Below are positions 1 through 64,000 of a stretch of DNA of 64,000 nucleotides, piece after piece (the first letter of the stretch is position 1; each line of letters begins with the position of its first letter). Source of the stretch: Epibacterium ulvae (lineage in GTDB: Bacteria; Pseudomonadota; Alphaproteobacteria; Rhodobacterales; Rhodobacteraceae); contig NZ_FMWG01000015.1 in NCBI RefSeq assembly GCF_900102795.1, positions 1 to 64,000 of the forward strand, in the 5' to 3' direction. Under the pieces are notes generated by a model. That model was given only the letters and a program-made list of their open reading frames with translations. It was not told the DNA's origin and made no database searches. A program made the position numbers and the translations under genes.

Positions 1-498
1 GACATGGACCGTGATCACATCTACGAAGTCACCGTTGTTGGCCAAGATGCCTCTGGTGCGGAGGTAAGCCAGATCAGTTTCGAATTGGTGGTCACACAAG
101 AGGATGCAACTTGGCAGGTGATTGGCTCAGATGAAGCTGATATGATATATTCTGATCTGCTGCGAGTTTATGGGAACTCTGGAAACGATGTCATTCAGGA
201 TGGTGCTGGTGTTCAACATCTATATGGCGGCGCGGGAAGTGATACTTTCCGGTTTGTCTCAGCAGATAATGCGGAAGATGTGATTGAAGATTTCGAAATT
301 GCTAGCGATACTATAGACTTATCTGCATGGGGAGTATCATCGCCTGAAGCAGTTGGGTTTAGTATTTCTGAAGCGATTGACGATCAGGGCATATCACATG
401 GAATTATCGTGAGCTTCAATGAAGAACGCATCCGCTTAAGTAATCTAACGGCAAATGATATTATCAATCTAGATGAGAGTAACTTTATCTTCGCTTGA
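1..498 (+). CDS. RTX-type calcium-binding protein, C-terminal part (5' end outside window)
   Basis: The frame is open from the first base, so this is the tail of a longer protein; the ATG at 4 is probably internal. Around residues 55-85 there is a degenerate nonapeptide-like stretch (GNSGNDVIQDGAG, then LYGGAGSDTF). It is followed by the typical DVIEDFEIASDTIDLS segment that ends haemolysin-type calcium-binding proteins. In this family the acidic C-terminus without cysteines is the type I (ABC) secretion signal, so the product is probably a secreted adhesin or enzyme. The upstream functional domain is not visible. A strong terminator follows about 115 bases after the stop. Confidence 0.75.
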   Translation, partial: DMDRDHIYEVTVVGQDASGAEVSQISFELVVTQEDATWQVIGSDEADMIYSDLLRVYGNSGNDVIQDGAGVQHLYGGAGSDTFRFVSADNAEDVIEDFEIASDTIDLSAWGVSSPEAVGFSISEAIDDQGISHGIIVSFNEERIRLSNLTANDIINLDESNFIFA

Positions 499-612
499 TG
501 AGCTATCGTATTGCCGTGAAAATGGAATATTTCCTGCACTGCAGGGGGAGTATATTCATTATCAATATCATTGACGAATTGACGGTCATCTAGTTTTGTA
601 GATTCGAGAGAA

Positions 613-646
613 CGCCGCCGGGTTTATCCCGGCGGCGATTTTTCTT
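613..646 (+). terminator. Rho-independent terminator after the RTX gene
   Basis: A perfect 10-bp GC-only stem (CGCCGCCGGG / CCCGGCGGCG) with a 5-base loop is followed by ATTTTTCT on the plus strand. It fits termination of the RTX gene. The ParB-like fragment on the other strand stops just beyond it at 652. Confidence 0.85.
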
Positions 647-651
647 TACGC

Positions 652-1521
652 TCAAGCGGCCTTTGCTTGATTTTCTGGCGCGTCCCGCACGCTTTCGTCT
701 GTTTCAACCGTGGTTTTATCTTCCCGATAACTGCCCTGCGGAAACGCCATGTAGCGCGGCATCCAGTTGGGGTCGGCGGGGGTACGTGTGCCGTCCAGAC
801 AGGCGGACAGGATGGTCCGATGGGTTTTAGCAGTGGCGGTCAGATGTTCTTCTGCGGCTTGGGTTCCGGCATAGTCCCGCACCATGGCGTTTAAGGTGGT
901 TTTGTCGCGGATCAGCTCGAAGAGGGTGCTGTCTGGTGACCAGTGTTTGGCCATTTCTGTGCCAAGCGTTGCGCCAAGGCTGTCGATGATTGGGCTGGTG
1001 GCGCTGAGGCTTTCCGCCATGAGGAAGGTGAGCAGCCGCAGGATGTCGCTGTCAGAGAGCGTTTGCAGATGTTCAAAGACCTCACACAGTGTGGGACGTG
1101 GCGTGAACCCTGCCTGATAGTCCTTGTTTTCAAGCAAGGTTCCAGCACCAAAACCAAGCAGGTCGGCCAAGGCGCTGCGTTCGGCTTCAAAAGCCTGTTG
1201 GCCAGTGTTCTGTGACAGGCTGTCTGTGATGTCCTCCCGCGCGGCTTTCTGGGGATCGGCATAGACCGTCCAATGACCGGACGAGGCCAACATATGGGCT
1301 GCGATCAGGCGCAAGGCCAAACTGTGGTGCCCCAAGAGATCAGCACGCACAGCCGCATGGCGGTGCAGATCGATGTAGGTCTGCGCAGGTTTGGTCAGTT
1401 CCGGTTTGGCATTCTCCGTTTTGCTCTTTGCCTCCGCCTTGCGGATGTCTTTGCGCGACAATTGCCCTTTGAACACGGTGACCTCACCATTGTGGCTCAG
1501 GCGCGTCTGTTGCGCGTTTTA
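652..1521 (-). pseudogene. ParB-like partition/nuclease protein, C-terminal fragment
   Basis: The 274-residue frame resembles the C-terminal half of the plasmid ParB-family proteins with a ParB nuclease domain found in Rhizobiales and Rhodobacteraceae. Shared features include an AVRADLLGHHSLALRLIAAH-like helix, an LLTFLMAESL-like helix, WSPDSTLFELIRDK and a closing WMPRYMAFP. The N-terminal ParB domain and HTH are absent. The frame can be read upstream of the annotated GTG (1476) to a stop at 1519-1521, still matching the middle of the family, so the gene is truncated rather than short. Loss of the DNA-binding half suggests the fragment is non-functional and marks recombination in the island. 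Base usage resembles its neighbours. Confidence 0.65.
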
Positions 1522-1565
1522 ATCTCTTTGCCTCCAAGCCGCATCCCAGCCTTAAAGGGGTCGAG

Positions 1566-1799
1566 GTGACCACCGGCACGCTCTATGTGCAAGACAACTA
1601 CCCGGACCGGTTTGAAAGCGCCTGGTGCTATTTCAACGTGACCAAATCCGGGATCACCCAGCGTTTTGATCTTGGCACCAAAGCCTATGGCAAGCCAGTT
1701 GAGCATGGAAATGCCACCACATCTGCGTTGCGGGCCAGTGGCATCTCAAGTGCGGCCTTTGAGGCGGGCAAAACGGTCTGCCAATGGCCAGCGTCGTAA
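1566..1799 (+). CDS. Hypothetical protein or gene remnant
   Basis: This 77-residue frame starts with GTG and reads VQDNYPDRFESAWCYFNV, then RFDLGTKAYGKPVEHG. The frame is also open further upstream with plausible protein sequence (LFASKPHPSLKGVEV), so this may be the 3' end of a longer gene broken at the junction with the ParB fragment. I recognise no family. No good ribosome binding site precedes the GTG. It lies between two island genes and may be non-functional. Confidence 0.35.
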   Translation: MTTGTLYVQDNYPDRFESAWCYFNVTKSGITQRFDLGTKAYGKPVEHGNATTSALRASGISSAAFEAGKTVCQWPAS

Positions 1800-1985
1800 A
1801 CGCTTCCATCGCTCACACACAGGCTGGCTCAACACGGGGCGCGCTATGCGCCCCGTCTTTCGTTTGGGGCGTCACCGCATAATCCGCCCACCCAGCGCCT
1901 TTCACAAGCCCATGTGATATCGCAAAAAATCCGACGGTTCCTTCAGTTGAGGCGCGCTGCGCCTCGTTCATCTGGAGGACGCGAT

Positions 1986-2546
1986 ATGACGCTGATCACA
2001 CGACGACATCTTCTGGCCGGAGCTGCCAGCTTTGCAGCAACAAGCGCCCACGCTTCAAACGGAGCTTCAATCGGGTTTTACACTGGCTATCCAGACCAGA
2101 TCACCGGCTGGACCGCGCGCCACTTCAAGCCAGAAGAATTTGCATCCAATGGCAATGGCCTCGTGAAGATCTCCGCAAGGCTCGTCGCAGAATTGGATCA
2201 GGTTCGCGCCGAGCTGGGGCAACCAATTGTCATCACCTCCGGCTACCGCGACCCGGCGTGGAACAAAGCAGTTGGCGGTGCAACACACAGCCGCCACCTG
2301 ATCTCGGATGCGGTTGATATCTCGCTGCAGAGCTACAGCGTGGCAGAGTGCACCCGTTTGGCCTCGCTCTTGATGGCTCATGGCTTCACGAGCTTTGGCA
2401 CATATCGACACATCCCACACATGTTGCACGCTGATATGCGCCCCAAAGCTGCAAGCTGGCATTCGGGCGGCGGCACAGGTCCCATGTGGCTCTCCCGCGC
2501 GATGCGCAAACATGGCTGGACACCTGGCATCGGCCCCACGCGCTGA
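1986..2546 (+). CDS. Tat-exported M15 (YcbK-like) peptidase
   Basis: The start at 1986 is chosen because GGAGG lies 8 bases upstream and the protein then opens with a twin-arginine signal (TRRHLLAGAASFAAT), cleaved near AHA. The longer frame from 1914 adds 24 unlikely residues. The mature part has the peptidase M15 zinc motifs SGYRDPAWN, HSRHLISDAVDIS and HMLHADMRP (metal ligands His, Asp and the final His). Family members act on peptidoglycan as D,D- or L,D-peptidases. Small M15 enzymes like this are common in conjugative and phage-like islands, where they may locally open the wall, but that role is inferred. A small membrane protein and a coupling ATPase follow on the same strand. Confidence 0.8.
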   Translation: MTLITRRHLLAGAASFAATSAHASNGASIGFYTGYPDQITGWTARHFKPEEFASNGNGLVKISARLVAELDQVRAELGQPIVITSGYRDPAWNKAVGGATHSRHLISDAVDISLQSYSVAECTRLASLLMAHGFTSFGTYRHIPHMLHADMRPKAASWHSGGGTGPMWLSRAMRKHGWTPGIGPTR

Positions 2547-2619
2547 TCATCCATGCTGCGCGGGCAGCGCAGCATCCTCTCCCCCCATCCATTTTGATCT
2601 TGCATATGAGGTATTCCCC

Positions 2620-2925
2620 ATGAGTAACCGACCTGCTTTAAAACCTGTTCTACACATCATTGGCGATCTTCTGAGCGCGGGTCTTTGTACCGGTATGGCC
2701 TGGCTCTTTTGGACCGCAGGCGTGGGGGACTGGGCACTGCTCAGGCTCTTTGCCGCCATCTTTGCCGTAGGCGCGCTCCAGCCGCTGGCCAAAGGCCTCT
2801 ATGGCCTTCTGCGCCTTATCCTGCGCCAACGCAGCTGGGCCCGGTTCCAGCGCCAAGGGGCCGCCCCAAAAGCAGATAAGCTGGCAAGCAGCGAAGATCT
2901 CTCTGCCCGGGGCATGTTCAAATGA
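2620..2925 (+). CDS. Small two-span membrane protein next to the coupling ATPase
   Basis: The protein has 101 residues, starting MSNRPALKPVLHIIGDLL. Two hydrophobic segments (about residues 9-32 and 38-66) are followed by a basic region (RQRSWARFQRQ) and a polar tail. Its stop overlaps the start of the coupling protein by 4 bases (ATGA), so translation is coupled. VirD4/TraG coupling proteins normally begin with two membrane helices and the downstream ATPase lacks them, so this gene may supply the membrane anchor as a separate chain. That is inference; I recognise no named family. A longer frame from 2380 overlaps the peptidase gene and is rejected. Confidence 0.6.
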   Translation: MSNRPALKPVLHIIGDLLSAGLCTGMAWLFWTAGVGDWALLRLFAAIFAVGALQPLAKGLYGLLRLILRQRSWARFQRQGAAPKADKLASSEDLSARGMFK

Positions 2926-4358
2926 GCCTGCCTTTCAAACGGAGCAAACCTGGCACGGTCCGCGCTGCAATTGACCCCGAGGGCCAGCGCTTGCTTGGTC
3001 TGGATATCGAGACCAAACAGCCCGTCTTTGCACCCAAAGGCCACAGTTCCACCTATGCCGCCAATGGCAGCGGCAAGACCACCTCCGTTGCGGTCCCCGC
3101 CGTGATGAGCTTTGCCTGTAGCGAACCGCATAAAGCGATTGCAGTCCTGGACAGCAAAGACGGTGAGCTCGCCAGCCAACTGGCCCCGATGCTTGAACGC
3201 ATGGGCCGTAAAGTGGCTGTTATTGACGATATGAACACGCGCCCCGAGCTTGCGCATCTCAGGGTGCATCTCAACCCCTTTGGCGCGGCCTGCGCAACCT
3301 ATCAGCGCGATGCGCGCGATGTGCGCTTTTCCACGCAAGCCATCGCCGAAACTCTGTTGCCCGAGCCTGCAGAAGGCGATGCCAAGAACAAATACTTCCG
3401 CGATGTGCCGCGCGATATCATCGGCTTTGCCCTCCATGCATCGTTGTCGCGCAACCCTGAGCAGGCCACACCCGGGGCGGTGGCCGGGCTGTTGAGCGAT
3501 CCGGACATGCTCAAATACATCACCGAGGTGGAAGTTGCGGAAGGCAGTCCGCTGCTGCAATCCGAAGCCCGGACCCTGATTGAAGCCTCGTCGATAGACA
3601 ATTGGGGGCAACATATCAGTGAGGCGCGCCGGGCCTTGCAGCTGTTTGCACCGGGCACACGCCTGCATGATGTCGGAACGCACAAACCAAAATCCCATTT
3701 TGAGCTGATCAATCAAGGTTATGTCATCTTCATTGTTGGCCCGCAGCGGTTCTTAAATCTCTGCGCCTCCTATTACGCTCTCCACATCCAGGCCTTTTGC
3801 GATGCGCTTTATGATCAGGCGGGCGCTTTGCGGGTCATTGCCGATGAGTTCACCAATACCCCTCTAAAATCACTTGTGGCAGCGCTAACAACGCTCAGAG
3901 CCTATGGGGGCGAGATCCATATGATCAGCCAGTCCCGCTCAGAGGTGGTCCGTAAATTTGGCGCAAAAGAGACCCAGACCATCGAGGACAACAGCATCAC
4001 CATGCAGTGGCTGTCCTTCTCCTTTGATGAGGCGAGCCGCGTCTCAAAAGCGATGGGGGAAGGTCATACGGTGATGCGCGGCATCAGTGGCAGCGCCGCT
4101 GATCTCAAAACCCAAACCAACCTCAGCCTTGCAAAACAGCCCCATATGACACCGGCTGAACTGATGGCACTGCCGCGCAACTGGATCCTGAACCACGTTA
4201 AGGGGTTGGGGTTTTTCTTTACCGAACGTCTGACCCAGGCCAATATCTGGCCCTACTGCGATCACTACGCCGACAACGCCCTGGAAGGCGCGCGCCTGCC
4301 CTCAGATCCCAAAGTGACCTTTGTCGCGCCCGCTGGCTTTATTGGAGGTGTAGCATGA
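2922..4358 (+). CDS. Type IV coupling protein (VirD4/TraG family ATPase), soluble form
   Basis: The protein has 478 residues. The Walker A region AANGSGKTTS lies at residues 46-55 (Lys52) and Walker B VIADEF near 304-309, followed by LTTLRAYGGEIHMISQS, the conserved region of T4CP motor ATPases. Coupling proteins link the relaxosome to the mating channel and power DNA transfer at the inner membrane. Family members usually have about 600 residues with two N-terminal helices. Here these are missing and a separate two-span protein is encoded immediately upstream with a 4-base overlap. No relaxase or mating-pair genes are in the window, so the transfer function may be incomplete or supplied from outside. 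Confidence 0.8.
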   Translation: MSLPFKRSKPGTVRAAIDPEGQRLLGLDIETKQPVFAPKGHSSTYAANGSGKTTSVAVPAVMSFACSEPHKAIAVLDSKDGELASQLAPMLERMGRKVAVIDDMNTRPELAHLRVHLNPFGAACATYQRDARDVRFSTQAIAETLLPEPAEGDAKNKYFRDVPRDIIGFALHASLSRNPEQATPGAVAGLLSDPDMLKYITEVEVAEGSPLLQSEARTLIEASSIDNWGQHISEARRALQLFAPGTRLHDVGTHKPKSHFELINQGYVIFIVGPQRFLNLCASYYALHIQAFCDALYDQAGALRVIADEFTNTPLKSLVAALTTLRAYGGEIHMISQSRSEVVRKFGAKETQTIEDNSITMQWLSFSFDEASRVSKAMGEGHTVMRGISGSAADLKTQTNLSLAKQPHMTPAELMALPRNWILNHVKGLGFFFTERLTQANIWPYCDHYADNALEGARLPSDPKVTFVAPAGFIGGVA

Positions 4359-4438
4359 TTGGGCGCGGCAGGGGTGCCTGCCAGGTTCCACGCGCCTTCA
4401 GGTGTGGAGAGCCTACAGCGCGCGAGCGAATGCCCAGG

Positions 4439-4702
4439 CTAATGTATCGAGGCAAGACATTCAGCGTCACGCGGCATGTAGATCCGATCTTTGAGCCCAA
4501 AGCGCAATTGCAACGCCACCCGGGCCGAGATCTTCAACCCAGCCAGCACCGTCGCAGATGTGGCGATGCCTCGGGCAATGGTCTCATCACAATGGGCGCG
4601 ATCCTCAGAGTCAAAAAGCATCCAGGGCTCAACCGCTTGCCAGAACTGCGCGTAGCTCAGGGGCTGCAACCAGTCTTCAACGGCTTGGATATCTTCAAAC
4701 AT
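4439..4702 (-). CDS. Hypothetical small protein, antiparallel within the island
   Basis: From the ATG at 4702 the product has 87 residues, MFEDIQAVEDWLQPL onward, rich in Trp and acidic residues in the first half and ending in a basic segment. A longer start at 4738 is possible; neither has a strong Shine-Dalgarno. The opposite-strand frame over the same bases is arginine- and proline-rich and looks like a shadow. No family is recognised. The gene is divergent from the helical protein that starts at 4756 and convergent with the coupling ATPase. Confidence 0.45.
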   Translation of the reverse strand: MFEDIQAVEDWLQPLSYAQFWQAVEPWMLFDSEDRAHCDETIARGIATSATVLAGLKISARVALQLRFGLKDRIYMPRDAECLASIH

Positions 4703-4755
4703 GCTCTGATCATACCACGCCCTGCACATGCCTTGCAAATTTGGAGTGTATTATC

Positions 4756-5283
4756 ATGAGTTTATCCCCCTATGACGCGGTACGAGAGACCTATCGGCTG
4801 GCGTTCCAGCAATCCCTACAACGAGACTTGGTGACCCAGAAAGATTGGGAGCAATATTTAGGGATCGCACATGAGGCAGCCACGCGCACCGATCAGGAAA
4901 ACACCTCGTTCCAGCAAGACTACAAACACCGCCTGATAGAGGCCTATGACGTCATCTTGCGCGAGCAAAATGCGCGCAAGTTGAACCACCCCAAGCCCAG
5001 CTGGGCCGTGAACACCCCACTCGAGGACACCACACTCAGCAATGAGCGTCTCAATCTCATGGCGCGCAACCGCGTGCAGGCCGATCACGACGCGCGTCTG
5101 TTGATGATCCGCACCGATGAGATGGATCAATATCAAGGCCTGTCCAAAGACCTCGCGGCCCGCGCAAAGATCCGCAGCCAGGCGCGCGATCAGCGCAAGG
5201 ACCAGGCCAAAGAGGCCTTCGCCCAAGTGAAGACCAAAGACCCGCAGCACACACCCAGCCGATCCGGCCCAACCCGTTCATAA
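4756..5283 (+). CDS. Helical hypothetical protein of the transfer island
   Basis: The ATG at 4756 has GGAG about 9 bases upstream and gives 175 residues (MSLSPYDAVRETYRLAFQ). The protein is polar, charged and mostly helical, with a basic glutamine-rich C-terminal half (AKIRSQARDQRKDQAKEAF) that could form a coiled coil. It has no signal peptide or membrane segment. The next gene, 16 bases downstream, encodes a protein of similar composition, so the two probably form an operon. I recognise no family. The neighbourhood suggests a conjugation or plasmid accessory role, but nothing in the sequence proves it. Confidence 0.6.
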   Translation: MSLSPYDAVRETYRLAFQQSLQRDLVTQKDWEQYLGIAHEAATRTDQENTSFQQDYKHRLIEAYDVILREQNARKLNHPKPSWAVNTPLEDTTLSNERLNLMARNRVQADHDARLLMIRTDEMDQYQGLSKDLAARAKIRSQARDQRKDQAKEAFAQVKTKDPQHTPSRSGPTRS

Positions 5284-5298
5284 CAGGAGACCAACCAC

Positions 5299-5922
5299 AT
5301 GAGCACTCAATCAGATCAACGTGATCGCATTCAAGCAGCCCGCGACAGCTATTCGGGCAAGAGCCTGACCAACAGCCAGTTGCAGTCCGCCTGGGCGATC
5401 TCCAGCATTTTGCACAGTCAGATTCAAAAGACGGGCTCGTTCCGTGAACCGCTCACAGATTACGCCCACGCCTTTGCACGCGGTGAACGCTTTGATGCGC
5501 TGCGCGCGGAAGCCATTTTGCGCGATGTCTACACCGCTCGCTATGAGCAAAGCCTCAACCAAACCCGAGAAAGCCTCTTGGAGCGTGAGAAGGCCTTGCC
5601 AGAGACCGCACAGGCCCGCGCTTTGGCACAGGCCCAATCCATCAGTGCGCGCATTCAAGACGGCGCGACCCAGCCCTTCTATCAAGCCTATGACACTGCA
5701 GCCGTGGCGCTTTCAAAAGAGCTCTCGATCACCCAAGCCGGAGCAAAGACACTGATGAAAGAGGCTTTTGAGCAAAGCCCGGAAAGCCAGGGGCGCACGC
5801 TGTATGAAGTCGGCAAAGACTATGAAGATGCCTACCACCGCCCGGCCAAAGAAGCGGAAATCGCCGCCCGCAAAGCCGAACAGCTCCAAACCCGCCCACC
5901 AGAGCGCCAGCGCACACGATAG
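5299..5922 (+). CDS. Helical hypothetical protein of the transfer island
   Basis: This protein has 207 residues and is preceded by AGGAGA 10-12 bases before the ATG. It is soluble and strongly helical, with long Glu/Arg/Gln/Ala stretches (residues about 75-120 and 165-205, e.g. EAEIAARKAEQLQTR) typical of coiled coils. Its composition resembles the gene just upstream. No catalytic motif or known domain is seen. It is probably co-transcribed with its neighbour, and its function is unknown. Confidence 0.6.
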   Translation: MSTQSDQRDRIQAARDSYSGKSLTNSQLQSAWAISSILHSQIQKTGSFREPLTDYAHAFARGERFDALRAEAILRDVYTARYEQSLNQTRESLLEREKALPETAQARALAQAQSISARIQDGATQPFYQAYDTAAVALSKELSITQAGAKTLMKEAFEQSPESQGRTLYEVGKDYEDAYHRPAKEAEIAARKAEQLQTRPPERQRTR

Positions 5923-6021
5923 TATGGGCTTAGGAAAATAATCCTGTTCAAAAAACAACTTACGTGATTTCATGCTCTCCTTTGATCTCAAAATAGAGGA
6001 GCATATGACGAAAGGAATAAA

Positions 6022-6291
6022 ATGAAAGATATACCACAAGCCCCACCCAAAACCCGTCCCAGCATTCATCTGAACTGGCAGTATTGGTTGCCCTATTTTG
6101 AGGACAGCACCGCCACTGAAGCGGAAAAACAGCAGCTCATCGAAACCCTCTGGTCCATCGTCCTCGCCTTTGTCGACCTCGGCTGGGATCTCAACACCGA
6201 TCCAGAAACCCGTGGACAAAGTTTAGATCTCACCGCCGCCCTGCGCGCCGCTGTGGTACAATCAGAAGACACTGACAAGGAGGAGATATGA
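6022..6291 (+). CDS. Small hypothetical protein coupled to the serine recombinase
   Basis: The product has 89 residues (MKDIPQAPPKTRPSIHLNWQYW). It is acidic, with a central helix (EAEKQQLIETLWSIVLAFVDLGWDL). Its TGA overlaps the ATG of the recombinase by 4 bases, so the two are translationally coupled. Small acidic proteins of this kind often precede large serine recombinases in alphaproteobacterial islands. A role as recombination directionality factor or accessory is possible but only inferred from position. No HTH is obvious. Confidence 0.65.
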   Translation: MKDIPQAPPKTRPSIHLNWQYWLPYFEDSTATEAEKQQLIETLWSIVLAFVDLGWDLNTDPETRGQSLDLTAALRAAVVQSEDTDKEEI

Positions 6292-7898
6292 CACAAAAAG
6301 CCGTTATATACTGTAGAGTTAGCAGTCGATCCCAAGAGACTGAGGGGCATGGCCTAGAAAGCCAGGAAACCCGTTGCCGCCAGCACGCCGAAGCCAAGGG
6401 GTATGAAGTCGCTGCCGTATTCCCCGACACGATTTCTGGCGGCGGCGACTTTATGCAACGCCCGGGGATGCTAGCATTACTGTCGTTCTTAGACGCCCAA
6501 CCAAACGAGCGTTTTGTGGTGATCTTTGATGATCTCAAACGCTTTGCGCGCGACACCCGCTTCCATCTGGACCTACGTGACGCGTTCCGCAGACGGGACG
6601 CCACAATCGAATGCTTGAACTTCAAATTCGATGACAGTCCCGAAGGCGAATTCATCGAAACAATCATGGCCGCGCAAGGTGCGCTGGAGCGCAAACAGAA
6701 CGGTCGCCAGGTTGCTCAGAAAATGAAAGCGCGGATGCAGTCGGGCTATTGGATTCACAACCCGCCCATCGGGTATCGATATGAAACCATCAGAGGGCGC
6801 GGGAAAATGCTCGTCGCAAACCCGCCGTTTGACTGCATCATTCGCGAAGCATTTGAGGGCTATGCCTCGGGGCGGTTTGCCACCCAAGCTGAGGTGAAAC
6901 GCTTTTTTGAGAGCTTTCCAAACTTCCCGCGCAACAAGCACGGTGAAATCAAGCAGCAACGTGTCAGTGATATCCTCGCGCAACCGATCTATGCGGGATA
7001 CATCTGCTCTGACACCTATGGCATCCACTGGCTCAAAGCGCAGCATTCGCCGCTCATTTCCTTAGAAACCTATGAAAAGGTGCAGGAGCGCAAGCAAGGA
7101 TCGCGCTATGCGCCTCAACGCAAAAACATCGGCAATGACTTTGCCCTGCGCGGCATTGCTTGCTGCGCCGACTGCAATACGCCGCTGCGCTCAAGCTGGT
7201 CGAAAGGCAAGTATAAACACTACGCCTATTACCTATGCCAAACCAAAGATTGCGCATCATACGGCAAATCGATCCCGCGTGAAAAGGCAGAGGGTGAGGT
7301 TGGCGCAATCATCAAGTCACTCCAGCCCAGTAAAGGTCTGGTGGCTTTGGTGCGCGCCATGTTCCGCAGCGCTTGGGACGCTCGTCGCGCTCAGGCCAGC
7401 GCAATCCGCAAAGAGGGGCAAGCCCAACTGCGTGACATCGATAAGAAAATGGAAACACTGCTGACCCGCAGTCTGGAAACAGACAACGCGGCCATGATCA
7501 GCATGTGCGAGGCAAAGCTGACGGAACTGCAGAAACAAAAGGCAATTCTGACTGAACAGCTGGCAAAACAGGTGGAACCCAAAAGAGCGTTCGACGAAAA
7601 ACTAGAACTCTCGCTGAAATTCCTATCAAGCCCTTGGAAACTCTGGGAAAGCGGTGACATCACCCTACGGCGTCTCGTCCTCAAACTTGCCTTCACAGAC
7701 CACGTGCAATACTGCCGAAATGAGGGGGCTAGAACTCCAGAAAGAGCCTTTCCATTCAAAGCCTTAGGTGCACTTAGAAAGCTAAATCTCAATCTCAATA
7801 ATGGTGCGGTCGAGAAGACTCGAACTTCCACTCCGGTTAAGGAACAGCGACCTCAACGCTGCGCGTCTACCAATTCCGCCACGACCGCACTGTCTTAG
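6288..7898 (+). CDS. Large serine recombinase (integrase) of the tRNA-Leu island
   Basis: The product has 536 residues. The resolvase catalytic domain spans about residues 4-150, with the nucleophile serine in YCRVSSRSQE near residue 11-12 and an FDDLKRFARDT-type motif. The recombinase domain follows at about 170-290. A zinc ribbon with two Cys pairs (CCADC near 288-293 and CQTKDC near 320) comes next, then a coiled coil (about 370-430). Large serine recombinases integrate and excise islands and phages. The last 25 or so codons read antisense through tRNA-Leu and stop beyond it, so the natural C-terminus was probably shaped by integration into the tRNA 3' end. Confidence 0.88.
   Translation: MTQKAVIYCRVSSRSQETEGHGLESQETRCRQHAEAKGYEVAAVFPDTISGGGDFMQRPGMLALLSFLDAQPNERFVVIFDDLKRFARDTRFHLDLRDAFRRRDATIECLNFKFDDSPEGEFIETIMAAQGALERKQNGRQVAQKMKARMQSGYWIHNPPIGYRYETIRGRGKMLVANPPFDCIIREAFEGYASGRFATQAEVKRFFESFPNFPRNKHGEIKQQRVSDILAQPIYAGYICSDTYGIHWLKAQHSPLISLETYEKVQERKQGSRYAPQRKNIGNDFALRGIACCADCNTPLRSSWSKGKYKHYAYYLCQTKDCASYGKSIPREKAEGEVGAIIKSLQPSKGLVALVRAMFRSAWDARRAQASAIRKEGQAQLRDIDKKMETLLTRSLETDNAAMISMCEAKLTELQKQKAILTEQLAKQVEPKRAFDEKLELSLKFLSSPWKLWESGDITLRRLVLKLAFTDHVQYCRNEGARTPERAFPFKALGALRKLNLNLNNGAVEKTRTSTPVKEQRPQRCASTNSATTALS
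7802..7888 (-). tRNA. tRNA-Leu (anticodon GAG)
   Basis: The reverse complement folds into a type II tRNA. The acceptor stem GCGGTCG pairs with CGACCGC and is followed by discriminator A and an encoded CCA. The D-arm carries TTGGTAGA. The anticodon stem CAGCG/CGCTG holds the loop TTGAGGT (anticodon GAG, plus-strand 7852-7854). A long variable arm and the T-loop TTCGAGT complete it. The 3' end faces the serine recombinase, whose frame overlaps the whole gene in antisense. Confidence 0.95.
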
Positions 7899-8110
7899 GC
7901 TTGGTGGGGCGCGTATAGACCAGCTGTTTCACGATGTGAAGAGCGAAAACGCCCCTTTTCGCGCTTTTATCAGCAATTTTTCACGCACGGTCGAAACAGA
8001 AACTACCATGCTAAATTAAAGTAACGACATGACACCTAACCACCACGATGGCGGAATTTTCTTGCAAGGCCGCTTGTAGTTTTTCTCCATCTACTTAGCT
8101 ACTGCTGGAC

Positions 8111-9550
8111 ATGCAGCATATATCATCGACCGCAGACATCATTGGCCCCGTTCTTATCTTAGATCATACTGAGGAACGGCAGCTGCATCTTGCAGCTCTG
8201 TTCATTGTGCCCCATGGCGTGCCCCTTCCTGATGTCACCACGGCAAGCGGACAAGCACAATCAACGCGACTTGCCAGCTATTCAAAAGCAGAGATATGGG
8301 CCGCTCGTTTTACACTGCCGACGGATCAAAACAGCTGGTACACATGGAACGGAGAGACCTTTTCTGTTGCAACAGACTACGCAAATGATCTCCGCATCGC
8401 TTATGTTTCTTGCAATGGCGAAGAACATGGCGATCTGGAACGTGAAGGGTCCGAACGCAATGCGATGTGGGCGCGCCTGAAGGAGCAGCACAAAACCCAA
8501 CCCTTTGGGTTATTATTGCACGGCGGCGATCAAGTCTACGCGGATGAAGCCACGCATGATCACTCGCTAAGCGAGGATTGGCCAGAAAAGCTGCCACGGG
8601 ATCCATCTCGTGCGGAATTACAAGATCTGCACACACACTTGCGAGAAAAATTCTTTGAACGTTACGCTTCTCTGTATCGTTCACCAGAATTTGCTTGGAT
8701 CGCTGCGCGTGTGCCATCCCTTATGCAATGGGATGATCACGATATTTGCGACGGGTGGGGTTCTCTTCGACGATCCCGCACCTATTCACCAGTCGGACAG
8801 ACCCTTTTCACCGTGGCGCGTGAGGCTTTTTTAGTTTTCCAACATGCCAGCACTGCAGACAGCCTTCCTGGGCGTTTCAAGGACTCCCAAGGGCACCATT
8901 TAGGGTGGGATATAGCGCTCCCAAATCTTCGTATTGTTGCGCCCGATTTGAGATCAGAACGAACCCGGCGCGACATCATGGGGCCCGGCGGATGGAATCA
9001 GATTGAGGCAACGCGTGATCAGACCTTTGAAGGACGGACATTCCTCATGTCGAGCGTACCTCTGCTTGGACCGCGCCTGTCTTTGATTGAGGCCATCATG
9101 GTCTTAATCCCGCAGATGCAAAAATATGAGGATGATTTGCGCGACCAATGGCAAAGCCGCGCCCATCGCGACAGCTGGCGGCGTATGTTGCGACTGATGA
9201 TAGATATGTGCCAACAGCCCAATCATAATGTCACCGCCCTTTCAGGAGAAATCCATCTGGCGACACGGGCAACGATGCGACTGAAAGCTGGAGATGAGAT
9301 GCATCAGCTTGTGGCCTCAGGTATCGCGCATCGCGCACCACCAAAAGTCTGGGCACGCATTCTAGGCAATCTGGCGTGGTTTGGAGAAGCTCCGCTTGCA
9401 CAACATCCTATTCGTATTCGACGCATTCCCGGGCAACGTTTCCGCTATGTCGCAGAGCGCAACTATCTTATCCTTGAACGTCAGAATGAGGCATGGACAG
9501 CCTCTTGGGATATCGAATCCAGTGGCCTTTCTGCCCCAATGCAGATCTAA
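8111..9550 (+). CDS. PhoD-like phosphatase/phosphodiesterase
   Basis: The protein has 479 residues. Metallophosphatase motifs of the PhoD superfamily are visible: HGGDQVYADE (Asp140 region), the hallmark QWDDHDICDGWG (residues 206-217) and ALSGEIHLA near the C-terminus, which supply metal ligands. PhoD enzymes cleave phosphate mono- or diesters using Ca/Fe. There is no twin-arginine or other export signal at the N-terminus, unlike classical exported PhoD, so this is probably a cytoplasmic member of the PhoD-like group. The gene stands alone between tRNA-Leu and the glycogen operon. The ATG at 8111 has only a weak CTGGA upstream. Substrate unknown. Confidence 0.8.
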   Translation: MQHISSTADIIGPVLILDHTEERQLHLAALFIVPHGVPLPDVTTASGQAQSTRLASYSKAEIWAARFTLPTDQNSWYTWNGETFSVATDYANDLRIAYVSCNGEEHGDLEREGSERNAMWARLKEQHKTQPFGLLLHGGDQVYADEATHDHSLSEDWPEKLPRDPSRAELQDLHTHLREKFFERYASLYRSPEFAWIAARVPSLMQWDDHDICDGWGSLRRSRTYSPVGQTLFTVAREAFLVFQHASTADSLPGRFKDSQGHHLGWDIALPNLRIVAPDLRSERTRRDIMGPGGWNQIEATRDQTFEGRTFLMSSVPLLGPRLSLIEAIMVLIPQMQKYEDDLRDQWQSRAHRDSWRRMLRLMIDMCQQPNHNVTALSGEIHLATRATMRLKAGDEMHQLVASGIAHRAPPKVWARILGNLAWFGEAPLAQHPIRIRRIPGQRFRYVAERNYLILERQNEAWTASWDIESSGLSAPMQI

Positions 9551-9789
9551 TATGCAACACATGTTGCAATGCCATCACACCCAACAATCACACTACAATA
9601 CGAAGATACTGATTTGAAACGGAAACCCCCTGCGCACCGTTGACACCGTACTGCAGCACTCAAAATCTATGTATATTTTGACACCTCGATCCAGTACCCG
9701 ACCATTCAACGTCCCCACTGTTAGGGTTAACATATTTCAAATCAGCCACACACTGGTTTTGGAACACACGCAGAGAAAGGCACGAGACG
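9551..9789. other. Leader region of the glycogen operon
   Basis: These 239 non-coding bases are AT-rich, with two TTGACA hexamers (9640-9645 and 9678-9683). Neither has a convincing -10 at 16-18 bases, so I do not assign a promoter box. A ribosome binding site AGAAAGG lies about 10 bases before the ATG at 9790. Confidence 0.4.
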
Positions 9790-11385
9790 ATGGCAAAAAA
9801 TGAATGGTGGCGTGGTTCTGTTACCTACCAGATCTACCCTCGCTCTTTCATGGATTCTGATGGGGATGGTGTCGGTGATTTACCTGGCATCACCCAACGC
9901 CTTCCTCATATTGCCTCTCTCGGAGTCGATGCGATCTGGATCTCACCTGTTTTCAAATCGCCGATGAAAGACATGGGATATGATGTGTCGGACTACACCG
10001 ATATCGACCCATCTTTTGGTACGTTGGGCGATTTTGATGCCTTCGTCGCACGCGCGCATGCCCTAGGTCTGAAAGTGATCATCGATCAGGTGATTTCGCA
10101 TTCCTCGGATGAACATCCGTATTTTAAGGAAAGCCGCAAATCGCGCGACAATTCAAAGGCTGATTGGTACGTCTGGGCGGATCCAAATCTGGACGGAACA
10201 CCGCCCAACAATTGGCAAGCAATCTTTGGCGGCGGTGCATGGGAATGGGATGCGGGACGTCGGCAGTATTACTTCCACAACTTCCTGCGTGAACAACCCG
10301 ACTGGAATTTCCACAATCCAGAAGTTCAAGATCACCTGCTTGGCACTATGAAGTTCTGGCTGGATCGCGGTGTGGATGGGTTCCGTTTGGACACCGTGAA
10401 CTTCTACTTCCACGATCGCTTGCTGCGCGACAACCCTGCGAACTATTTGGAGTGGTCACAGGACGCGGTGAAACCCTATGACATGCAATATTGTCTCTAC
10501 TCTAAGAACCAACCTGAAAATCTGACGTTCCTGGAACGTATTCGCGCTCTCTTGGATCAATATGATGCACGCGCCACTGTCGGTGAAGTCGGCGACGCGC
10601 ATCACGCCATTGAAATGATGGGAGAGTATACCTCGGGTAAGCGTCTGAATATGGCCTATTCCTTTGACATGCTTGGCCCCGATTTCAGCGCTGAACATTT
10701 CCGCAGCCGTATCAAGAACTTCTTTGATAAAGCCCCCGACGGCTGGCCCTGCTGGGCTTTTTCCAACCACGATGTACCCCGCCATGTGGGCCGTTGGATG
10801 CCACATGCCAAAGACCAAGATGATCTGGCTCGTCAAGCGGCCGCAATGCTTTTAAGCTTTGAAGGCTCCGTGTGCCTTTATCAAGGTGAAGAACTTGGCC
10901 AGGTTGACACTCTTCTGGAGTTTGAAGAACTCACAGATCCGCAGGGCATAAACTTCTGGCCAGAGGCGACTGGTCGCGACGGTTGCCGCACCCCTATGGT
11001 GTGGGATGCAGGTCAGCCACATGGCGGGTTTTCCATCGCAGAAAAAACCTGGTTACCGGTCAAAAACCCACAATTAATACGGGCTGTTTCGGCACAGGAA
11101 ACGGAGGGCAGCGTTTTATCTTTCTATCGCGAAATGCTCGCATTGCGTAAAGACAGCGCAGATCTGAAGCTTGGCAAACAGGTATTTTTGGACCTCCCGG
11201 AACCTTTGCTTGGTTATATGCGCGGAGACAACACGCTTTGTCTGTTCAATCTCTCTGCAGCTTCCGTGACATGTGAACTTCCTGCAAACATTGCACCAGT
11301 GCTTCAACAAAGCCTGTCATTGAAAGGAAATTCTGTCACTTTAGGGGCCAATGGGTTTGTCATCGGCACGCATTCCGGCGTTTAA
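9790..11385 (+). CDS. Alpha-glucosidase, GH13 family
   Basis: The product has 531 residues. It is a GH13 (oligo-1,6-glucosidase/alpha-glucosidase group) (beta/alpha)8 enzyme, N-terminus WWRGSVTYQIYPRSF. Catalytic residues can be placed: nucleophile Asp201 in GFRLDTVN, acid/base Glu266 in TVGEVGDA, and third carboxylate Asp328 in FSNHDVPR. It hydrolyses terminal alpha-glucosidic bonds of short oligosaccharides. It has no signal peptide, so it acts in the cytoplasm. As first gene of a run with glgB, glgC, glgA, glgX and pgm it probably recycles malto-oligosaccharides released by the debranching enzyme. The linker alpha-1,4 versus alpha-1,6 preference cannot be read from sequence alone. Confidence 0.88.
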   Translation: MAKNEWWRGSVTYQIYPRSFMDSDGDGVGDLPGITQRLPHIASLGVDAIWISPVFKSPMKDMGYDVSDYTDIDPSFGTLGDFDAFVARAHALGLKVIIDQVISHSSDEHPYFKESRKSRDNSKADWYVWADPNLDGTPPNNWQAIFGGGAWEWDAGRRQYYFHNFLREQPDWNFHNPEVQDHLLGTMKFWLDRGVDGFRLDTVNFYFHDRLLRDNPANYLEWSQDAVKPYDMQYCLYSKNQPENLTFLERIRALLDQYDARATVGEVGDAHHAIEMMGEYTSGKRLNMAYSFDMLGPDFSAEHFRSRIKNFFDKAPDGWPCWAFSNHDVPRHVGRWMPHAKDQDDLARQAAAMLLSFEGSVCLYQGEELGQVDTLLEFEELTDPQGINFWPEATGRDGCRTPMVWDAGQPHGGFSIAEKTWLPVKNPQLIRAVSAQETEGSVLSFYREMLALRKDSADLKLGKQVFLDLPEPLLGYMRGDNTLCLFNLSAASVTCELPANIAPVLQQSLSLKGNSVTLGANGFVIGTHSGV

Positions 11386-11478
11386 TGGCAAAGCGGAGGC
11401 ATTCACGTGTGAGGATGCCTCCCAGACACAGCGCGCAGACCCTAAAACCTCTGCACCACGTTCGATAGGGGACTAAAC

Positions 11479-13671
11479 ATGCCAAGCGACCTGCCCAGCC
11501 AGTTGTGCGAAGACACAATAAAGGCATTGCAGCGCGGCCACCACGCAACCCCCTTTGATATCCTCGGCGTCCATCAAGAGGGGGATTTAATTTGGCTGCG
11601 CGTCTTTCTGCCGCAAGCGACAGCCCTGGACGCACTGACCCCAAATGCTGAGTTGCCGCTACAACAGATCGACGCGGGGGTCTTTGTCACCCGGCTTCCC
11701 AGTATCGATACGCCTTATCAGCTGCGGGCCACATTTGAAGGCGGCGACATTTGGATTTTTGAAGATCCCTATCGCTTTGACCCTGTGCTTGGCGCATTTG
11801 ATCAACACCTGATTTCCGCAGGCACACACCACCATCTGTGGCGCGCACTGGGGGCCCATGTGCTCACACATCAGGGTATCGATGGAACACATTTTGCAGT
11901 CTGGGCGCCCAATGCCCAGCGCGTTTCTGTGGTGGGCGATTTTAACAGCTGGGACGGTCGGCGCAGCCCGATGCGCCAGCTGGGTCACACAGGGGTTTGG
12001 GAAATTTTCCTCCCCGCGCTTGATGATGGCACCCTCTACAAATACGAAATCCTCCCGCAAAACGGCCCTGCCTTTCTAAAGGCAGACCCATTTGGATTTG
12101 GCGCCCAGCATCCGCCCGAAACCTCTTCTGTGGTACGGGATATCAGAGGTTATGGCTGGGATGATGCCAACTGGATGGCCCAACGTGGAAAGAAAAACCA
12201 TCGAGATGCGCCAATCTCTATCTATGAGGTCCATTTGGGGTCTTGGCGCCGCAAAACGGATGAAGGCAATCGTCCACTCAGCTACAAAGAACTGGCAGAT
12301 GAACTGGTCAATTACGCGCTTGAGATGGGGTTTACACACCTTGAATTCCTGCCGGTCAGTGAATTCCCATTTGATGGGTCCTGGGGATACCAGCCCGTTG
12401 GTCTTTATGCCCCGACAATTCGATTTGGCCCTCCACACGAATTTCGCGATCTGATCGAAGCCGCACATAAGGCCGGGTTAGGTGTTATTCTGGACTGGGT
12501 GCCGGGCCATTTCCCGGCTGACGCGCATGGCCCTGCGTTGTTTGACGGCAGTCACCTTTATGAACACGCAGACCCGCGCGAAGGGTTTCACCAAGACTGG
12601 AATACGCTCATATACAACTATGGCCGTACCGAGGTCCGCAATTTCTTAACCGCCAATGCAACTTATTGGCTGGAAGAATACCATGTGGACGGGCTGCGCG
12701 TGGATGCGGTCGCATCAATGCTCTACCGCGATTATTCCCGTGCCGATGGAGAATGGATTCCCAACCACAACGGTGGGCGCGAAAACTATGAAGCCATTGA
12801 GTTTCTGCAAGACATGAACCAAACCGCTTACGGCGAAGTGTCAGGGATCATGACTATTGCTGAAGAAAGCACTGCTTTTCCCGGTGTCTCAACCCCTGTG
12901 GATGCAGGCGGCTTGGGGTTTGGATTCAAGTGGAATATGGGCTGGATGAACGACACGCTACGTTACATCGAAAAGGACCCCATTTACCGGTCTTATGATC
13001 ATCATCTGATGACCTTCCCAATCGACTATTCATTCACCGAGAACTTTATCCTGCCGATCAGCCATGACGAAGTTGTACATGGCAAAGGCTCCATGCTGCA
13101 GAAAATGCCCGGGAATGAGTGGGAACGCTTTGCCAACCTACGCGCTTATTATGGCTTCATGTGGGGGCACCCGGGCAAAAAACTCCTATTTATGGGGTGC
13201 GAATTCGCGCAGTGGGAAGAATGGAACCACGATCAAGCCTTGGACTGGGACGCCTTGCAGGGCAAAAACCACAAAGGCATGCAAGAGTTGGTCCGTAACT
13301 TAAATCAGCTCTACCAAGCCACTCCTGCACTCTATCAGCGTGACTGTGACCCTTCAGGCTTTCAATGGCTGTGCAATCACCCCGAGCACTCCGTAAGCGC
13401 CTTTCTCCGCTTGGGGAACCCAGGCGAAGCACCCGTGCTGGTGGCCTGTAACTTTACACCGATCGCGCAAACCTCGTTCCGTATTGGAGTGCCGCAGGCG
13501 GGCACATGGCGCGAAGTGCTAAACACAGATGCTGTTAAATTCGGAGGAGAAGGACGCCACAACGCCCCTGCTCTCTCGACAATCGATCTTGCTTGGGACG
13601 GCCATCCACAAGCGCTCGATATCACATTGCCCCCTTTGGCAACGGTGATGTTGCAACTCACAACAGACTGA
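11479..13671 (+). CDS. glgB: 1,4-alpha-glucan branching enzyme
   Basis: The product has 730 residues, the usual length for bacterial GlgB. An N-terminal CBM48 region (about 10-225, with [20 protein letters not shown]) precedes the GH13 catalytic domain. Catalytic residues are Asp409 ([15 protein letters not shown]), Glu462 (MTIAEEST) and Asp530 ([12 protein letters not shown]). It cuts alpha-1,4 chains and rejoins them as alpha-1,6 branches during glycogen synthesis. GGGGA sits about 8 bases before the ATG. The gap to the alpha-glucosidase is 93 bases and to glgC 25 bases, consistent with one operon. Confidence 0.96.
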
Positions 13672-13696
13672 CAGGATATTCTTGGGAGGATATATC

Positions 13697-14956
13697 ATGA
13701 CAGAAACCAAAAGACTGACACAGCGCTCCATGGCGTTTGTACTGGCCGGCGGCCGCGGATCCCGCTTGAAGGAACTGACAGACCGTCGCGTCAAACCTGC
13801 AGTCTATTTTGGCGGCAAGACCCGGATTATCGATTTCGCTCTGTCTAACGCTTTGAACTCCGGCATTCGTCGTATCTCTGTCGCGACACAATACAAAGCC
13901 CACAGTTTGATCCGCCATTGCCAACGTGGCTGGAACTTTTTCCGGGCAGAGCGCAATGAATTTCTGGATATTTTACCCGCTTCCCAGCGTGTAGATGAAA
14001 GCATGTGGTATCGTGGAACCGCCGACGCTGTGGCGCAAAACATTGATATCGTTGATAGCTACGGTGTGGACTATATTGTCATTCTGGCAGGGGATCACAT
14101 CTACAAAATGGATTACGAGCTGATGTTGCGCCAGCACGTTGAAGCCACAGCAGATGTGACCGTTGGATGTTTGACCGTACCCCGCGCAGAGGCCAGCGCC
14201 TTTGGCGTAATGGATGTGGATGCAAACAGCCGCATTACCTCATTTCTGGAAAAACCTGCAGATCCTCCTGCAACGCCCGAAGACCCTAATGTCTCGCTCG
14301 CTTCCATGGGGATCTATGTGTTCAATTGGAAATTCCTGCGCGATTTATTGCTGCGCGATGCCGAGAACCCAAACTCAAGCCATGATTTTGGCAACGATCT
14401 GATCCCAGAGATCGTGAAAAACGGTAAAGCCGTTGCACACCGTTTTGATGACAGCTGTGTACGCGCGCCCGGAGCTGACAGCTATTGGCGAGATGTGGGC
14501 ACATTGGATGCATTTTGGGAAGCCAATATTGACCTCACCAATTTCACCCCCACTCTGGACCTATGGGACAAGGATTGGCCCATCTGGACCTACTCCGAAA
14601 GCGTGCCACCGGCAAAATTCATTCACGATGAAAAAGACCGTCGTGGGATCGCGATATCATCGATGGTCTCGGGCGGATGTATTATTTCAGGGACAGAGGT
14701 GCGCAATTCGTTGCTGTTCACGCAGGTGAAAACCAATTCCTACGCTGTTCTGGATCACTCAGTCGTTTTGCCAGATGTTGTGGTAAACCGCTCTGCGCGG
14801 CTCACGAAATGTGTAATTGACCGCGCCGTTGTAATCCCGACTGGGCTTGTTGTGGGGGAAGATCCTGTTGAAGATGCAAAATATTTCCGCGTGACAGATA
14901 AAGGCACGACCTTGATCACACAAGAAATGGTCAACGCCTGGGAGGCTGCCCAGTGA
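13697..14956 (+). CDS. glgC: Glucose-1-phosphate adenylyltransferase
   Basis: The product has 419 residues. The ATG at 13697 is chosen because GGAGGA lies 7-12 bases upstream; the frame from TTG 13682 would include that site. The nucleotidyltransferase motif [18 protein letters not shown] is at residues about 14-31, WYRGTADAV and the [10 protein letters not shown] motif follow, and a left-handed beta-helix C-terminus completes the enzyme. It makes ADP-glucose from ATP and glucose-1-phosphate, the committed step of glycogen synthesis, and the family is allosterically controlled. Its stop overlaps the GTG of glgA by 4 bases. Confidence 0.97.
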
Positions 14957-16401
14957 GCACGGCACAACATATCCGTGTTCTTTCTGTCACTTCGGAATGC
15001 GTCCCTTTGGTGAAAACTGGTGGGCTCGCAGATGTAGCGGGTGCGCTGCCCAGCGCATTGACGCCATTCGGTATCGAAATGCGCACCTTAGTGCCAGGCT
15101 ATCCACAGGTCATAAAACAACTGGAAGCAGCGCATTTGGTCGCCCAATTCCATGATCTGTTTGGTGGCAGTGCCCGGGTCTTGGAAGCGAACGTAGCCGG
15201 ATTAGATCTGTTGGTTCTGGATGCACCTCACCTTTATGATCGCAATGCAGGCATTTACCTAAACGAAGATGGACTGGACTGGGCGGATAATCCGCAACGA
15301 TTTGCCGCGCTCAGCCGGATCGCAAGTGAAATCGCCAATGGCGCACTCAGTGACTGGCGGCCTGATGTATTGCATTGCCATGATTGGCAGGCAGGTCTTG
15401 CGCCGTATTACCTGTCCAAATCCGAAGCTGCAGATCAGGTGCGATCTGTGATCACCATTCACAACGTCGCCTTTCAGGGCCTCACTTCGGTTGAACTGAT
15501 AACAGATCTGGAAATTGATCCAGCCGATTTCACCAGCGAAGGTGTTGAATATTTTGGGAAGATATCAACCCTCAAAGCGGGGCTGGTTTATGCAGATCGT
15601 CTCACCACGGTGTCACCCACCTATGCTGAAGAGCTCATGACACCTGAATTTGGCATGGGGCTGGATGGTGTTTTAAGGACACGCCGCAATGATCTTAGTG
15701 GCATTTTGAACGGGATTGATGAGGTCAACTGGTCTCCCGAGCATGACACAAATATCAAACCCTACAAGACCCCACGCGGCAAAATTGCAAATAAGAAACA
15801 CCTACAAGAGGAGTTTGGACTTCTCCCCAGTGACGGGCCGCTTTGCGTGGTCGTTTCACGGCTAACAGATCAAAAAGGGCTGGATCTTCTGCTTGAGGCG
15901 CTCCCCACATTGCTGGAACGCGGCGGACAACTGGCTTTGTTGGGCTCTGGCGATCAAACCTTAGAACATGCCTTTGTTGCTGCAGCGGAACAGCCAAATG
16001 TGGCCGTCAAAATTGGCTACGATGAGGCGTTGTCTCATCGCATGATTGCTGGCGGCGATGCAATTATCGTCCCCTCCCGTTTTGAACCCTGTGGCCTGAC
16101 ACAGCTCTATGGCCTGCGCTATGGCACTTTACCCCTTGTCGCTCTGACCGGCGGCCTTGCTGATACAATTATTCCTGCAACGCCTGCGACATTGGCAAAA
16201 CAGGTCGCCACGGGCGTGCAATTTCATCCGGTTACAACAAATGCGCTGGCAAACGCGCTGGCCAAGCTTTGCGACCTTTACGCAGAAGAGAAACTGTGGT
16301 CGAAACTGCAGCGAAACGCGATGGCGCATCCTGTCGGTTGGGATCAGTCAGCACAGCGCTATGCACAGCTTTATACGGATCTGACAACGGACCTTAAATG
16401 A
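14953..16401 (+). CDS. glgA: Glycogen synthase (ADP-glucose dependent)
   Basis: The product has 482 residues, a GT5 enzyme. The ADP-glucose binding signature [13 protein letters not shown] begins at Lys21, HCHDWQAGL lies near residue 138, and the C-terminal retaining-glycosyltransferase motif [18 protein letters not shown] with the catalytic Glu is present. It transfers glucose from ADP-glucose to the non-reducing end of alpha-1,4-glucan. It starts with GTG inside the glgC stop (GTGA overlap), and its own stop overlaps the glgX start (ATGA), so glgC-glgA-glgX are translationally coupled. Confidence 0.97.
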
Positions 16402-18485
16402 CAACGCTTCCCCTGACTGCAGGACGCCCCTACCCTTTGGGTGCCACCTTTGATGGTGAGGGGGTCAATTTCGCAGTTTTTTCACAACATGCCACCCGCG
16501 TCACACTTTGTCTTTGCGATGCAAAAGGCAATGAAACACAGCTGATAGACCTCAAGGAAAGGGACGGCCATGTCTGGCATGGGTATATTTCAGGTCTTCG
16601 CCCCGGTCAGCAATATGGCTATCGCGTTCACGGCCCCTACGAGCCAGAAAATGGACACCGCTTTAACCCACATAAGTTCCTCATTGACCCTTATGCGAAA
16701 AAGCTAACGGGCCATCCGAAATGGAACAACGCACTTTATGGCTATAAAATTGGCCATGCAGACGGAGATCTAAGCTACGAAAAACGCGACAGCGCCCACT
16801 ACATGCCGCGCTCGGTTGTCGTAGACCCATCGTTCACCTGGGGCCGCCAAGAGTTGCGCCGGATAGACCGCCCCTGGAGTGAAACAATCCTATATGAAGC
16901 CCATGTGAAAGGCCTGACAGCCGAACGCAACGATGTGCCACATGCCGGACGCTATCTCGGCATGGCCTCTGATCCAATTTTGGAACATCTGACCAAGCTG
17001 GGGGTCACAGCGGTTGAACTGTTACCGGTGCAGGCCTTCGTCGATGATCGGTTTCTGACCGACAAAGGGCTGACCAACTATTGGGGCTATATGACTTATG
17101 GCTTCTTCGCCCCGGAACCGCGTTATATGTCTGATGGAGATATCGCTGAGTTCCAGCAAATGGTAGCGCGGTTTCATTCAGCCGGTATCGAGGTCATTCT
17201 GGATGTGGTTTATAATCACACCGCAGAAGGTGATCACATGGGACCAACCCTGTGCTTCAAAGGCTTTGACAATGCCAGCTACTATCGCCTGACTCATAAC
17301 AAGCGCTACTATGTGAATGACACAGGTTGCGGCAATGCGCTCAACATGGATCATCCATTTGTGCTGCGTATGGTTATGGACAGTCTACGCTATTGGGTGG
17401 AAGTGATGCATGTCGATGGCTTTCGCTTCGATTTGGCCTCCACCCTTGCGCGCTCCAATGGTGCCTTTAATCGCGATGGCCCTTTCATGCGCGCAATCCG
17501 ACAGGATCCTGTACTGAACAAAGTCAAACTCATTGCCGAACCCTGGGACGTTGGTCCCGATGGCTATCAATTAGGAGCCTTCCCGGCGCCGTTTTCGGAA
17601 TGGAATGACAAATACCGGGATCAAGTCCGCCGGTTCTGGCGTGGCGACCACGGTATGGTATCAAAACTCGCGTCCCGCGTCGCAGGATCTGCACTGCGTT
17701 TTGATCATGACGGGCGACGCGCCACATCATCCGTGAATTTTCTGACAGCGCATGATGGCTTTACCCTGATGGACACTGTCAGCTATCAACAGAAAGACAA
17801 TCGCGGCAACGGGGAAGACAATCGCGATGGTCATGATCACAACTTTTCAGACAACCTCGGCCATGATGGTGCGACCGAGGCGTTAGATATTCAGGCCAAA
17901 CGTGCCCAGCGCCGCCGCAACATGCTTGCCACATTGCTGCTAAGCCAAGGCACGCCTATGCTCCTTGCTGGTGATGAGCTCGGCAATTCACAAAACGGCA
18001 ACAACAACGCCTATTGTCAGGACAATCCAATCGGGTGGGTGAATTGGAAGCAAGGCGATCCTGACTTCCTTGAATTTTGCCAGAAAGCCATTGCGTTTCG
18101 CGCAGGAAACCCGATCTTGCGGCAAAAACGCTTTCTACACGCGCAACAACGTTTTGTAGATGGAAAAACAGATCTGTTCTGGCGGCGTCCAGATGGCGCA
18201 CCGATGACAGATGACGATTGGAACCATCCCGAACAGAGCTTTCTGGGCGCTGAAATGCGCATGGCCCGTGGAACACCCCCATACGAGCCGCGCCATGGTG
18301 CGATCTATATCGTGTTCAACAATGGGAACGAGGTTGAAATCACACTCCCAGAAACCCCTGATGGACAGCTTTGGCATCGCAGCTTTGACACCGCAGATAT
18401 CCACACACCCCAAACCAACTCCAATCAAACCACCATTCAGGCGTCATCCGTTGTCGCCTTTACCCTCACAGACTCCATTCATTAG
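16398..18485 (+). CDS. glgX: Glycogen debranching enzyme
   Basis: The product has 695 residues, the usual GlgX length. An N-terminal CBM48-like region (AGRPYPLGATFDGEGVNFAVF) is followed by a GH13 catalytic core with nucleophile Asp345 (GFRFDLASTLAR), acid/base Glu381 (LIAEPWDVGPDGYQ) and FLTAHDGFTLMD. It removes alpha-1,6 branches, preferentially short ones left by phosphorylase. It is coupled to glgA by a 4-base overlap and followed 30 bases later by the phosphoglucomutase gene. The products of debranching would feed the alpha-glucosidase at the head of the operon. Confidence 0.96.
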   Translation: MTTLPLTAGRPYPLGATFDGEGVNFAVFSQHATRVTLCLCDAKGNETQLIDLKERDGHVWHGYISGLRPGQQYGYRVHGPYEPENGHRFNPHKFLIDPYAKKLTGHPKWNNALYGYKIGHADGDLSYEKRDSAHYMPRSVVVDPSFTWGRQELRRIDRPWSETILYEAHVKGLTAERNDVPHAGRYLGMASDPILEHLTKLGVTAVELLPVQAFVDDRFLTDKGLTNYWGYMTYGFFAPEPRYMSDGDIAEFQQMVARFHSAGIEVILDVVYNHTAEGDHMGPTLCFKGFDNASYYRLTHNKRYYVNDTGCGNALNMDHPFVLRMVMDSLRYWVEVMHVDGFRFDLASTLARSNGAFNRDGPFMRAIRQDPVLNKVKLIAEPWDVGPDGYQLGAFPAPFSEWNDKYRDQVRRFWRGDHGMVSKLASRVAGSALRFDHDGRRATSSVNFLTAHDGFTLMDTVSYQQKDNRGNGEDNRDGHDHNFSDNLGHDGATEALDIQAKRAQRRRNMLATLLLSQGTPMLLAGDELGNSQNGNNNAYCQDNPIGWVNWKQGDPDFLEFCQKAIAFRAGNPILRQKRFLHAQQRFVDGKTDLFWRRPDGAPMTDDDWNHPEQSFLGAEMRMARGTPPYEPRHGAIYIVFNNGNEVEITLPETPDGQLWHRSFDTADIHTPQTNSNQTTIQASSVVAFTLTDSIH

Positions 18486-20147
<1,662 letters not shown>

Positions 20148-20163
20148 GAAGATATAGCAGCGT

Positions 20164-20190
20164 CGGCAGGGGAAAAAGCTTCTCCTGCCG
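20164..20190. terminator. Hairpin between convergent pgm and CDP-alcohol transferase genes
   Basis: CGGCAGG pairs with CCTGCCG around an 8-14 base interior. There is no clear T-run on either side, so termination efficiency is uncertain, but the place between two convergent genes fits a shared terminator. Confidence 0.5.
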
Positions 20191-20209
20191 TGTTAAACTT
20201 CTGTCCATT

Positions 20210-20824
20210 TCAACGGTTTTTCGAGAACAATGCGCTCGCACCGATGATACGCAAGGTCGCTGTGGCAAAGCACAACGCACCAAAACTCCAAGCTAGTGGT
20301 GCAAAATAGCCTGGCAATAAACACAACAAAACGAAGAAGGCGATCGTTTCCGTCCCTTCCAATAATCCATTGGAATAATAAAGCGATTTACTACCTTGGG
20401 ACGTCGTCTCCAGACCGTGCTTTTCAGCCAGAATCGCGTAGCCCAGAAAACTGGTGCCATTGAAATAAAACGATGTCAGCAAGAAGGCCCCAGAAATGCC
20501 ATTGTGAGCGGGATCCGCTAAGACAAAAGCAAATGGAACAGCACCATAGAATAAGAAATCTGCCGCAATATCGAGATAGCCGCCGAAATCAGTTTTCTGT
20601 GTCGCACGTGCAATCGCACCATCCAGCCCATCGGCGAGACGTGACAGCAAAAGCGGTACTAAAGCCAATTCCATTCGTCCGCATGCAATCATCACCGCCG
20701 ACAGCAGCCCAAGCAAAAGCCCCAATATTGTCATCGCATTTGCTGTCATGCCCCATCGGGCAAGCCATCTGCCAAGCTGGTTAAGCGGTGGGTCGATCAT
20801 TTTTCGCATTGTCGCGTCGAGCAT
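20210..20824 (-). CDS. CDP-alcohol phosphatidyltransferase family membrane protein
   Basis: The product has 204 residues with about six hydrophobic segments. The family signature is complete: DGLDGAIARATQKTDFGGYLD followed by AAD, that is, the D-x2-D-G-x2-A-R-x8-G-x3-D-x3-D pattern that binds metal and the CDP-alcohol. Such enzymes transfer a phosphatidyl group from CDP-diacylglycerol to a small alcohol (glycerol phosphate, serine, inositol or choline) in the inner membrane. The acceptor cannot be told from sequence. It stands alone, convergent with the glycogen operon. Confidence 0.85.
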   Translation of the reverse strand: MLDATMRKMIDPPLNQLGRWLARWGMTANAMTILGLLLGLLSAVMIACGRMELALVPLLLSRLADGLDGAIARATQKTDFGGYLDIAADFLFYGAVPFAFVLADPAHNGISGAFLLTSFYFNGTSFLGYAILAEKHGLETTSQGSKSLYYSNGLLEGTETIAFFVLLCLLPGYFAPLAWSFGALCFATATLRIIGASALFSKNR

Positions 20825-20971
20825 ATGAACTCCTATCTCGTCCCGCGTATGTAGCGACCCTTATGTCACATAGGCAATCATTCACACAGAGATGTGAGGA
20901 TATCGCCTATATCTCAATGCTACACTCTTAGAGACGCAAGCCTTACCAAGATCATCACCCGTAATATTTAA

Positions 20972-21889
20972 TCACTGCTCTTCGATATCAGATCGCAAAC
21001 GCTCCCAGAGGTTATTTAACGTCGACTTCTTATTCTCGCGATCTCGATAAAGGCGAATTTCAAGCTGACTTATATGGCTTTTGTCACCCACGATCTGCAA
21101 CGCACCACTATCCAATTCCTGCTGGCATAAGGCTTGTGGCAACCACCCCAGCCCAAATCCTTCCAAAATCATTGCCTTTACTGAATTGGCCAAAGCGCTG
21201 CGGTTCACAACAAGGATTTTGGGCCCGTCCAAATGGGTGCGCAAGGTTGCGTCCACAAGAGCCTTCAGCGCAGAAGCACTGCCATAAGATAACAGCGAGA
21301 CCGGCTTGTTCTGCCCTTTCTGCAAATGATGCAGCGGCCCATTTGGTCCTGTTTTAGCGACAGGCATAAACACGTCTCTGGCAAGGGTGATATATTCACA
21401 ATTCGCAGCCTCCAGAGGAGACAGAAAATCCATCGCCGGATGCCAGTAGGTCAAGATGACATCACAATATTGCTGTTGCAAAGCAGCGACAAACTGGCTT
21501 GCCCCCCAACTGGTGGAGTTCAGGTCAATATCAAGACCGCCTGCATCCACAAGAGGGGCAATATGGCTTTTGTAATGTGTCAGATAAAGAGAATGCGATG
21601 TCGCAAAACGAATGACGTTTTCGCCTGCAGCATCCACAATCTGGCAGCGTTCAATCGTTTCCTCATAGGTGCTGAGGATAACACGTGCTTGCGTCAAAAA
21701 CACCTCACCAGCAGGTGTCAAAGACAAAGGCAAAGTCTGGCGATTGATCAAACGCACGCCAACCTCGTCTTCCAGCGCGCGAATGCGCCGCGAAAACGCG
21801 GGTTGACTGACATTGCGATCTTCGGCAGCGCGTGAAAAATTCTTATGCGCCACCAAAGCCTCAAAATCTTTGAGCCAAATGGTATCCAA
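20972..21889 (-). CDS. LysR-family transcriptional regulator
   Basis: The product has 305 residues. The N-terminal winged HTH (FSRAAEDRNVSQPAFSRRIRALE at about residues 18-41, split here for its recognition helix) is typical of LysR, and a substrate-binding-like effector domain follows to the C-terminus. The conserved initiating WLKDFEALVAHKNFSRAA is present. It lies 52 bases downstream of, and on the same strand as, the peptide ABC transporter genes, so it may be co-transcribed with them and control them or a linked pathway. No divergent partner gene is next to its start. Confidence 0.88.
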   Translation of the reverse strand: MDTIWLKDFEALVAHKNFSRAAEDRNVSQPAFSRRIRALEDEVGVRLINRQTLPLSLTPAGEVFLTQARVILSTYEETIERCQIVDAAGENVIRFATSHSLYLTHYKSHIAPLVDAGGLDIDLNSTSWGASQFVAALQQQYCDVILTYWHPAMDFLSPLEAANCEYITLARDVFMPVAKTGPNGPLHHLQKGQNKPVSLLSYGSASALKALVDATLRTHLDGPKILVVNRSALANSVKAMILEGFGLGWLPQALCQQELDSGALQIVGDKSHISQLEIRLYRDRENKKSTLNNLWERLRSDIEEQ

Positions 21890-21941
21890 ATGCCTAGGTC
21901 CGCTTGCCTGAGTAAGTCATGAATATGCCTGTCAGATAGGC

Positions 21942-22967
21942 TTACAGACGCCCTTCTTCAACGCCATGACAGGCTACGGTGCTGCCATCTGTTTGTTGAA
22001 TGGGGCGTGGTTTTTCCGCAAGGCATCGATTGTTCGCAGCCGGGCATCTCGTGTGGAAAGGGCACCCCGTCGGCAGGTTGATCGGCGTCGGTATTTCACC
22101 CTTTAACCGAATATGGTTGGGTTTATCGTCCTTTAGCTGCGGCACAGCTGACAGGAGTGCTTTTGTATATGGATGTTTCGGGGACGCAAACAATGTTGCG
22201 GTATCTGCCATTTCACAAATCGCACCAAGATATAACACCACCACCTTTGATCCGAAATGCTCCACAACCGAGAGATCATGCGTAATAAACAGATAGGTAA
22301 GGCCGCGGTCTTCTTTCGCGTCCAGCATCAAGTTCAATACCTGCGCCTGAATCGATACATCCAACGCCGAAATCGGTTCATCCGCGATAATGAATTCGGG
22401 ATCGACAGTCAAAGCGCGTGCAATTGCAATACGTTGTCGCTGCCCCCCCGAAAACTCATGCGGGTAGCGGCTGGCCCAAAGCGGATCAACCCCAACCGAC
22501 TGCATCACTTCAATGACTTTTTCATGTACTTCAGCGCGTGTCATTGAAGGATTGTGGTGGTGAACCGGTTCCTCCAAAGCCTGCTGAATGGTCATCCGCG
22601 GATTAAGAGACGCATAAGGATTTTGAAAAATCATCTGCATTTTCTTGCGCAGAGGCAAAAGCTCTTTGCGCGAACAGTCATCGATGCGCTGCCCATCATA
22701 GTGGATTTCGCCCGCACTTGGTGTCAAAAGCCCTGCGACCAAACGCGCCACAGTGGACTTTCCGCAGCCAGATTCCCCAACAACACAAAGCGCTTCGCCC
22801 CGATCGACCTCTAGCGTCACATTGTTGACCGCGTGCACAGAACGTTGCTCGCGCACGATCTTGCCACCACGTAGTTTCACCGTTTCAAGGACCCCCTGAT
22901 CAAGGTCAAACCGCTTTTCCAATCCTTTGAGTTCCAGAAGTGGTCGTGTCTGTGTCATATCTTTCAT
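21942..22967 (-). CDS. dppF: Peptide ABC transporter ATP-binding protein (DppF/OppF type)
   Basis: The product has 341 residues. Walker A GESGCGKST is at residues 64-72, signature FSGGQRQRI, Walker B IIADEPISALDVS, and an oligopeptide-transporter C-terminal extension ends with TGCPFHTRCP, whose cysteines are typical of Opp/Dpp ATPases and may bind an iron-sulfur cluster. It energises import in the inner membrane complex. The ATG overlaps the upstream dppD stop by 4 bases. It is the last transporter gene of the cluster; the substrate could be dipeptide, oligopeptide or a related compound. Confidence 0.92.
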   Translation of the reverse strand: MKDMTQTRPLLELKGLEKRFDLDQGVLETVKLRGGKIVREQRSVHAVNNVTLEVDRGEALCVVGESGCGKSTVARLVAGLLTPSAGEIHYDGQRIDDCSRKELLPLRKKMQMIFQNPYASLNPRMTIQQALEEPVHHHNPSMTRAEVHEKVIEVMQSVGVDPLWASRYPHEFSGGQRQRIAIARALTVDPEFIIADEPISALDVSIQAQVLNLMLDAKEDRGLTYLFITHDLSVVEHFGSKVVVLYLGAICEMADTATLFASPKHPYTKALLSAVPQLKDDKPNHIRLKGEIPTPINLPTGCPFHTRCPAANNRCLAEKPRPIQQTDGSTVACHGVEEGRL

Positions 22968-23953
22968 GCGCTTTGCTCCAGCCGATCGTTGTGGAGACGG
23001 TTCACCTCATGGCACGCCACCTCGACACCAGCATACTGGACCACCTCAGGCAATGTGCTGCGACAGTGATCAACCGCATACTGGCATCGCGGACTAAACG
23101 GACAACCTGCCGGAATTGCTGTTAGTGAGGGCATTGCGCCCGGAATTTGTTTTAGCTTATGGCCCGGCAAGGTTTGCTGCGGCAACGCGTTGATCAGTCC
23201 TTGGGTATAAGGGTGCTGCGGATCATTGATGATTTCACGTGTTTTGCCCGCTTCAATAATACGACCTGCGTACATAACCAGCGTGCGCTCAGTCATCTGA
23301 CTTACGACACCCAGATCATGGGTGATCAAAATCAGCCCTACCTTGTTGCTTTGACAAAGCTCCAGAAGCAGCTCCATGATATCCGCCTGGATCGTTACAT
23401 CCAGTGCGGTCGTCGGTTCATCCGCAATGATCAGTTGTGGATCCAACAACAACGCCATTGCAATAATAATGCGCTGGCGCATCCCACCTGACAATTCATG
23501 CGGATATTGGTTCATGCGCTCTTCGGGTGATGGAATATACACTTCACGCAGTTTAACGATCGCAATCTGCTCTGCTTCAGCCCGGCTCAACTTGCGATGC
23601 GCGCGCAGCGTTTCCACCATTTGCTGACCGATGGTGAGCACGGGGTTGAGCGTCACCATCGGGTCTTGAAAGATCATCGCCATGCGATTGCCACGCATTG
23701 TGCGCAACTCTTTGTCACTCATCCGGGCAACGTCATCGCCATCAAACAAGATCTGCCCCTGATCAATAAATCCAGGCCTGCTGATCAGGTTCATCAAGGA
23801 AAACCCGGTGATCGACTTTCCAGCGCCGGATTCCCCGACAATGCCCAGACGTTCCCCTTTGGCAAGATCAAAGCTGATCTGGTTGAGTGCTGTCACGGTT
23901 TCATCCCGCATCGCAAATTTGACTGTAAGGTCACGGACAGAAAGCAAGGACAT
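22964..23953 (-). CDS. dppD: Peptide ABC transporter ATP-binding protein (DppD/OppD type)
   Basis: The product has 329 residues. Walker A GESGAGKSI lies at about residues 39-47, signature LSGGMRQRI, Walker B LIIADEPTTALDVT, and the Opp/Dpp C-terminal extension contains AGCPFSPRCQYA. Note the GKSI in place of the more usual GKST/GKSV. It pairs with DppF as the second nucleotide-binding subunit. Five bases separate it from the permease gene dppC upstream, and its stop overlaps dppF. Confidence 0.92.
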   Translation of the reverse strand: MSLLSVRDLTVKFAMRDETVTALNQISFDLAKGERLGIVGESGAGKSITGFSLMNLISRPGFIDQGQILFDGDDVARMSDKELRTMRGNRMAMIFQDPMVTLNPVLTIGQQMVETLRAHRKLSRAEAEQIAIVKLREVYIPSPEERMNQYPHELSGGMRQRIIIAMALLLDPQLIIADEPTTALDVTIQADIMELLLELCQSNKVGLILITHDLGVVSQMTERTLVMYAGRIIEAGKTREIINDPQHPYTQGLINALPQQTLPGHKLKQIPGAMPSLTAIPAGCPFSPRCQYAVDHCRSTLPEVVQYAGVEVACHEVNRLHNDRLEQSA

Positions 23954-23958
23954 CAGGT

Positions 23959-24906
23959 TTATCCTTTGTAGAGTTTTGGGTTCAGAACGTCGCGCATCCA
24001 GTCACCTAAAAGATTGATAACAAGCACCAGAACCACCAGCACAACACCTGGAATGGTCGTAATCCACCAACTGCCAGAGAAGATATAATCAAACCCTGAA
24101 GAGATCAGCGATCCTAGCGAAGGCTGACTTGGTGGCATACCAAGGCCAAGAAAAGACAACGACGCCTCAGAAATAATTGCATTTGCCACCTGCACGGTCG
24201 AGATTACAAAAATCGGCGAAAGCGAATTGGGCAAAATATGCCGCACCATGATGCGTATTGGCCCGAATCCCAAAACACGCGCACTGTCGACGTATTCTTT
24301 TTTCTTCTCCGCCAGTACTGTGGCTCTGACTGTACGGGCATATTGCGGCCATTCCGCTATCCCGATGACTGCAATCAGGAAGTAAATCGCATATTGATTA
24401 AACGTATCGCTGCCAAACATGGCCTGTGTGATCGCAAGAAAGATGATGGCAACCATCAGCGTGGAAAACGACAATTGGATATCCGCAAATCGCATCAAAA
24501 GGCTGTCTAAACGCCCACCAATATAGCCCGCCAGCAGACCGATTGTGATCCCAAGGAAAGCCTGAACCGCAACCGCACACAGTCCAATGATCAACGACAA
24601 GCGGGTGCCGTAAAGAATAGTGGACCATAAATCACGTCCTTGATCATCGGTTCCCAGCACAAAACCAGCCTCAGCGCCATCAACCCAAACAGGAGGGTAT
24701 TCCGAGTTCATGATGTCAATCGAAGCCGGATCATAGGGATCAAACGGCGCAATCAAGGGCGCCAGTACCGATGCGACCGCAATGATGAGAAACACCACCA
24801 TACTGACCACAGCGACCGGATTGCGGCGAAAACTGTAGACGATGTTAGAATTCAGAATACGCGCAACACGAGACGGTCGGCTGGTATTGGTGGTCAGGCT
24901 GCTCAT
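23959..24906 (-). CDS. dppC: Peptide ABC transporter permease (DppC type)
   Basis: The product has 315 residues. An N-terminal cytoplasmic stretch and a first membrane helix (VAVVSMVVFLIIAVASVLAP) precede a periplasmic loop with LGTDDQGRDLWS, the DppC hallmark. Five further helices follow, with the EAA loop that docks the ATPases (EYVDSARVLGFGPIRIMVRHILPNS region). It forms half of the translocation channel. The ATG overlaps the dppB stop by 4 bases. Confidence 0.93.
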   Translation of the reverse strand: MSSLTTNTSRPSRVARILNSNIVYSFRRNPVAVVSMVVFLIIAVASVLAPLIAPFDPYDPASIDIMNSEYPPVWVDGAEAGFVLGTDDQGRDLWSTILYGTRLSLIIGLCAVAVQAFLGITIGLLAGYIGGRLDSLLMRFADIQLSFSTLMVAIIFLAITQAMFGSDTFNQYAIYFLIAVIGIAEWPQYARTVRATVLAEKKKEYVDSARVLGFGPIRIMVRHILPNSLSPIFVISTVQVANAIISEASLSFLGLGMPPSQPSLGSLISSGFDYIFSGSWWITTIPGVVLVVLVLVINLLGDWMRDVLNPKLYKG

Positions 24907-25883
24907 GCTCCCATCCTCGCAAGATTAACGGTTGGGTTCACAAGACCATAGATCAAATCAACAATGGTGTTCGTGACGACAAAGATAAAGCCAACCACAA
25001 TCAGATAAGCGACGATCAAAGGCGTATCGACGCGGTTCACCGCCTCAAGGAACATGAATCCCATGCCTGGCCACTGGAATACGGTTTCTGTCAGGATCGT
25101 GTAGGCGACCATGGTTCCGATCTGCACACCGCCCACAGTGATCACCGGCAAAAGCGTGTTTTTCAGCGCATGGACAAAGTAAATACGACCGGGGTGAATG
25201 CCTTTGGCTTTGGCATATTTTACATATTCGCTTTGCAGAGTTTCCATCATTTCCGCCCGGATCAATCGCACAAAGAGCGGCAACATGATTGACGCCAAAG
25301 CGACAGAAGGCAGCATGATATGCGTCCAGCCATCTGCGGTGGCGAAATTCGTGCTCCAATAACCCCAAACCGGCACGATATCGCCCCGCCCAAAGGAGGG
25401 CAGCCAACGTAATTCAACAGAGAATACAAAAATCATCAAAATAGCCGTCAGAAAGACGGGGACAGAAATTCCAATGATAGACGCGCCCATAATAATCCGG
25501 CTGGCAACTGAATTGGGTTTGATCGCAGTGTAGACCCCCAAAGGAACTGACAGGCCAATAATGATCACTGTCGCCCCAAACACCAATTCCAGCGTCGCTG
25601 GGAGTTTCTTCAGAATGACGTCGAGCGCAGGTTCTTTGAAGAAATAGGATGTGCCCAGATCTCCCTGTAACGCATTCCCGACAAAGCGCAGGTATTGTTG
25701 CAGAAAACTGTCGTTCAACCCCAGTTCATCGCGCAGCTGCTGACGCACTTCATCTGATACAGACTGCCCAACGAGTTCACGTAATGGATCTCCTAGGTTG
25801 TCCTGTATGGCAAAACTTACAAGCGAAATCGCGAACATGACCGCGATAGCCTGAAAGAGGCGTTTCACTAGATAGGCGAGCAT
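24903..25883 (-). CDS. dppB: Peptide ABC transporter permease (DppB type)
   Basis: The product has 326 residues with the typical DppB start MLAYLVKRLFQAIAVMFAIS and six membrane helices. The large periplasmic loop carries the GDPLRELVG and LGTSYFF motifs, and the EAA motif SEYVKYAKAKGIHPGRI is near the C-terminal third. It is the second channel subunit, partner of DppC. It is separated from the binding-protein gene by about 134 bases that contain a strong hairpin, a common device for expressing the binding protein in excess. Confidence 0.93.
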   Translation of the reverse strand: MLAYLVKRLFQAIAVMFAISLVSFAIQDNLGDPLRELVGQSVSDEVRQQLRDELGLNDSFLQQYLRFVGNALQGDLGTSYFFKEPALDVILKKLPATLELVFGATVIIIGLSVPLGVYTAIKPNSVASRIIMGASIIGISVPVFLTAILMIFVFSVELRWLPSFGRGDIVPVWGYWSTNFATADGWTHIMLPSVALASIMLPLFVRLIRAEMMETLQSEYVKYAKAKGIHPGRIYFVHALKNTLLPVITVGGVQIGTMVAYTILTETVFQWPGMGFMFLEAVNRVDTPLIVAYLIVVGFIFVVTNTIVDLIYGLVNPTVNLARMGA

Positions 25884-25979
25884 AGTCTCTTCTCTGATTG
25901 GGCGAATAACTTTTTGATGGGCACAACGCGGACATGCCCATAAAAAAATCTGTCACATTTGGGAACGAAAGTCAGCTGT

Positions 25980-26009
25980 GCGAAGCGCAAACCTTAGCCT
26001 GCGCTTCGC
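25980..26009 (-). terminator. Intercistronic hairpin after the peptide-binding protein gene
   Basis: A perfect 10-bp stem (GCGAAGCGCA / TGCGCTTCGC) with a 10-base loop lies just past the stop of the binding-protein gene. No T-run follows in the transcribed direction, so it probably works as a partial attenuator or mRNA-stabilising stem rather than a full terminator. Confidence 0.65.
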
Positions 26010-26017
26010 CGGATATC

Positions 26018-27574
26018 TTAGTCTACAACCAGATCACCAAAGTAAGGGAAGTTCAGCGCGTTCACGATTTCTTCTGCGTGAATGCCTTTGCGTGCGCCCC
26101 AAGCCAGGTTTTGCCAGTGCAGAGGAACGAAGGCGGCATCTTCATACAGGATACCTTCCAGTTTTTGTAGAAGATCTGCACGCTTTGCTGGATCGGTTTC
26201 AACGTTAGATGCATCCATCAACTTGTCCGCTTCCGCGTTGCAATAGGCACCAGAGTTATATTGACCATTGCCTGTTGTTGCATCGGGGCAAGCAGACAAA
26301 AATTGGTGGAAGTTCGCGGAATCTTCGGTATCTGCGTGCCAGCCAATCATCATCATGTCCGCTGCGCGCTCGTCGAATTTCGGCCAATACTGCGCTTTTG
26401 GTAGCGTCTGCAGGTCAACCTTGATGTTGATCTTTGAAAGCATAGAGGCCACGGCCTGTGCAATCTTATCATCATTCACATAGCGATTGTTCGGCGCCAT
26501 CATAGTGATGGAGAAACCATCGGCATAGCCTGCTTCGGCCATCAAAGCTTTTGCCTGCTCCAAATCAAAACGAGGCGCGAGCGCTTCATCATAACCCAGA
26601 TACCCAGCAGGTGAAGCCTGCGCTCCGACAGTGCCAAAACCGCGCATGATCTTTTTGACGATCGCATCGTTATTCACCGCAAAATCGATCGCTTTACGGA
26701 CGCGCGCATCTTTGAACGCTTCTACACGGTTTTGGTTCATCTGGAAGGTGATGATCCGCGTTCCTGGCATCGTGATCAGGTTGGTTTTTGCATCATCCTC
26801 AACACGTTTCAGATCGGTTGGAGGAACAGGCGCGATAAAGTCCACATCTCCTGCCAGCAGTGCGGCGACACGGGTGGGGTCTTCTTTGATTGGAGTTAGG
26901 ACAATTTTGTCTACGTTGCCCTTGCTGTCTGCATCCCAATAGTTCGCAAAGCGGTCAAACACCACTTTAACGCCCTGCTCACGCTCGCTTACGATGTAAG
27001 GGCCGGTTCCTGAAACATTGCGCGAGGCGAAACTGTCACCGTGTTTAACCAACTCAGCCTTATCTTTGCCATCTGTGGTTGTGCCGGAATAAAAAGCACT
27101 ATCCATTGGAAAGATATACGTCGCAGTATGCAAAACCAGTGGATATGGTTCAGTCGTAATCAGATCAAATGTGGTGTCATCAATGACTTTGACATCGGCG
27201 AATGGGGCAAAGATACCCTTGAAATCTGGGCTTTCTTTCAGGCGATCAAAGGTCCAGTCCACATCATTTGCAGTCATCGCATTGCCAGAGTGGAAGGTCA
27301 CACCACTGCGCAAATGGAACCGCGTGGTCACCGGGTCGATCTGCTCCCAGCTTTTGGCCAGACGCGGTTCAAACTGCAAATCCTGTGTCCAACGCACCAG
27401 CGGGTCAAACACCATATGTGACAGTTGCAGCGTGCCGCCAGACAGCTGTTCGTGAGGGTCAAGGGAAACCGGATCAGCATCATAGGCGACGCGAACGGTT
27501 GTCTCAGCTTGGGCAGCGAAGCCGAAAGTGACAGCCACCACCCCAGCAGCTGCAAAGCTCAAAAATTGTTTCAT
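26018..27574 (-). CDS. dppA: ABC transporter peptide/solute-binding protein (family 5)
   Basis: The start at 27574 is chosen because GGAGAA lies about 8 bases upstream and gives a clean Sec signal peptide (MKQFLSFAAAGVVAVTFGFAAQA); a longer frame to 27628 has none of this. The mature protein has the family-5 motif region YDADPVSLDPHEQLSGGTLQ and spans about 495 residues, normal for DppA/OppA-type proteins. It captures substrate in the periplasm for DppBCDF. The substrate may be dipeptide but related proteins bind opines, haem or glutathione, so specificity is open. It is first in the operon. Confidence 0.9.
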   Translation of the reverse strand: MKQFLSFAAAGVVAVTFGFAAQAETTVRVAYDADPVSLDPHEQLSGGTLQLSHMVFDPLVRWTQDLQFEPRLAKSWEQIDPVTTRFHLRSGVTFHSGNAMTANDVDWTFDRLKESPDFKGIFAPFADVKVIDDTTFDLITTEPYPLVLHTATYIFPMDSAFYSGTTTDGKDKAELVKHGDSFASRNVSGTGPYIVSEREQGVKVVFDRFANYWDADSKGNVDKIVLTPIKEDPTRVAALLAGDVDFIAPVPPTDLKRVEDDAKTNLITMPGTRIITFQMNQNRVEAFKDARVRKAIDFAVNNDAIVKKIMRGFGTVGAQASPAGYLGYDEALAPRFDLEQAKALMAEAGYADGFSITMMAPNNRYVNDDKIAQAVASMLSKINIKVDLQTLPKAQYWPKFDERAADMMMIGWHADTEDSANFHQFLSACPDATTGNGQYNSGAYCNAEADKLMDASNVETDPAKRADLLQKLEGILYEDAAFVPLHWQNLAWGARKGIHAEEIVNALNFPYFGDLVVD

Positions 27575-27906
27575 TGTGTGTTCTCCATGTCGGAAGCCGC
27601 AATTAGTCTTTTTGCTATGCGTGTTCACAAAGTAGCTGCGAATTTTTCCAACATGCCAATGCCGATTTTACCTGCGCTCATGCAAAAGATGCATAGACCG
27701 GATCACAACCGTTAAACGTGAAACGCCTCAAATCACATTATTATCTTTACAAATCAAATTCATAGAGAAAAATGACAACCTATTTGTTACCATTTCAAAT
27801 CGTAGGACAGTGCAGGAAATTTAAGCAAATAAAAAACAAGGTTGCGCTTTGATGCCAAAAAAAATGGCCCTAAAAAGGGCCAAACTGAATGAGAATATAA
27901 GCGGAT
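27575..27906. promoter_or_regulatory. Upstream region of the peptide ABC operon, with terminator of the next gene
   Basis: About 330 bases without a gene. The left part is AT-rich and should hold the promoter of the binding-protein operon, read leftward; I cannot assign boxes with confidence. The right part holds the terminator of the AraC-type gene at 27853-27882. Confidence 0.5.
27853..27882 (-). terminator. Rho-independent terminator of the AraC/GyrI gene
   Basis: On the minus strand a 7-bp stem (TGGCCCT / AGGGCCA, plus-strand 27865-27882, 4-base loop) is followed by eight T residues. It lies about 25 bases beyond the stop of the AraC-type gene and matches its direction. Confidence 0.88.
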
Positions 27907-28740
27907 CTATGCAAGTGGGAGATGAATTTCCGTCAGCAACTCCTCTGGTGAGACATCGCGAGGCGAATTCAAATACAATTCATAGCAAGGCGCGTCTGCA
28001 GGCTCTTCTCCCGAAGTCGGCAACCAGTTTCCAAAGAGACTATTATACGCAGCAGAGATACCACTATAGGGGCCTTGGTAGGTCAAAACCGCAACCCGTC
28101 TGGCAACCAGATCAAAACGCTGCGTTCCTTCTGGCACCTCCTGCCCCTTCCACTCGGCGCCCGCAAAACTGCGCAATTCAGTTTCAGGAACAGTCTCAGG
28201 ACTATCAACATAAACTCCAATCGACACCCCAATATTGGCCCATAGATTCCGACTTGCACAGAGGCCGTAGAATTTTTCAAACGCAAGACCGATATCATTA
28301 TAGGGCCCAACATGAGGTAAGACAGAAAGGATGCGGGCTGGAACTTCGCGAATTTCAACTGAATACATTGGGTAGTCTCCGGTTCTAAGATAAGGTTGGG
28401 GTGCACAAAGTTGACCCGCAGCACGGAAAGCAGCTGGACTGTGGCCATATGCTTCAGAAAACCGGCGCGTAAAGGATGCTACATTGGGATACCCCACCGC
28501 ACGAGCAATCGCTTCAATGCTATCGTCACCCTTGACCAAGGCAATCGAGGCACGATGCATACGGATGCGCCGAACCATCTGGGCACATGTCTCTTGGGTG
28601 AGCGCACGAAATACGCGATGCCAGTGAAATCGTGACATTGCCGCGATATCAGCAAGCCGGTCCAATGAAAGATCCTCATCTGGATGATCATGAATATACG
28701 TGATCACCCGCTGGATCCGATCTTCATAAGATCTTGTCAT
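27907..28740 (-). CDS. AraC-family regulator with GyrI-like effector domain
   Basis: The ATG at 28740 gives 277 residues (MTRSYEDRIQRVITYIHDH). The longer frame to 28944 runs over the accA promoter and is rejected. A double-HTH AraC domain covers about residues 8-105 (LDRLADIAAMSRFHWHRVF, then AIARAVGYPNVASFTRRFSE). A GyrI/SbmC-like ligand-binding domain covers about 120-275 (YSVEIREVPARILSVLPH, then FDLVARRVAVLTYQGPY). Such fusions sense small amphipathic or cationic compounds and regulate efflux or stress genes. It is divergent from accA with 196 bases between. Confidence 0.88.
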   Translation of the reverse strand: MTRSYEDRIQRVITYIHDHPDEDLSLDRLADIAAMSRFHWHRVFRALTQETCAQMVRRIRMHRASIALVKGDDSIEAIARAVGYPNVASFTRRFSEAYGHSPAAFRAAGQLCAPQPYLRTGDYPMYSVEIREVPARILSVLPHVGPYNDIGLAFEKFYGLCASRNLWANIGVSIGVYVDSPETVPETELRSFAGAEWKGQEVPEGTQRFDLVARRVAVLTYQGPYSGISAAYNSLFGNWLPTSGEEPADAPCYELYLNSPRDVSPEELLTEIHLPLA

Positions 28741-28936
28741 ATAGCGCCCCTGACTTGGCCAATTCTCTGATAGACATGCAATGCCACAAGCCGTTCTTAC
28801 AAATCTTGCTGAACTGCCTGAAGGCCATCCAACGGCACTTTCCCGCAAGTGCGTTGGCTCTTTACAGCCAGAGATATTGCATTTCAGCTGTGCCAAGGCC
28901 ATATAGCGGCGCAAACCTGTATGGAGTCCGTATCCC

Positions 28937-29899
28937 ATGACCAATTATCTCGATTTCGAGAAGCCCTTGGCCGAGATTGAAGGCAAAGCCGAAGAACTGC
29001 GTGCGCTTGCACGGGCAAATGAGGAAATGGACATCACAGACGAAGCCGAGGCATTGGATGCAAAAGCAGCCCAATTGCTGGAAGAGCTATATCAAGACCT
29101 CACCCCTTGGCGCAAATGTCAGGTCGCGCGTCATCCAAATCGCCCTCATTGCAAAGATTACATCGAAGCGCTGTTTACCGAGTACACGCCGCTCGCAGGG
29201 GATCGTAATTTTGCAGACGATTTGGCAGTTATGGGTGGTTTGGCACGGTTCAACGACACACCTGTAGTTGTCATCGGACATGAAAAAGGCTCTGATACCA
29301 AAGGACGTCTGGCCCATAACTTTGGCATGGCACGCCCAGAGGGCTACCGCAAAGCGATCCGCCTAATGGAGCTTGCAAACCGTTTCAAGCTGCCAGTGAT
29401 CACACTGGTCGATACCGCGGGGGCCTACCCCGGTAAGGGCGCAGAAGAGCGCGGCCAGTCCGAGGCCATCGCACGTTCAACCGAAATGTGCCTCAAGCTT
29501 GGCGTACCGATGATTTCGATCATCATCGGCGAAGGCGGCTCCGGTGGTGCAGTCGCTTTTGCAACAGCCAACCGAGTCGCAATGCTTGAACATTCGATCT
29601 ATTCGGTTATCAGCCCCGAAGGCTGCGCTTCTATCTTGTGGAAAGATGGGGAAAAAACCCGTGAAGCCGCAGAAGCGCTGCGTTTAACTGCGCAAGATCT
29701 ACTTGAGCTTGAAGTTGTGGATCGTGTGATCTCTGAACCCAAAGGCGGCGCCCATCGCGATACGCAAACAGCGATTGCATCTGTGAAAGGCACAATAGCT
29801 GACATGCTGGCAAGCCTAAGCAAACTGGATAGCGATGCCCTGATCAAAGATCGCCGCGAGAAATTCCTTGCGATTGGCTCAAAAGGCCTCGCCGCGTAA
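28937..29899 (+). CDS. accA: Acetyl-CoA carboxylase carboxyltransferase subunit alpha
   Basis: The product has 320 residues, the standard length. An N-terminal helical region ([21 protein letters not shown]) is followed by the carboxyltransferase fold with [23 protein letters not shown], the [17 protein letters not shown] motif and GEGGSGGA. It forms the alpha2beta2 carboxyltransferase with AccD that moves carboxyl from biotin to acetyl-CoA, the first step of fatty acid synthesis. It stands alone, as is usual for accA, and ends at a bidirectional terminator. This is an essential housekeeping gene and indicates core chromosome here. Confidence 0.97.
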
Positions 29900-29914
29900 A
29901 CACTGACCCGATGA

Positions 29915-29945
29915 AACAAAACCCGGCACAGCGCTGGGTTTTGTT
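29915..29945. terminator. Bidirectional terminator between accA and the GntR gene
   Basis: A perfect 10-bp stem AACAAAACCC / GGGTTTTGTT with an 11-base loop. The A/T-rich base of the stem supplies a T-rich tail in both directions, so it can terminate both convergent genes. It overlaps the last bases of the GntR stop region. Confidence 0.8.
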
Positions 29946-30597
29946 AGCTTGTCAGCAGGTGCAATCCTTGCGTCACATCAGATCGAACCGCCAATCGCAG
30001 CCCAGGTTCATCCCCGGCCTTTAACGCCGCAATGATCAATCTATGATTATGTGGCGGCTCTGTTCGACGCAGACGCCCGTAAAGCGCCCGCATTGTGGGG
30101 CCCAATTGTAGCCAGACTGTTTCTGCGATTGCCAACATTGCAGGCGCCTGAGCGCGGAGATACAAAGTGCGGTGAAATTCCAGATTTGTACGGATATATC
30201 CCACAGCATCCCGTTTTGTGATCATCTCAGCAACGCTTGTGTTGATGGTCTGCAAGCGATCGATCAGCGCCATATGTGCACGCGGCAATGCCCGGCTTGC
30301 CAGTTCCACCTCTAGCAAAGCGCGAAGCGCCGCAAGCTCTTCAATACGTTCATTGCTGAGCTCTGGCGTAGACACACGACCGGACGACGACAGAAACAGT
30401 GCGCCTTCTGCAACCAAGCGCCGCACAGCTTCGCGCGCTGGCGTCATTGAAACATCGAACTCGCGACCTATTCCACGTAAAGTGAGCGCTTCACCCGGTG
30501 CGATGTCTCCATGCATAATTCGGGTGCGTAGCGCACGAAACACCCTGTCATGGGCAGCTGTCGCCGCATCGGCGGTGGTACGTTGTGACTGGATCAT
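29944..30597 (-). CDS. GntR-family regulator with FCD domain
   Basis: The product has 217 residues. The N-terminal winged HTH (about 15-75, with LTLRGIGREFDVSMTPAREAVRRL) is followed by an all-helical FCD domain (about 80-215, with ELAALRALLEVELAS and a metal-binding His pattern near FHRTLYL and HNHRLI). FadR-type GntR proteins usually sense organic acids and control catabolic genes. The divergent neighbour is a glutathione S-transferase, 147 bases away, a plausible but unproven target. Confidence 0.9.
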   Translation of the reverse strand: MIQSQRTTADAATAAHDRVFRALRTRIMHGDIAPGEALTLRGIGREFDVSMTPAREAVRRLVAEGALFLSSSGRVSTPELSNERIEELAALRALLEVELASRALPRAHMALIDRLQTINTSVAEMITKRDAVGYIRTNLEFHRTLYLRAQAPAMLAIAETVWLQLGPTMRALYGRLRRTEPPHNHRLIIAALKAGDEPGLRLAVRSDVTQGLHLLTS

Positions 30598-30744
30598 AGT
30601 TTGATGTGATCACAAATGGCAAAAGGGTCAAGCCATTTATGCATTTGGCAATTCGCAATACCGTTATCCAACAGATCAACTGATTTGCAGAGTCTTGTTC
30701 ATCGCCTTAAAATGCCTTCGGTACACGCACAACGGAACCGCATC

Positions 30745-31362
30745 ATGATCCCAATTCTCTATTCCTTTCGCAGATGCCCCTATGCCATGCGTGCACGATT
30801 GGCGATATCAGTTTCAGGGCAGCCCGTTGAACTGCGTGAGATAGTGTTGCGTGAGAAACCTCAGAGTTTTTTGGCGACGTCCCCCTCTGCAACAGTGCCG
30901 TGCCTGCAAACCAAGACCGACGTGCTGGATGAAAGCCTCGATATCATGAAATGGTCTCTCGCGCATCACGACCCAGAGCGTTGGTTAGATATGCCAGATG
31001 CAGGACATGCATGGATTGCACGCGCTGACGGACCGTTCAAATCAGCCCTGGATCGCACAAAATATGCGACGCGATACCCCGAGCATGATCCGGCCGAACA
31101 GCGTGACAAAGCAGCTGAGTTTCTGACCGACTTGGATCAACAGATCGACGCATGGATTTTTGAACGCCCAACGCTCGCAGACTTTGCAATTTTCCCTTTT
31201 GTCCGCCAGTTTGCCTTTATCGACAAACCTTGGTTTGACACCCAGCCCTGGCCGAACTTGCAAAAATGGCTCGATACGCATCTCAACAGCGCACTCTTTT
31301 CCCGCATCATGCACAAATACCCTCAATGGCATGAAACCGACCCTCAAACCCTGTTCCCGTAG
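30745..31362 (+). CDS. Glutathione S-transferase family protein
   Basis: The ATG at 30745 gives 205 residues opening directly with the thioredoxin-fold strand MIPILYSFRRCPYAMRAR, the correct N-terminus for the family; the longer frame to 30616 is not needed. The N-terminal GST domain has Cys-Pro at residues 11-12, a cis-Pro in SATVPCL and the ES motif in VLDESLDI. A helical C-terminal domain follows (RPTLADFAIFPFVRQFA). It conjugates or isomerises electrophiles with glutathione, or reduces disulfides; the cysteine suggests an omega/beta-like type. It ends one base before the convergent metallopeptidase gene. Confidence 0.87.
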   Translation: MIPILYSFRRCPYAMRARLAISVSGQPVELREIVLREKPQSFLATSPSATVPCLQTKTDVLDESLDIMKWSLAHHDPERWLDMPDAGHAWIARADGPFKSALDRTKYATRYPEHDPAEQRDKAAEFLTDLDQQIDAWIFERPTLADFAIFPFVRQFAFIDKPWFDTQPWPNLQKWLDTHLNSALFSRIMHKYPQWHETDPQTLFP

Positions 31363-31363
31363 A

Positions 31364-32047
31364 TCAGCGAAATCGATACCGGTGCAGCTCTGCCCCATGC
31401 AATCTGAGCCATTTACGGGGGGGAGCATAGTCACCAAAGATCTCAGACACTTTGTTCCAAAATGCGGCTGAGTGGTTCATTTCCAGCAGATGGGCAACTT
31501 CATGTGCTGCCACGTACCGAAGCACCTGTGGTGGTGCGAGTATAAGCCGCCATGAATACATCAGCGCTTTCTGGCTTGAACAGGACCCCCATCTTGATCG
31601 TGTATCCCGCAGCGTAATACGGCTATAGCTTTGGCCAAGACGGGCCGCATATAAATCACTGGCACCAACCAGCCGTTCACGCGCCAGTTCTTTTAAATAG
31701 CGCTCAATCACAATACCGCTGTTGCGCGCGGACACATGCAAAACCCCATCTGCGCAGAAAACCGTCCTCCCCTGCCCTTGCCTCACTTCGTGCCGCACCC
31801 CATCAATCGGCAACACAGTGCCAATGCCAACTTGCACAGCATCTGGCTGTTTTTGCAGATGCTTGCGAATCCACACTTCTTTCTGCGCCGCAAAATCCAC
31901 GGCAACCTGATCTGCAACCCCCTCCGGGATCGTAAGCGTCACCCGCCCATCCAAAGAGGACACCCTTAAAGAAATGCGTCGCGCTCTCGCAGAACGGCGC
32001 AGAACCAATGGGATAATTGGGTCCCCGGGCAAGTTAAGATCAGTCAT
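31364..32047 (-). CDS. YgjP-like (DUF45) metallopeptidase
   Basis: The product has 227 residues. The zincin motif HEVAH lies at residues 182-186 with a third ligand in EMNHSAAFW just after, and RSRWGSCS upstream, which is characteristic of the YgjP/WSS1-like family. These are soluble cytoplasmic proteins, probably proteases or pyrophosphatase-associated factors; the substrate is not known. The start has no strong Shine-Dalgarno but the frame matches family length. It is divergent from the FYDLN protein gene with about 98 bases between. Confidence 0.88.
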   Translation of the reverse strand: MTDLNLPGDPIIPLVLRRSARARRISLRVSSLDGRVTLTIPEGVADQVAVDFAAQKEVWIRKHLQKQPDAVQVGIGTVLPIDGVRHEVRQGQGRTVFCADGVLHVSARNSGIVIERYLKELARERLVGASDLYAARLGQSYSRITLRDTRSRWGSCSSQKALMYSWRLILAPPQVLRYVAAHEVAHLLEMNHSAAFWNKVSEIFGDYAPPRKWLRLHGAELHRYRFR

Positions 32048-32145
32048 TGCGCTATCCCGCTTGCAAAGGCTTTGACAGTCTACCCCTCATATGGCAAGGC
32101 AACTGAATCGTCGATACGACTCAAGCGAAAATCAAGGGGATCCAT

Positions 32146-32472
32146 ATGCCCAAAGAAGAATGGGGTACAAAACGCGTTTGCCCAACCACTGGCAAACGGT
32201 TTTACGACCTGAACAAGGACCCGATCGTCAGCCCTTACACGGGAGAGGTCGTGGTTCTTGATACCGGCAAGAACAGAATGATCGAAGCGGACGCAGCGGA
32301 TGCTGCCAACGCCAAGGCCAAAGATGTCGAAGCAGAAGATGTTGTTCTGGAAGATGATGACGACAATGTCGACATGGATCTGGGCGATGATGTTCTGGAT
32401 GATGATGACGACGACGACAACGTGTCGCTCGACGAAATCGCAGATATGTCGCAGCCTGAAGACGACTCTTAA
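32146..32472 (+). CDS. TIGR02300 (FYDLN) acidic protein
   Basis: The product has 108 residues: conserved N-terminus MPKEEWGTKRVCPTTG, the name-giving FYDLNKDPIVSPYTGE, then a highly acidic tail with runs of Asp/Glu (DDDDN, DDDDDDD). The family is restricted mainly to alphaproteobacteria and has no known function; the two Cys-containing N-terminal motifs hint at a metal site. The codon pattern is normal. A terminator hairpin follows directly. Confidence 0.92.
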   Translation: MPKEEWGTKRVCPTTGKRFYDLNKDPIVSPYTGEVVVLDTGKNRMIEADAADAANAKAKDVEAEDVVLEDDDDNVDMDLGDDVLDDDDDDDNVSLDEIADMSQPEDDS

Positions 32473-32478
32473 AAGAAC

Positions 32479-32534
32479 AGGCCGCCTGTCATCATGGGTC
32501 CACAAAGACCATAGTCGGCGGCCTCTTCTTTTCT
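32479..32534 (+). terminator. Terminator after the FYDLN gene
   Basis: AGGCCGCC (32479-32486) pairs with GGCGGCCT (32517-32524), with an inner GGT/ACC stem, followed by CTTCTTTTCT on the plus strand. Confidence 0.75.
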
Positions 32535-32652
32535 CTACCAACGTCCAAAAAACTCTGCTCCAGCATCATTTTTCGCTTGCAGCACAACGACACGTCCCTT
32601 AAATCACCGACATCGCTTATGTTTTGCAGGTTAACGCGAAGATAACGTAAGT

Positions 32653-32728
<76 letters not shown>

Positions 32729-32733
32729 TTCAC

Positions 32734-32738
32734 TCCTT
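32734..32738. repeat. Left target duplication TCCTT
   Basis: TCCTT directly before the left end, six bases after the tRNA-Ala CCA; an identical TCCTT at 46966-46970 directly follows the right end. A 5-bp duplication is the known product of Tn7/Tn5053-type insertion. Confidence 0.7.
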
Positions 32739-32786
32739 TGTAAATGATCACATAGTTCTGCCTTTTGGGTCAGATATTTTGCCTCT
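32739..32786 (+). repeat. Left transposon end with two 22-bp-spaced binding units
   Basis: Begins TGTAAATG. Unit 1 (32746-32765) GATCACATAGTTCTGCCTTT and unit 2 (32768-32786) GGTCAGATATTTTGCCTCT share the pattern G-R-TCA-x-ATA-x-TT-x-TGCCT. The whole 48-bp block recurs at 46973-47020 with one mismatch. Such tandem units are the expected TniA/TnsB-type transposase binding sites. Confidence 0.75.
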
Positions 32787-32861
32787 GGCAGCGCGAGACG
32801 TGTCATCCTGAAAAGATATTGAGACGACTTGCGAAGGTCGAAGTGCGCGCACTTTGGGCAA

Positions 32862-34394
32862 ATTCTGTTGAAAAACTCTGACTTGATCGGGTGCGCATTC
32901 GCTGATTCAATTCCCCTATTGATTGGGGGATTTGGCTATGATGGGACCAAAGCAGGAAGCACAGGCAGCATTGTTCTACGAGTTTTCCTTGGAGGATCAT
33001 GTCCCACAAGATCACCTGCTGCGTTCGATTGATCGGTTCGTCGATCTGGATGACATCCGCCAATATCTTGCCGAGTTTTACAGCCACACAGGCCGTCCTT
33101 CGATTGATCCCGAGTTACTGATCCGCATGCTTTTGGTGGGTTATTGCTTTGGCATCCGGTCAGAGCGTCGGCTGTGTGAAGAGGTGCATCTGAACCTGGC
33201 GTACCGTTGGTTCTGTCGCCTCAATTTGTCTAATCCAGTGCCCAACCACTCAACCTTTTCCAAGAACCGGCACGGTCGTTTCCGAGAGAGCAAGCTGCTG
33301 CGGCATCTATTTGAGAAGACTGTTGCGCGGTGCATCGAAGACGGTTTGGTCAGCGGACAACGTCTTGCAGCGGACGCAAGCCTGATTGAAGCCGACGCCA
33401 ACAAGCAGAACTCCACCCCAAAGGAAGATTGGGACCATAACGCAATTGATCCAAGCGATGCGCCGCGCGCGGTGAAGGAGTATTTGGATGTGCTGGATGA
33501 TGCAGCCTTTGGTGCGGCATCTAAGGTGGATCCCAAGTTCACGTCCCATTCTGATCCGGCAAGCCAATGGACAGCGGCGCGTAAAGGCCCAGCATTCTTT
33601 AGCTATTCCACCAATTATCTGATCGACACCGATCACAGCGTCATTGTGGATGTTGAAGGCACCAGATCAATCCGACAGGCCGAAGTCGGTTCTGTGCGCA
33701 TCATGCTGGATAGGATCAAAGCGCAGCACGACATTGATCCAGAAAGGCTGATTGCAGATAGCGCCTATGGATCAGGCCCGATGTTGGGTTGGCTCGTTGA
33801 TCGCCACATCAAACCTCACATCCCCGTGCTGAACCAAGCAAGCCGGAAGGACGGTACATGGAGCCGCACCGACTTTGAATGGGACCCTGAGAACAATCAA
33901 TACATCTGCCCGGAAGGCGAACCCCTCAAGCAATTCCGCCGAAACTACTCGGACCCCAACCGTGGGCCCACAGGCAAAGGCGTTGCCAAGTACCAAGCTC
34001 TGAAACACACCTGTCAGGCTTGCCCATCAAAGATGAAATGCTGTCCAAATGCCGACGCCCGCAAGATCACTCGCGAAGAACACGAAGATGCCCGTCAGGT
34101 TGCCCGCGACATCGCCAAAACCAAACAATACGCGATCTCGATGCGGTTGCGTAAAAAAGTCGAGATGCTCTTCGCCCACCTTAAACGCATCCTCGGGCTG
34201 GGACGGCTGCGATTACGTGGCCCATGCGGCGCAAACGACGAATTCCTCCTCGCCGCCACCGCCCAGAACCTCCGGAAACTGGCCAAGATCTTTCCTGCAC
34301 CGCAGCAAACGTGAAAAGCCTGATAGGAAAGGCGCTCGCGCCCCATTTTGAACAGCCTTTTCTGCGCTCGCAAACGTTAGTTTTTCCACAGAAT
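32862..34394 (+). mobile_element. IS1182-family insertion sequence
   Basis: 16-bp terminal inverted repeats ATTCTGTTGAAAAACT (32862-32877) and, in reverse complement, ATTCTGTGGAAAAACT (34379-34394), one mismatch, flank a single transposase gene. About 1.53 kb. The element sits 76 bases inside the left end of the tRNA-Ala transposon. A target duplication is not obvious. Confidence 0.75.
32938..34314 (+). CDS. IS1182-family transposase
   Basis: From ATG 32938 (or the adjacent 32941) the product has 458 residues. An N-terminal DUF772-type domain (HVPQDHLLRSIDRFVDL, then GRPSIDPELLIRMLLVGY) precedes a DDE core, with the first Asp in LAADASLIEAD, the second in IADSAYGSG, and the Glu in EMLFAHLKRILG. 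A Cys cluster (CQACPSKMKCCP) lies between, typical of IS1182 enzymes. The gene is full length and undisturbed, so the IS may be active. The inverted repeats lie about 76 bases before and 65 bases after it. Confidence 0.92.
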   Translation: MMGPKQEAQAALFYEFSLEDHVPQDHLLRSIDRFVDLDDIRQYLAEFYSHTGRPSIDPELLIRMLLVGYCFGIRSERRLCEEVHLNLAYRWFCRLNLSNPVPNHSTFSKNRHGRFRESKLLRHLFEKTVARCIEDGLVSGQRLAADASLIEADANKQNSTPKEDWDHNAIDPSDAPRAVKEYLDVLDDAAFGAASKVDPKFTSHSDPASQWTAARKGPAFFSYSTNYLIDTDHSVIVDVEGTRSIRQAEVGSVRIMLDRIKAQHDIDPERLIADSAYGSGPMLGWLVDRHIKPHIPVLNQASRKDGTWSRTDFEWDPENNQYICPEGEPLKQFRRNYSDPNRGPTGKGVAKYQALKHTCQACPSKMKCCPNADARKITREEHEDARQVARDIAKTKQYAISMRLRKKVEMLFAHLKRILGLGRLRLRGPCGANDEFLLAATAQNLRKLAKIFPAPQQT

Positions 34395-34520
34395 CGGCTG
34401 TGAGCGGTCTTACGGCTCGGTTTTTTCGAGCGACCGCTGTGCGGACAAAGGGGGCTTTCGCTGCGATTGCACCAATGCCCGCTGTCGTTGCCTTTCAGGC
34501 GACTATGACGGTTGAGGTGC

Positions 34521-35402
34521 TCATGTACGACTGGATAACTCCACACGCATCAAATCCAGAAAGTCTCCAGCAACCTTTGAGACGGGTTTATCCTGTGGTG
34601 TTAGGACGCCAATTTGGTACTGAACTGAAGGTTCGAACGGTATCCGTACCAGTTCATCATCGAACCCCTGGCTATTGATCGGATCGACAAGAGCGACTGC
34701 ATTCCCAGACCTGACAAATTCAATAAGCGACACAAAATACTGCGCTTCGAGGACGACGTTCCATCGTGCGCCTGCATCTGAAAATGCTCTCGCGATCTGG
34801 TAGGTTGTCATATGGTCGCGGAATAATGCCGCAAACGGAACACCATCTAAATCCTTCGGTGTCAGCACATCGAGCTTCGCGAGTGGATGGTCTTTTGCGA
34901 CAATGCAGTGGCAATGAAAACTGAACTGTTCAGCATCCACACCGACAAATTGCGAGGGTTTTTCTGCAATTGCAATGTCGAACATTTGGCTAGGAAGTTG
35001 CTCAATCACAATATGTGAACTGCGCGAAAGCAGGCGAATCTTAACATGCTCACGGTCTTCTAAAAACTTACTGATGAGGTTTGGTAAGAACTTTATCGAA
35101 ATGCCGGGGAAGGCAGATATTGTTATGTGACCAGATTTCCTTTGTCGCAGTCGGGTTGCTGCTTCATTTGTCCTCTCCACTGCTTCCAACAATCTTTGGG
35201 CATCATCGTAAAAGATTATTGCCTCTGCGGTTGGCTGGAGTCGCCCAGACTTGCGCAGAAACAGTTTGAAACCCAGCCTGTGCTCCAACGTGGCTATCGT
35301 ATTGCTAACCGCAGGTTGTGAAATCCCCAATAGTTGCGAAGCCCGCGTCATTGTGCCGGCCGTCATAATGGCTTGAAAACACTCTATTTCTCGAAATTGC
35401 AT
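34521..35402 (-). CDS. LysR-family regulator divergent from the TRAP operon
   Basis: The product has 293 residues. The LysR winged HTH is at about residues 5-62 (MTRASQLLGISQPAVSNTI as the core). It is followed by the periplasmic-binding-like effector domain. The gene faces away from the TAXI-TRAP operon with 108 bases between starts, the classic LysR arrangement, so it probably controls that operon in response to the imported substrate. Family features suggest membership near the catabolic GbpR/NocR-like LysR proteins, but I would not name it. Confidence 0.9.
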   Translation of the reverse strand: MQFREIECFQAIMTAGTMTRASQLLGISQPAVSNTIATLEHRLGFKLFLRKSGRLQPTAEAIIFYDDAQRLLEAVERTNEAATRLRQRKSGHITISAFPGISIKFLPNLISKFLEDREHVKIRLLSRSSHIVIEQLPSQMFDIAIAEKPSQFVGVDAEQFSFHCHCIVAKDHPLAKLDVLTPKDLDGVPFAALFRDHMTTYQIARAFSDAGARWNVVLEAQYFVSLIEFVRSGNAVALVDPINSQGFDDELVRIPFEPSVQYQIGVLTPQDKPVSKVAGDFLDLMRVELSSRT

Positions 35403-35510
35403 GTCTCACACTATAAATATTGATTATAAACTACGCAATTAAAATTATTAGATTGGATAGTCCTCTGCAGTTAATTTTCAGCATTTCTGGGAAACCCGCG
35501 GGAGCAAAAG

Positions 35511-36497
35511 ATGAAGAAACTGCTGACAACATCTGCACTGGCAGCCATGGTATCGCTTGGGGCGTCTGCATCGGTACAAGCTGAAACCAAGTTCATAACA
35601 ATCGGAACAGGAGGGCCGACCGGCGTCTATTTCGTAGCAGGCAATGCAATCTGCCGCATGATTCACAAAGAAGCCGCTGAAGGCCGCAAAGAGGGTCGAA
35701 AGCACGGCTTCCGTTGTGCGGCTCCGTCGAGCAACGGTTCGACTTACAATTTGGCCCAGATTTCGCAAGGCGAGTTCGAATTTGGCGTGTCGCAATCTGA
35801 CTGGCAGCATTATGCAGTTAACGGGACGTCAGACAAAGTCGTAAACGACGAAGGCTTTCGTGCGGTGTTCTCAGTACATCCCGAACCATTCCAGCTGATT
35901 GTGGCGGCAGATTCCGGCATCAAATCCTGGATGGATCTTGAGGGAAAAAAACTGAACATCGGAAACCCCGGTTCTGGTCAACGTGGCACCACGGAATTGT
36001 TGATGGAGCGGTATGGCACAGATCGTGATTTCTTTGGTCTGATAACCGAAATGACTTCGTCAGAGCACTCGAACGCGCTGTGCGACGGAAACATTGACGC
36101 CTTTACCTATGTTGTTGGCGTTCCCAACTCTGGTGTCGCGGTTGCGACTGAAGGCTGTGGTGCGCAGATTGTCACGCTTAACACTGAAGTAGAGCAGAAA
36201 TTGATTGAAGAGCGCCCTTTCTACGCAGCAACGGACATTCCCGCTGGGGTGTATTCTTCACAGAAAGAAGATGTCACGACGTTTGGCGGGTATGCGACAA
36301 TAGTTTCACATGAAAACGTCGATCCTGACGTCGTTTATGAAGTTGTTCGTGCGGTTTTTGAGAATCTTGATGACTTTCGGGGTCTGCACCCTGCTTTTGC
36401 CAATCTGGAACCTGAAAGCATGATTAACAACGGTAATTCCGCGCCGCTTCATGAAGGTGCCGTGCGCTACTACCGTGAAAAAGGTTGGATCGAATAA
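35511..36497 (+). CDS. TAXI-family TRAP transporter solute-binding protein
   Basis: The product has 328 residues. A Sec signal peptide (MKKLLTTSALAAMVSLGASASVQA) is followed by TKFITIGTGGPTGVYFVAGNAIC, the TAXI-protein N-terminal signature, then GEFEFGVSQSDW and LNIGNPGSGQRGTTELLM. TAXI proteins deliver solutes to fused TRAP permeases; substrates are mostly unknown, glutamate-like in a few cases. GGGAGC is 8-12 bases before the ATG. It heads an operon with the permease, an M20 hydrolase and a TSUP exporter. Confidence 0.93.
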   Translation: MKKLLTTSALAAMVSLGASASVQAETKFITIGTGGPTGVYFVAGNAICRMIHKEAAEGRKEGRKHGFRCAAPSSNGSTYNLAQISQGEFEFGVSQSDWQHYAVNGTSDKVVNDEGFRAVFSVHPEPFQLIVAADSGIKSWMDLEGKKLNIGNPGSGQRGTTELLMERYGTDRDFFGLITEMTSSEHSNALCDGNIDAFTYVVGVPNSGVAVATEGCGAQIVTLNTEVEQKLIEERPFYAATDIPAGVYSSQKEDVTTFGGYATIVSHENVDPDVVYEVVRAVFENLDDFRGLHPAFANLEPESMINNGNSAPLHEGAVRYYREKGWIE

Positions 36498-36523
36498 CTT
36501 CTCCCTCCCTATTGATCCCCCTG

Positions 36524-36548
36524 GGTCCCTGCTGAACAGGCAGGGACC
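36524..36548 (+). terminator. Intercistronic hairpin after the TRAP binding-protein gene
   Basis: A 9-bp perfect stem GGTCCCTGC / GCAGGGACC with a 7-base loop in the 77-base gap before the permease gene. Without a T-run it is likely an attenuator or mRNA-stabilising stem that favours the binding protein. Confidence 0.6.
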
Positions 36549-36574
36549 ATCTCTCTTCCAAACTGGAAAGCACC

Positions 36575-38947
36575 ATGTCAGATAAATCACTGCAACAAGC
36601 GGCCGTTGATGAAGCGCTGAAGGTAGAACGCAGCGATTATTTTGGGCCTTGGCCAAAAACCTTCATCACCCTGGCCGCCCTTTGGTCCCTTTATCAACTT
36701 TGGATCGCTTCGCCGATTCCTTATGCACTTGGCTGGGGTATCTTCGTAGATTTGCCCGCACGCGGGATCCATCTGGCCTTTGGGTTGTTCCTTTGCTTTC
36801 TCTTGTTCCCAGCAAAATTCGAGGAAAAGCGCGAAGGAAAAGCATGGTTCAGCCTGATATTGGCGATCATAGCAGCGGCCAGCGCTTTATACGTATATCT
36901 GGGTTATGACGGCATCGTTCTTCGCGCTGGTATCCTGGCAAATATAGATATCCTGGGATTTAGCATCCCATACGAAGTGATCCTGTCCGCTGTTGGGATG
37001 CTCTTGTTGCTTGAGGCCACAAGACGTGGGATCGGTACGCCGCTGGTTATCGTTTGCGGTGTTTTCATGGTCTATTCGCTGTTTGGTCCCTACATGCCGG
37101 AGATCATTTCCCACAGGGGTGTCTCCATACCACGGATGGTCGGATACAATTGGCTCACCAGCGAGGCGATCTTTGGCATCCCTATCGCGGTTTCGCTTAG
37201 CTATGTGTTTCTATTTGTTCTGTTTGGCGCGTTCATGGACACAGCTGGCGCTGGTAAGTTCTTTCTTGATATGTCTTTTGCCGCCGTCGGGAAGTACCGA
37301 GGCGGACCTGCTAAAGCTGCAATTCTGGCATCTGGCCTGACGGGCATGATTTCGGGCTCTTCGATTGCCAACACGGTTACCACCGGTGCGTTTACCATTC
37401 CGGTGATGAAGAAGACCGGATTTCCTGGTGACAAAGCAGGCGCAATTGAAGTCTCGGCCTCAATCAACGGTCAACTTATGCCACCGATCATGGGGGCTTC
37501 GGCCTTTATCATCGCTGAATTCATCGGGATTTCTTACTATGACGTTATCGTGCATGCGATGATCCCGGCGTTTATCGCATATATCTCGCTATTCTACATA
37601 TCGCATCTGGAAAGCCTGAAAATGGGTCTTGTGGGTCTTCCGAAGGCTGACTTGCCGGCGATGACCAAGACGTTCAAAGAAGGTGCATACTTCCTGGTTC
37701 CAATCGGGATGCTGGTTTACCTACTGTTGGTAAAGCGCTGGAGCCCAGGAAGCGCCGTGTTCTGGTCAATCATGATGATGGCCGGAATCATTATGTTGCA
37801 GCAGGTGATGCTGGCGCGTCAGCATGGTTTGTCGGTCCTGAAAGGTCTCCGGTCGGGTGGGATAATTGTATTCTACTCACTGGTTGCTGGTGCGAAATCA
37901 ATGACAGCCGTTACAGCAGCCGTTGGCGCGGCAGGTATCATTGTCGGCATCGTGTCATCGACAGGGTTGAACAATGCCATGCTGGGAATTGTCGAAGCGC
38001 TGTCACAGGGCAACATCTACATCCTGTTGTTCCTTGTGGCTGTCGTCAGCATAATCCTGGGAATGGGGCTACCGACTACGGCGAATTATATTGTCGTTGC
38101 CTCATTGATGGCGGGCGTAATGGTCGAGTTAGGCAACGCGTCAGGTCTGGTTTTGCCACTGATCGCCGTACACCTTTATGTGTTCTACTTCGGGCTCATG
38201 GCAGATGCGACGCCACCAGTTTGTCTCGCAGCATTTGCGGCCTCCGCCATCTCGGGTGCAGATCCCATGAAGACGGGCATCCAATCTTTCAAATACGCGA
38301 TCCGCACGGCGATCCTTCCAATTGTGTTCATTTTCAACCCAGAACTTTTGCTGGTCGGAGTAGACAGTATCTGGCAAGGGGGCTTAATCTTTGTTGTTGC
38401 GTTGATGGCCATCTTCGCCTTCTCTTCCCTGACACTTCAGTGGATGTTCGTTCGCCTGAAGCTGATTGAATCCGTGTTTCTGGTTTTTGTTGTAATCAGC
38501 CTTTTCCGTCCGGATTTTGTGTTGGATCGATTCAGCCCTGCCTATGAGGACGTACAAATGGCACAAGTTGTTGCCGGTGAAACGTCGGTTGGAGAAGGGC
38601 AGAAAGTGCGTTTGTATGTCACCCGCGAAACCGAATACGGGGACCGCTTCAAACTGTTCACTGCAACTGTTCCAAATGCGTCGGACAATTTGCTGGAAGC
38701 CGTTGGCATCTCAGTTGAGGTCGAAAGTGATGGGCGCACCGTAGTCTCTGACATTGGATTTAATGGCCCAGCCGAACAGCTTGGGGTTACTTGGGGCGAT
38801 TATGTCACCTCAGTTGGTCTAGAGCAGTCCGGTCGGATGCCTAAGGAGATTATCTACATTTTCGGCATTCTGGCTTACGCCGCTGTAGTTCTGATGCAGC
38901 GACGCCGGATGAAGAAAAATCAACAAGCTGATCTAGTGGAAGCGTGA
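36575..38947 (+). CDS. TRAP transporter fused permease (DctQM type, with DUF3394)
   Basis: The product has 790 residues with about 17-18 membrane helices. The first four correspond to the small DctQ subunit and the rest to DctM, including SGMISGSSIANTVTTG, INGQLMPPIMGASAF and LGMGLPTTANYIV, the gating repeats of TRAP permeases. The C-terminal 200 residues are a DUF3394-type soluble segment with a PDZ-like fold hint (FNGPAEQLGVTWGDYV) and a last helix. Such fused permeases work with TAXI binding proteins using an ion gradient. The stop overlaps the next gene's GTG by 4 bases. Confidence 0.93.
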   Translation: MSDKSLQQAAVDEALKVERSDYFGPWPKTFITLAALWSLYQLWIASPIPYALGWGIFVDLPARGIHLAFGLFLCFLLFPAKFEEKREGKAWFSLILAIIAAASALYVYLGYDGIVLRAGILANIDILGFSIPYEVILSAVGMLLLLEATRRGIGTPLVIVCGVFMVYSLFGPYMPEIISHRGVSIPRMVGYNWLTSEAIFGIPIAVSLSYVFLFVLFGAFMDTAGAGKFFLDMSFAAVGKYRGGPAKAAILASGLTGMISGSSIANTVTTGAFTIPVMKKTGFPGDKAGAIEVSASINGQLMPPIMGASAFIIAEFIGISYYDVIVHAMIPAFIAYISLFYISHLESLKMGLVGLPKADLPAMTKTFKEGAYFLVPIGMLVYLLLVKRWSPGSAVFWSIMMMAGIIMLQQVMLARQHGLSVLKGLRSGGIIVFYSLVAGAKSMTAVTAAVGAAGIIVGIVSSTGLNNAMLGIVEALSQGNIYILLFLVAVVSIILGMGLPTTANYIVVASLMAGVMVELGNASGLVLPLIAVHLYVFYFGLMADATPPVCLAAFAASAISGADPMKTGIQSFKYAIRTAILPIVFIFNPELLLVGVDSIWQGGLIFVVALMAIFAFSSLTLQWMFVRLKLIESVFLVFVVISLFRPDFVLDRFSPAYEDVQMAQVVAGETSVGEGQKVRLYVTRETEYGDRFKLFTATVPNASDNLLEAVGISVEVESDGRTVVSDIGFNGPAEQLGVTWGDYVTSVGLEQSGRMPKEIIYIFGILAYAAVVLMQRRRMKKNQQADLVEA

Positions 38948-40221
38948 AAATGGAAGCCAATATTACCGAGCCAAATGTACGCAACAAAATATGGTTTTGG
39001 CTTGACAAAAATCGAAAACAAGTCGTCGATCTAACCCTGCGTCTGGTGAAAATCGAAAGCCAACAGCCCGAAGGAGATGTTCGGGCGATGGCAGACGAAA
39101 TTGAAGCCATTGCAGCGTCGATACCTAGTGTCGAGATTGAGCGCTTTGTCTCAAAAGAACCGGTGCATAATGTCGTCGTCCGTCTCCGGGGCAATCGCCC
39201 CGGAAAACGTCTGATCCTAAACGGGCATATGGATACATTTCCTGCCGGCGATTTGTCTGGCTGGACCCGCGATCCAAAAGGCGAAGTGGACGGCGACAAG
39301 GCTTATGGACTGGGTATCTCTGATATGAAGGGCGGCATCGCGGCCAGTCTTTTGGCAATGAAATGTCTCGCCGATACCGGGGCGGATTTCCCTGGCGAAA
39401 TCGTGGGTACATTTGTCGGCGACGAAGAAACTATGGGGGTGCTGGGAACCCAATACTTGCTCGACAGCGTTCCGCACGCAAAGGGCGACGCTATGATAAG
39501 TGGCGACGTCGGGTCCCCGCATATTTTGCGGTTTGGCGAGAAAGGAATGATCTGGGCCAAGGTTACGGCAAATGGCAAATCCACCCATGCCGCCCATGTT
39601 CACCGCGGGGAAAGCGCAATCGAGAAACTGACCGCCGTTATGGACAGCTTCAAATCCTTGCGGTCTTTTCCGGTTGGAAACACAGGCAACAATGTTGTCC
39701 CGTTCATTGATCAGTGGTCTGAAAAATCCGAACGCATGTCAGGTAAAGGTGAAACGGACGTGCTGAAAAATGTGACAATCACATTCGGCACAATTGACGG
39801 CGGCAGATTGTCGAATCTGGTTGCCGACAGGGCTAAATTCACTTGTGATGTCCGGCTGCCGGTTGGTGTTTCAGTCGCGCAGATCGAGGCCGAGATGAAC
39901 CGGATATGTCAGGATTTTGATGGGGTTGAGCTTGAAATTACGCGCCGCTACGAACCCAGCTGGACCGCCCCGGACCACCCCGTGATCGAAGCGGTGCGTC
40001 AAAACTGTATTGAGGTTTTGGGACAAGAGCCGGCAGTAACCATGCGCGTCGGGGCGTCTGACGCCAGGCTGTATCGCTACGCAGGCGTGCCAGTCGTTGT
40101 CTGCGGATTGATGGCCCATAACCTGGGCACAGCCGACGAATACATCATGTTGGATGAACTCTATTCCCTTGTCGATATCTTCGCCTTGTCGGCGCACGAC
40201 TATCTGGTGAAGAATGCTTGA
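38944..40221 (+). CDS. M20-family metallohydrolase (ArgE/DapE type)
   Basis: From the GTG at 38944, which overlaps the permease stop, the product has 425 residues; an ATG two codons later is equally possible. Zinc-ligand motifs of the M20 family are in order: NGHMDTFPAG, GISDMKGG, GDEETMG (general-base Glu-Glu), SGDVGSP and a C-terminal AHNLGTADEY. A dimerisation domain sits at about 195-310. M20 enzymes cleave N-acyl or dipeptide amide bonds. Placed between an importer and an exporter gene, it probably hydrolyses the imported compound; the substrate is unknown. Confidence 0.9.
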   Translation: MKMEANITEPNVRNKIWFWLDKNRKQVVDLTLRLVKIESQQPEGDVRAMADEIEAIAASIPSVEIERFVSKEPVHNVVVRLRGNRPGKRLILNGHMDTFPAGDLSGWTRDPKGEVDGDKAYGLGISDMKGGIAASLLAMKCLADTGADFPGEIVGTFVGDEETMGVLGTQYLLDSVPHAKGDAMISGDVGSPHILRFGEKGMIWAKVTANGKSTHAAHVHRGESAIEKLTAVMDSFKSLRSFPVGNTGNNVVPFIDQWSEKSERMSGKGETDVLKNVTITFGTIDGGRLSNLVADRAKFTCDVRLPVGVSVAQIEAEMNRICQDFDGVELEITRRYEPSWTAPDHPVIEAVRQNCIEVLGQEPAVTMRVGASDARLYRYAGVPVVVCGLMAHNLGTADEYIMLDELYSLVDIFALSAHDYLVKNA

Positions 40222-40957
40222 AATCACGATCGTATCTGTCGCCGCTTTTCTTGCAGGTGTCCTGAATTCAATTGCTGGCGGAGGTAGTTTTCTAACCTTC
40301 CCAGCGCTGGTCTTCGTTGGATTGCCTCCTATCCCGGCGAATGCAACAAGCGCTGTTGCGGTTTTTCCGGGATATCTCAGCGGAGCGGTAGGATTTCTGT
40401 CAGAGATTCAAGCCTACGACAGGCGCGCACTATTTGTCCTGTTGGGTTTGTCAGTCTTAGGCGGGGTCCTGGGAGCAGTTTTGTTGCTGATAACGCCGTC
40501 TGAAGTATTCAGTTTTATCGTTCCATGGCTGTTGCTATTTGCGACGCTGCTATTTGCGTTCGACAAGCAAATTCGCAGCTGGACCAAAGGTGAACGCAAA
40601 GCGAACCCCTTTGGCAGAAACGCGGCCACACTGGCCGTCACGACCTATGGCGGATACTTCAACGGTGGATTGGGAATTGTCCTTCTTGCGCTGTTTTCGG
40701 GTCTGGGGTTTCGGGACATCAACCTGATGAACGGGTTAAAAAACGCATTGTCGTTCATCTTATCCGGAGCCTCCGTCGTGACGTTCCTGCTGGCCGGGAT
40801 CGTCTACCTGAAAGAAGCCGCTTTTATGATGATCCTCGCAACAATTGGAGGATATGTAGGCGCAAGACTCGCAAAGAAGCTGCCGGTAAATGTGATCCGT
40901 TCCATCGTAATTTTCGTCGGGTTAGGAATGACGGTGGTGTTTCTGGCACGCAGCTAA
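40214..40957 (+). CDS. TSUP-family transporter (TauE/SafE type)
   Basis: The product has 247 residues with seven to eight hydrophobic helices and two internally similar halves. FLAGVLNSIAGGGSFLTFPAL at the N-terminus and TYGGYFNGGLGI in the second half are the paired family motifs. Members export sulfite, sulfoacetate or related organosulfur anions, or import sulfite. The start overlaps the M20 stop by 8 bases. Together with the TRAP importer and M20 enzyme this hints at a sulfur-containing or carboxylated product leaving the cell, which is inference. Confidence 0.9.
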   Translation: MLEITIVSVAAFLAGVLNSIAGGGSFLTFPALVFVGLPPIPANATSAVAVFPGYLSGAVGFLSEIQAYDRRALFVLLGLSVLGGVLGAVLLLITPSEVFSFIVPWLLLFATLLFAFDKQIRSWTKGERKANPFGRNAATLAVTTYGGYFNGGLGIVLLALFSGLGFRDINLMNGLKNALSFILSGASVVTFLLAGIVYLKEAAFMMILATIGGYVGARLAKKLPVNVIRSIVIFVGLGMTVVFLARS

Positions 40958-41048
40958 GTTCCCCCAATCGGCATTCTTCAGCCTTACACAGCATTACCAA
41001 TGTTGTCGTAGAACCAATTTTGTCAGGACAATGACGGCTTTGGACTGA

Positions 41049-41228
41049 GATCGGTCATTGAGCAGCAGGGGCGCGGCAGATCTCGCCGTGACCCTTCTGC
41101 TGCACCGCTGCAGGTCGGGTTCGAGTCCAGCCGAGACGCAATCCCTGCCGGAACAACAATCTCCCAATTCTTCGGACACAGGCGTACCCGTGCGCCGCAA
41201 ACGCTGGACCTTCAACAATGGCCAATGA
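41049..41228 (+). pseudogene. Possible C-terminal scrap of a TniA-type transposase
   Basis: Between the TSUP gene and tniB one frame is open from a stop at 41046 to TGA at 41226-41228, overlapping the tniB start by 11 bases. It reads a Ser/Pro/Gln-rich tail ending VRRKRWTFNNGQ. In Tn5053-like elements tniA ends at or over the tniB start, so this may be what is left of it. The sequence is too short to show transposase motifs, so this is only positional evidence. Confidence 0.3.
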
Positions 41229-42168
41229 TCGCATCAAACACACCGCCAAACGCGTTTCAACTCTACGCAATCACTTCATCAATCATGAACGTTTTGAACC
41301 GCTTGAGGCCCAGTTTACGCTCTTGCTTGAGAAACGTCTGGCAGACATCGAGGCCGGGCAAATCAATGAAGCTCACGGCATGGCCCTTTCAGGGCCATCT
41401 GGCGCGGGCAAGACCACTGCCATGACTTTCCTTGCACAGCAAACACAAGAACGTCTGCGGGCGGAGGGGCATGGCGACAGGTGTATTGTGAGCCTTCGTG
41501 CGCCATCACCGGCCACACAGAAATCTGTAGGCCAAGCCTTGCTGCGGGAACTTGGTTACAAGATCAGCTCTGAACGGCAGGCATGGTACATATGGGATCT
41601 GGTGCGTCATCAGCTCAAGGAGCTGGGGGTTGCTTTTATTCTTCTCGATGAAGCCCAGGAACTCGCATCGCGCGGCACCAAACATGAATTGGCTTCGGTG
41701 GCTTCCATGCTGAAAACACTTATGACTGATCCTGAATGGCCGGTCGGAATCATCCTTTCGGGCACGCTGGAGTTGGAAGGTATTTTGAACCATGACCCAC
41801 AGCTTGCGCGGCGCATGAAGACGGTCCGATTTAACAGCCTCTCTCCGATCGCAGACGCACAAAACGCAGTCGATTTGATCGGGGCATATTGTGACGCTGG
41901 GGAGGTCTCAGCTCACGAAAGCATCCAGAAACAGGCGATGGGCAAACGCCTAATTCATGCAGCCGCAAATCAATTCGGTTTGGTGATCGAGCTTACAATC
42001 GCAGCGCTTGAACAGGCTTTTCTTGAAGCGTCCTCGACCCTGCGACGGGAACACTTTGCCAAGGCCTATCATTGCCGATCGGCCTGCGACGATACCCTCA
42101 ATCCCTTTATTATCCCAGATTTTTACAGGGTCGATCCCCGCCAGGTTTTCCCGGAGGCAGATACATGA
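41218..42168 (+). CDS. tniB: TniB-type transposition ATPase
   Basis: The product has 316 residues, an AAA+ ATPase of the TniB/TnsC group. Walker A GPSGAGKTT is at 59-67, Walker B ILLDEAQE at 141-148, sensor-type region IILSGTLELEGIL near 179-191, then AHESIQKQA and a C-terminal helical lid. In Tn5053- and Tn7-like systems it binds target DNA and hands it to the transposase. Its stop overlaps the tniQ start by 4 bases. The transposase partner is missing upstream. Confidence 0.88.
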   Translation: MANDRIKHTAKRVSTLRNHFINHERFEPLEAQFTLLLEKRLADIEAGQINEAHGMALSGPSGAGKTTAMTFLAQQTQERLRAEGHGDRCIVSLRAPSPATQKSVGQALLRELGYKISSERQAWYIWDLVRHQLKELGVAFILLDEAQELASRGTKHELASVASMLKTLMTDPEWPVGIILSGTLELEGILNHDPQLARRMKTVRFNSLSPIADAQNAVDLIGAYCDAGEVSAHESIQKQAMGKRLIHAAANQFGLVIELTIAALEQAFLEASSTLRREHFAKAYHCRSACDDTLNPFIIPDFYRVDPRQVFPEADT

Positions 42169-43961
42169 TGTTTGCAATGGCTCAAGCACTCCCGCTCTCA
42201 GTGGAGTTTAAGCAAGGTGAGACGGCGGCGTCATTGGCCTCACGCCTGACCCGCAAGAATGGCGCTCCGCGGGTCATTACCTTCAGCTCAGACGTGGGCC
42301 TTACTTATCTTGGAATTACCAACGGCGAACCAGACGATGTAGTCCGTCTAGCATCCTTGGCCGGTTGCTCCGCCGTGGATCTTCGGCACGGCACACCGCA
42401 ACTCACGTCTCCTGGCTGGTTACAACTGGGCGCGGAAACGATCAAGTTCACGGCCTTCAATCGGACTGCGCTCAAGGCCTGTCCTGAATGCTTGAGGGAG
42501 GCGACGAAATCGACGGACGCGGCACATTTTGGCGTCTGGCAACTCACCTCTGTAAGGACCTGCAAACGTCACGGCTGTTATTTGGTGCCAATGCCAAAGG
42601 CGCGCAGCAACAAGGACACGTTTGATTTCATGCACCTGTGCGATCAATACGATCCGATATTGTCTGAGCCCGCGAATGAATCTGATCTCAAACTGGAAAA
42701 CTATCTTCGAGATCGGATTGAGAATGGTCCGGGCTCCTCTTGGTTGGACAAATTGCCCTTCCACGTCGCGGCGCAAACCTGCGAGGGCTTTGGTTTGCTG
42801 CTGACGCAGGGGGCCAGTTTCAAACGTGATGATGCAACCCCAGCTCAATGGGCGAGAGCAGGCAGCGCCGGGTTTGACGTGCTGAGAAAAGGACCAGATG
42901 CGGTTCGACGAAAGCTCAAGGAAATCCAAGAGGCACATCCAGTGGACAACACGCTCTACCGCACGCGGTATCGCGTGTTCTTTGAATGGCTCCGACATCG
43001 TGATGACGATCCAGCGTTTGACGTCATCCGTGATCTGGTGCGCGATTTTATCTTCAAGAATTTCCCGATTGCAGAAGGGGCAATTGTCTTGGGGCGGCCC
43101 TGCCCCGAGCAATACGTGCATTCTCTATCCACCGCTCGCAGCCGCTATGGCGTCTCTGGCTGGCAGCTTGCACGACGACTGGAAGCAATGGGGCTCGCGA
43201 CCCGCAACACCTCCGGCCGCGGTTTTGTGCTGAAGCGATATGTCTCAACCGAAGTTATCAACGACATCGTAACGGATTCCGATGCATTGCTGAATGCTGG
43301 AGAGACTGCTTCAAAGCTTGGGATCGAGCGGTTCATGCTTACCAAACTTACGAATGCGGGACTGATCTCCAAATACTTCGCCGACAAGAATGCCTACCCA
43401 CACTACCATCCACGCGAAATCGAACGTTTTTTGGCCGTGCTACGCGATTTGATTGCCGCGAAAGTTTCTGGCAAAGCCTACCTCGATATTCCCTCAGCAT
43501 CGCACCGGCTCCGGATACCAACAGAACGGGTGGTCGAAATCATCTTGAGAAACCGGATCGCTCTGGCGGCTTCAGACCCTGACGCGGTACAGTTTCCAGA
43601 ATTTCAAGTGGCATTGGAGGACTTGAAGGAAATCATAGCAAGGGACCATGAAGGCACAATTCGACCAGCTCGCGCCGCTGAAATCCTTGGCTTGAATATC
43701 CGCACTATTAGAGGCCTGCTGGACCAGAATTTTTTAAAGCCAAAACAAGTTACCGAACTTCAGACCGGCAGAAAGCGCAGATACGTCTGTGCGAAGTCAA
43801 TGGAGCGGTTTCGCGAGCGATACATCTCCGTCGTTGAGCTTTCAAATCAATCTGGTCGATTACCAGGAGCTGAGGCCGTCATTCGTTTGGATCAAGGCTT
43901 AAAGCCGCTTCCACTCGGTACCAGATGTCGTTTAATTTTCAGACGAGACGATGTTCTATGA
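42165..43961 (+). CDS. tniQ: TniQ/TnsD-like target-selection protein
   Basis: From ATG 42165 (ATGA overlap with tniB; a second ATG at 42168) the product has 598 residues. The N-terminal TniQ domain (about 8-160) includes a zinc-finger pattern C106-x2-C109 with C133-x2-H136, in KACPECL and TCKRHGC. The remaining 430 residues contain several HTH-like segments (for instance GETASKLGIERFMLTKL, ARAAEILGLNIRTIRGLL). It is longer than the Tn5053 TniQ and nearer in size to Tn7 TnsD, which recognises a fixed attachment site. It could be the factor that directs insertion next to tRNA-Ala. Confidence 0.85.
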   Translation: MMFAMAQALPLSVEFKQGETAASLASRLTRKNGAPRVITFSSDVGLTYLGITNGEPDDVVRLASLAGCSAVDLRHGTPQLTSPGWLQLGAETIKFTAFNRTALKACPECLREATKSTDAAHFGVWQLTSVRTCKRHGCYLVPMPKARSNKDTFDFMHLCDQYDPILSEPANESDLKLENYLRDRIENGPGSSWLDKLPFHVAAQTCEGFGLLLTQGASFKRDDATPAQWARAGSAGFDVLRKGPDAVRRKLKEIQEAHPVDNTLYRTRYRVFFEWLRHRDDDPAFDVIRDLVRDFIFKNFPIAEGAIVLGRPCPEQYVHSLSTARSRYGVSGWQLARRLEAMGLATRNTSGRGFVLKRYVSTEVINDIVTDSDALLNAGETASKLGIERFMLTKLTNAGLISKYFADKNAYPHYHPREIERFLAVLRDLIAAKVSGKAYLDIPSASHRLRIPTERVVEIILRNRIALAASDPDAVQFPEFQVALEDLKEIIARDHEGTIRPARAAEILGLNIRTIRGLLDQNFLKPKQVTELQTGRKRRYVCAKSMERFRERYISVVELSNQSGRLPGAEAVIRLDQGLKPLPLGTRCRLIFRRDDVL

Positions 43962-44061
43962 AACAACCGAATGCCATGCTAGCGCGACACGCGACGAGCG
44001 TGTAGCGTGAATGCAAAGACGAAACCCAACACTGAACAAATTAACCCATGGAGGGTATAGC

Positions 44062-44166
44062 ATGTCTAACGAAACCAAAATCGCAGCAACGTCCATTGCG
44101 CTTTCTTTGTTTGGAATTGGCCTCGTCATCGCTGAGCGCGTACACCACGGATGGTGGCCGTTTTAA
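44062..44166 (+). CDS. Small single-span membrane protein (34 residues)
   Basis: An ATG with GGAGG seven to eleven bases upstream opens a 34-codon frame: MSNETKIAATSIALSLFGI, then a helix through LVIAERV and an end HHGWWPF. One membrane helix spans about residues 7-25, with a short polar N-terminus and an aromatic C-terminus. The good ribosome binding site and clean composition argue for a real gene; the overlapping longer frame from 44048 starts on the Shine-Dalgarno itself and is less likely. It follows tniQ by 100 bases. Function unknown. Confidence 0.5.
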   Translation: MSNETKIAATSIALSLFGIGLVIAERVHHGWWPF

Positions 44167-44426
44167 GAGACGTGAAATTCTCACGGCACATGCTCGAAGC
44201 AAAAACTTTGCCGAGCGCGGAGGTGATGCGGTTTGGCCGAAATAGCTATCGCTTTCCGAGCTAACTGCTCAAATAAACTGATCAAGATGTGCAAGTACAC
44301 GTAGAGACGGCCGTGCCAAAGGCCGTCGTATCCAGCCATGAATTCGTCTTCGGTCCATTTCTCAACAACGGCTCATGTGTCTTTGTGTAAGGGACTGAAG
44401 GCGGCCATTAATCGTACATCAATGCA
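44167..44426. other. Non-coding stretch with a hairpin
   Basis: No convincing gene. A perfect 7-bp hairpin GACGGCC / GGCCGTC with 8-base loop lies at 44306-44327 without a T-run. The space directly downstream of the antitoxin gene, where a toxin gene would be expected, contains no open frame. Confidence 0.5.
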
Positions 44427-44672
44427 TTAGAGGTCTACTGGCTTCGCCGAAACGGAAGATCTCTGAGGTTCAAAGTCAATTTCAGCCAACCCTGGCATAG
44501 ACAGGGCTTGAACGATATTGGCTCCTTTAGAGGTGATCTGCTGATACTGCGAATAACTCATCAGCACATGAGTTGGCTCTCCGCTCTCTGTTACAAAAAC
44601 TGGGCCGCTCACGGCATCCTGCATGGCTTTGAGCAGGTTCTGCTTCAACTCATCATGGGTAAATTTAGCCAT
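44427..44672 (-). CDS. Phd/YefM-family antitoxin (orphan)
   Basis: The product has 81 residues: MAKFTHDELKQNLLKAM then PVFVTESGEPTHVLMSYSQYQQI, the Phd/YefM fold that binds operator DNA through its N-terminus and neutralises a Doc, RelE or PIN-type toxin with its C-terminus. The C-terminus PGLAEIDFEPQRS resembles antitoxins paired with VapC/FitB-like PIN toxins. No toxin frame follows within 260 bases, so the antitoxin is an orphan. A Shine-Dalgarno GGGGG precedes the ATG. Confidence 0.82.
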   Translation of the reverse strand: MAKFTHDELKQNLLKAMQDAVSGPVFVTESGEPTHVLMSYSQYQQITSKGANIVQALSMPGLAEIDFEPQRSSVSAKPVDL

Positions 44673-44983
44673 AACAATTCCCCCTTCGCGGTGATTCTGA
44701 GAAAGACTGAACCCAAGCGAAACTTCCCCTCGCAGCTGAACGTGCGTCTCAACAGTTTACGATACACAGCGCACAATACGCACACTTAATGATTATGCAA
44801 ATTGGTTGCACTCTCCGAACCTAGCTCCCAGTACATAATAAACTTGGCTTCGTATGAAGAATGCTAAACCGCTAAAAGCGGCTCTTCGTACTAAGTGCGG
44901 CCAATGACGGCTTCGAGGCCAGAGGCACCGATGCTGTGCCTTACACCAATGTCTGGTCTAGGAAGGGCGAGCGACTGTCAGGC
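44673..44983. other. Intergenic region between antitoxin and deacetylase genes
   Basis: About 310 bases with no supported gene. The left part should hold the antitoxin promoter. A small CCGCT-AAA-AGCGG hairpin occurs near 44869-44881. I see nothing else. Confidence 0.4.
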
Positions 44984-45901
44984 CTATTCCCGCTTCCCGC
45001 CAAGCACTCTTTCAATCTGAGACAGCCCCTGCGGTCCCGCATAATTATCCAGGCGAGAAAACAGAGGATGCATCATAGCTTCTTCAACAGGAATGAAAGA
45101 CCAGCCTTGCTCGTCATACCAATCAAGAAGTGTCCCAAAGTGATCTGCATTGATCCGATTGAGGTGGATGAGCAGGATATGATCAACGTCGCTACCGAGT
45201 TCTTCAATCGCTAGATTTTGGAAGAATGCCGTGCGCTCCTTCATGTGGGCCAAATAATTCTGTGCTATGATGGCAGCTGCTTCGCCATTGCCGTCTTCGA
45301 GCGCCGCAACATAGTCAGCATTGAACTGCCATTCGTCGTTATCAATGGTCACTGGGACATTTTGATACCCAAGTTCCGATAGGATTTCTGTCGCTGCCAC
45401 CTTCGTTGCTTCTGTTTCTCCTTCACGCAAGAATGGAAAACGATAAAACCGTTGCTCATCAATCCACTGCTGCAACACCTCGTCAGTCCGACGCGTTTCT
45501 TCGAAAAATGCATCGCGTGTCAGCGTTCCATAATCAGGATGCGACCAGCTATGATTTCCGATTGTGTGGCCAGCATCTGCAAAAGCTTGTAGCGCATGAA
45601 GTGATCGGGCATTGATTTGTTGCCCCACTGCAAAGCCAGTTGCGACAATACCATGCTTTCGCAGAGCAGCCGTGATTTGATTGGTGTATCTCAAGCCGTC
45701 TTCTGGACTGGTTCGCGATGGCATGACGTAAGGAAGATCATCAATGGTTATGGCGACACGTGAGGGTGCTGTCGTGACATCTGAAGCAGCGACCAGCTCT
45801 GGGTTTACGGCAGTGTTTTGCACACACGAGGCAAGTGCAAAGCCCAGCACTCCTGCCATCAACGCTCCCGAAAAAAGACAAAACAGTTTGCTGCGCAACA
45901 T
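44984..45901 (-). CDS. Polysaccharide deacetylase-family lipoprotein
   Basis: The product has 305 residues. The signal peptide ends in a lipobox (FALASC, Cys26), so the protein should be a membrane-anchored lipoprotein in the periplasm. NodB-homology motifs are clear: ITIDDLP (Asp54/Asp55), HTIGNHSWSHPD (His117, His121, the metal ligands) and FRFPFLREG (modified motif 3). The family removes N- or O-acetyl groups from peptidoglycan, chitin-like glycans or other amides. It is cargo of the transposon; the substrate is unknown. Confidence 0.88.
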   Translation of the reverse strand: MLRSKLFCLFSGALMAGVLGFALASCVQNTAVNPELVAASDVTTAPSRVAITIDDLPYVMPSRTSPEDGLRYTNQITAALRKHGIVATGFAVGQQINARSLHALQAFADAGHTIGNHSWSHPDYGTLTRDAFFEETRRTDEVLQQWIDEQRFYRFPFLREGETEATKVAATEILSELGYQNVPVTIDNDEWQFNADYVAALEDGNGEAAAIIAQNYLAHMKERTAFFQNLAIEELGSDVDHILLIHLNRINADHFGTLLDWYDEQGWSFIPVEEAMMHPLFSRLDNYAGPQGLSQIERVLGGKRE

Positions 45902-46046
45902 CTCTAATACCTGCTCAAATTCAATAATTTTGACAGGATCATAACCGCGTGAGTTGATCGAGGCCAGCGATCAGAAATCAGCAAGCGGCCATTGGCGCAA
46001 GCGCGACGAAGGTCGAGAACGAACCGAAAACCCCCCAAATTCTTAG

Positions 46047-46658
46047 CTATGCGATTTGAACAATTCGGCTCAACGCACACAAGGGGTCGTTTTCAACGAA
46101 ATGGGCTATCGCGGATTTCATGGCTTCGAAATCGCTTCCGTAAAAATAGAGCGCTGTCTCTTTACTGCCTTCCCAATGTCCACGAAAACTACCTATCCCT
46201 TCCATAAGTTCATTGCAGCGAGAAACGATGTTGTTGATATCCGATGCAGCATAAACTTCGTCAGGCAAGTCTGTTCCGTTTAGAAAAAGTGCCAAGCCTT
46301 CCAACTTCCCAAATCGGATCGCATCTTGCTCTGTAGATACTTTGAGCAACGAACCTTTCGGTGCGCCAAGCTGTTCTAAAGTGTCAATAATTGTGCCTAG
46401 AGTGCCTTTAGAAGCGTCATTCACCACAATTTCAACATCGCAAAATTCGATACCGTCAGGTTCGTCCGTCAACTGCGTGCCCCCTCCAGTAACTTCTCCC
46501 AACCCTGATGATCTCAACACTTCATCAAGAGGGTCTTCAAAGTAGTCACCTCGGTCAATAGGTTGAACACGAGCATTGAGCTGCGCAATGACCATAGTCG
46601 GATTGCTTGCAGGTGCTTCTTTGGGCTTTTTAATTCCAAACAATTTGGATATCCACAT
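46047..46658 (-). CDS. Hypothetical protein, transposon cargo
   Basis: The product has 203 residues (MWISKLFGIKKPKEAPASN). It is acidic and soluble, without signal peptide. Its region CDVEIVVNDASKGTLGTIIDTLEQLGAPKGSLLKV followed by LEGLALFLNGTDLPDEVY resembles proteins annotated as hypothetical with possible immunity-protein folds, but I cannot name a family. A longer frame on the same strand to 46843 is in another frame and is a shadow. The base composition is AT-richer than the neighbouring core genes, consistent with foreign origin. Confidence 0.7.
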   Translation of the reverse strand: MWISKLFGIKKPKEAPASNPTMVIAQLNARVQPIDRGDYFEDPLDEVLRSSGLGEVTGGGTQLTDEPDGIEFCDVEIVVNDASKGTLGTIIDTLEQLGAPKGSLLKVSTEQDAIRFGKLEGLALFLNGTDLPDEVYAASDINNIVSRCNELMEGIGSFRGHWEGSKETALYFYGSDFEAMKSAIAHFVENDPLCALSRIVQIA

Positions 46659-46829
46659 TTTGAATACTCTTCTATTTTTGGTGCGCTCAATAACCAGATA
46701 GAACGGGCACTACAATGTTCGCTTCGTCCGCATAGTTGCCATTTAGGTGTTCGATGCTGAACGTCTGCTTTCGTTGAAGTCACATCAAAGCACCCCACAT
46801 TTCTCGAAACCAATTTTATTGGGTTTTCG

Positions 46830-46965
46830 TAATAAGACTGCATGTGATCTGAGAGGCAGACTTATGTGACCAAAGAGGCAAAATTGGCTGTGCGAAGAAT
46901 TTTGGTCCCTTTGCTTTTAAAGAGAAAAACTCAGCATCAGAGGCAAAACTTTGTGCTCCTTCTCA
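46830..46965 (-). repeat. Right transposon end with inverted binding units
   Basis: Read on the minus strand, units related to the left-end pattern lie at 46939-46958, 46874-46893, 46852-46871 and 46830-46849; the last three start exactly 22 bases apart. The 46852-46871 and 46939-46958 units each match left unit 1 at 16 of 20 positions. The terminus is 46965, followed by TCCTT. Confidence 0.68.
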
Positions 46966-46970
46966 TCCTT
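46966..46970. repeat. Right target duplication TCCTT
   Basis: Identical to 32734-32738 and directly adjacent to the right terminus. Two bases (GT) separate it from the next left-end repeat. Confidence 0.7.
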
Positions 46971-46972
46971 GT

Positions 46973-47020
46973 TGTAAATGATCACATAGTTCTGCCTTTT
47001 TGGTCAGATATTTTGCCTCT
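46973..47020 (+). repeat. Second left end of a related transposon
   Basis: 48 bases identical to 32739-32786 except one position, in the same orientation, again beginning TGTAAATG with two units 22 bp apart (46980-46999, 47002-47020). Weaker similarity continues for about 40 bases (shared CTGAAAAG) and then stops, so it belongs to a diverged relative rather than a recent duplicate. Its right end is not found in the window. Confidence 0.7.
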
Positions 47021-47182
47021 AGCGGAACGGGACTTGCCACGCTGAAAAGCAGTTCAGACCGCGCAAACCAACCGAAAGCCGCGGGATTAACGACTGAGAG
47101 TGGCACTTAGCCACTAACTCGATCATGCCCTGCAATTAAGGACCTTCGAGAACCCAGTTTTGGGAAAGTCTAGGCTCAGGAC

Positions 47183-47641
47183 TCATAACCAGTAAATGAC
47201 GAGAGCGGCGAGTGCGATTGCGGACAAGAAAACCTTTGGGCACCTGTCGTATCGTGTTGCTACCCGCCGCCAGTCTTTAAGTCTGCCAAACATGATCTCG
47301 ATGCGGTTGCGTCGCTTGTATCTGCGCTTGTCGTATTTGACGGTTTTCTTGCGTTGCTTTCGACCAGGTATGCAGGCGCGTATCCCTTTGTCTTGCAACG
47401 TTTCTCTGAACCAATCAGCGTCATAACCCCGGTCGCCGAGCAGCCATTTGACGTTTGGCAAGCTGCCTACCAAAGCTCGTGCACCGATGTAATCGCTGAC
47501 CTGACCGGCGGTCACAAAGAAATTCAGAGGACGCCCTTGGCTGTCGCAGATGGCGTGCAGCTTTGTGTTCATACCTCCCTTGGTGCGACCGATCATAGGG
47601 CCACGTCCCCCTTTTTCACCGCAAGGCTGGACGCCATGCAA
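47183..47641 (-). CDS. IS5-family transposase, second frame (frameshift product)
   Basis: This frame supplies the C-terminal DDE part: GDRGYDADW (second Asp) and YKRRNRIEIMFGRLKDWRRVATRYDR (Glu). It has no good start of its own. It joins the first frame at the slippery run AAAAAGGGGG (plus-strand 47607-47616), consistent with programmed frameshifting known in IS427 elements. Its stop lies inside the terminal inverted repeat. Confidence 0.88.
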   Translation of the reverse strand: MHGVQPCGEKGGRGPMIGRTKGGMNTKLHAICDSQGRPLNFFVTAGQVSDYIGARALVGSLPNVKWLLGDRGYDADWFRETLQDKGIRACIPGRKQRKKTVKYDKRRYKRRNRIEIMFGRLKDWRRVATRYDRCPKVFLSAIALAALVIYWL

Positions 47642-47940
47642 TGAGCTTTGAGATATGTTGCGTCGATCATGACCGTCTTCTCTTCACCATGATCAGCGGC
47701 CAAGCCGATCAGCATCTCGGCGAAGATGCCCTTGTCGCTCCACCGCTTCCAGCGATTGTAGAGTGTCTTGTGCGGGCCGTATTCCTTAGGCGCATCGCGC
47801 CATCGTAACCCGTTGCGATTGATGAAGATAATGCCGCTCAGCACCCGACGATCATCAACGCGAGGTTTGCCGTGTGACTTGGGGAAGAAGGGCTCAAGAC
47901 GCGCCATCTGCGCATCTGTCAGCCAGAATAGATCAGACAT
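47593..47940 (-). CDS. IS5-family transposase, first frame
   Basis: Starting at ATG 47940 (MSDLFWLTDAQMARLEPFFP), this frame of 115 residues carries the N-terminal DUF4096-type domain (KPRVDDRRVLSGIIFI, GLRWRDAPKEYGPHKTLYNRW) and the first catalytic Asp in MIDATYLKAH. It ends just after the slippery AAAAAGGGGG. Fusion with the second frame gives a normal-size transposase. Both frames are intact, so the IS may be active. Confidence 0.9.
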   Translation of the reverse strand: MSDLFWLTDAQMARLEPFFPKSHGKPRVDDRRVLSGIIFINRNGLRWRDAPKEYGPHKTLYNRWKRWSDKGIFAEMLIGLAADHGEEKTVMIDATYLKAHCMASSLAVKKGDVAL

Positions 47941-48007
47941 GTTCACCACTCGATTTTGCGAACCGTGAATCACGCAGCCAACCGGAAATCAATGGGTCCT
48001 GACCCTA

Positions 48008-48198
48008 ACTCATCCGCACCGCTCTGGCGCGCAATTCCTTTGGATAGCGTGCTCCGTCCTTCGTTAAATGCCTCACCGTCGGCACCTTCTAATCTCCGAA
48101 AAAACGCCAGCCGAGGTCTTCAAAGAAAAGGGGATAGAAGAAATAGCAAGGCCTCCTGGTTTCAGAACGAAGGGCGAGCGCAGCGCATTTTCCGAATG
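48008..48198. other. Spacer between the IS and the regulator gene
   Basis: No gene or signal supported; no transposon end motif found here. Confidence 0.4.
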
Positions 48199-49248
48199 CT
48201 AATTTTTATCACAAGTCGCCCTACTGCGTCTTGACGGTGACTTGTATTCGCCTGTTTGGATGAAGTGAAAAGGGGACACACCAAAAAGTTCCTTGAAGTT
48301 TTTTGAAAAATGACTGCTGGAATTGAAACCGCATGCCGCCGCCACCTCTGCGGTAGAAAGATTGGTCTCTGCCATTATCGCGCGTCCTCGATGGAGCCGG
48401 CTCTGTTTGATGAACTGTTTTGGCGTGATCGCGAGATAGGTTTTAAACAACCGTTCCATTTGACGCCTTGAAATTTTGGCGTTCTTGGCAATTGCATCAA
48501 GGGTCAAATCACCTTCAATATCGCTTTCGATAAAGTCGATGATCTTTTCCAGTGACGGATGGCGCACAGTGATGGCCGCCGCAGAGCCAACCTTTTGGGG
48601 CTCGGTCTCGACGCGGGGCACTTGATGCAAACACATCGTGGTGACCGCACGAGACAGCTTTAATCCGTGAAGCTTGAGTATGCGGCTTATCATCATGTCG
48701 GTTGCAGCCACGCCCCCGGCACAGGTCCAGATCCGGTCGCCAAAATGAAAAAGATGTTCATTGACGTCCAGATCGGGGTAAAGCTCGCGAAAGGCAGGAA
48801 TGTTTTCCCAATGCAGCGTCACCGGCGTGCCTTTGAGGATCCCCGCTTCGGCAAGAGTATAGGTGCCGGTGCAAATCCCACCAACAGTTTGACCACGCCT
48901 CCAAACACGTCGAATCTCATCCGCGACCTTTTTTGACGACATGGCTTTTGGTTGAACGCCCGAACATACGATTGCAATCTCGTGCGGCTGGATGTCGTCG
49001 ATGCTTCCATTGACTGAAACTTCCAACCCGTTTGAACACCGAACCGGCTGGCCGTCCTCGGACAAACACCGCCATTTGAACAGCACTTTCCGGGTCAATT
49101 GATTTGCGATACGCAATGGCTCGATTGCAGAGCTAAGGGCATTCATCGACAGACTCGGGACAAGAATGAAAACATAATGTTCGGTCGCGACCTCTTTGTC
49201 GTTCAGACGGCAAAATGCCACTCCGTGCGGAATATGATCTTCTACCAT
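48199..49248 (-). CDS. GlxA-family AraC regulator (CdhR/GbdR-like)
   Basis: The ATG at 49248 has AGGAGG 9-14 bases upstream, so it is preferred over the TTG at 49254. The protein has 349 residues: a DJ-1/PfpI-like sensor domain (about 18-190, with GGICTGTYTLAEAG and the WTCAGGVAATD turn) and a C-terminal AraC HTH (about 228-330, with LDAIAKNAKISRRQMERLF). Regulators of this build control glycine betaine (GbdR) and carnitine (CdhR) catabolism. It is divergent from the Rieske oxygenase gene across 282 bases, so it probably activates the cluster. Confidence 0.88.
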   Translation of the reverse strand: MVEDHIPHGVAFCRLNDKEVATEHYVFILVPSLSMNALSSAIEPLRIANQLTRKVLFKWRCLSEDGQPVRCSNGLEVSVNGSIDDIQPHEIAIVCSGVQPKAMSSKKVADEIRRVWRRGQTVGGICTGTYTLAEAGILKGTPVTLHWENIPAFRELYPDLDVNEHLFHFGDRIWTCAGGVAATDMMISRILKLHGLKLSRAVTTMCLHQVPRVETEPQKVGSAAAITVRHPSLEKIIDFIESDIEGDLTLDAIAKNAKISRRQMERLFKTYLAITPKQFIKQSRLHRGRAIMAETNLSTAEVAAACGFNSSSHFSKNFKELFGVSPFHFIQTGEYKSPSRRSRATCDKN

Positions 49249-49530
49249 AGGCAACCTCCTGACCTGTATTTTCCCTTATAATTGATGACCCGGCTTAATT
49301 TATTTCGTCATCAATTTCTCCTTGATAGCCATCAAGGCCGCACTCTCCCAGGGTGCCAACCGATGCAGACAACCTATGGTTACTCTTGGCGATCCTAAAA
49401 CAAAAGCAAAAGGCGAATAAGGTTAAAGTGGCAGCCAATGAAGACAAGTTGAATCATTCAAGCCACGCCAGAATATTCAACACCGGCACGGATGAATCGA
49501 CCGGTCTGCTTGAGGTTTAAGAGGATCATA
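49249..49530. promoter_or_regulatory. Divergent promoter region of the quaternary amine cluster
   Basis: 282 non-coding bases between the GlxA-type regulator and the Rieske gene. Both promoters should lie here. No boxes can be set firmly. TCATCAATT-type repeats around 49283-49318 could be regulator sites but are weak. Confidence 0.4.
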
Positions 49531-50673
49531 ATGACTGAACAGCCATCCGCCAGCGAGTTTTCAGCCATCTCGACAGGGTATGACACCGACGTTTCGCGTT
49601 CCTTGTCTCTGCGCAAAGAAGCTTATGTTGAGAACAAGTGGTACAACGCTGATCTGAAAGCGATTTTCTCCAAAACCTGGCAGTGGGTCTGCCACATTGA
49701 AAAGGTACGTGAACCCGGATCGTACACGACAATCGAAATCGCAGGAAATCCAATCGCCGTTGTGCGCGACCGCGAGGATAAATTGCGGGCCTTTTACAAT
49801 GTGTGCAAGCACCGCGCGCATGAATTGCTGTCGGGCGACGGCAACACGACGCGCATCATGTGCCCCTATCACGCCTGGGTCTACAAGCTGGACGGAAACC
49901 TTGCCCGCGCGCCAGAAACCGAGGGGCTTACAGATTTCAATCCAAAGGAAATCTGCCTTGATCAAGTACAAGTCGAAGAGTTTTGCGGGTTCATCTATGT
50001 GAACCTCGACCCTTCTGCCCCATCGCTTGCCGAAAGCACCGGCGATCTGGCAACAGAGATCAAGCATTGGGCCCCGGATATAGAAAACCTGACCTTCGCC
50101 CACCGATTGACCTATGATATCGAGTCGAACTGGAAGAACGTCGTCGACAACTTTCTGGAATGTTACCATTGCCCGACCGCGCACAAAGATTTCTGCGAAT
50201 TGGTCGACATGGATACCTACAAGGTCACAACCTACGGCATCTATTCCAGCCATATGGCAGAGGCGGGGAACAATCCCAATAACAACGCTTATGACGTATC
50301 AAATGCAACTGTGAAAACACATGCGGTTTGGTGGCTCTGGCCCAATACCTGCATCATGCGCTATCCCGGTCGGTCGTCGATGATCATTCTGAACGTCATC
50401 CCGGCAGGCCCTGACCGCACGCTTGAAACCTATGATTTCTTCCTTGAGACCAAAGAAGCCAACGAGATGGAGCAGGAGATTGTGCGCTATCTGGATGAGG
50501 TTTTACAGGTCGAAGACATCAATTTGGTCGAAAGCGTTCAGCGCGGCATGAAAACACCTGCCTTCCAGCAGGGGCGAATTGTGAATGACCCCAGCGGCTC
50601 AGGCAAATCTGAACACGCGGTGCACCATTTCCACGGGCTTGTTCTGGACGCATATAAAACGGCGGCTGAATGA
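49531..50673 (+). CDS. Rieske non-haem iron oxygenase, quaternary-amine type
   Basis: The ATG at 49531 follows AGAGGA and gives 380 residues. The Rieske cluster ligands are C92-x-H94 and C111-x2-H114. The mononuclear iron site is the FLECYHCPTAH segment with His213 and His218; Glu210 stands where most ring-hydroxylating oxygenases have Asp. A bridging Glu is a known mark of the carnitine oxygenase CntA and relatives acting on quaternary amines. It may demethylate or hydroxylate glycine betaine, choline, carnitine or a similar compound. Electrons could come from the FAD reductase at 57265, though no ferredoxin is encoded nearby. Confidence 0.88.
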   Translation: MTEQPSASEFSAISTGYDTDVSRSLSLRKEAYVENKWYNADLKAIFSKTWQWVCHIEKVREPGSYTTIEIAGNPIAVVRDREDKLRAFYNVCKHRAHELLSGDGNTTRIMCPYHAWVYKLDGNLARAPETEGLTDFNPKEICLDQVQVEEFCGFIYVNLDPSAPSLAESTGDLATEIKHWAPDIENLTFAHRLTYDIESNWKNVVDNFLECYHCPTAHKDFCELVDMDTYKVTTYGIYSSHMAEAGNNPNNNAYDVSNATVKTHAVWWLWPNTCIMRYPGRSSMIILNVIPAGPDRTLETYDFFLETKEANEMEQEIVRYLDEVLQVEDINLVESVQRGMKTPAFQQGRIVNDPSGSGKSEHAVHHFHGLVLDAYKTAAE

Positions 50674-50775
50674 TCCCTTCCCGGCGCCCAACAGCTCCGA
50701 GTGTAAAGCCAATGCAGTTTGAGCCCCCACCTCTTGGGGGCCAATCCAGCTTTGATTTTTCCAGTGGAGATAAAC

Positions 50776-52311
50776 ATGCCAAAAACACCAAATATCGTCA
50801 TAATCATGGCCGACCAGCTGGCCCCGCATTGGACCGGAGCATATGGTCACAAGGTGGCCAAGACACCGCATATCGACGCGCTGGCGGCGCGCGGGATGCG
50901 GTTTGATGCCGCCTATTGCAACTCACCACTTTGCGCGCCATCGCGGTTTGCCTTTATGTCGGGGCAACTGATCAGCCGCATCGCCGCTTATGACAACGCT
51001 TCCGAGTTCAAGGCCACGGTGCCGACCTTCGCCCATTACCTCAAGGCCTTGGGTTACCACACCTGCCTTTCGGGCAAGATGCACTTTGTGGGTCCTGACC
51101 AAAAACACGGGTTTCAGGACCGCGTGACCACAGATATCTACCCCTCCGATTTCGCCTGGACCCCGGATTGGGAAGCTCCAGATGAACGCATCGACAAGTG
51201 GTACCACAACATGCAAACGGTCAAGGAAAGCGGTGTGGCCGTGGCCACATTCCAGACCGATTACGATGACGAGGTGGGCTTTGCCGCGCGCCGGTGGCTG
51301 ATCGACCGAGGCCGCGCCCAGGCCGCAGGTGAAGACGCCCCCTTCGCCCTTGTGGCCAGCTTTATTCACCCACATGACCCTTATGTGGCCAAGCCCGAGT
51401 TCTGGGACCTTTATTCTGATGATGACATCAGCTTGCCTGAATTCGTGCTGTCACCCGATGAACAAGATCCTTTCTCTCGCCGGGTGATGGACGGGATCGA
51501 GGCCAGCTATGTGCCGCTGACCGAGGAAGAGGTGCGCCGCGCCCGTCGCGCCTATCTTGCCAATGTCAGCTATTTCGACAGCAAGGTTGGCGAGATAGTC
51601 AAAACGCTGGAAGAGATAGGCGAACTGGACAACACGATTGTAATGATCACAGCCGACCATGGCGACATGCTGGGAGAACGGGGTCTGTGGTACAAGATGA
51701 ACCTGTTCGAACATTCGGCCCGTGTTCCGCTGATCATGGCTGGCCCTGACGTGGTACAAGGCGTAGCTCCCAATGCCTGTTCCCTGATCGACATTCTGCC
51801 CACTGTCATCGAAATCGGTGGCGGAGATGCAACCATGCTGGGGGAACCTGTCGATGGCCGGTCTCTCATGCCGCTTGCGCGTGGCGAAGCCGATCCGGTT
51901 GACGAGGCAATCGGCGAATACTGTGCTGAAATGACACCGTATCCGGTTATCATGATCCGTCGCGGTGCATTGAAATACATTCACTGCGACGCCGATCCGG
52001 CACAGCTTTACGATTTGGCGAAAGACCCGCTTGAGACGAAGAATGTCGTGAATCTACCGGTGTATGCTGACGCGGCTAAGGCTTTTGCCGAAGAGATTGA
52101 ACAGCGGTGGGATGGAGAGCAGATGCGCACTGCGATCATCGCAACCCAGAAGTCGCGGCGCAAATTGCATGCGGCCATGGAAGCCGGCGCTGGCGAACAC
52201 TGGGATTACAACCCGCCATCAGACGCCTCACAACAATATGTACGCAATCACATGGATTGGACGGTCGCCGCGTCGCGCTACCGCTTCCCACCGCTCCAAG
52301 AGGAAACGTAA
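50776..52311 (+). CDS. betC: Choline-sulfatase-like sulfatase
   Basis: The ATG at 50776 with GTGGAGA upstream gives 511 residues. The sulfatase motif CAPSR, whose Cys is converted to formylglycine, lies at about residues 54-58, after NIVIIMADQLAP (metal Asp). ITADHGDMLGERG carries further metal ligands. The C-terminal WDYNPPSDASQQYVRNHMDW segment is the choline-sulfatase C-terminal domain. No signal peptide, so cytoplasmic. Choline-sulfatase frees choline from choline-O-sulfate, an osmolyte of marine algae and fungi. The gene sits between Rieske and SDR genes, which suits a quaternary-amine pathway; another sulfate ester cannot be excluded. Confidence 0.75.
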   Translation: MPKTPNIVIIMADQLAPHWTGAYGHKVAKTPHIDALAARGMRFDAAYCNSPLCAPSRFAFMSGQLISRIAAYDNASEFKATVPTFAHYLKALGYHTCLSGKMHFVGPDQKHGFQDRVTTDIYPSDFAWTPDWEAPDERIDKWYHNMQTVKESGVAVATFQTDYDDEVGFAARRWLIDRGRAQAAGEDAPFALVASFIHPHDPYVAKPEFWDLYSDDDISLPEFVLSPDEQDPFSRRVMDGIEASYVPLTEEEVRRARRAYLANVSYFDSKVGEIVKTLEEIGELDNTIVMITADHGDMLGERGLWYKMNLFEHSARVPLIMAGPDVVQGVAPNACSLIDILPTVIEIGGGDATMLGEPVDGRSLMPLARGEADPVDEAIGEYCAEMTPYPVIMIRRGALKYIHCDADPAQLYDLAKDPLETKNVVNLPVYADAAKAFAEEIEQRWDGEQMRTAIIATQKSRRKLHAAMEAGAGEHWDYNPPSDASQQYVRNHMDWTVAASRYRFPPLQEET

Positions 52312-53106
52312 ATGAACCTAAATGGAAAAGTCGCACTGGTAACCGGAGGCCGCGGCGGGATCGGCCGCGCCATCGTGGCCCGTTTCCTACGCGAAGGCGC
52401 AACAGTCTATGCTGCTGATCTAACAGAACGGGGCTCACTTCCCGCGCATGACGATGACGGTAGCCGCTTTGTGCAGATGAACGTAGCGGATGAAGCGGTG
52501 GTTCAGGCCGCCATGTCCAAGGTACAGGACGAATGTGGCAAGCTCGACATTCTGGTCAATGCTGCCGGGATCGAGATCGAGAAAACGATTGAGGATACTA
52601 CGCTTGATGAATGGAACCAGTCGTTTGCGGTGAATTGCACCGGCACGTTCCTGACCTCGAAATATGCGCTTTCGTTGATGCGTAAAGCCGCGCAGGAAGG
52701 CACCAGCGCCAGCATCATCAACTTCGGTTCTTATGACGGATTCATCGCCGATCCCGGCTTGGCCGCCTATTGCGCAACCAAAGGTGCAGTCCATGCGCTG
52801 ACCCGTGCCATGGCGTGCGATCACGGCCCCGAAGGCATCCGCGTCAACGCGATTTGCCCTGGCTACATTGACACACCGATGCTGCAAAGCTTCTTTACCG
52901 GTGACGGGTCCGGCGGTGGTGGAAAAACCATCGACCAGCTTCAGCAGGCGGTGCGCGACGTGCATCCGATGCGCACCTATGGCACGCCAGATGACATCGC
53001 CAATCTGGTAAACTGGCTGGCATCGGACGAGGCACGCTATGCCTCCGGTCAACTCTGGGTGCTGGATGGCGGGCTATCAGCCCAGGTCCAGCAAATGAAA
53101 CTGTAA
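52312..53106 (+). CDS. SDR-family oxidoreductase
   Basis: The product has 264 residues, a classical short-chain dehydrogenase. The NAD(P) motif TGGRGGIG is at residues 11-18, NAAG near 84-87, with catalytic Ser in NFGSYDG and Tyr/Lys in AAYCATKG. A possible Asp after the second strand (AADLTE) favours NAD over NADP. The ATG directly abuts the sulfatase stop. It probably oxidises a hydroxyl group in the pathway; the substrate is not recognisable. Confidence 0.88.
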   Translation: MNLNGKVALVTGGRGGIGRAIVARFLREGATVYAADLTERGSLPAHDDDGSRFVQMNVADEAVVQAAMSKVQDECGKLDILVNAAGIEIEKTIEDTTLDEWNQSFAVNCTGTFLTSKYALSLMRKAAQEGTSASIINFGSYDGFIADPGLAAYCATKGAVHALTRAMACDHGPEGIRVNAICPGYIDTPMLQSFFTGDGSGGGGKTIDQLQQAVRDVHPMRTYGTPDDIANLVNWLASDEARYASGQLWVLDGGLSAQVQQMKL

Positions 53107-53116
53107 GGGGGCGGCT

Positions 53117-54052
53117 ATGGCCAAGCAAAAACCTGTCATTATTACCTGCGCACCCACAGGTGGGATCCACACACCCACCATGTCTGAACACCTGCCGATC
53201 ACGCCAAGTGAAATTGCCAGCGCCAGTATCGAGGCCGCCGAGGCGGGCGCCTCGATCATCCATCTGCATGCGCGCGACCCCGAAACAGGCAAGCCTGATC
53301 CCAACCCCGACCTGTTCATGGACTTCCTGCCACGGATCAAACAGGCCACGGATGCGGTCATGAACGTTTCAACCGGAGGGGGCCTTGGGATGTCGCGCGA
53401 GGAACGCCTGCGCGCCGCCGTCAAGGCCAGTCCCGAAATGGCCAGCATGAACATCGGGTCAATGAATTTCGGCATCTTTCCGATGAAAGACAAATACGCG
53501 AACTGGAAACACGCATGGGAACCCGAATTCCTGGACATGACGCGGGATTTCATCTTTCGAAATACCTTTGCGGATATCGAGTATTGCCTGAAAGAACTGG
53601 GGGAAGGTCACGGTACACGGTTCGAATTCGAATGCTATGATCTGGGTCATCTCTATAATCTGGCTTGGATGATCGATCAGGGGTGGGTCAAAGGGCCGAT
53701 CTTTGTCCAGATGGTGTTTGGTATTCTGGGTGGCGTAGGTGCCGATCTGGACAACCTGATGCACATGCACACGATCGCCGACAAGCTCTTTGGCGACAAT
53801 TATGAGTGGTCCGTTTTAGCGGCGGGTCGTCATCAGATTCCCTTTACCACGCAAAGCGCCCTCTTGGGCGGCAACGTGCGGGTCGGGCTCGAAGACAGTC
53901 TTTATATCGGCCCTGGCGAAAAGGCGATGTCCAGCGCGCAGCAGGTTCGCAAGATCCGCAGCATCATCGAAAACCTCGGCCTGACAGTCGCAACACCCGC
54001 ACAAGCACGCGAGCGTCTTGGCCTAAAGGGTGGCGACCAAGTCGCGTTTTAG
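53117..54052 (+). CDS. BKACE-family beta-keto acid cleavage enzyme (3-dehydrocarnitine type)
   Basis: The product has 311 residues, DUF849/BKACE family. The zinc ligands HLH (His49, His51), the N-terminal VIITCAPTGG, NVSTGGGLG and a late FECYDLGHL with a metal-binding Glu/His are visible. These enzymes react a beta-keto acid with acetyl-CoA, giving a new acyl-CoA and acetoacetate. Together with an L-carnitine dehydrogenase gene four positions downstream, the likely substrate is 3-dehydrocarnitine, giving betainyl-CoA. AGGGGGCGG lies just before the ATG. Confidence 0.85.
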   Translation: MAKQKPVIITCAPTGGIHTPTMSEHLPITPSEIASASIEAAEAGASIIHLHARDPETGKPDPNPDLFMDFLPRIKQATDAVMNVSTGGGLGMSREERLRAAVKASPEMASMNIGSMNFGIFPMKDKYANWKHAWEPEFLDMTRDFIFRNTFADIEYCLKELGEGHGTRFEFECYDLGHLYNLAWMIDQGWVKGPIFVQMVFGILGGVGADLDNLMHMHTIADKLFGDNYEWSVLAAGRHQIPFTTQSALLGGNVRVGLEDSLYIGPGEKAMSSAQQVRKIRSIIENLGLTVATPAQARERLGLKGGDQVAF

Positions 54053-54062
54053 GGAGGAAACC

Positions 54063-55484
54063 ATGCAAACAAAACTGCTTATCAACGGCGAACTGGTAGA
54101 AGGTCAGGGCCAGCCCATTTCCGTCTTGAACCCGGCGACCGGAGAAGAAATCTGCACCATCAAGGCCGCCACTTCCGAACAGGCAGATGCCGCCGCCGCC
54201 GCCGCTCACGAGGCATTTGAGACCTTTGGTCAGACCAGCCCGGCAGAACGCTCCGAGCTTTTGACCAACATTGCCAATATGCTTGAAGAAAACATCGAAG
54301 AGCTTGCCGAACTCGAAAGCCTGGACGCAGGCAAACCCTGGCCATCGGCGCTAAATGATGAAACCCCGCTGACATTGGACACATTCCGCTTTTTCGCAGG
54401 TGCCGCACGTACCATGACAGGGGTGAGCGCCGGAGAATACGTGGCCGGGCATACCAGCATGATCCGCAAGGATCCCGTTGGTCCTGTCGCAGCAATTGCG
54501 CCATGGAATTATCCCTTGATGATGGCGGCCTGGAAACTGGCAGCACCACTTGCGGCCGGCTGTCCTGTGACGCTCAAACCCTCCCAGTTGACCCCACTGT
54601 CAACCTTGCGGGCCGCAGAACTCATTGCAGAGGTTACACCCAAAGGCGTGGTCAATGTTCTGCATGGATCAGGCCGTGAGATCGGCCACCAAATGATCAA
54701 TGATCCCCGCACCGAGGCAATTTCGATCACCGGGTCCAACGCAACCGGTGCCGAGGCGATGAAGGCAGCCTCTCGGCAGATCCGCCATGTGCATCTGGAA
54801 CTGGGCGGCAAGGCTCCCGTGATCGTCTTTGAAGATGCCGATATCGACGCAGTTGCGGAAACTGTGCGCTACGGGTCGTTCTTCAATGCTGGTCAGGACT
54901 GCGCACAGCCCTGCCGGTTGCTCGTCGCAGACGAAGTCTATGACAAAGTTGTCGCAGCCGTCCTGAACCAGGTCGGTCAGATCAAGGTTGGCGCGCAAAA
55001 GGCCGAGGGCACCGAGATGGGCCCGATTATTTCAGCCGCGCAGCGCAACACGGTTGCAGGGTTTGTTGACCGGGCGCGCGACATCTGTGAGGTCCTCACA
55101 GGAGGGAACATGATCGACGGTCCGGGCTTCTTTTACGAACCCACAGTGCTCGCCAACGTTCTCCATGACGCCGAGGTATTTTGCACCGAGATCTTCGGCC
55201 CGGTTGTCACTATCTCACGGTTCCGGGATGAAGAAGACGCGCTCAGAATTGCCAATACCGGCCCGTTCGGTCTTGCCTCATCGGTCTGGACCAATAATAC
55301 AGGCCGCGCAATGCGGATGTCGGCAAAAATGCGGTACGGGTTCACTTGGGTGAACACACATGGCATCGCGACACCGGAAATGCCATGGGCTGCGATGAAA
55401 TCCTCTGGCACAGGGTGCGACATGAGCGTTTTTGCACTTGATGCCTATACAGCCGTTCGACACGTAATGATTGCACATGGATAG
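54063..55484 (+). CDS. Aldehyde dehydrogenase, betaine/aminobutyraldehyde type
   Basis: The ATG at 54063 with AGGGAGGAAA upstream gives 473 residues. The NAD site is AAIAPWNYPLMMAAWKL, the general-base Glu is in LELGGKAPV, and the catalytic nucleophile is Cys280 in GQDCAQP. Similarity in the region EYVAGHTSMIRKDPVG points to gamma-aminobutyraldehyde or betaine aldehyde dehydrogenases, which oxidise cationic amino aldehydes. In this cluster it would convert betaine aldehyde or trimethylaminobutyraldehyde, or an aldehyde from Rieske cleavage, to the acid. Its stop overlaps the next SDR start by 8 bases. Confidence 0.85.
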   Translation: MQTKLLINGELVEGQGQPISVLNPATGEEICTIKAATSEQADAAAAAAHEAFETFGQTSPAERSELLTNIANMLEENIEELAELESLDAGKPWPSALNDETPLTLDTFRFFAGAARTMTGVSAGEYVAGHTSMIRKDPVGPVAAIAPWNYPLMMAAWKLAAPLAAGCPVTLKPSQLTPLSTLRAAELIAEVTPKGVVNVLHGSGREIGHQMINDPRTEAISITGSNATGAEAMKAASRQIRHVHLELGGKAPVIVFEDADIDAVAETVRYGSFFNAGQDCAQPCRLLVADEVYDKVVAAVLNQVGQIKVGAQKAEGTEMGPIISAAQRNTVAGFVDRARDICEVLTGGNMIDGPGFFYEPTVLANVLHDAEVFCTEIFGPVVTISRFRDEEDALRIANTGPFGLASSVWTNNTGRAMRMSAKMRYGFTWVNTHGIATPEMPWAAMKSSGTGCDMSVFALDAYTAVRHVMIAHG

Positions 55485-56235
55485 ACCTGTGACACAGACA
55501 GCTATTGTAACCGGTGGCAGCCGGGGTATCGGACGCGCCATCGTCGATCAACTTGTGGAGGATGGCCATAGCGTCGTGACCTGCGGACGCGGGGACCGCC
55601 CGCAAGACCTCAGCGACGATGTTCTTTGGGTCACCGCAGATGTTTCGCTGAACAGCGATGCGACAAAACTGGTCGAGGCCGCACAGGCGGCATTTGGTCC
55701 GGTGTCGCTTTTGGTGAACAATGCAGGCGTACAGGTGGAAAAAACCGTTGCAGACAGCACCGACGACGATTGGGATCTGGTGATGAATGTCAATTGCCGG
55801 GGGCTGTTCAACATGTGCCGCGCCGTGTTGACACCCATGGCGAAGACCGGCGGCAACATCATCAACATCGGCTCGATTTCGGGCATGGTCGCGGACCCGT
55901 CAATGGCGCTCTATAATGCCTCGAAATCCTGGGTGCACGGGCTGACACGGTCTATCGCAGTCGATCACGGCCCCAAGGTTCGTTGCAACGCGATCCGGCC
56001 CGGCTGGATCATGACCGAGATGGCAGAAGATGGTTTCGCCCTTGCCAATGATCCCGAACGCGCCATGGCCGACGCCTTGGCACGGCACCCTGTGGGCCGG
56101 TTCGGCGAGCCACAGGATATTGCGAACATGGTGTCCTGGCTGGTCTCTGACAAAGCGGCCTATGTTTCAGGAGAATGCTTCACAATTGACGGCGGCATGA
56201 CTGCGGCCTCACCGCTTAATCCGGGGTTATTTTGA
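55477..56235 (+). CDS. SDR-family oxidoreductase
   Basis: From ATG 55477, which overlaps the dehydrogenase stop, the product has 252 residues. TGGSRGIG is near residue 13, NNAG follows, and the catalytic Ser (NIGSISG) with Tyr/Lys in ALYNASK is intact. A TTG at 55471 adds two residues and is less likely; a GTG at 55489 is also possible. It belongs to a different branch from the SDR at 52312. Its stop overlaps the carnitine dehydrogenase start by one base. Substrate unknown. Confidence 0.86.
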   Translation: MDRPVTQTAIVTGGSRGIGRAIVDQLVEDGHSVVTCGRGDRPQDLSDDVLWVTADVSLNSDATKLVEAAQAAFGPVSLLVNNAGVQVEKTVADSTDDDWDLVMNVNCRGLFNMCRAVLTPMAKTGGNIINIGSISGMVADPSMALYNASKSWVHGLTRSIAVDHGPKVRCNAIRPGWIMTEMAEDGFALANDPERAMADALARHPVGRFGEPQDIANMVSWLVSDKAAYVSGECFTIDGGMTAASPLNPGLF

Positions 56236-57173
56236 TGATAGAATTTGAAAAGACAGCCTGCCTGGGTGGCGGAGTGATCGGGGCCAGCTGGGCTGCGTTG
56301 TTTCTTGCATCGGGACGGTCGGTTGCGATGTATGATCCGGCACCGAACTCGGAAGACGCAGTGCGCGCCTATATCAAGATGGCCTGGCCCTCATTGACAG
56401 AGCTTGGGCTGACCAAAAACGGCAACCCCGACGCCGTCAGCTTTCATGCAAATGCGGCTGAAGCGGTTGAAGGGGCAGATTTTGTCCAGGAAAACGTGCC
56501 CGAGCGCGTAGCGGTCAAACATGCGGTATTCGCTGAGATCGAACCCGTCCTGAAGCCTGATGCGATTGTTGCCAGTTCGGCGTCCGGCCTCACGCTCAGC
56601 CACATGCAGGGCGGTTGGAAAAATCCATCGCGATTTGTGCTGGGTCATCCTTTCAACCCACCCCATTTGATCCCGCTGGTCGAAGTAATGGGTAACGCGC
56701 ACACAGCCGAAGATGCCGTCACCGGTGCCGAGCGGTTTTACACCGCCATCGGAAAGGTGACCATTCGCGTCAACAAGGAAAAACCCGGTCATGTCGCCAA
56801 CCGTTTGCAAGCCGCAATTTGGCGCGAGGCGATCAGCCTCGTGGTTGAGGGCGTGGCAACTGTTGAGGACGTTGACAAGGCGGTCTGGGCCGGGCCGGGC
56901 CTGAGATGGGCGGCAATGGGGCCAACGATGCTGTTCAACCTTGGGGCCGGGGCCGGTGGCCTTCAGGCCTTTTGCGATCATTTCACAGACACCTTCAACG
57001 GCTGGTGGGACGATCTGGGGACTGTGCACCTTGATGACACAGTGACTCAGATGCTGATCAAGGGCGTTGCCGATGCCTCTCAGGGTCAAACACCATCAGA
57101 GCTTTCCGCCAAACGCGACAGTCTGATCCTTGCCATGCAAAAGGCAACCACAAGCCTGCGCGCCACCCGTTAA
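56235..57173 (+). CDS. lcdH: L-carnitine 3-dehydrogenase-like protein
   Basis: From ATG 56235 (TGATG junction with the SDR) the product has 312 residues. The NAD motif GGGVIGASWAALF starts at residue 11; GHPFNPPHLIPLVEV and the C-terminal dehydrogenase domain follow. This is the 3-hydroxyacyl-CoA dehydrogenase fold, and the GHPFNPPHLIPLVE motif with this length is typical of L-carnitine dehydrogenases, which make 3-dehydrocarnitine for the BKACE. Some relatives carry a fused betainyl-CoA thioesterase; this one does not, and no thioesterase is seen in the cluster. Confidence 0.82.
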   Translation: MIEFEKTACLGGGVIGASWAALFLASGRSVAMYDPAPNSEDAVRAYIKMAWPSLTELGLTKNGNPDAVSFHANAAEAVEGADFVQENVPERVAVKHAVFAEIEPVLKPDAIVASSASGLTLSHMQGGWKNPSRFVLGHPFNPPHLIPLVEVMGNAHTAEDAVTGAERFYTAIGKVTIRVNKEKPGHVANRLQAAIWREAISLVVEGVATVEDVDKAVWAGPGLRWAAMGPTMLFNLGAGAGGLQAFCDHFTDTFNGWWDDLGTVHLDDTVTQMLIKGVADASQGQTPSELSAKRDSLILAMQKATTSLRATR

Positions 57174-57264
57174 GGGCAAGCGCACTCAAACAAACACGTC
57201 CAGCCCGCCATGATGTTCCTTGCCGACAGGAAAGGCTGAATGTTGCACGTGATGGAGAAGACCA

Positions 57265-58500
57265 ATGAGCGACAAGATACACGCGGAGACCACCAAAGTG
57301 GTTGTCGTTGGCGCCGGGCAGGCTGGATTTTCGGTCTGCGCCAAATTACGATCGATTGGGTTCAAAGGCCAGATCACACTGATTGGAGATGAAGACCATC
57401 CACCCTATCAGCGCCCTCCCTTGTCCAAGGCATATCTGACCGGAGACATGGCACTCGAACGCCTTTTCTTTCGACCTCAGAGTTTTTATGCGGATGAGAA
57501 TATCGAGCTGTGTCTGTCAGACCCGGTCCTTTCGATCGACCGGTTTAAAAAACAGATCATACGCGCCGAAAAGCCTCCATTGCCCTATGACAAACTCGTT
57601 CTGGCCACGGGCAGCCAGCCCATAACGCTACCTGATGACATGGGTGGTGACCTTATGGGCGTTCACTATGTCCGAACACTGAAAGACACAGATACCATGC
57701 GCGCCGATGTGCAACCGGGTAAAACGGCGCTGGTCATTGGCGGTGGATATATCGGGCTAGAGGCCGCAGCCGTAGCCACAAAGGCAGGGATGAAGGTGGT
57801 TCTGGTCGAAGCCGCTGATCGCATCCTTCAGCGCGTCGCTTCTCCTGAAACCGCGCGTTATTTCCGATCCCTGCATAAAGCCAAGGGCGTAGATATCCGG
57901 GAAGGCGTAAGATTGAAGGCTTTGAAAGGCCAAAAGGGCCGAGTGACTTCAGCCATCATGGCGGACGGATCCGAAATTACAACTGATTGTGCGATTGTCG
58001 GCATCGGGATCCGCCCCAATCACGATCTGGCCAAAGCGGCCGGCCTAAAGCTCGACAATGGCATTTGCGTGGATGCCCAATGCAGAACCTCTGATCCCGA
58101 CATTTTTGCGGTCGGAGATTGTGCATCTTTCCAGCATGGCACAGCCCGTCTCCGTTTGGAAAGCGTCGGCAATGCCATCGATCAAGGGGAAATCGCAGCT
58201 CGTATTATCGCGGGGGAAAAGGTGTCTTACCAGGCAAATCCATGGTTCTGGTCGGATCAGTATGACACGAAATTGCAGATTATGGGCCTTTCAACCGGCT
58301 ATGATTGCATTGTCACCCGCGACAGTGGCGAGGGCGTGATATCCTTTTGGTATTTTGCAAAAGATCGATTGCTCGCAGTCGACGCCATCAACGATCCCCG
58401 CGCCTTTATGGTCGCCAAGCGCTTGATCGAAAGCGAAAAATCACCCGACCCCGCTTTGGTTTCAGATCCTTCCCTTGATTTAAAACAGGTGCTGCGCTGA
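57265..58500 (+). CDS. FAD-dependent ferredoxin/rubredoxin-type reductase
   Basis: The product has 411 residues. The FAD motif VVVGAGQAGFSVCAKL is at residues about 12-27, the NAD motif VIGGGYIGLEAAAVATKAG near 156-174, and FAVGDCASF near 284. A C-terminal reductase domain includes PWFWSDQYDTKLQIMG. This matches putidaredoxin-reductase-like partners of monooxygenases. It presumably feeds electrons to the Rieske oxygenase at 49531. Normally a small 2Fe-2S ferredoxin mediates, and none is encoded here. A 91-base gap separates it from the carnitine dehydrogenase gene. Confidence 0.88.
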   Translation: MSDKIHAETTKVVVVGAGQAGFSVCAKLRSIGFKGQITLIGDEDHPPYQRPPLSKAYLTGDMALERLFFRPQSFYADENIELCLSDPVLSIDRFKKQIIRAEKPPLPYDKLVLATGSQPITLPDDMGGDLMGVHYVRTLKDTDTMRADVQPGKTALVIGGGYIGLEAAAVATKAGMKVVLVEAADRILQRVASPETARYFRSLHKAKGVDIREGVRLKALKGQKGRVTSAIMADGSEITTDCAIVGIGIRPNHDLAKAAGLKLDNGICVDAQCRTSDPDIFAVGDCASFQHGTARLRLESVGNAIDQGEIAARIIAGEKVSYQANPWFWSDQYDTKLQIMGLSTGYDCIVTRDSGEGVISFWYFAKDRLLAVDAINDPRAFMVAKRLIESEKSPDPALVSDPSLDLKQVLR

Positions 58501-58567
58501 ATTCTGCAGGCCATACCAGCTGAAACTGGGTGCAGAGAGGGTCACGCCTCCCTGCCCTCACCTATCA

Positions 58568-59599
58568 CTACATATCTGGCCGAATTGTCGGCACCAGAGC
58601 GCGCACCAGATCTTTCATATCCAGTTGCCCGATCACGTCATCTGCATCCACCACACGATAAACGTGGTTCGTATCACCTCCTGATTTTGCAATCAGGCTT
58701 TCCAGATTGCTCTCCGCCGTGACGTCCCCATCAAAACTCTCGGTTGTCAGCGGCTTGGTGATAGAGCGCACACGTAAAACGCGGGCGCGGTTGATATCAC
58801 TGACAAAGTCCTCGATATAGGGATCAGCGGGATTCAGCAGGATATGCTGAGGATCCCCCTGCTGAACAACAGCACCATCTTTCAGGATCACAAGGTGATC
58901 CGCAAGCTTCAGCGCCTCATCCAGATCATGTGTGATGAACACGATGGTTTTCCGCAATTCGCGTTGCAGTTCAAGCAACAGATCCTGCATGTCCGTCCGT
59001 ATCAACGGATCAAGCGCCGAAAACGCCTCATCCATCAGCATGATGTCTGTGTCCGCAGTCAGAGCACGCGCGATGCCAACGCGTTGTTGCATCCCCCCCG
59101 ACAGCTGGGCCGGATAGCGTTCGCCAAAACCACCAAGACCAACCCGTTCCAACCACTTGGCCGCTTCACGGGCCTGTATGTCTTCGGCTTCCCCCAGAAC
59201 CGACAAAGGCATGGCGGCGTTTTGTGACACAGTCCTATGGGGCAGCAAGGCGAATTTCTGAAAGACCATCGACATGGTCTTTTGCCGCATGGTCCGCAAG
59301 TCGGCAGGACCAAGCCCCAGCACATCCTGACCATCAACCAGAACCTCACCCGCACTGGGTTCGATCAGACGGTTGAGATGTCGGATCAGAGTGGATTTCC
59401 CCGATCCTGACAGGCCCATGATCACGGTGATTTCGCCAGACTGCATATCTACATTGATATTTTGCAGACCCAGCACGTGGCCATATTGTTCAAGCAATTC
59501 TTGTTTACCAAGCCCCTCTTTGACCTTAGCCACCAACGCGCGATCACGTGCGCCAAAGATCTTGTAGAGGTTCTTGATCGAGATTTTAGGGTGTTTCAT
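58568..59599 (-). CDS. proV: Glycine betaine/quaternary amine ABC transporter ATPase
   Basis: The product has 343 residues. Walker A GLSGSGKST is at about 61-69, signature LSGGMQQRVG, Walker B IMLMDEAFSALD, then a CBS-like C-terminal region (ARVLRVRSITK to DDVIGQLDMKDLV). This is the ProV/OpuAA type with an N-terminal extension (KHPKISIKNLYKIFG). It drives uptake of glycine betaine, choline, carnitine or proline betaine. It is the last gene of the minus-strand importer operon, four bases after the permease. Confidence 0.92.
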   Translation of the reverse strand: MKHPKISIKNLYKIFGARDRALVAKVKEGLGKQELLEQYGHVLGLQNINVDMQSGEITVIMGLSGSGKSTLIRHLNRLIEPSAGEVLVDGQDVLGLGPADLRTMRQKTMSMVFQKFALLPHRTVSQNAAMPLSVLGEAEDIQAREAAKWLERVGLGGFGERYPAQLSGGMQQRVGIARALTADTDIMLMDEAFSALDPLIRTDMQDLLLELQRELRKTIVFITHDLDEALKLADHLVILKDGAVVQQGDPQHILLNPADPYIEDFVSDINRARVLRVRSITKPLTTESFDGDVTAESNLESLIAKSGGDTNHVYRVVDADDVIGQLDMKDLVRALVPTIRPDM

Positions 59600-59602
59600 C
59601 TA

Positions 59603-60640
59603 TCAATACGCCTTGCCTTGTTTGTCCACCCGCCCCAAAGCGGCTTTGGAAACGCGGTCCAGAATGACCGCCAGCAATACGATCCCAAGGCCAGCAACGA
59701 TCCCCACACCCAATTCCAGGTTTCGGATCCCACGCAACACCAGCACTCCAAGCCCCGGAGCAGACACGAGCGACGCGATCACAACCATGGCAAGGCTCAT
59801 CATGATGGTCTGGTTGATCCCGGCCATGATATTCGGCAACGCAAGTGGCAACTGCACGCGCCATAGCTTTTGTTTTTTTGTCATCCCAAAAGCATCCGCG
59901 GCCTCGATCACATCCCGATCCACAAGCCGAATACCAAGATCCGTAAGCCGGATGACAGGAACAATCGCGTAAAGGATAATCGCGATCCCATAAAGTTTTG
60001 ACTCGGTTACAGAAAAGAGGAAGATCAGCGGGATCAGATAGACAAAGGTTGGCAACGTCTGCAGCAGATCGAGGATTGGCACAATCAGTCTTTGCGTCAG
60101 ATCCGAACGTGACATCCAAATCCCAATGGGAACGCCGATAACCACTGACAATCCGGTACAAACAAAGACGATTGCCAGGGTTTGCATGGCGACATCGTAA
60201 TGGTCGATGAAGGCAAAGAACAGCAACACACAAGCAACAAAAGCAGTGACCCCACGCGACCGGCTTGCAAACCAGGTCACGGCAAGCAGGACCGGAATCA
60301 TGATCCACCACGCTGTTGACTGAAAAGCGATAAGCGCCCCGTCAAGCAACCAGCTGAGAGGCTGCGTGATCGGATCAAGCACCAGTTTCAACTTGCCCCG
60401 CATAGCAAGAAACCCGGTTTCAAACGATGCTGTCAGATCGCGCGTTTGGCCAATCGCCGGACAGGCATCATGTAAAACATCAAGGGATGGAAAAGGAAAT
60501 CCACCCCCTTCGGCACTCGCAACATCACCGCCCTGTGCCTGCGCCAAAAGCTGCGCCATTGATGTGGGCGCATCCGCGGCCCCTTCATCACACCAGTCCC
60601 TCAGACCCAATGTGTCGAACACTTTCTCATATTTAGCCAT
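59603..60640 (-). CDS. proW: Glycine betaine/quaternary amine ABC transporter permease
   Basis: The product has 345 residues. A long N-terminal polar region (about 1-80) precedes seven to eight membrane helices; ProW-type features include the large N-terminal domain and the conserved GINQTIMMSLAMVVIASLVSA segment that docks ProV. It forms the channel. It is preceded by a weak hairpin (AACGCGC/GCGCGTT, 60666-60694) in the 74-base gap after the binding-protein gene. Confidence 0.92.
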   Translation of the reverse strand: MAKYEKVFDTLGLRDWCDEGAADAPTSMAQLLAQAQGGDVASAEGGGFPFPSLDVLHDACPAIGQTRDLTASFETGFLAMRGKLKLVLDPITQPLSWLLDGALIAFQSTAWWIMIPVLLAVTWFASRSRGVTAFVACVLLFFAFIDHYDVAMQTLAIVFVCTGLSVVIGVPIGIWMSRSDLTQRLIVPILDLLQTLPTFVYLIPLIFLFSVTESKLYGIAIILYAIVPVIRLTDLGIRLVDRDVIEAADAFGMTKKQKLWRVQLPLALPNIMAGINQTIMMSLAMVVIASLVSAPGLGVLVLRGIRNLELGVGIVAGLGIVLLAVILDRVSKAALGRVDKQGKAY

Positions 60641-60714
60641 TTGCTCCCCCTAGCTTGTCGTTGTAAACGCGCCGACAAAAACCGCCTGCGCGTTGTTGTT
60701 AGCTTGGGTGGTGG

Positions 60715-61680
60715 TTACTGCAGCAGCGCCGAAAGCTTGCCCCGGGCTTCATCGTTCAGCCACGCGCTCCAAACATCACCATAGTTTTGAAGAAAATAGA
60801 CAGCGGCTTCTTCATGGGATGCACCATTCGAATCCTGCCAGGCCAGGACCTCACCCATCTGGGCGTTGGTGAAGGACATATTGCTCAGGAAATCAACAAT
60901 CTCAGGCTCGCGCTCAAGCAAACCAGGTGCGACAGCGGTCACAACCTTGGCTGTTGGATATGCAGATGCTGCCGGAGTGGCGCATTCGGGATCGGCGTTG
61001 CAAGTGTGCAGATCTTGGCTGAAATCGGCAACTTCGACCTGTACCATCGGATACTGGCCCAGCACCGATGTCGGGGCCCAATAATAACCGAACCACGGCT
61101 CTTTGCTTTCATAAGCCGCAGCAATGGCTGCCGCCAGCGTTTCGCCAGAACCGTGCTGGAACCGCTCAAGCCCGCTGCCTGCGGCATTCAGTGCGCGCAG
61201 GTTGTTAGTGTTTACTACGTCACAGGCCCAACCTGCGGGGCAGTCATGGAACTGTCCCCCGACCAGCTCTGGATTGGCCAGAATGCCTTCAATGGTCGTC
61301 AGCTCGGGGTGCGCTTCTGCCAGATAGGCCGGAATCCACCAGGCTTCAACACCGCCATCCGACAGCACATTGGTCAACTCAACAAGCTTTTTACCAGCAA
61401 CCAACTCCCCATAAACAGGCGAAGAATTGGTCCACAATTCCGTCAGAATGTCGGGCTCACCCGTTTCCGCGATCGACACCATCGCGGGTGTGGTCGAAGA
61501 CGGCACCACTTGAACGTTGCATCCATAGCCGTTTGTCATGAGGAAATTGGCCACAGATGTGACAACCGCAGAAGAGGCCCAATCCATTTCCGTGATTGAA
61601 ACATCACCACAGTCCGCGTGCGCCGCACCCGCAGTCCCAACAACGGCAAGAAAGGCGGCAGCAGTCAGTTTATTTTTCAT
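60715..61680 (-). CDS. proX: Quaternary amine ABC transporter substrate-binding protein
   Basis: The product has 321 residues. A Sec signal peptide (MKNKLTAAAFLAVVGTAGAAHA) is followed by an OpuAC-type domain. Trp residues that could form the aromatic box for trimethylammonium groups are present (ITEMDWASSAV, EAWWIP, PWFGYYWAPT). Disulfide-type Cys pairs (CGDV, CPAGWACD, CNADPEC) occur. It captures betaine-like compounds for ProVW. The promoter should lie in the 189-base gap to the divergent AraC-type gene. Confidence 0.9.
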   Translation of the reverse strand: MKNKLTAAAFLAVVGTAGAAHADCGDVSITEMDWASSAVVTSVANFLMTNGYGCNVQVVPSSTTPAMVSIAETGEPDILTELWTNSSPVYGELVAGKKLVELTNVLSDGGVEAWWIPAYLAEAHPELTTIEGILANPELVGGQFHDCPAGWACDVVNTNNLRALNAAGSGLERFQHGSGETLAAAIAAAYESKEPWFGYYWAPTSVLGQYPMVQVEVADFSQDLHTCNADPECATPAASAYPTAKVVTAVAPGLLEREPEIVDFLSNMSFTNAQMGEVLAWQDSNGASHEEAAVYFLQNYGDVWSAWLNDEARGKLSALLQ

Positions 61681-61818
61681 TATTTGTCTCCCTGTTTATT
61701 TGCATTCCTTTGATGCTATGGGGGAACAGTCCTCAACATATGAGGGTTTCAGACATTGGTTTGACTATTTTGGCCACGATATCTATACTGTTGAGACAAA
61801 CCAACCCAGAGAGCTGCA

Positions 61819-62862
61819 CTGCTGACCCAAACCAAACCAGACAGAGTAACTGAAATACGGATCATTGTCGTGCCGTATTTCAATCTCACTGCAACGATGT
61901 CTTTTCTCGATCCCTTCCGTGCTTCGAATTACCTCGAAGGCACAACCCTTTTCCGATGGCAGATCATATCGGAAAAGGGGCAAGCGATCACCGCCAGCAA
62001 CGGTGTAGAGATAAGCACCACCGCTTTTGAAGAGGCCGAGTTAAAAAAGACAGATCTGCTTTTCGTCTCGTCCAGCTGGCAGCCAGAACGCCACGTCACG
62101 TCGGCCATACGGTCCTGTCTGAGGGACGCCGCAAAACGCCAGACCGTAATCGGAGGGCTGGACACCGGTGCCTTTATTATCGCCCAATCCGGATTGCTTG
62201 AAAACCACACGGCCACTGTCCATTACGAACACATTGATGCATTCAAAGAACTCTTTCCGAACACGGGCGTGAGCGAAGCGCTCTGGGTCATTGACCGGAA
62301 CAGAGTCACCTGCTGTGGTGGCGCCGCGGCGCTAGATCTTGGTCTGCAGATGATCCGGAAATCCCATGGCAGCGCCCTGGCCAACGCCGCGGCCCGTTAC
62401 GTTTTTGCCCCTCCCATGCGCAGTCATGGCACACGGCAGTGCCCAGACAATATAGAGCCATTGGGCAATTCTGTTCACAGAGGCGTGCGCGCCGCAATCG
62501 ATGTGATGGAAGCGAATTTAGAGACCCCATTGCCAATAGCAGAGGTCTGCCGTCAGGTTGGATTGTCGCATCGTCAACTTGACCGGCTTTTTGCGCAATG
62601 TGTGCGCAAGACACCTGCGCTCTACTACCGCGATATCCGCCTTGATCGCGCGCGTGGTCTGGTCACTCAAACCGAATTGAGCATGTCTGAGATCGCCTTT
62701 GCGAGCGGATTTTCAAGCCAAGTGCACTTCAGCCGCGCTTACAAAGACCGGTTTGGCTTGCCTCCAAGCAAAGATCGCGTTCAAGGTCGTATTCCGTTTG
62801 AGTTCCGCGCATGGCCAATGCACAGAGCCTCTAGTACCCCGCCCAGCTCGGGCACCAAATAG
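61819..62862 (+). CDS. GlxA-family AraC regulator divergent from the importer
   Basis: From the first standard start (GTG 61870) the frame has 330 residues. However, the GlxA N-terminal strand (TEIRIIVVPYFNLTATMSFLDPFR) clearly begins upstream of it, and the frame is open to a stop at 61792-61794. A CTG at 61819 or 61822 or another unusual start is therefore likely, which is why the start is set here. The DJ-1-like domain covers roughly the first 180 residues and the AraC HTH the last 100 (AEVCRQVGLSHRQLDRLF). It is related to the regulator at 48199 and is probably a second regulator of quaternary amine use. Confidence 0.72.
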   Translation: MLTQTKPDRVTEIRIIVVPYFNLTATMSFLDPFRASNYLEGTTLFRWQIISEKGQAITASNGVEISTTAFEEAELKKTDLLFVSSSWQPERHVTSAIRSCLRDAAKRQTVIGGLDTGAFIIAQSGLLENHTATVHYEHIDAFKELFPNTGVSEALWVIDRNRVTCCGGAAALDLGLQMIRKSHGSALANAAARYVFAPPMRSHGTRQCPDNIEPLGNSVHRGVRAAIDVMEANLETPLPIAEVCRQVGLSHRQLDRLFAQCVRKTPALYYRDIRLDRARGLVTQTELSMSEIAFASGFSSQVHFSRAYKDRFGLPPSKDRVQGRIPFEFRAWPMHRASSTPPSSGTK

Positions 62863-62993
62863 CTTTCACATACATGCCCCATACACATCAACTTGCCGTA
62901 AATTCGAAACTATCTCTTCCGGCTTCGGTCGCTTGTTTGCTATTCTTGGTCCTCCGTTTCCTAAACATAGCGGCGGACCAGTTCAGTGGGGGA

Positions 62994-63270
62994 GGCTCAA
63001 GCATGAACTCGCCCTGGCGCTCCGAGAAATCGAGCGCATAGAGCGCGCGCTGTTCATCATCGACTGGCTGCTCGATGCCGATATGCAGCGACGTGCCAAT
63101 ATTGGCCTGAACAAGGGGGAGGCGCACCACGCCTTGAAAAACGCCCTGCGCGTTGGTCGCCAGGGCGAAATCCGTAACCGCACCGCCGAAGGCCAACACT
63201 ACCGCATGGCTGGTCTGAACCTGCTCGCCGCCATCATCATCTGGAACACCAAACACTTGGGGCCGACTCC
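62994..63270 (+). pseudogene. Tn3-family transposase fragment
   Basis: A roughly 90-residue stretch within a longer frame matches the C-terminal part of Tn3 transposases: ALREIERIERALFIIDWLLD, GLNKGEAHHALKNALRVGRQGEIRNRT and AGLNLLAAIIIWNT. Both ends are lost; the sequence before (62863-62993) and after is unrelated. Only the region past the DDE Glu remains, so it is inactive. The next gene is a Tn3-type resolvase on the other strand. Confidence 0.85.
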
Positions 63271-63322
63271 GACTGAGTGCAGAATAGGGCGTTAAGCCCG
63301 GATTGAGGTTCTGGATTTGCGC

Positions 63323-63874
63323 TCAGCCTTCGTTTTTGGTGAGATAACGGTAGATGGTAGCCTTAGACAGGCTGTATTCCGCCATGAGATCTTTGATCAG
63401 AGTGCCACTTGCGCGTTTGTCGCGCAGTTCTACGATCTGATCATTAGTAAGCGCGGGACGCTTTCCGAACTGAACACCTCGATCCTTCGCCTTCTTGATC
63501 CCGTCCATTTGCCGCTCGGCGCGGATCTCGGTCTCAAATTGGCCGATGGCCCCGAGCATGTTGAACAAAAGCCGTCCGGTGCCATCGGATGTGTCGATGT
63601 TCTGATCAAGGACGACAAGATCGACGCCTTTATTGCGAAGGGTCTCGGCAATCTGGCAGAGATGCAACGTGGATCGAGCTAGCCTGTCGATACGGGTTAC
63701 GATCAGTTGGTCGCCTTCGCGGACATAGTTGAGGCACTGTTTTAGCTGAGGGCGGGCATCGGTGGTGCCGCTACGCTTTTCCTCGAACATCTTGTCACAG
63801 TCACGCAGCTTTTCACGTTGCACGTCCAAAGATTGTCCGACTGAACTGACACGGGCATATCCGAATTTGGCCAT
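63323..63874 (-). CDS. tnpR: Tn3-type resolvase (serine recombinase)
   Basis: The product has 183 residues, normal for small serine recombinases. The catalytic Ser10 is in GYARVSSVGQS, then VTRIDRLARS and the helix LLFNMLGAIGQFETEIRAERQ. The C-terminal HTH is LIKDLMAEYSLSKATIYRYL. Resolvases separate cointegrates of Tn3 transposons at res; some act as invertases. The frame is intact although the transposase beside it is broken. The res-like site lies just upstream of the start. Confidence 0.92.
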   Translation of the reverse strand: MAKFGYARVSSVGQSLDVQREKLRDCDKMFEEKRSGTTDARPQLKQCLNYVREGDQLIVTRIDRLARSTLHLCQIAETLRNKGVDLVVLDQNIDTSDGTGRLLFNMLGAIGQFETEIRAERQMDGIKKAKDRGVQFGKRPALTNDQIVELRDKRASGTLIKDLMAEYSLSKATIYRYLTKNEG

Positions 63875-63877
63875 GGG

Positions 63878-63920
63878 GTCTCATATAAGTAAAGGATTTG
63901 TGAGACAGTCATATTGAGAC
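63878..63920. promoter_or_regulatory. res-like dyad sites upstream of the resolvase
   Basis: GTCTCA (63878-63883) and TGAGAC (63901-63906) form a 29-bp inverted pair, and a further TGAGAC occurs at 63915-63920 preceded by GTCATAT. Tn3 res sites consist of such imperfect dyads next to tnpR, so these are likely resolvase binding subsites that also serve as its operator. Confidence 0.55.
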
Positions 63921-64000
63921 ATTGAAAAGGACATGGCAAGCGGATGGTATCAATATGTCTACTTTCAGAGACTCCACCCCATAAAGAAAGAACAATCCGA

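Follow-up and report, generated by a model that had tools for sequence, protein, structure and literature searches.

Tn7-like elements that settle and stack behind tRNA-Ala(GGC) in marine Rhodobacterales

In Epibacterium ulvae a 14.2-kb block with transposition genes follows a tRNA-Ala(GGC) gene (32653..32728, plus strand; located with ARAGORN). The locus, contained in the 64,000-nucleotide stretch of DNA analysed here (the window), raises the question of what kind of element this is and how it came to lie behind this tRNA gene.

Analysis of the boundaries confirmed the block as a Tn7-like element, E1, at 32739-46965 (14,227 bp): the two TCCTT copies (32734..32738 and 46966..46970), which a preliminary description had noticed outside alignable termini, abut these termini exactly (TGTAAATGATCACATAG on the left; TGAGAAGGAGCACAAAG on the right, inverted), and the left terminus lies 10 bp beyond the 3' end of the tRNA gene, as that description had proposed. 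The left, tRNA-proximal end (32739..32790, plus strand), whose motif also occurs behind tRNA-Ala elsewhere, contains the repeat core TTYTGCCTY at 32756 and 32777, starting 18 and 39 bp from the terminus. In the right end (46850..46965, minus strand) the core begins at 46948, 46883 and 46861, at distances of 18, 83 and 105 bp inward of the right terminus. The 22-bp spacing ascribed to both ends was found for the inner right pair only: the left cores are 21 bp apart and the right end has an extra copy near the terminus. The 24-bp end sequence is present twice in the window, the second copy at 46973, and 100 shuffles yielded no match with up to three mismatches.

Both transposition genes said to lie inside the element were recovered by Pfam: tniB/tnsC, coding for an AAA+ regulator (41218..42168, plus strand; PF05621, 69.9 bits), and tniQ, coding for a long, TnsD-like putative target selector (42165..43961, plus strand; PF06527, 52.9 bits). 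E1 is defective, having lost tnsA and almost the whole of tnsB. What is probably the 3' remnant of tnsB (41190..41228, plus strand; ...RRKRWTFNNGQ-stop) overlaps the tniB start, as does the tnsB 3' end of complete relatives (...RKRWGFNDG); this match was made by eye over about 12 residues and is not significant by tblastn, and a tblastn search of the window for the lost TnsB gave nothing significant. Just inward of the left end lies an insertion sequence (IS; 32855..34399, plus strand; transposase ORF 32923-34314, Pfam DUF772/DDE), which we take to be IS1182-like and which is 79% identical to a second copy. Between this IS and the tns remnant, a cargo block (34521..40957) encodes a LysR regulator (34521-35402, minus strand) and, on the plus strand, a TAXI-type TRAP binding protein (35511-36497), a fused TRAP permease (36575-38947), an M20 peptidase/deacylase (38944-40221) and a TauE-type transporter (40214-40957). 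Further cargo, all on the minus strand, occupies the region from tniQ to the right end (43962..46849): a small ORF (44427-44672), a polysaccharide deacetylase (44984-45901) and a 203-aa ORF without known function (46047-46658).

The E1 TnsC is 58-63% identical to that of eight of the 10 relatives compared (45% and 36% for the other two), and the E1 TniQ is 61-63% identical to TniQ of G002, Pseudoroseicyclus tamaricis (G018), Tritonibacter mobilis A3R06 and R. halodurans. The relatives carry a tnsA-tnsB-tnsC-tniQ operon, mostly adjoining the right end and running towards it; in complete relatives the four genes are contiguous, with no resolvase. The TnsA-like ORF, of about 173 aa, has a Pfam score of 22.2 in the L086 element, below the cut-off of 26.5, and of 28.2 in a relative at tRNA-Arg (G324). 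The L086 TnsB matches Mu-transpos_C with 22.4 bits (cut-off 21.7) and rve with 30.6 bits, below the cut-off of 32.6. Two reading frames have doubtful 5' ends: the tnsA of Thioclava sp. SK-1, which as taken has a stop within the first residues, and the G018 tniQ, which opens about eight residues late.

These data place the family with Tn7 and not, as had also been suggested, with Tn5053. A DDE transposase TnsB with a Mu-type C-terminal domain was found in relatives, though not in E1; the AAA+ TnsC/TniB, the TniQ-domain protein, the terminal repeat arrays and the 5-bp duplication (exact in E1 and three relatives) are all present. Like Tn7 (TnsABC plus TnsD, at glmS), the family has TnsA-like, TnsB, TnsC and TnsD-like TniQ proteins and repeated end sites, and the elements lie beside the recognised gene, not inside it. 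Unlike Tn7, the family has a tRNA gene in place of glmS, and the end that bears its operon is the one distal to the attachment gene, tniQ being the outermost gene; in Tn7 the tns end faces glmS. With the Tn5053/Tn402 group (tniA-tniB-tniQ-tniR) it shares the family names TniB and TniQ. That group lacks TnsA and has a TniR resolvase and a res site in the element; in complete relatives of E1, a TnsA-like ORF is present and the contiguous operon is without resolvase, and a scan of 10 ORFs of E1 found no resolvase either. Tn5053 targets plasmid resolution sites, according to the available part of PMC11406308.

Ten two-ended elements were scored for duplications. Four have exact 5-bp duplications: E1, a 12,959 bp element at tRNA-Ala in P. 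tamaricis, a 16,411 bp element in SK-1 and a 33,808 bp element in T. mobilis A3R06. A fifth matches if its right terminus is moved by 1 bp, and the remaining five, four of them in stacks, have no matching 5-mers; in stacks, the two ends need not derive from one insertion. The A3R06 element is separated from tRNA-Ala by about 160 bp instead of 10 bp, with a separate left end at the tRNA itself, and a further TniQ-family gene (519 aa) lies within it, about 2 kb ahead of its tnsA. Two T. mobilis strains have common flanks (97% and 98%) around intervening stretches of about 17 and 36 kb, in which some common blocks are arranged differently.

In order to locate the site in other genomes, the tRNA-side end motif of E1 was searched alone, with the tRNA left out of the pattern. 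Among 34 distinct copies, 25 were found behind tRNA-Ala(GGC), 6 at junctions where the right end of one element meets the left end of another (R-L junctions), and 3 elsewhere: one behind tRNA-Pro, one in a two-ended mini-element and one in a complete element at a non-tRNA site. In all 25 tRNA-Ala-linked cases, 33-35 bp separate the end from the GGTTCGA of the T loop, and the end lies 9-11 bp after the tRNA's GGCTCCACC. The attachment site is thus fixed: the tRNA-Ala site claimed for E1 recurs in the end search that the preliminary description had called for. The same description had held that ends at random places without tni genes would count against it; no random scatter was seen, although many tRNA-linked ends have no tni/tns genes within the 0.2 to 19.5 kb read. 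Because of these latter ends, current mobility of the family is unproven.

Of 18 genomes of the genus, 17 yielded the attachment gene; the G303 locus gave no tRNA. Inspected by eye, nine of these 17 flanks have an end, three a degenerate end and five no end. The downstream DNA of the five end-less flanks (1.5 kb read) was unlike, so that no common empty site emerged and the right-hand host boundary is not fixed; that the 17 flanks held no strict empty site within one species is a point against our reading.

E1 does not stand alone. The claim of a 14.2-kb element holds as far as the element itself is concerned, but E1 is the first of several stacked elements and has lost tnsA and tnsB. The left end of the next element, E2 (46973..47022, plus strand), begins 2 bp beyond the right duplication of E1, E2 runs past the window, and a third left end lies on another contig. 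Some 6.2 kb beyond the end of the window, at 70177-70494 of contig C23, lies a truncated tnsA of the family, followed at a short distance by an IS copy at the end of the contig. Contigs C23 and C6 overlap by exactly 1587 bp, but the overlap is an IS copy that also has its two tips at the two ends of contig C12; the join was therefore left open, and with it the length of E2. The duplication on C6 (CTCCT) differs from CTTGT on the left of E2. Serine-recombinase-like ORFs were noticed by eye in E2 (window 63323-63874) and in the F1926 stack (L049 26362-26961), both outside the operon.

Fifteen right ends were located, of which 12 abut another left end. The finding or the junction itself led to four of the 15 (window, C6, L083 and L086); of the remaining 11, eight abut a left end. 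Right-end matches at window 60004, L146 16167, L086 7076 and L149 18276, as well as reverse matches within left ends, were left out by eye; the SK-1 right end, missed by the pattern, was read by eye.

Could E1 have entered by another route? The 3' ends of tRNA genes are the usual attachment sites of tyrosine-recombinase integrases, and an island that arrived in this way could carry the tni genes as passengers. This is extremely improbable: the 10 ORFs of E1 that were scanned include no integrase, the far end of E1 carries inverted termini with their repeat cores, together with a 5-bp duplication, and no tRNA fragment, and the tRNA flank has no exact match longer than 11 nt within E1. Homing by a guide RNA matching the tRNA gene, in place of TniQ, has a precedent in V-K CRISPR-associated transposons, which direct crRNAs at tRNA genes (PMC11406308, in the part available). 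It is nevertheless very improbable here. Searches of E1 for CRISPR/cas signs (ORF scan, PADLOC on five proteins, repeat search) gave none, PADLOC matching only its TniQ and TnsC models; no clustered repeats, nor any direct repeats of at least 20 bp within 200 bp, were found in E1; the longest exact matches between element and site (9-12 nt in the five stretches tested) were within shuffled values; and the TniQ frames of the family, at 587-600 aa, are of TnsD-like length, the one of L086 having an HTH_17 match.

A closer contender is that E1 is the remnant of a deletion between two elements, its ends coming from different insertions and TCCTT matching by chance or through shared host sequence. 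The loss of tnsA and tnsB, with unrelated cargo and an IS in their place, agrees with this, as does a host flank that supplies CTCCTTGT-like sequence to every copy; we consider it unlikely, an exact 5-bp identity at the termini being expected by chance in about 1 of 1024 cases, though it is less surprising if the flanks share one site. Rather improbable, too, is that the stacks are recombination products or circular forms joined at R-5bp-L junctions and not serial insertions. Exactly 5 bp separate the ends in 10 of 12 R-L junctions, as a circle junction could give, and several outer 5-mers mismatch. Serial insertion at one fixed spot, however, yields the same 5 bp; the window junction has 7 bp, made up of TCCTT, identical to the left duplication, and GT, which would be the outcome of E1 landing 2 bp upstream of the E2 site; and in G018 CCCTT flanks a two-ended element on both sides, with a degenerate left end beyond. 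Recombination after insertion is likely in some arrays.

The choice of target may rest with TniQ. Between the SK-1 element, at a non-tRNA site, and those of G002 and A3R06, TnsA, TnsB and TnsC are 83-96% identical and TniQ only 36-37%, as expected if TniQ picks the target; from these comparisons we infer that TniQ probably selects the target in this family. G324, the more distant relative at tRNA-Arg(ACG), has its own TniQ, 24-27% identical to the rest, while a strict pairing of TniQ type with site does not hold in G138 and S. pallidus. The SK-1 site lies about 100 bp after a gene that is, in the ten records listed, 50-59% identical to annotated metallophosphoesterases or unannotated places; Pfam gave its protein no family, and the gene was not found in 40 kb of S. 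pallidus, whose TniQ is of the SK-1 type. Neither ARAGORN nor Rfam found a tRNA relic at the SK-1 site. The TniQ profile had no match among solved structures and no confirmed one among viral contigs. A more specific reading, offered tentatively, is that the T arm of tRNA genes serves as a ruler, TniQ reading GGTTCGA and the acceptor stem and setting the end 33-35 bp away, that TniQ swaps on a near-unchanged TnsABC may retarget the element to tRNA-Arg, tRNA-Pro or a non-tRNA site carrying GGTTCGATC at the same 34-bp distance, and that weak or absent target immunity may let elements queue.

Taken as a whole, E1 very probably belongs to Tn7-like cut-and-paste transposons that home to the 3' flank of tRNA-Ala(GGC). 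The long, TnsD-like TniQ would bind the T arm and acceptor stem, in the 3' part of the tRNA gene, and recruit the AAA+ protein TnsC; TnsA and TnsB would then insert the element at a fixed distance of 33-35 bp beyond the T-loop sequence, with a 5-bp duplication. The tRNA gene would stay intact and the site reusable; each later arrival would enter on the tRNA side of the element already there, building up a stack tRNA-L..R-L..R, in which older members would shed tnsA and tnsB through deletion and IS insertion and persist as cargo islands.

Homing to tRNA genes by TniQ/TnsD has already been published for CRISPR-associated Tn7 relatives (PMC10293859 and PMC11406308, in the parts available), so that the Rhodobacterales elements are a new family of a known kind. 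According to the same parts, type I-D CyCAST and type I-B2 PmcCAST likewise combine a Tn7-like core and a TnsD-type protein with insertion past an intact tRNA gene; unlike E1, which shows no sign of CRISPR, they carry CRISPR systems, and CyCAST insertions fall 30-33 nt beyond the tRNA-Leu end, compared with 8-10 bp beyond the CCA of tRNA-Ala(GGC) here. The words Rhodobact* and Alphaproteobact* are absent from the main text of the survey of Benler et al. 2021 (PMC8649781), the available part of which does not describe the family or its stacks, and a literature search found no paper on a tRNA-Ala(GGC)-homing Tn7-like family in Rhodobacterales.

The elements form a family of marine Rhodobacterales that settles behind tRNA-Ala, stacks, and carries metabolic or defence cargo: a compact Tn7 family, without CRISPR signs in E1 and with an attachment gene in nearly all genomes of the genus. 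Its natural pairs, with near-identical TnsABC and different TniQ at different sites, offer a test of which part of TniQ reads DNA. Stacking this frequent calls into question the reach of Tn7-type target immunity, and it explains how metabolic and defence islands can accumulate behind tRNA-Ala(GGC).

The Epibacterium ulvae assembly comprises 30 contigs, and the window takes bases 1-64000 of contig C23 (72,167 bp). ARAGORN called a tRNA-Ala(GGC) gene at 32653-32728 on the forward strand; beyond it, two copies of TCCTT read from the sequence (32734-32738 and 46966-46970) enclose an element of 14,227 bp, E1, with the termini TGTAAATGATCACATAG and, inverted, TGAGAAGGAGCACAAAG. Measured from the left (tRNA-side) terminus, repeat cores lie at 18 and 39 bp; from the right terminus, they lie at 18, 83 and 105 bp. 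TniB (41218-42168) and TniQ (42165-43961) gave clear Pfam matches within E1. The preliminary description of a tRNA-Ala(GGC)-adjacent element with TCCTT outside alignable inverted termini and tniB and tniQ inside was borne out.

The same description had anticipated the end sequence at this tRNA-adjacent position in other genomes. The left-end pattern, used as query without any tRNA sequence, yielded 22 matches in 18 of 394 genomes of the family (up to three mismatches); no match was obtained in the same genomes with the reversed control pattern. A search of genome contigs found the exact form in 15 stretches, and removal of three duplicates left 34 distinct left-end copies. This search, made with the end motif alone, supported the expectation: 25 of the 34 stand behind tRNA-Ala(GGC) according to ARAGORN. 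Six others directly follow a right end, and the remaining three are special cases: one behind tRNA-Pro(CGG), one at a non-tRNA site in Thioclava sp. SK-1, and a mini-element of approximately 0.5 kb in genome G010, whose flanks show ACGAC as a 5-bp repeat provided that the right terminus is placed 1 bp before the scripted position. The left end behind tRNA-Pro(CGG) (loci L063 and L100, genome G130) is family-like, and no tns genes were found in the approximately 39 kb downstream from it.

For the 25 tRNA-Ala cases, the distance from the terminus to the start of the T-loop sequence GGTTCGA was 33 bp (n=4), 34 bp (n=18) or 35 bp (n=3), and the bases adjoining the terminus varied widely; hence it is position, not local sequence, that is fixed.

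Among relatives with both ends located, identical 5-bp flanks were found in Pseudoroseicyclus tamaricis (G018; CCCTT, 12,959 bp, at tRNA-Ala), Thioclava sp. SK-1 (GGCGT, 16,411 bp) and Tritonibacter mobilis A3R06 (GCATT, 33,808 bp). The A3R06 element begins about 160 bp past tRNA-Ala, and another left end stands at the tRNA itself. The flanks differ in T. mobilis F1926, G138, Lutimaribacter pacificus and Salipiger pallidus, all in stacks, and in G252. The operon order in relatives is tnsA-tnsB-tnsC-tniQ, pointing towards the right end, so that the operon and the attachment gene lie at opposite ends of the element. The 3' end of tniQ is at most about 0.3 kb from the right end; Falsirhodobacter, at 4.3 kb, and the window copy, at 3 kb, are the exceptions. 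Several copies show damage: tnsB of G138 is spread over two frames, the S. pallidus tnsA match covers 110 of 173 residues, and the SK-1 tnsA frame as taken here has a stop among its first residues. The tRNA-side end carries two closely spaced cores, which fits the tendency, reported in a passage of PMC11406308, for the end with overlapping sites to be nearest the TniQ-recognised site.

The window copy is itself defective. TnsA and TnsB were looked for in E1 and gave no significant match. The frame just upstream of tniB, overlapping its start, ends ...RRKRWTFNNGQ-stop, and TnsB of complete relatives ends ...RKRWGFNDG at the same place; from this by-eye match, we take the frame to be a putative tnsB stub. 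The left part of E1 is filled by an insertion sequence, presumably IS1182-like, and a LysR/TRAP/M20/TauE cargo cluster. A similar loss was observed in T. mobilis F1926, where a TnsB piece (residues 620-663) is fused to the last 28 residues of TnsC and followed by an intact-looking TniQ. Contig C20 of the E. ulvae genome contains a complete, distantly related tnsA-tnsB-tnsC-tniQ operon (L006 8380-14133), with TnsC about 34% identical to that of the window; neither end of this operon's element nor an attachment site could be located, and the 19 kb of this locus contain no called tRNA. A third TniQ gene of the genome lies on contig C29 near 294.4 kb (L007), about 1.2 kb from tRNA-Arg(TCT). A small ORF in the window (44427-44672), which we take to resemble a Phd/YefM-type antitoxin, had no PADLOC match.

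What picks the target, TniQ or a guide RNA, was considered from the proteins and from the sites. The SK-1 and A3R06 elements are 91, 93 and 96% identical in TnsA, TnsB and TnsC and 36% in TniQ; A3R06 is located in a tRNA-Ala stack, and SK-1 follows a metallophosphoesterase-like gene at a distance of about 100 bp. Window TniQ is 61-63% identical to TniQ of G002, G018, A3R06 and Roseivivax halodurans; identity falls to 52% with Falsirhodobacter, to 40% with Pseudodonghicola and with G138, and to 34% with SK-1 and S. pallidus. A distant sister element in G324 (L149 5357-19917) has a full operon, and its left end lies downstream of tRNA-Arg(ACG), by our count 34 bp from GGTTCGA; it shares 40-41% (TnsA), 38-40% (TnsB), 30-42% (TnsC) and 24-27% (TniQ) identity with the others. 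TniQ divergence across different sites is the pattern that a TniQ-chosen target would predict, as a correlation. Against a pairing of TniQ type and site, G138, with a 40%-type TniQ, is at tRNA-Ala, and S. pallidus, with an SK-1-type TniQ, has a left end at tRNA-Ala approximately 21 kb from that TniQ, so the pairing is not strict; in both, the flanks of the two ends differ. The SK-1 site has GGTTCGATC at 34 bp, yet no tRNA was called there. The A3R06 element (L157 27047-28603) and the F1926 stack (L049 28472-30028) each contain, about 2 kb before tnsA and on the opposite strand, an additional gene of the TniQ family, whose 519-aa product is about 31% identical to window TniQ over 308 residues; it could provide a second targeting route. 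As to a guide RNA, five stretches were compared with their sites, namely part of E2 (the element next to E1) and four elements; the longest exact match was 9-12 nt, within the values of mononucleotide shuffles, and no direct repeats of at least 20 bp within 200 bp were found in E1.

Tn7-like elements build genomic islands through repeated insertion. At the right junction of E1, the dinucleotide GT separates TCCTT from the left end of E2 at 46973; in the simplest history, E2 arrived first and E1 later, 2 bp closer to the tRNA. On contig C6 a third left end again directly follows a right end. Twelve of 15 located right ends abut a left end, a degenerate one in G018 (8 of 11 without the four loci to which the finding or a junction itself had led), with a gap of exactly 5 bp in 10 of the 12 junctions and 7 bp in the window and C6. 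The two T. mobilis strains are 97.0% identical on the tRNA side and 97.6% on the uvrB side, and the stretch between these flanks is about 17 kb in one and 36 kb in the other, with some common blocks rearranged; shared flanks with unlike interiors indicate that the stack turns over within the species. Contig C12 (~103 kb) has tips of one and the same IS copy at both of its ends, so it may either lie between C23 and C6 or represent a circular replicon with that IS.

The cargo of E2 (window 48199-61680) includes choline-sulfatase (685 bits against a cut-off of 433), a keto-acid cleavage enzyme (510 against 430) and a betaine/choline ABC ATPase (334 against 327), with Rieske oxygenase and L-carnitine-dehydrogenase-like proteins matching below cut-off; by these matches it looks like a choline-sulfate/carnitine/betaine degradation set. 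Near the E2 left end, a transposase assigned by eye to the IS5 type is broken across two overlapping ORFs (47183-47973). Serine-recombinase-like ORFs were seen by eye within stacks (window 63323-63874; L049 26362-26961), and the F1926 cargo directly behind the tRNA-side end is a Septu-like PtuA/PtuB pair according to PADLOC (L049 16985-19208).

Homing of TnsD/TniQ to tRNA genes is known in CRISPR-associated Tn7 relatives, and CyCAST inserts about 30-33 nt past tRNA-Leu, according to passages in PMC10293859 and PMC11406308; a passage of Benler et al. (PMC8649781) mentions Tn7-like insertion downstream of tRNAs. Our literature search found no paper on a Rhodobacterales tRNA-Ala(GGC) Tn7-like family. 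Since tRNA homing itself is already published, what is unusual in this family is its attachment gene, its offset and its habit of stacking, the last of which suggests weak immunity, or insertions by elements distinct enough to evade immunity.
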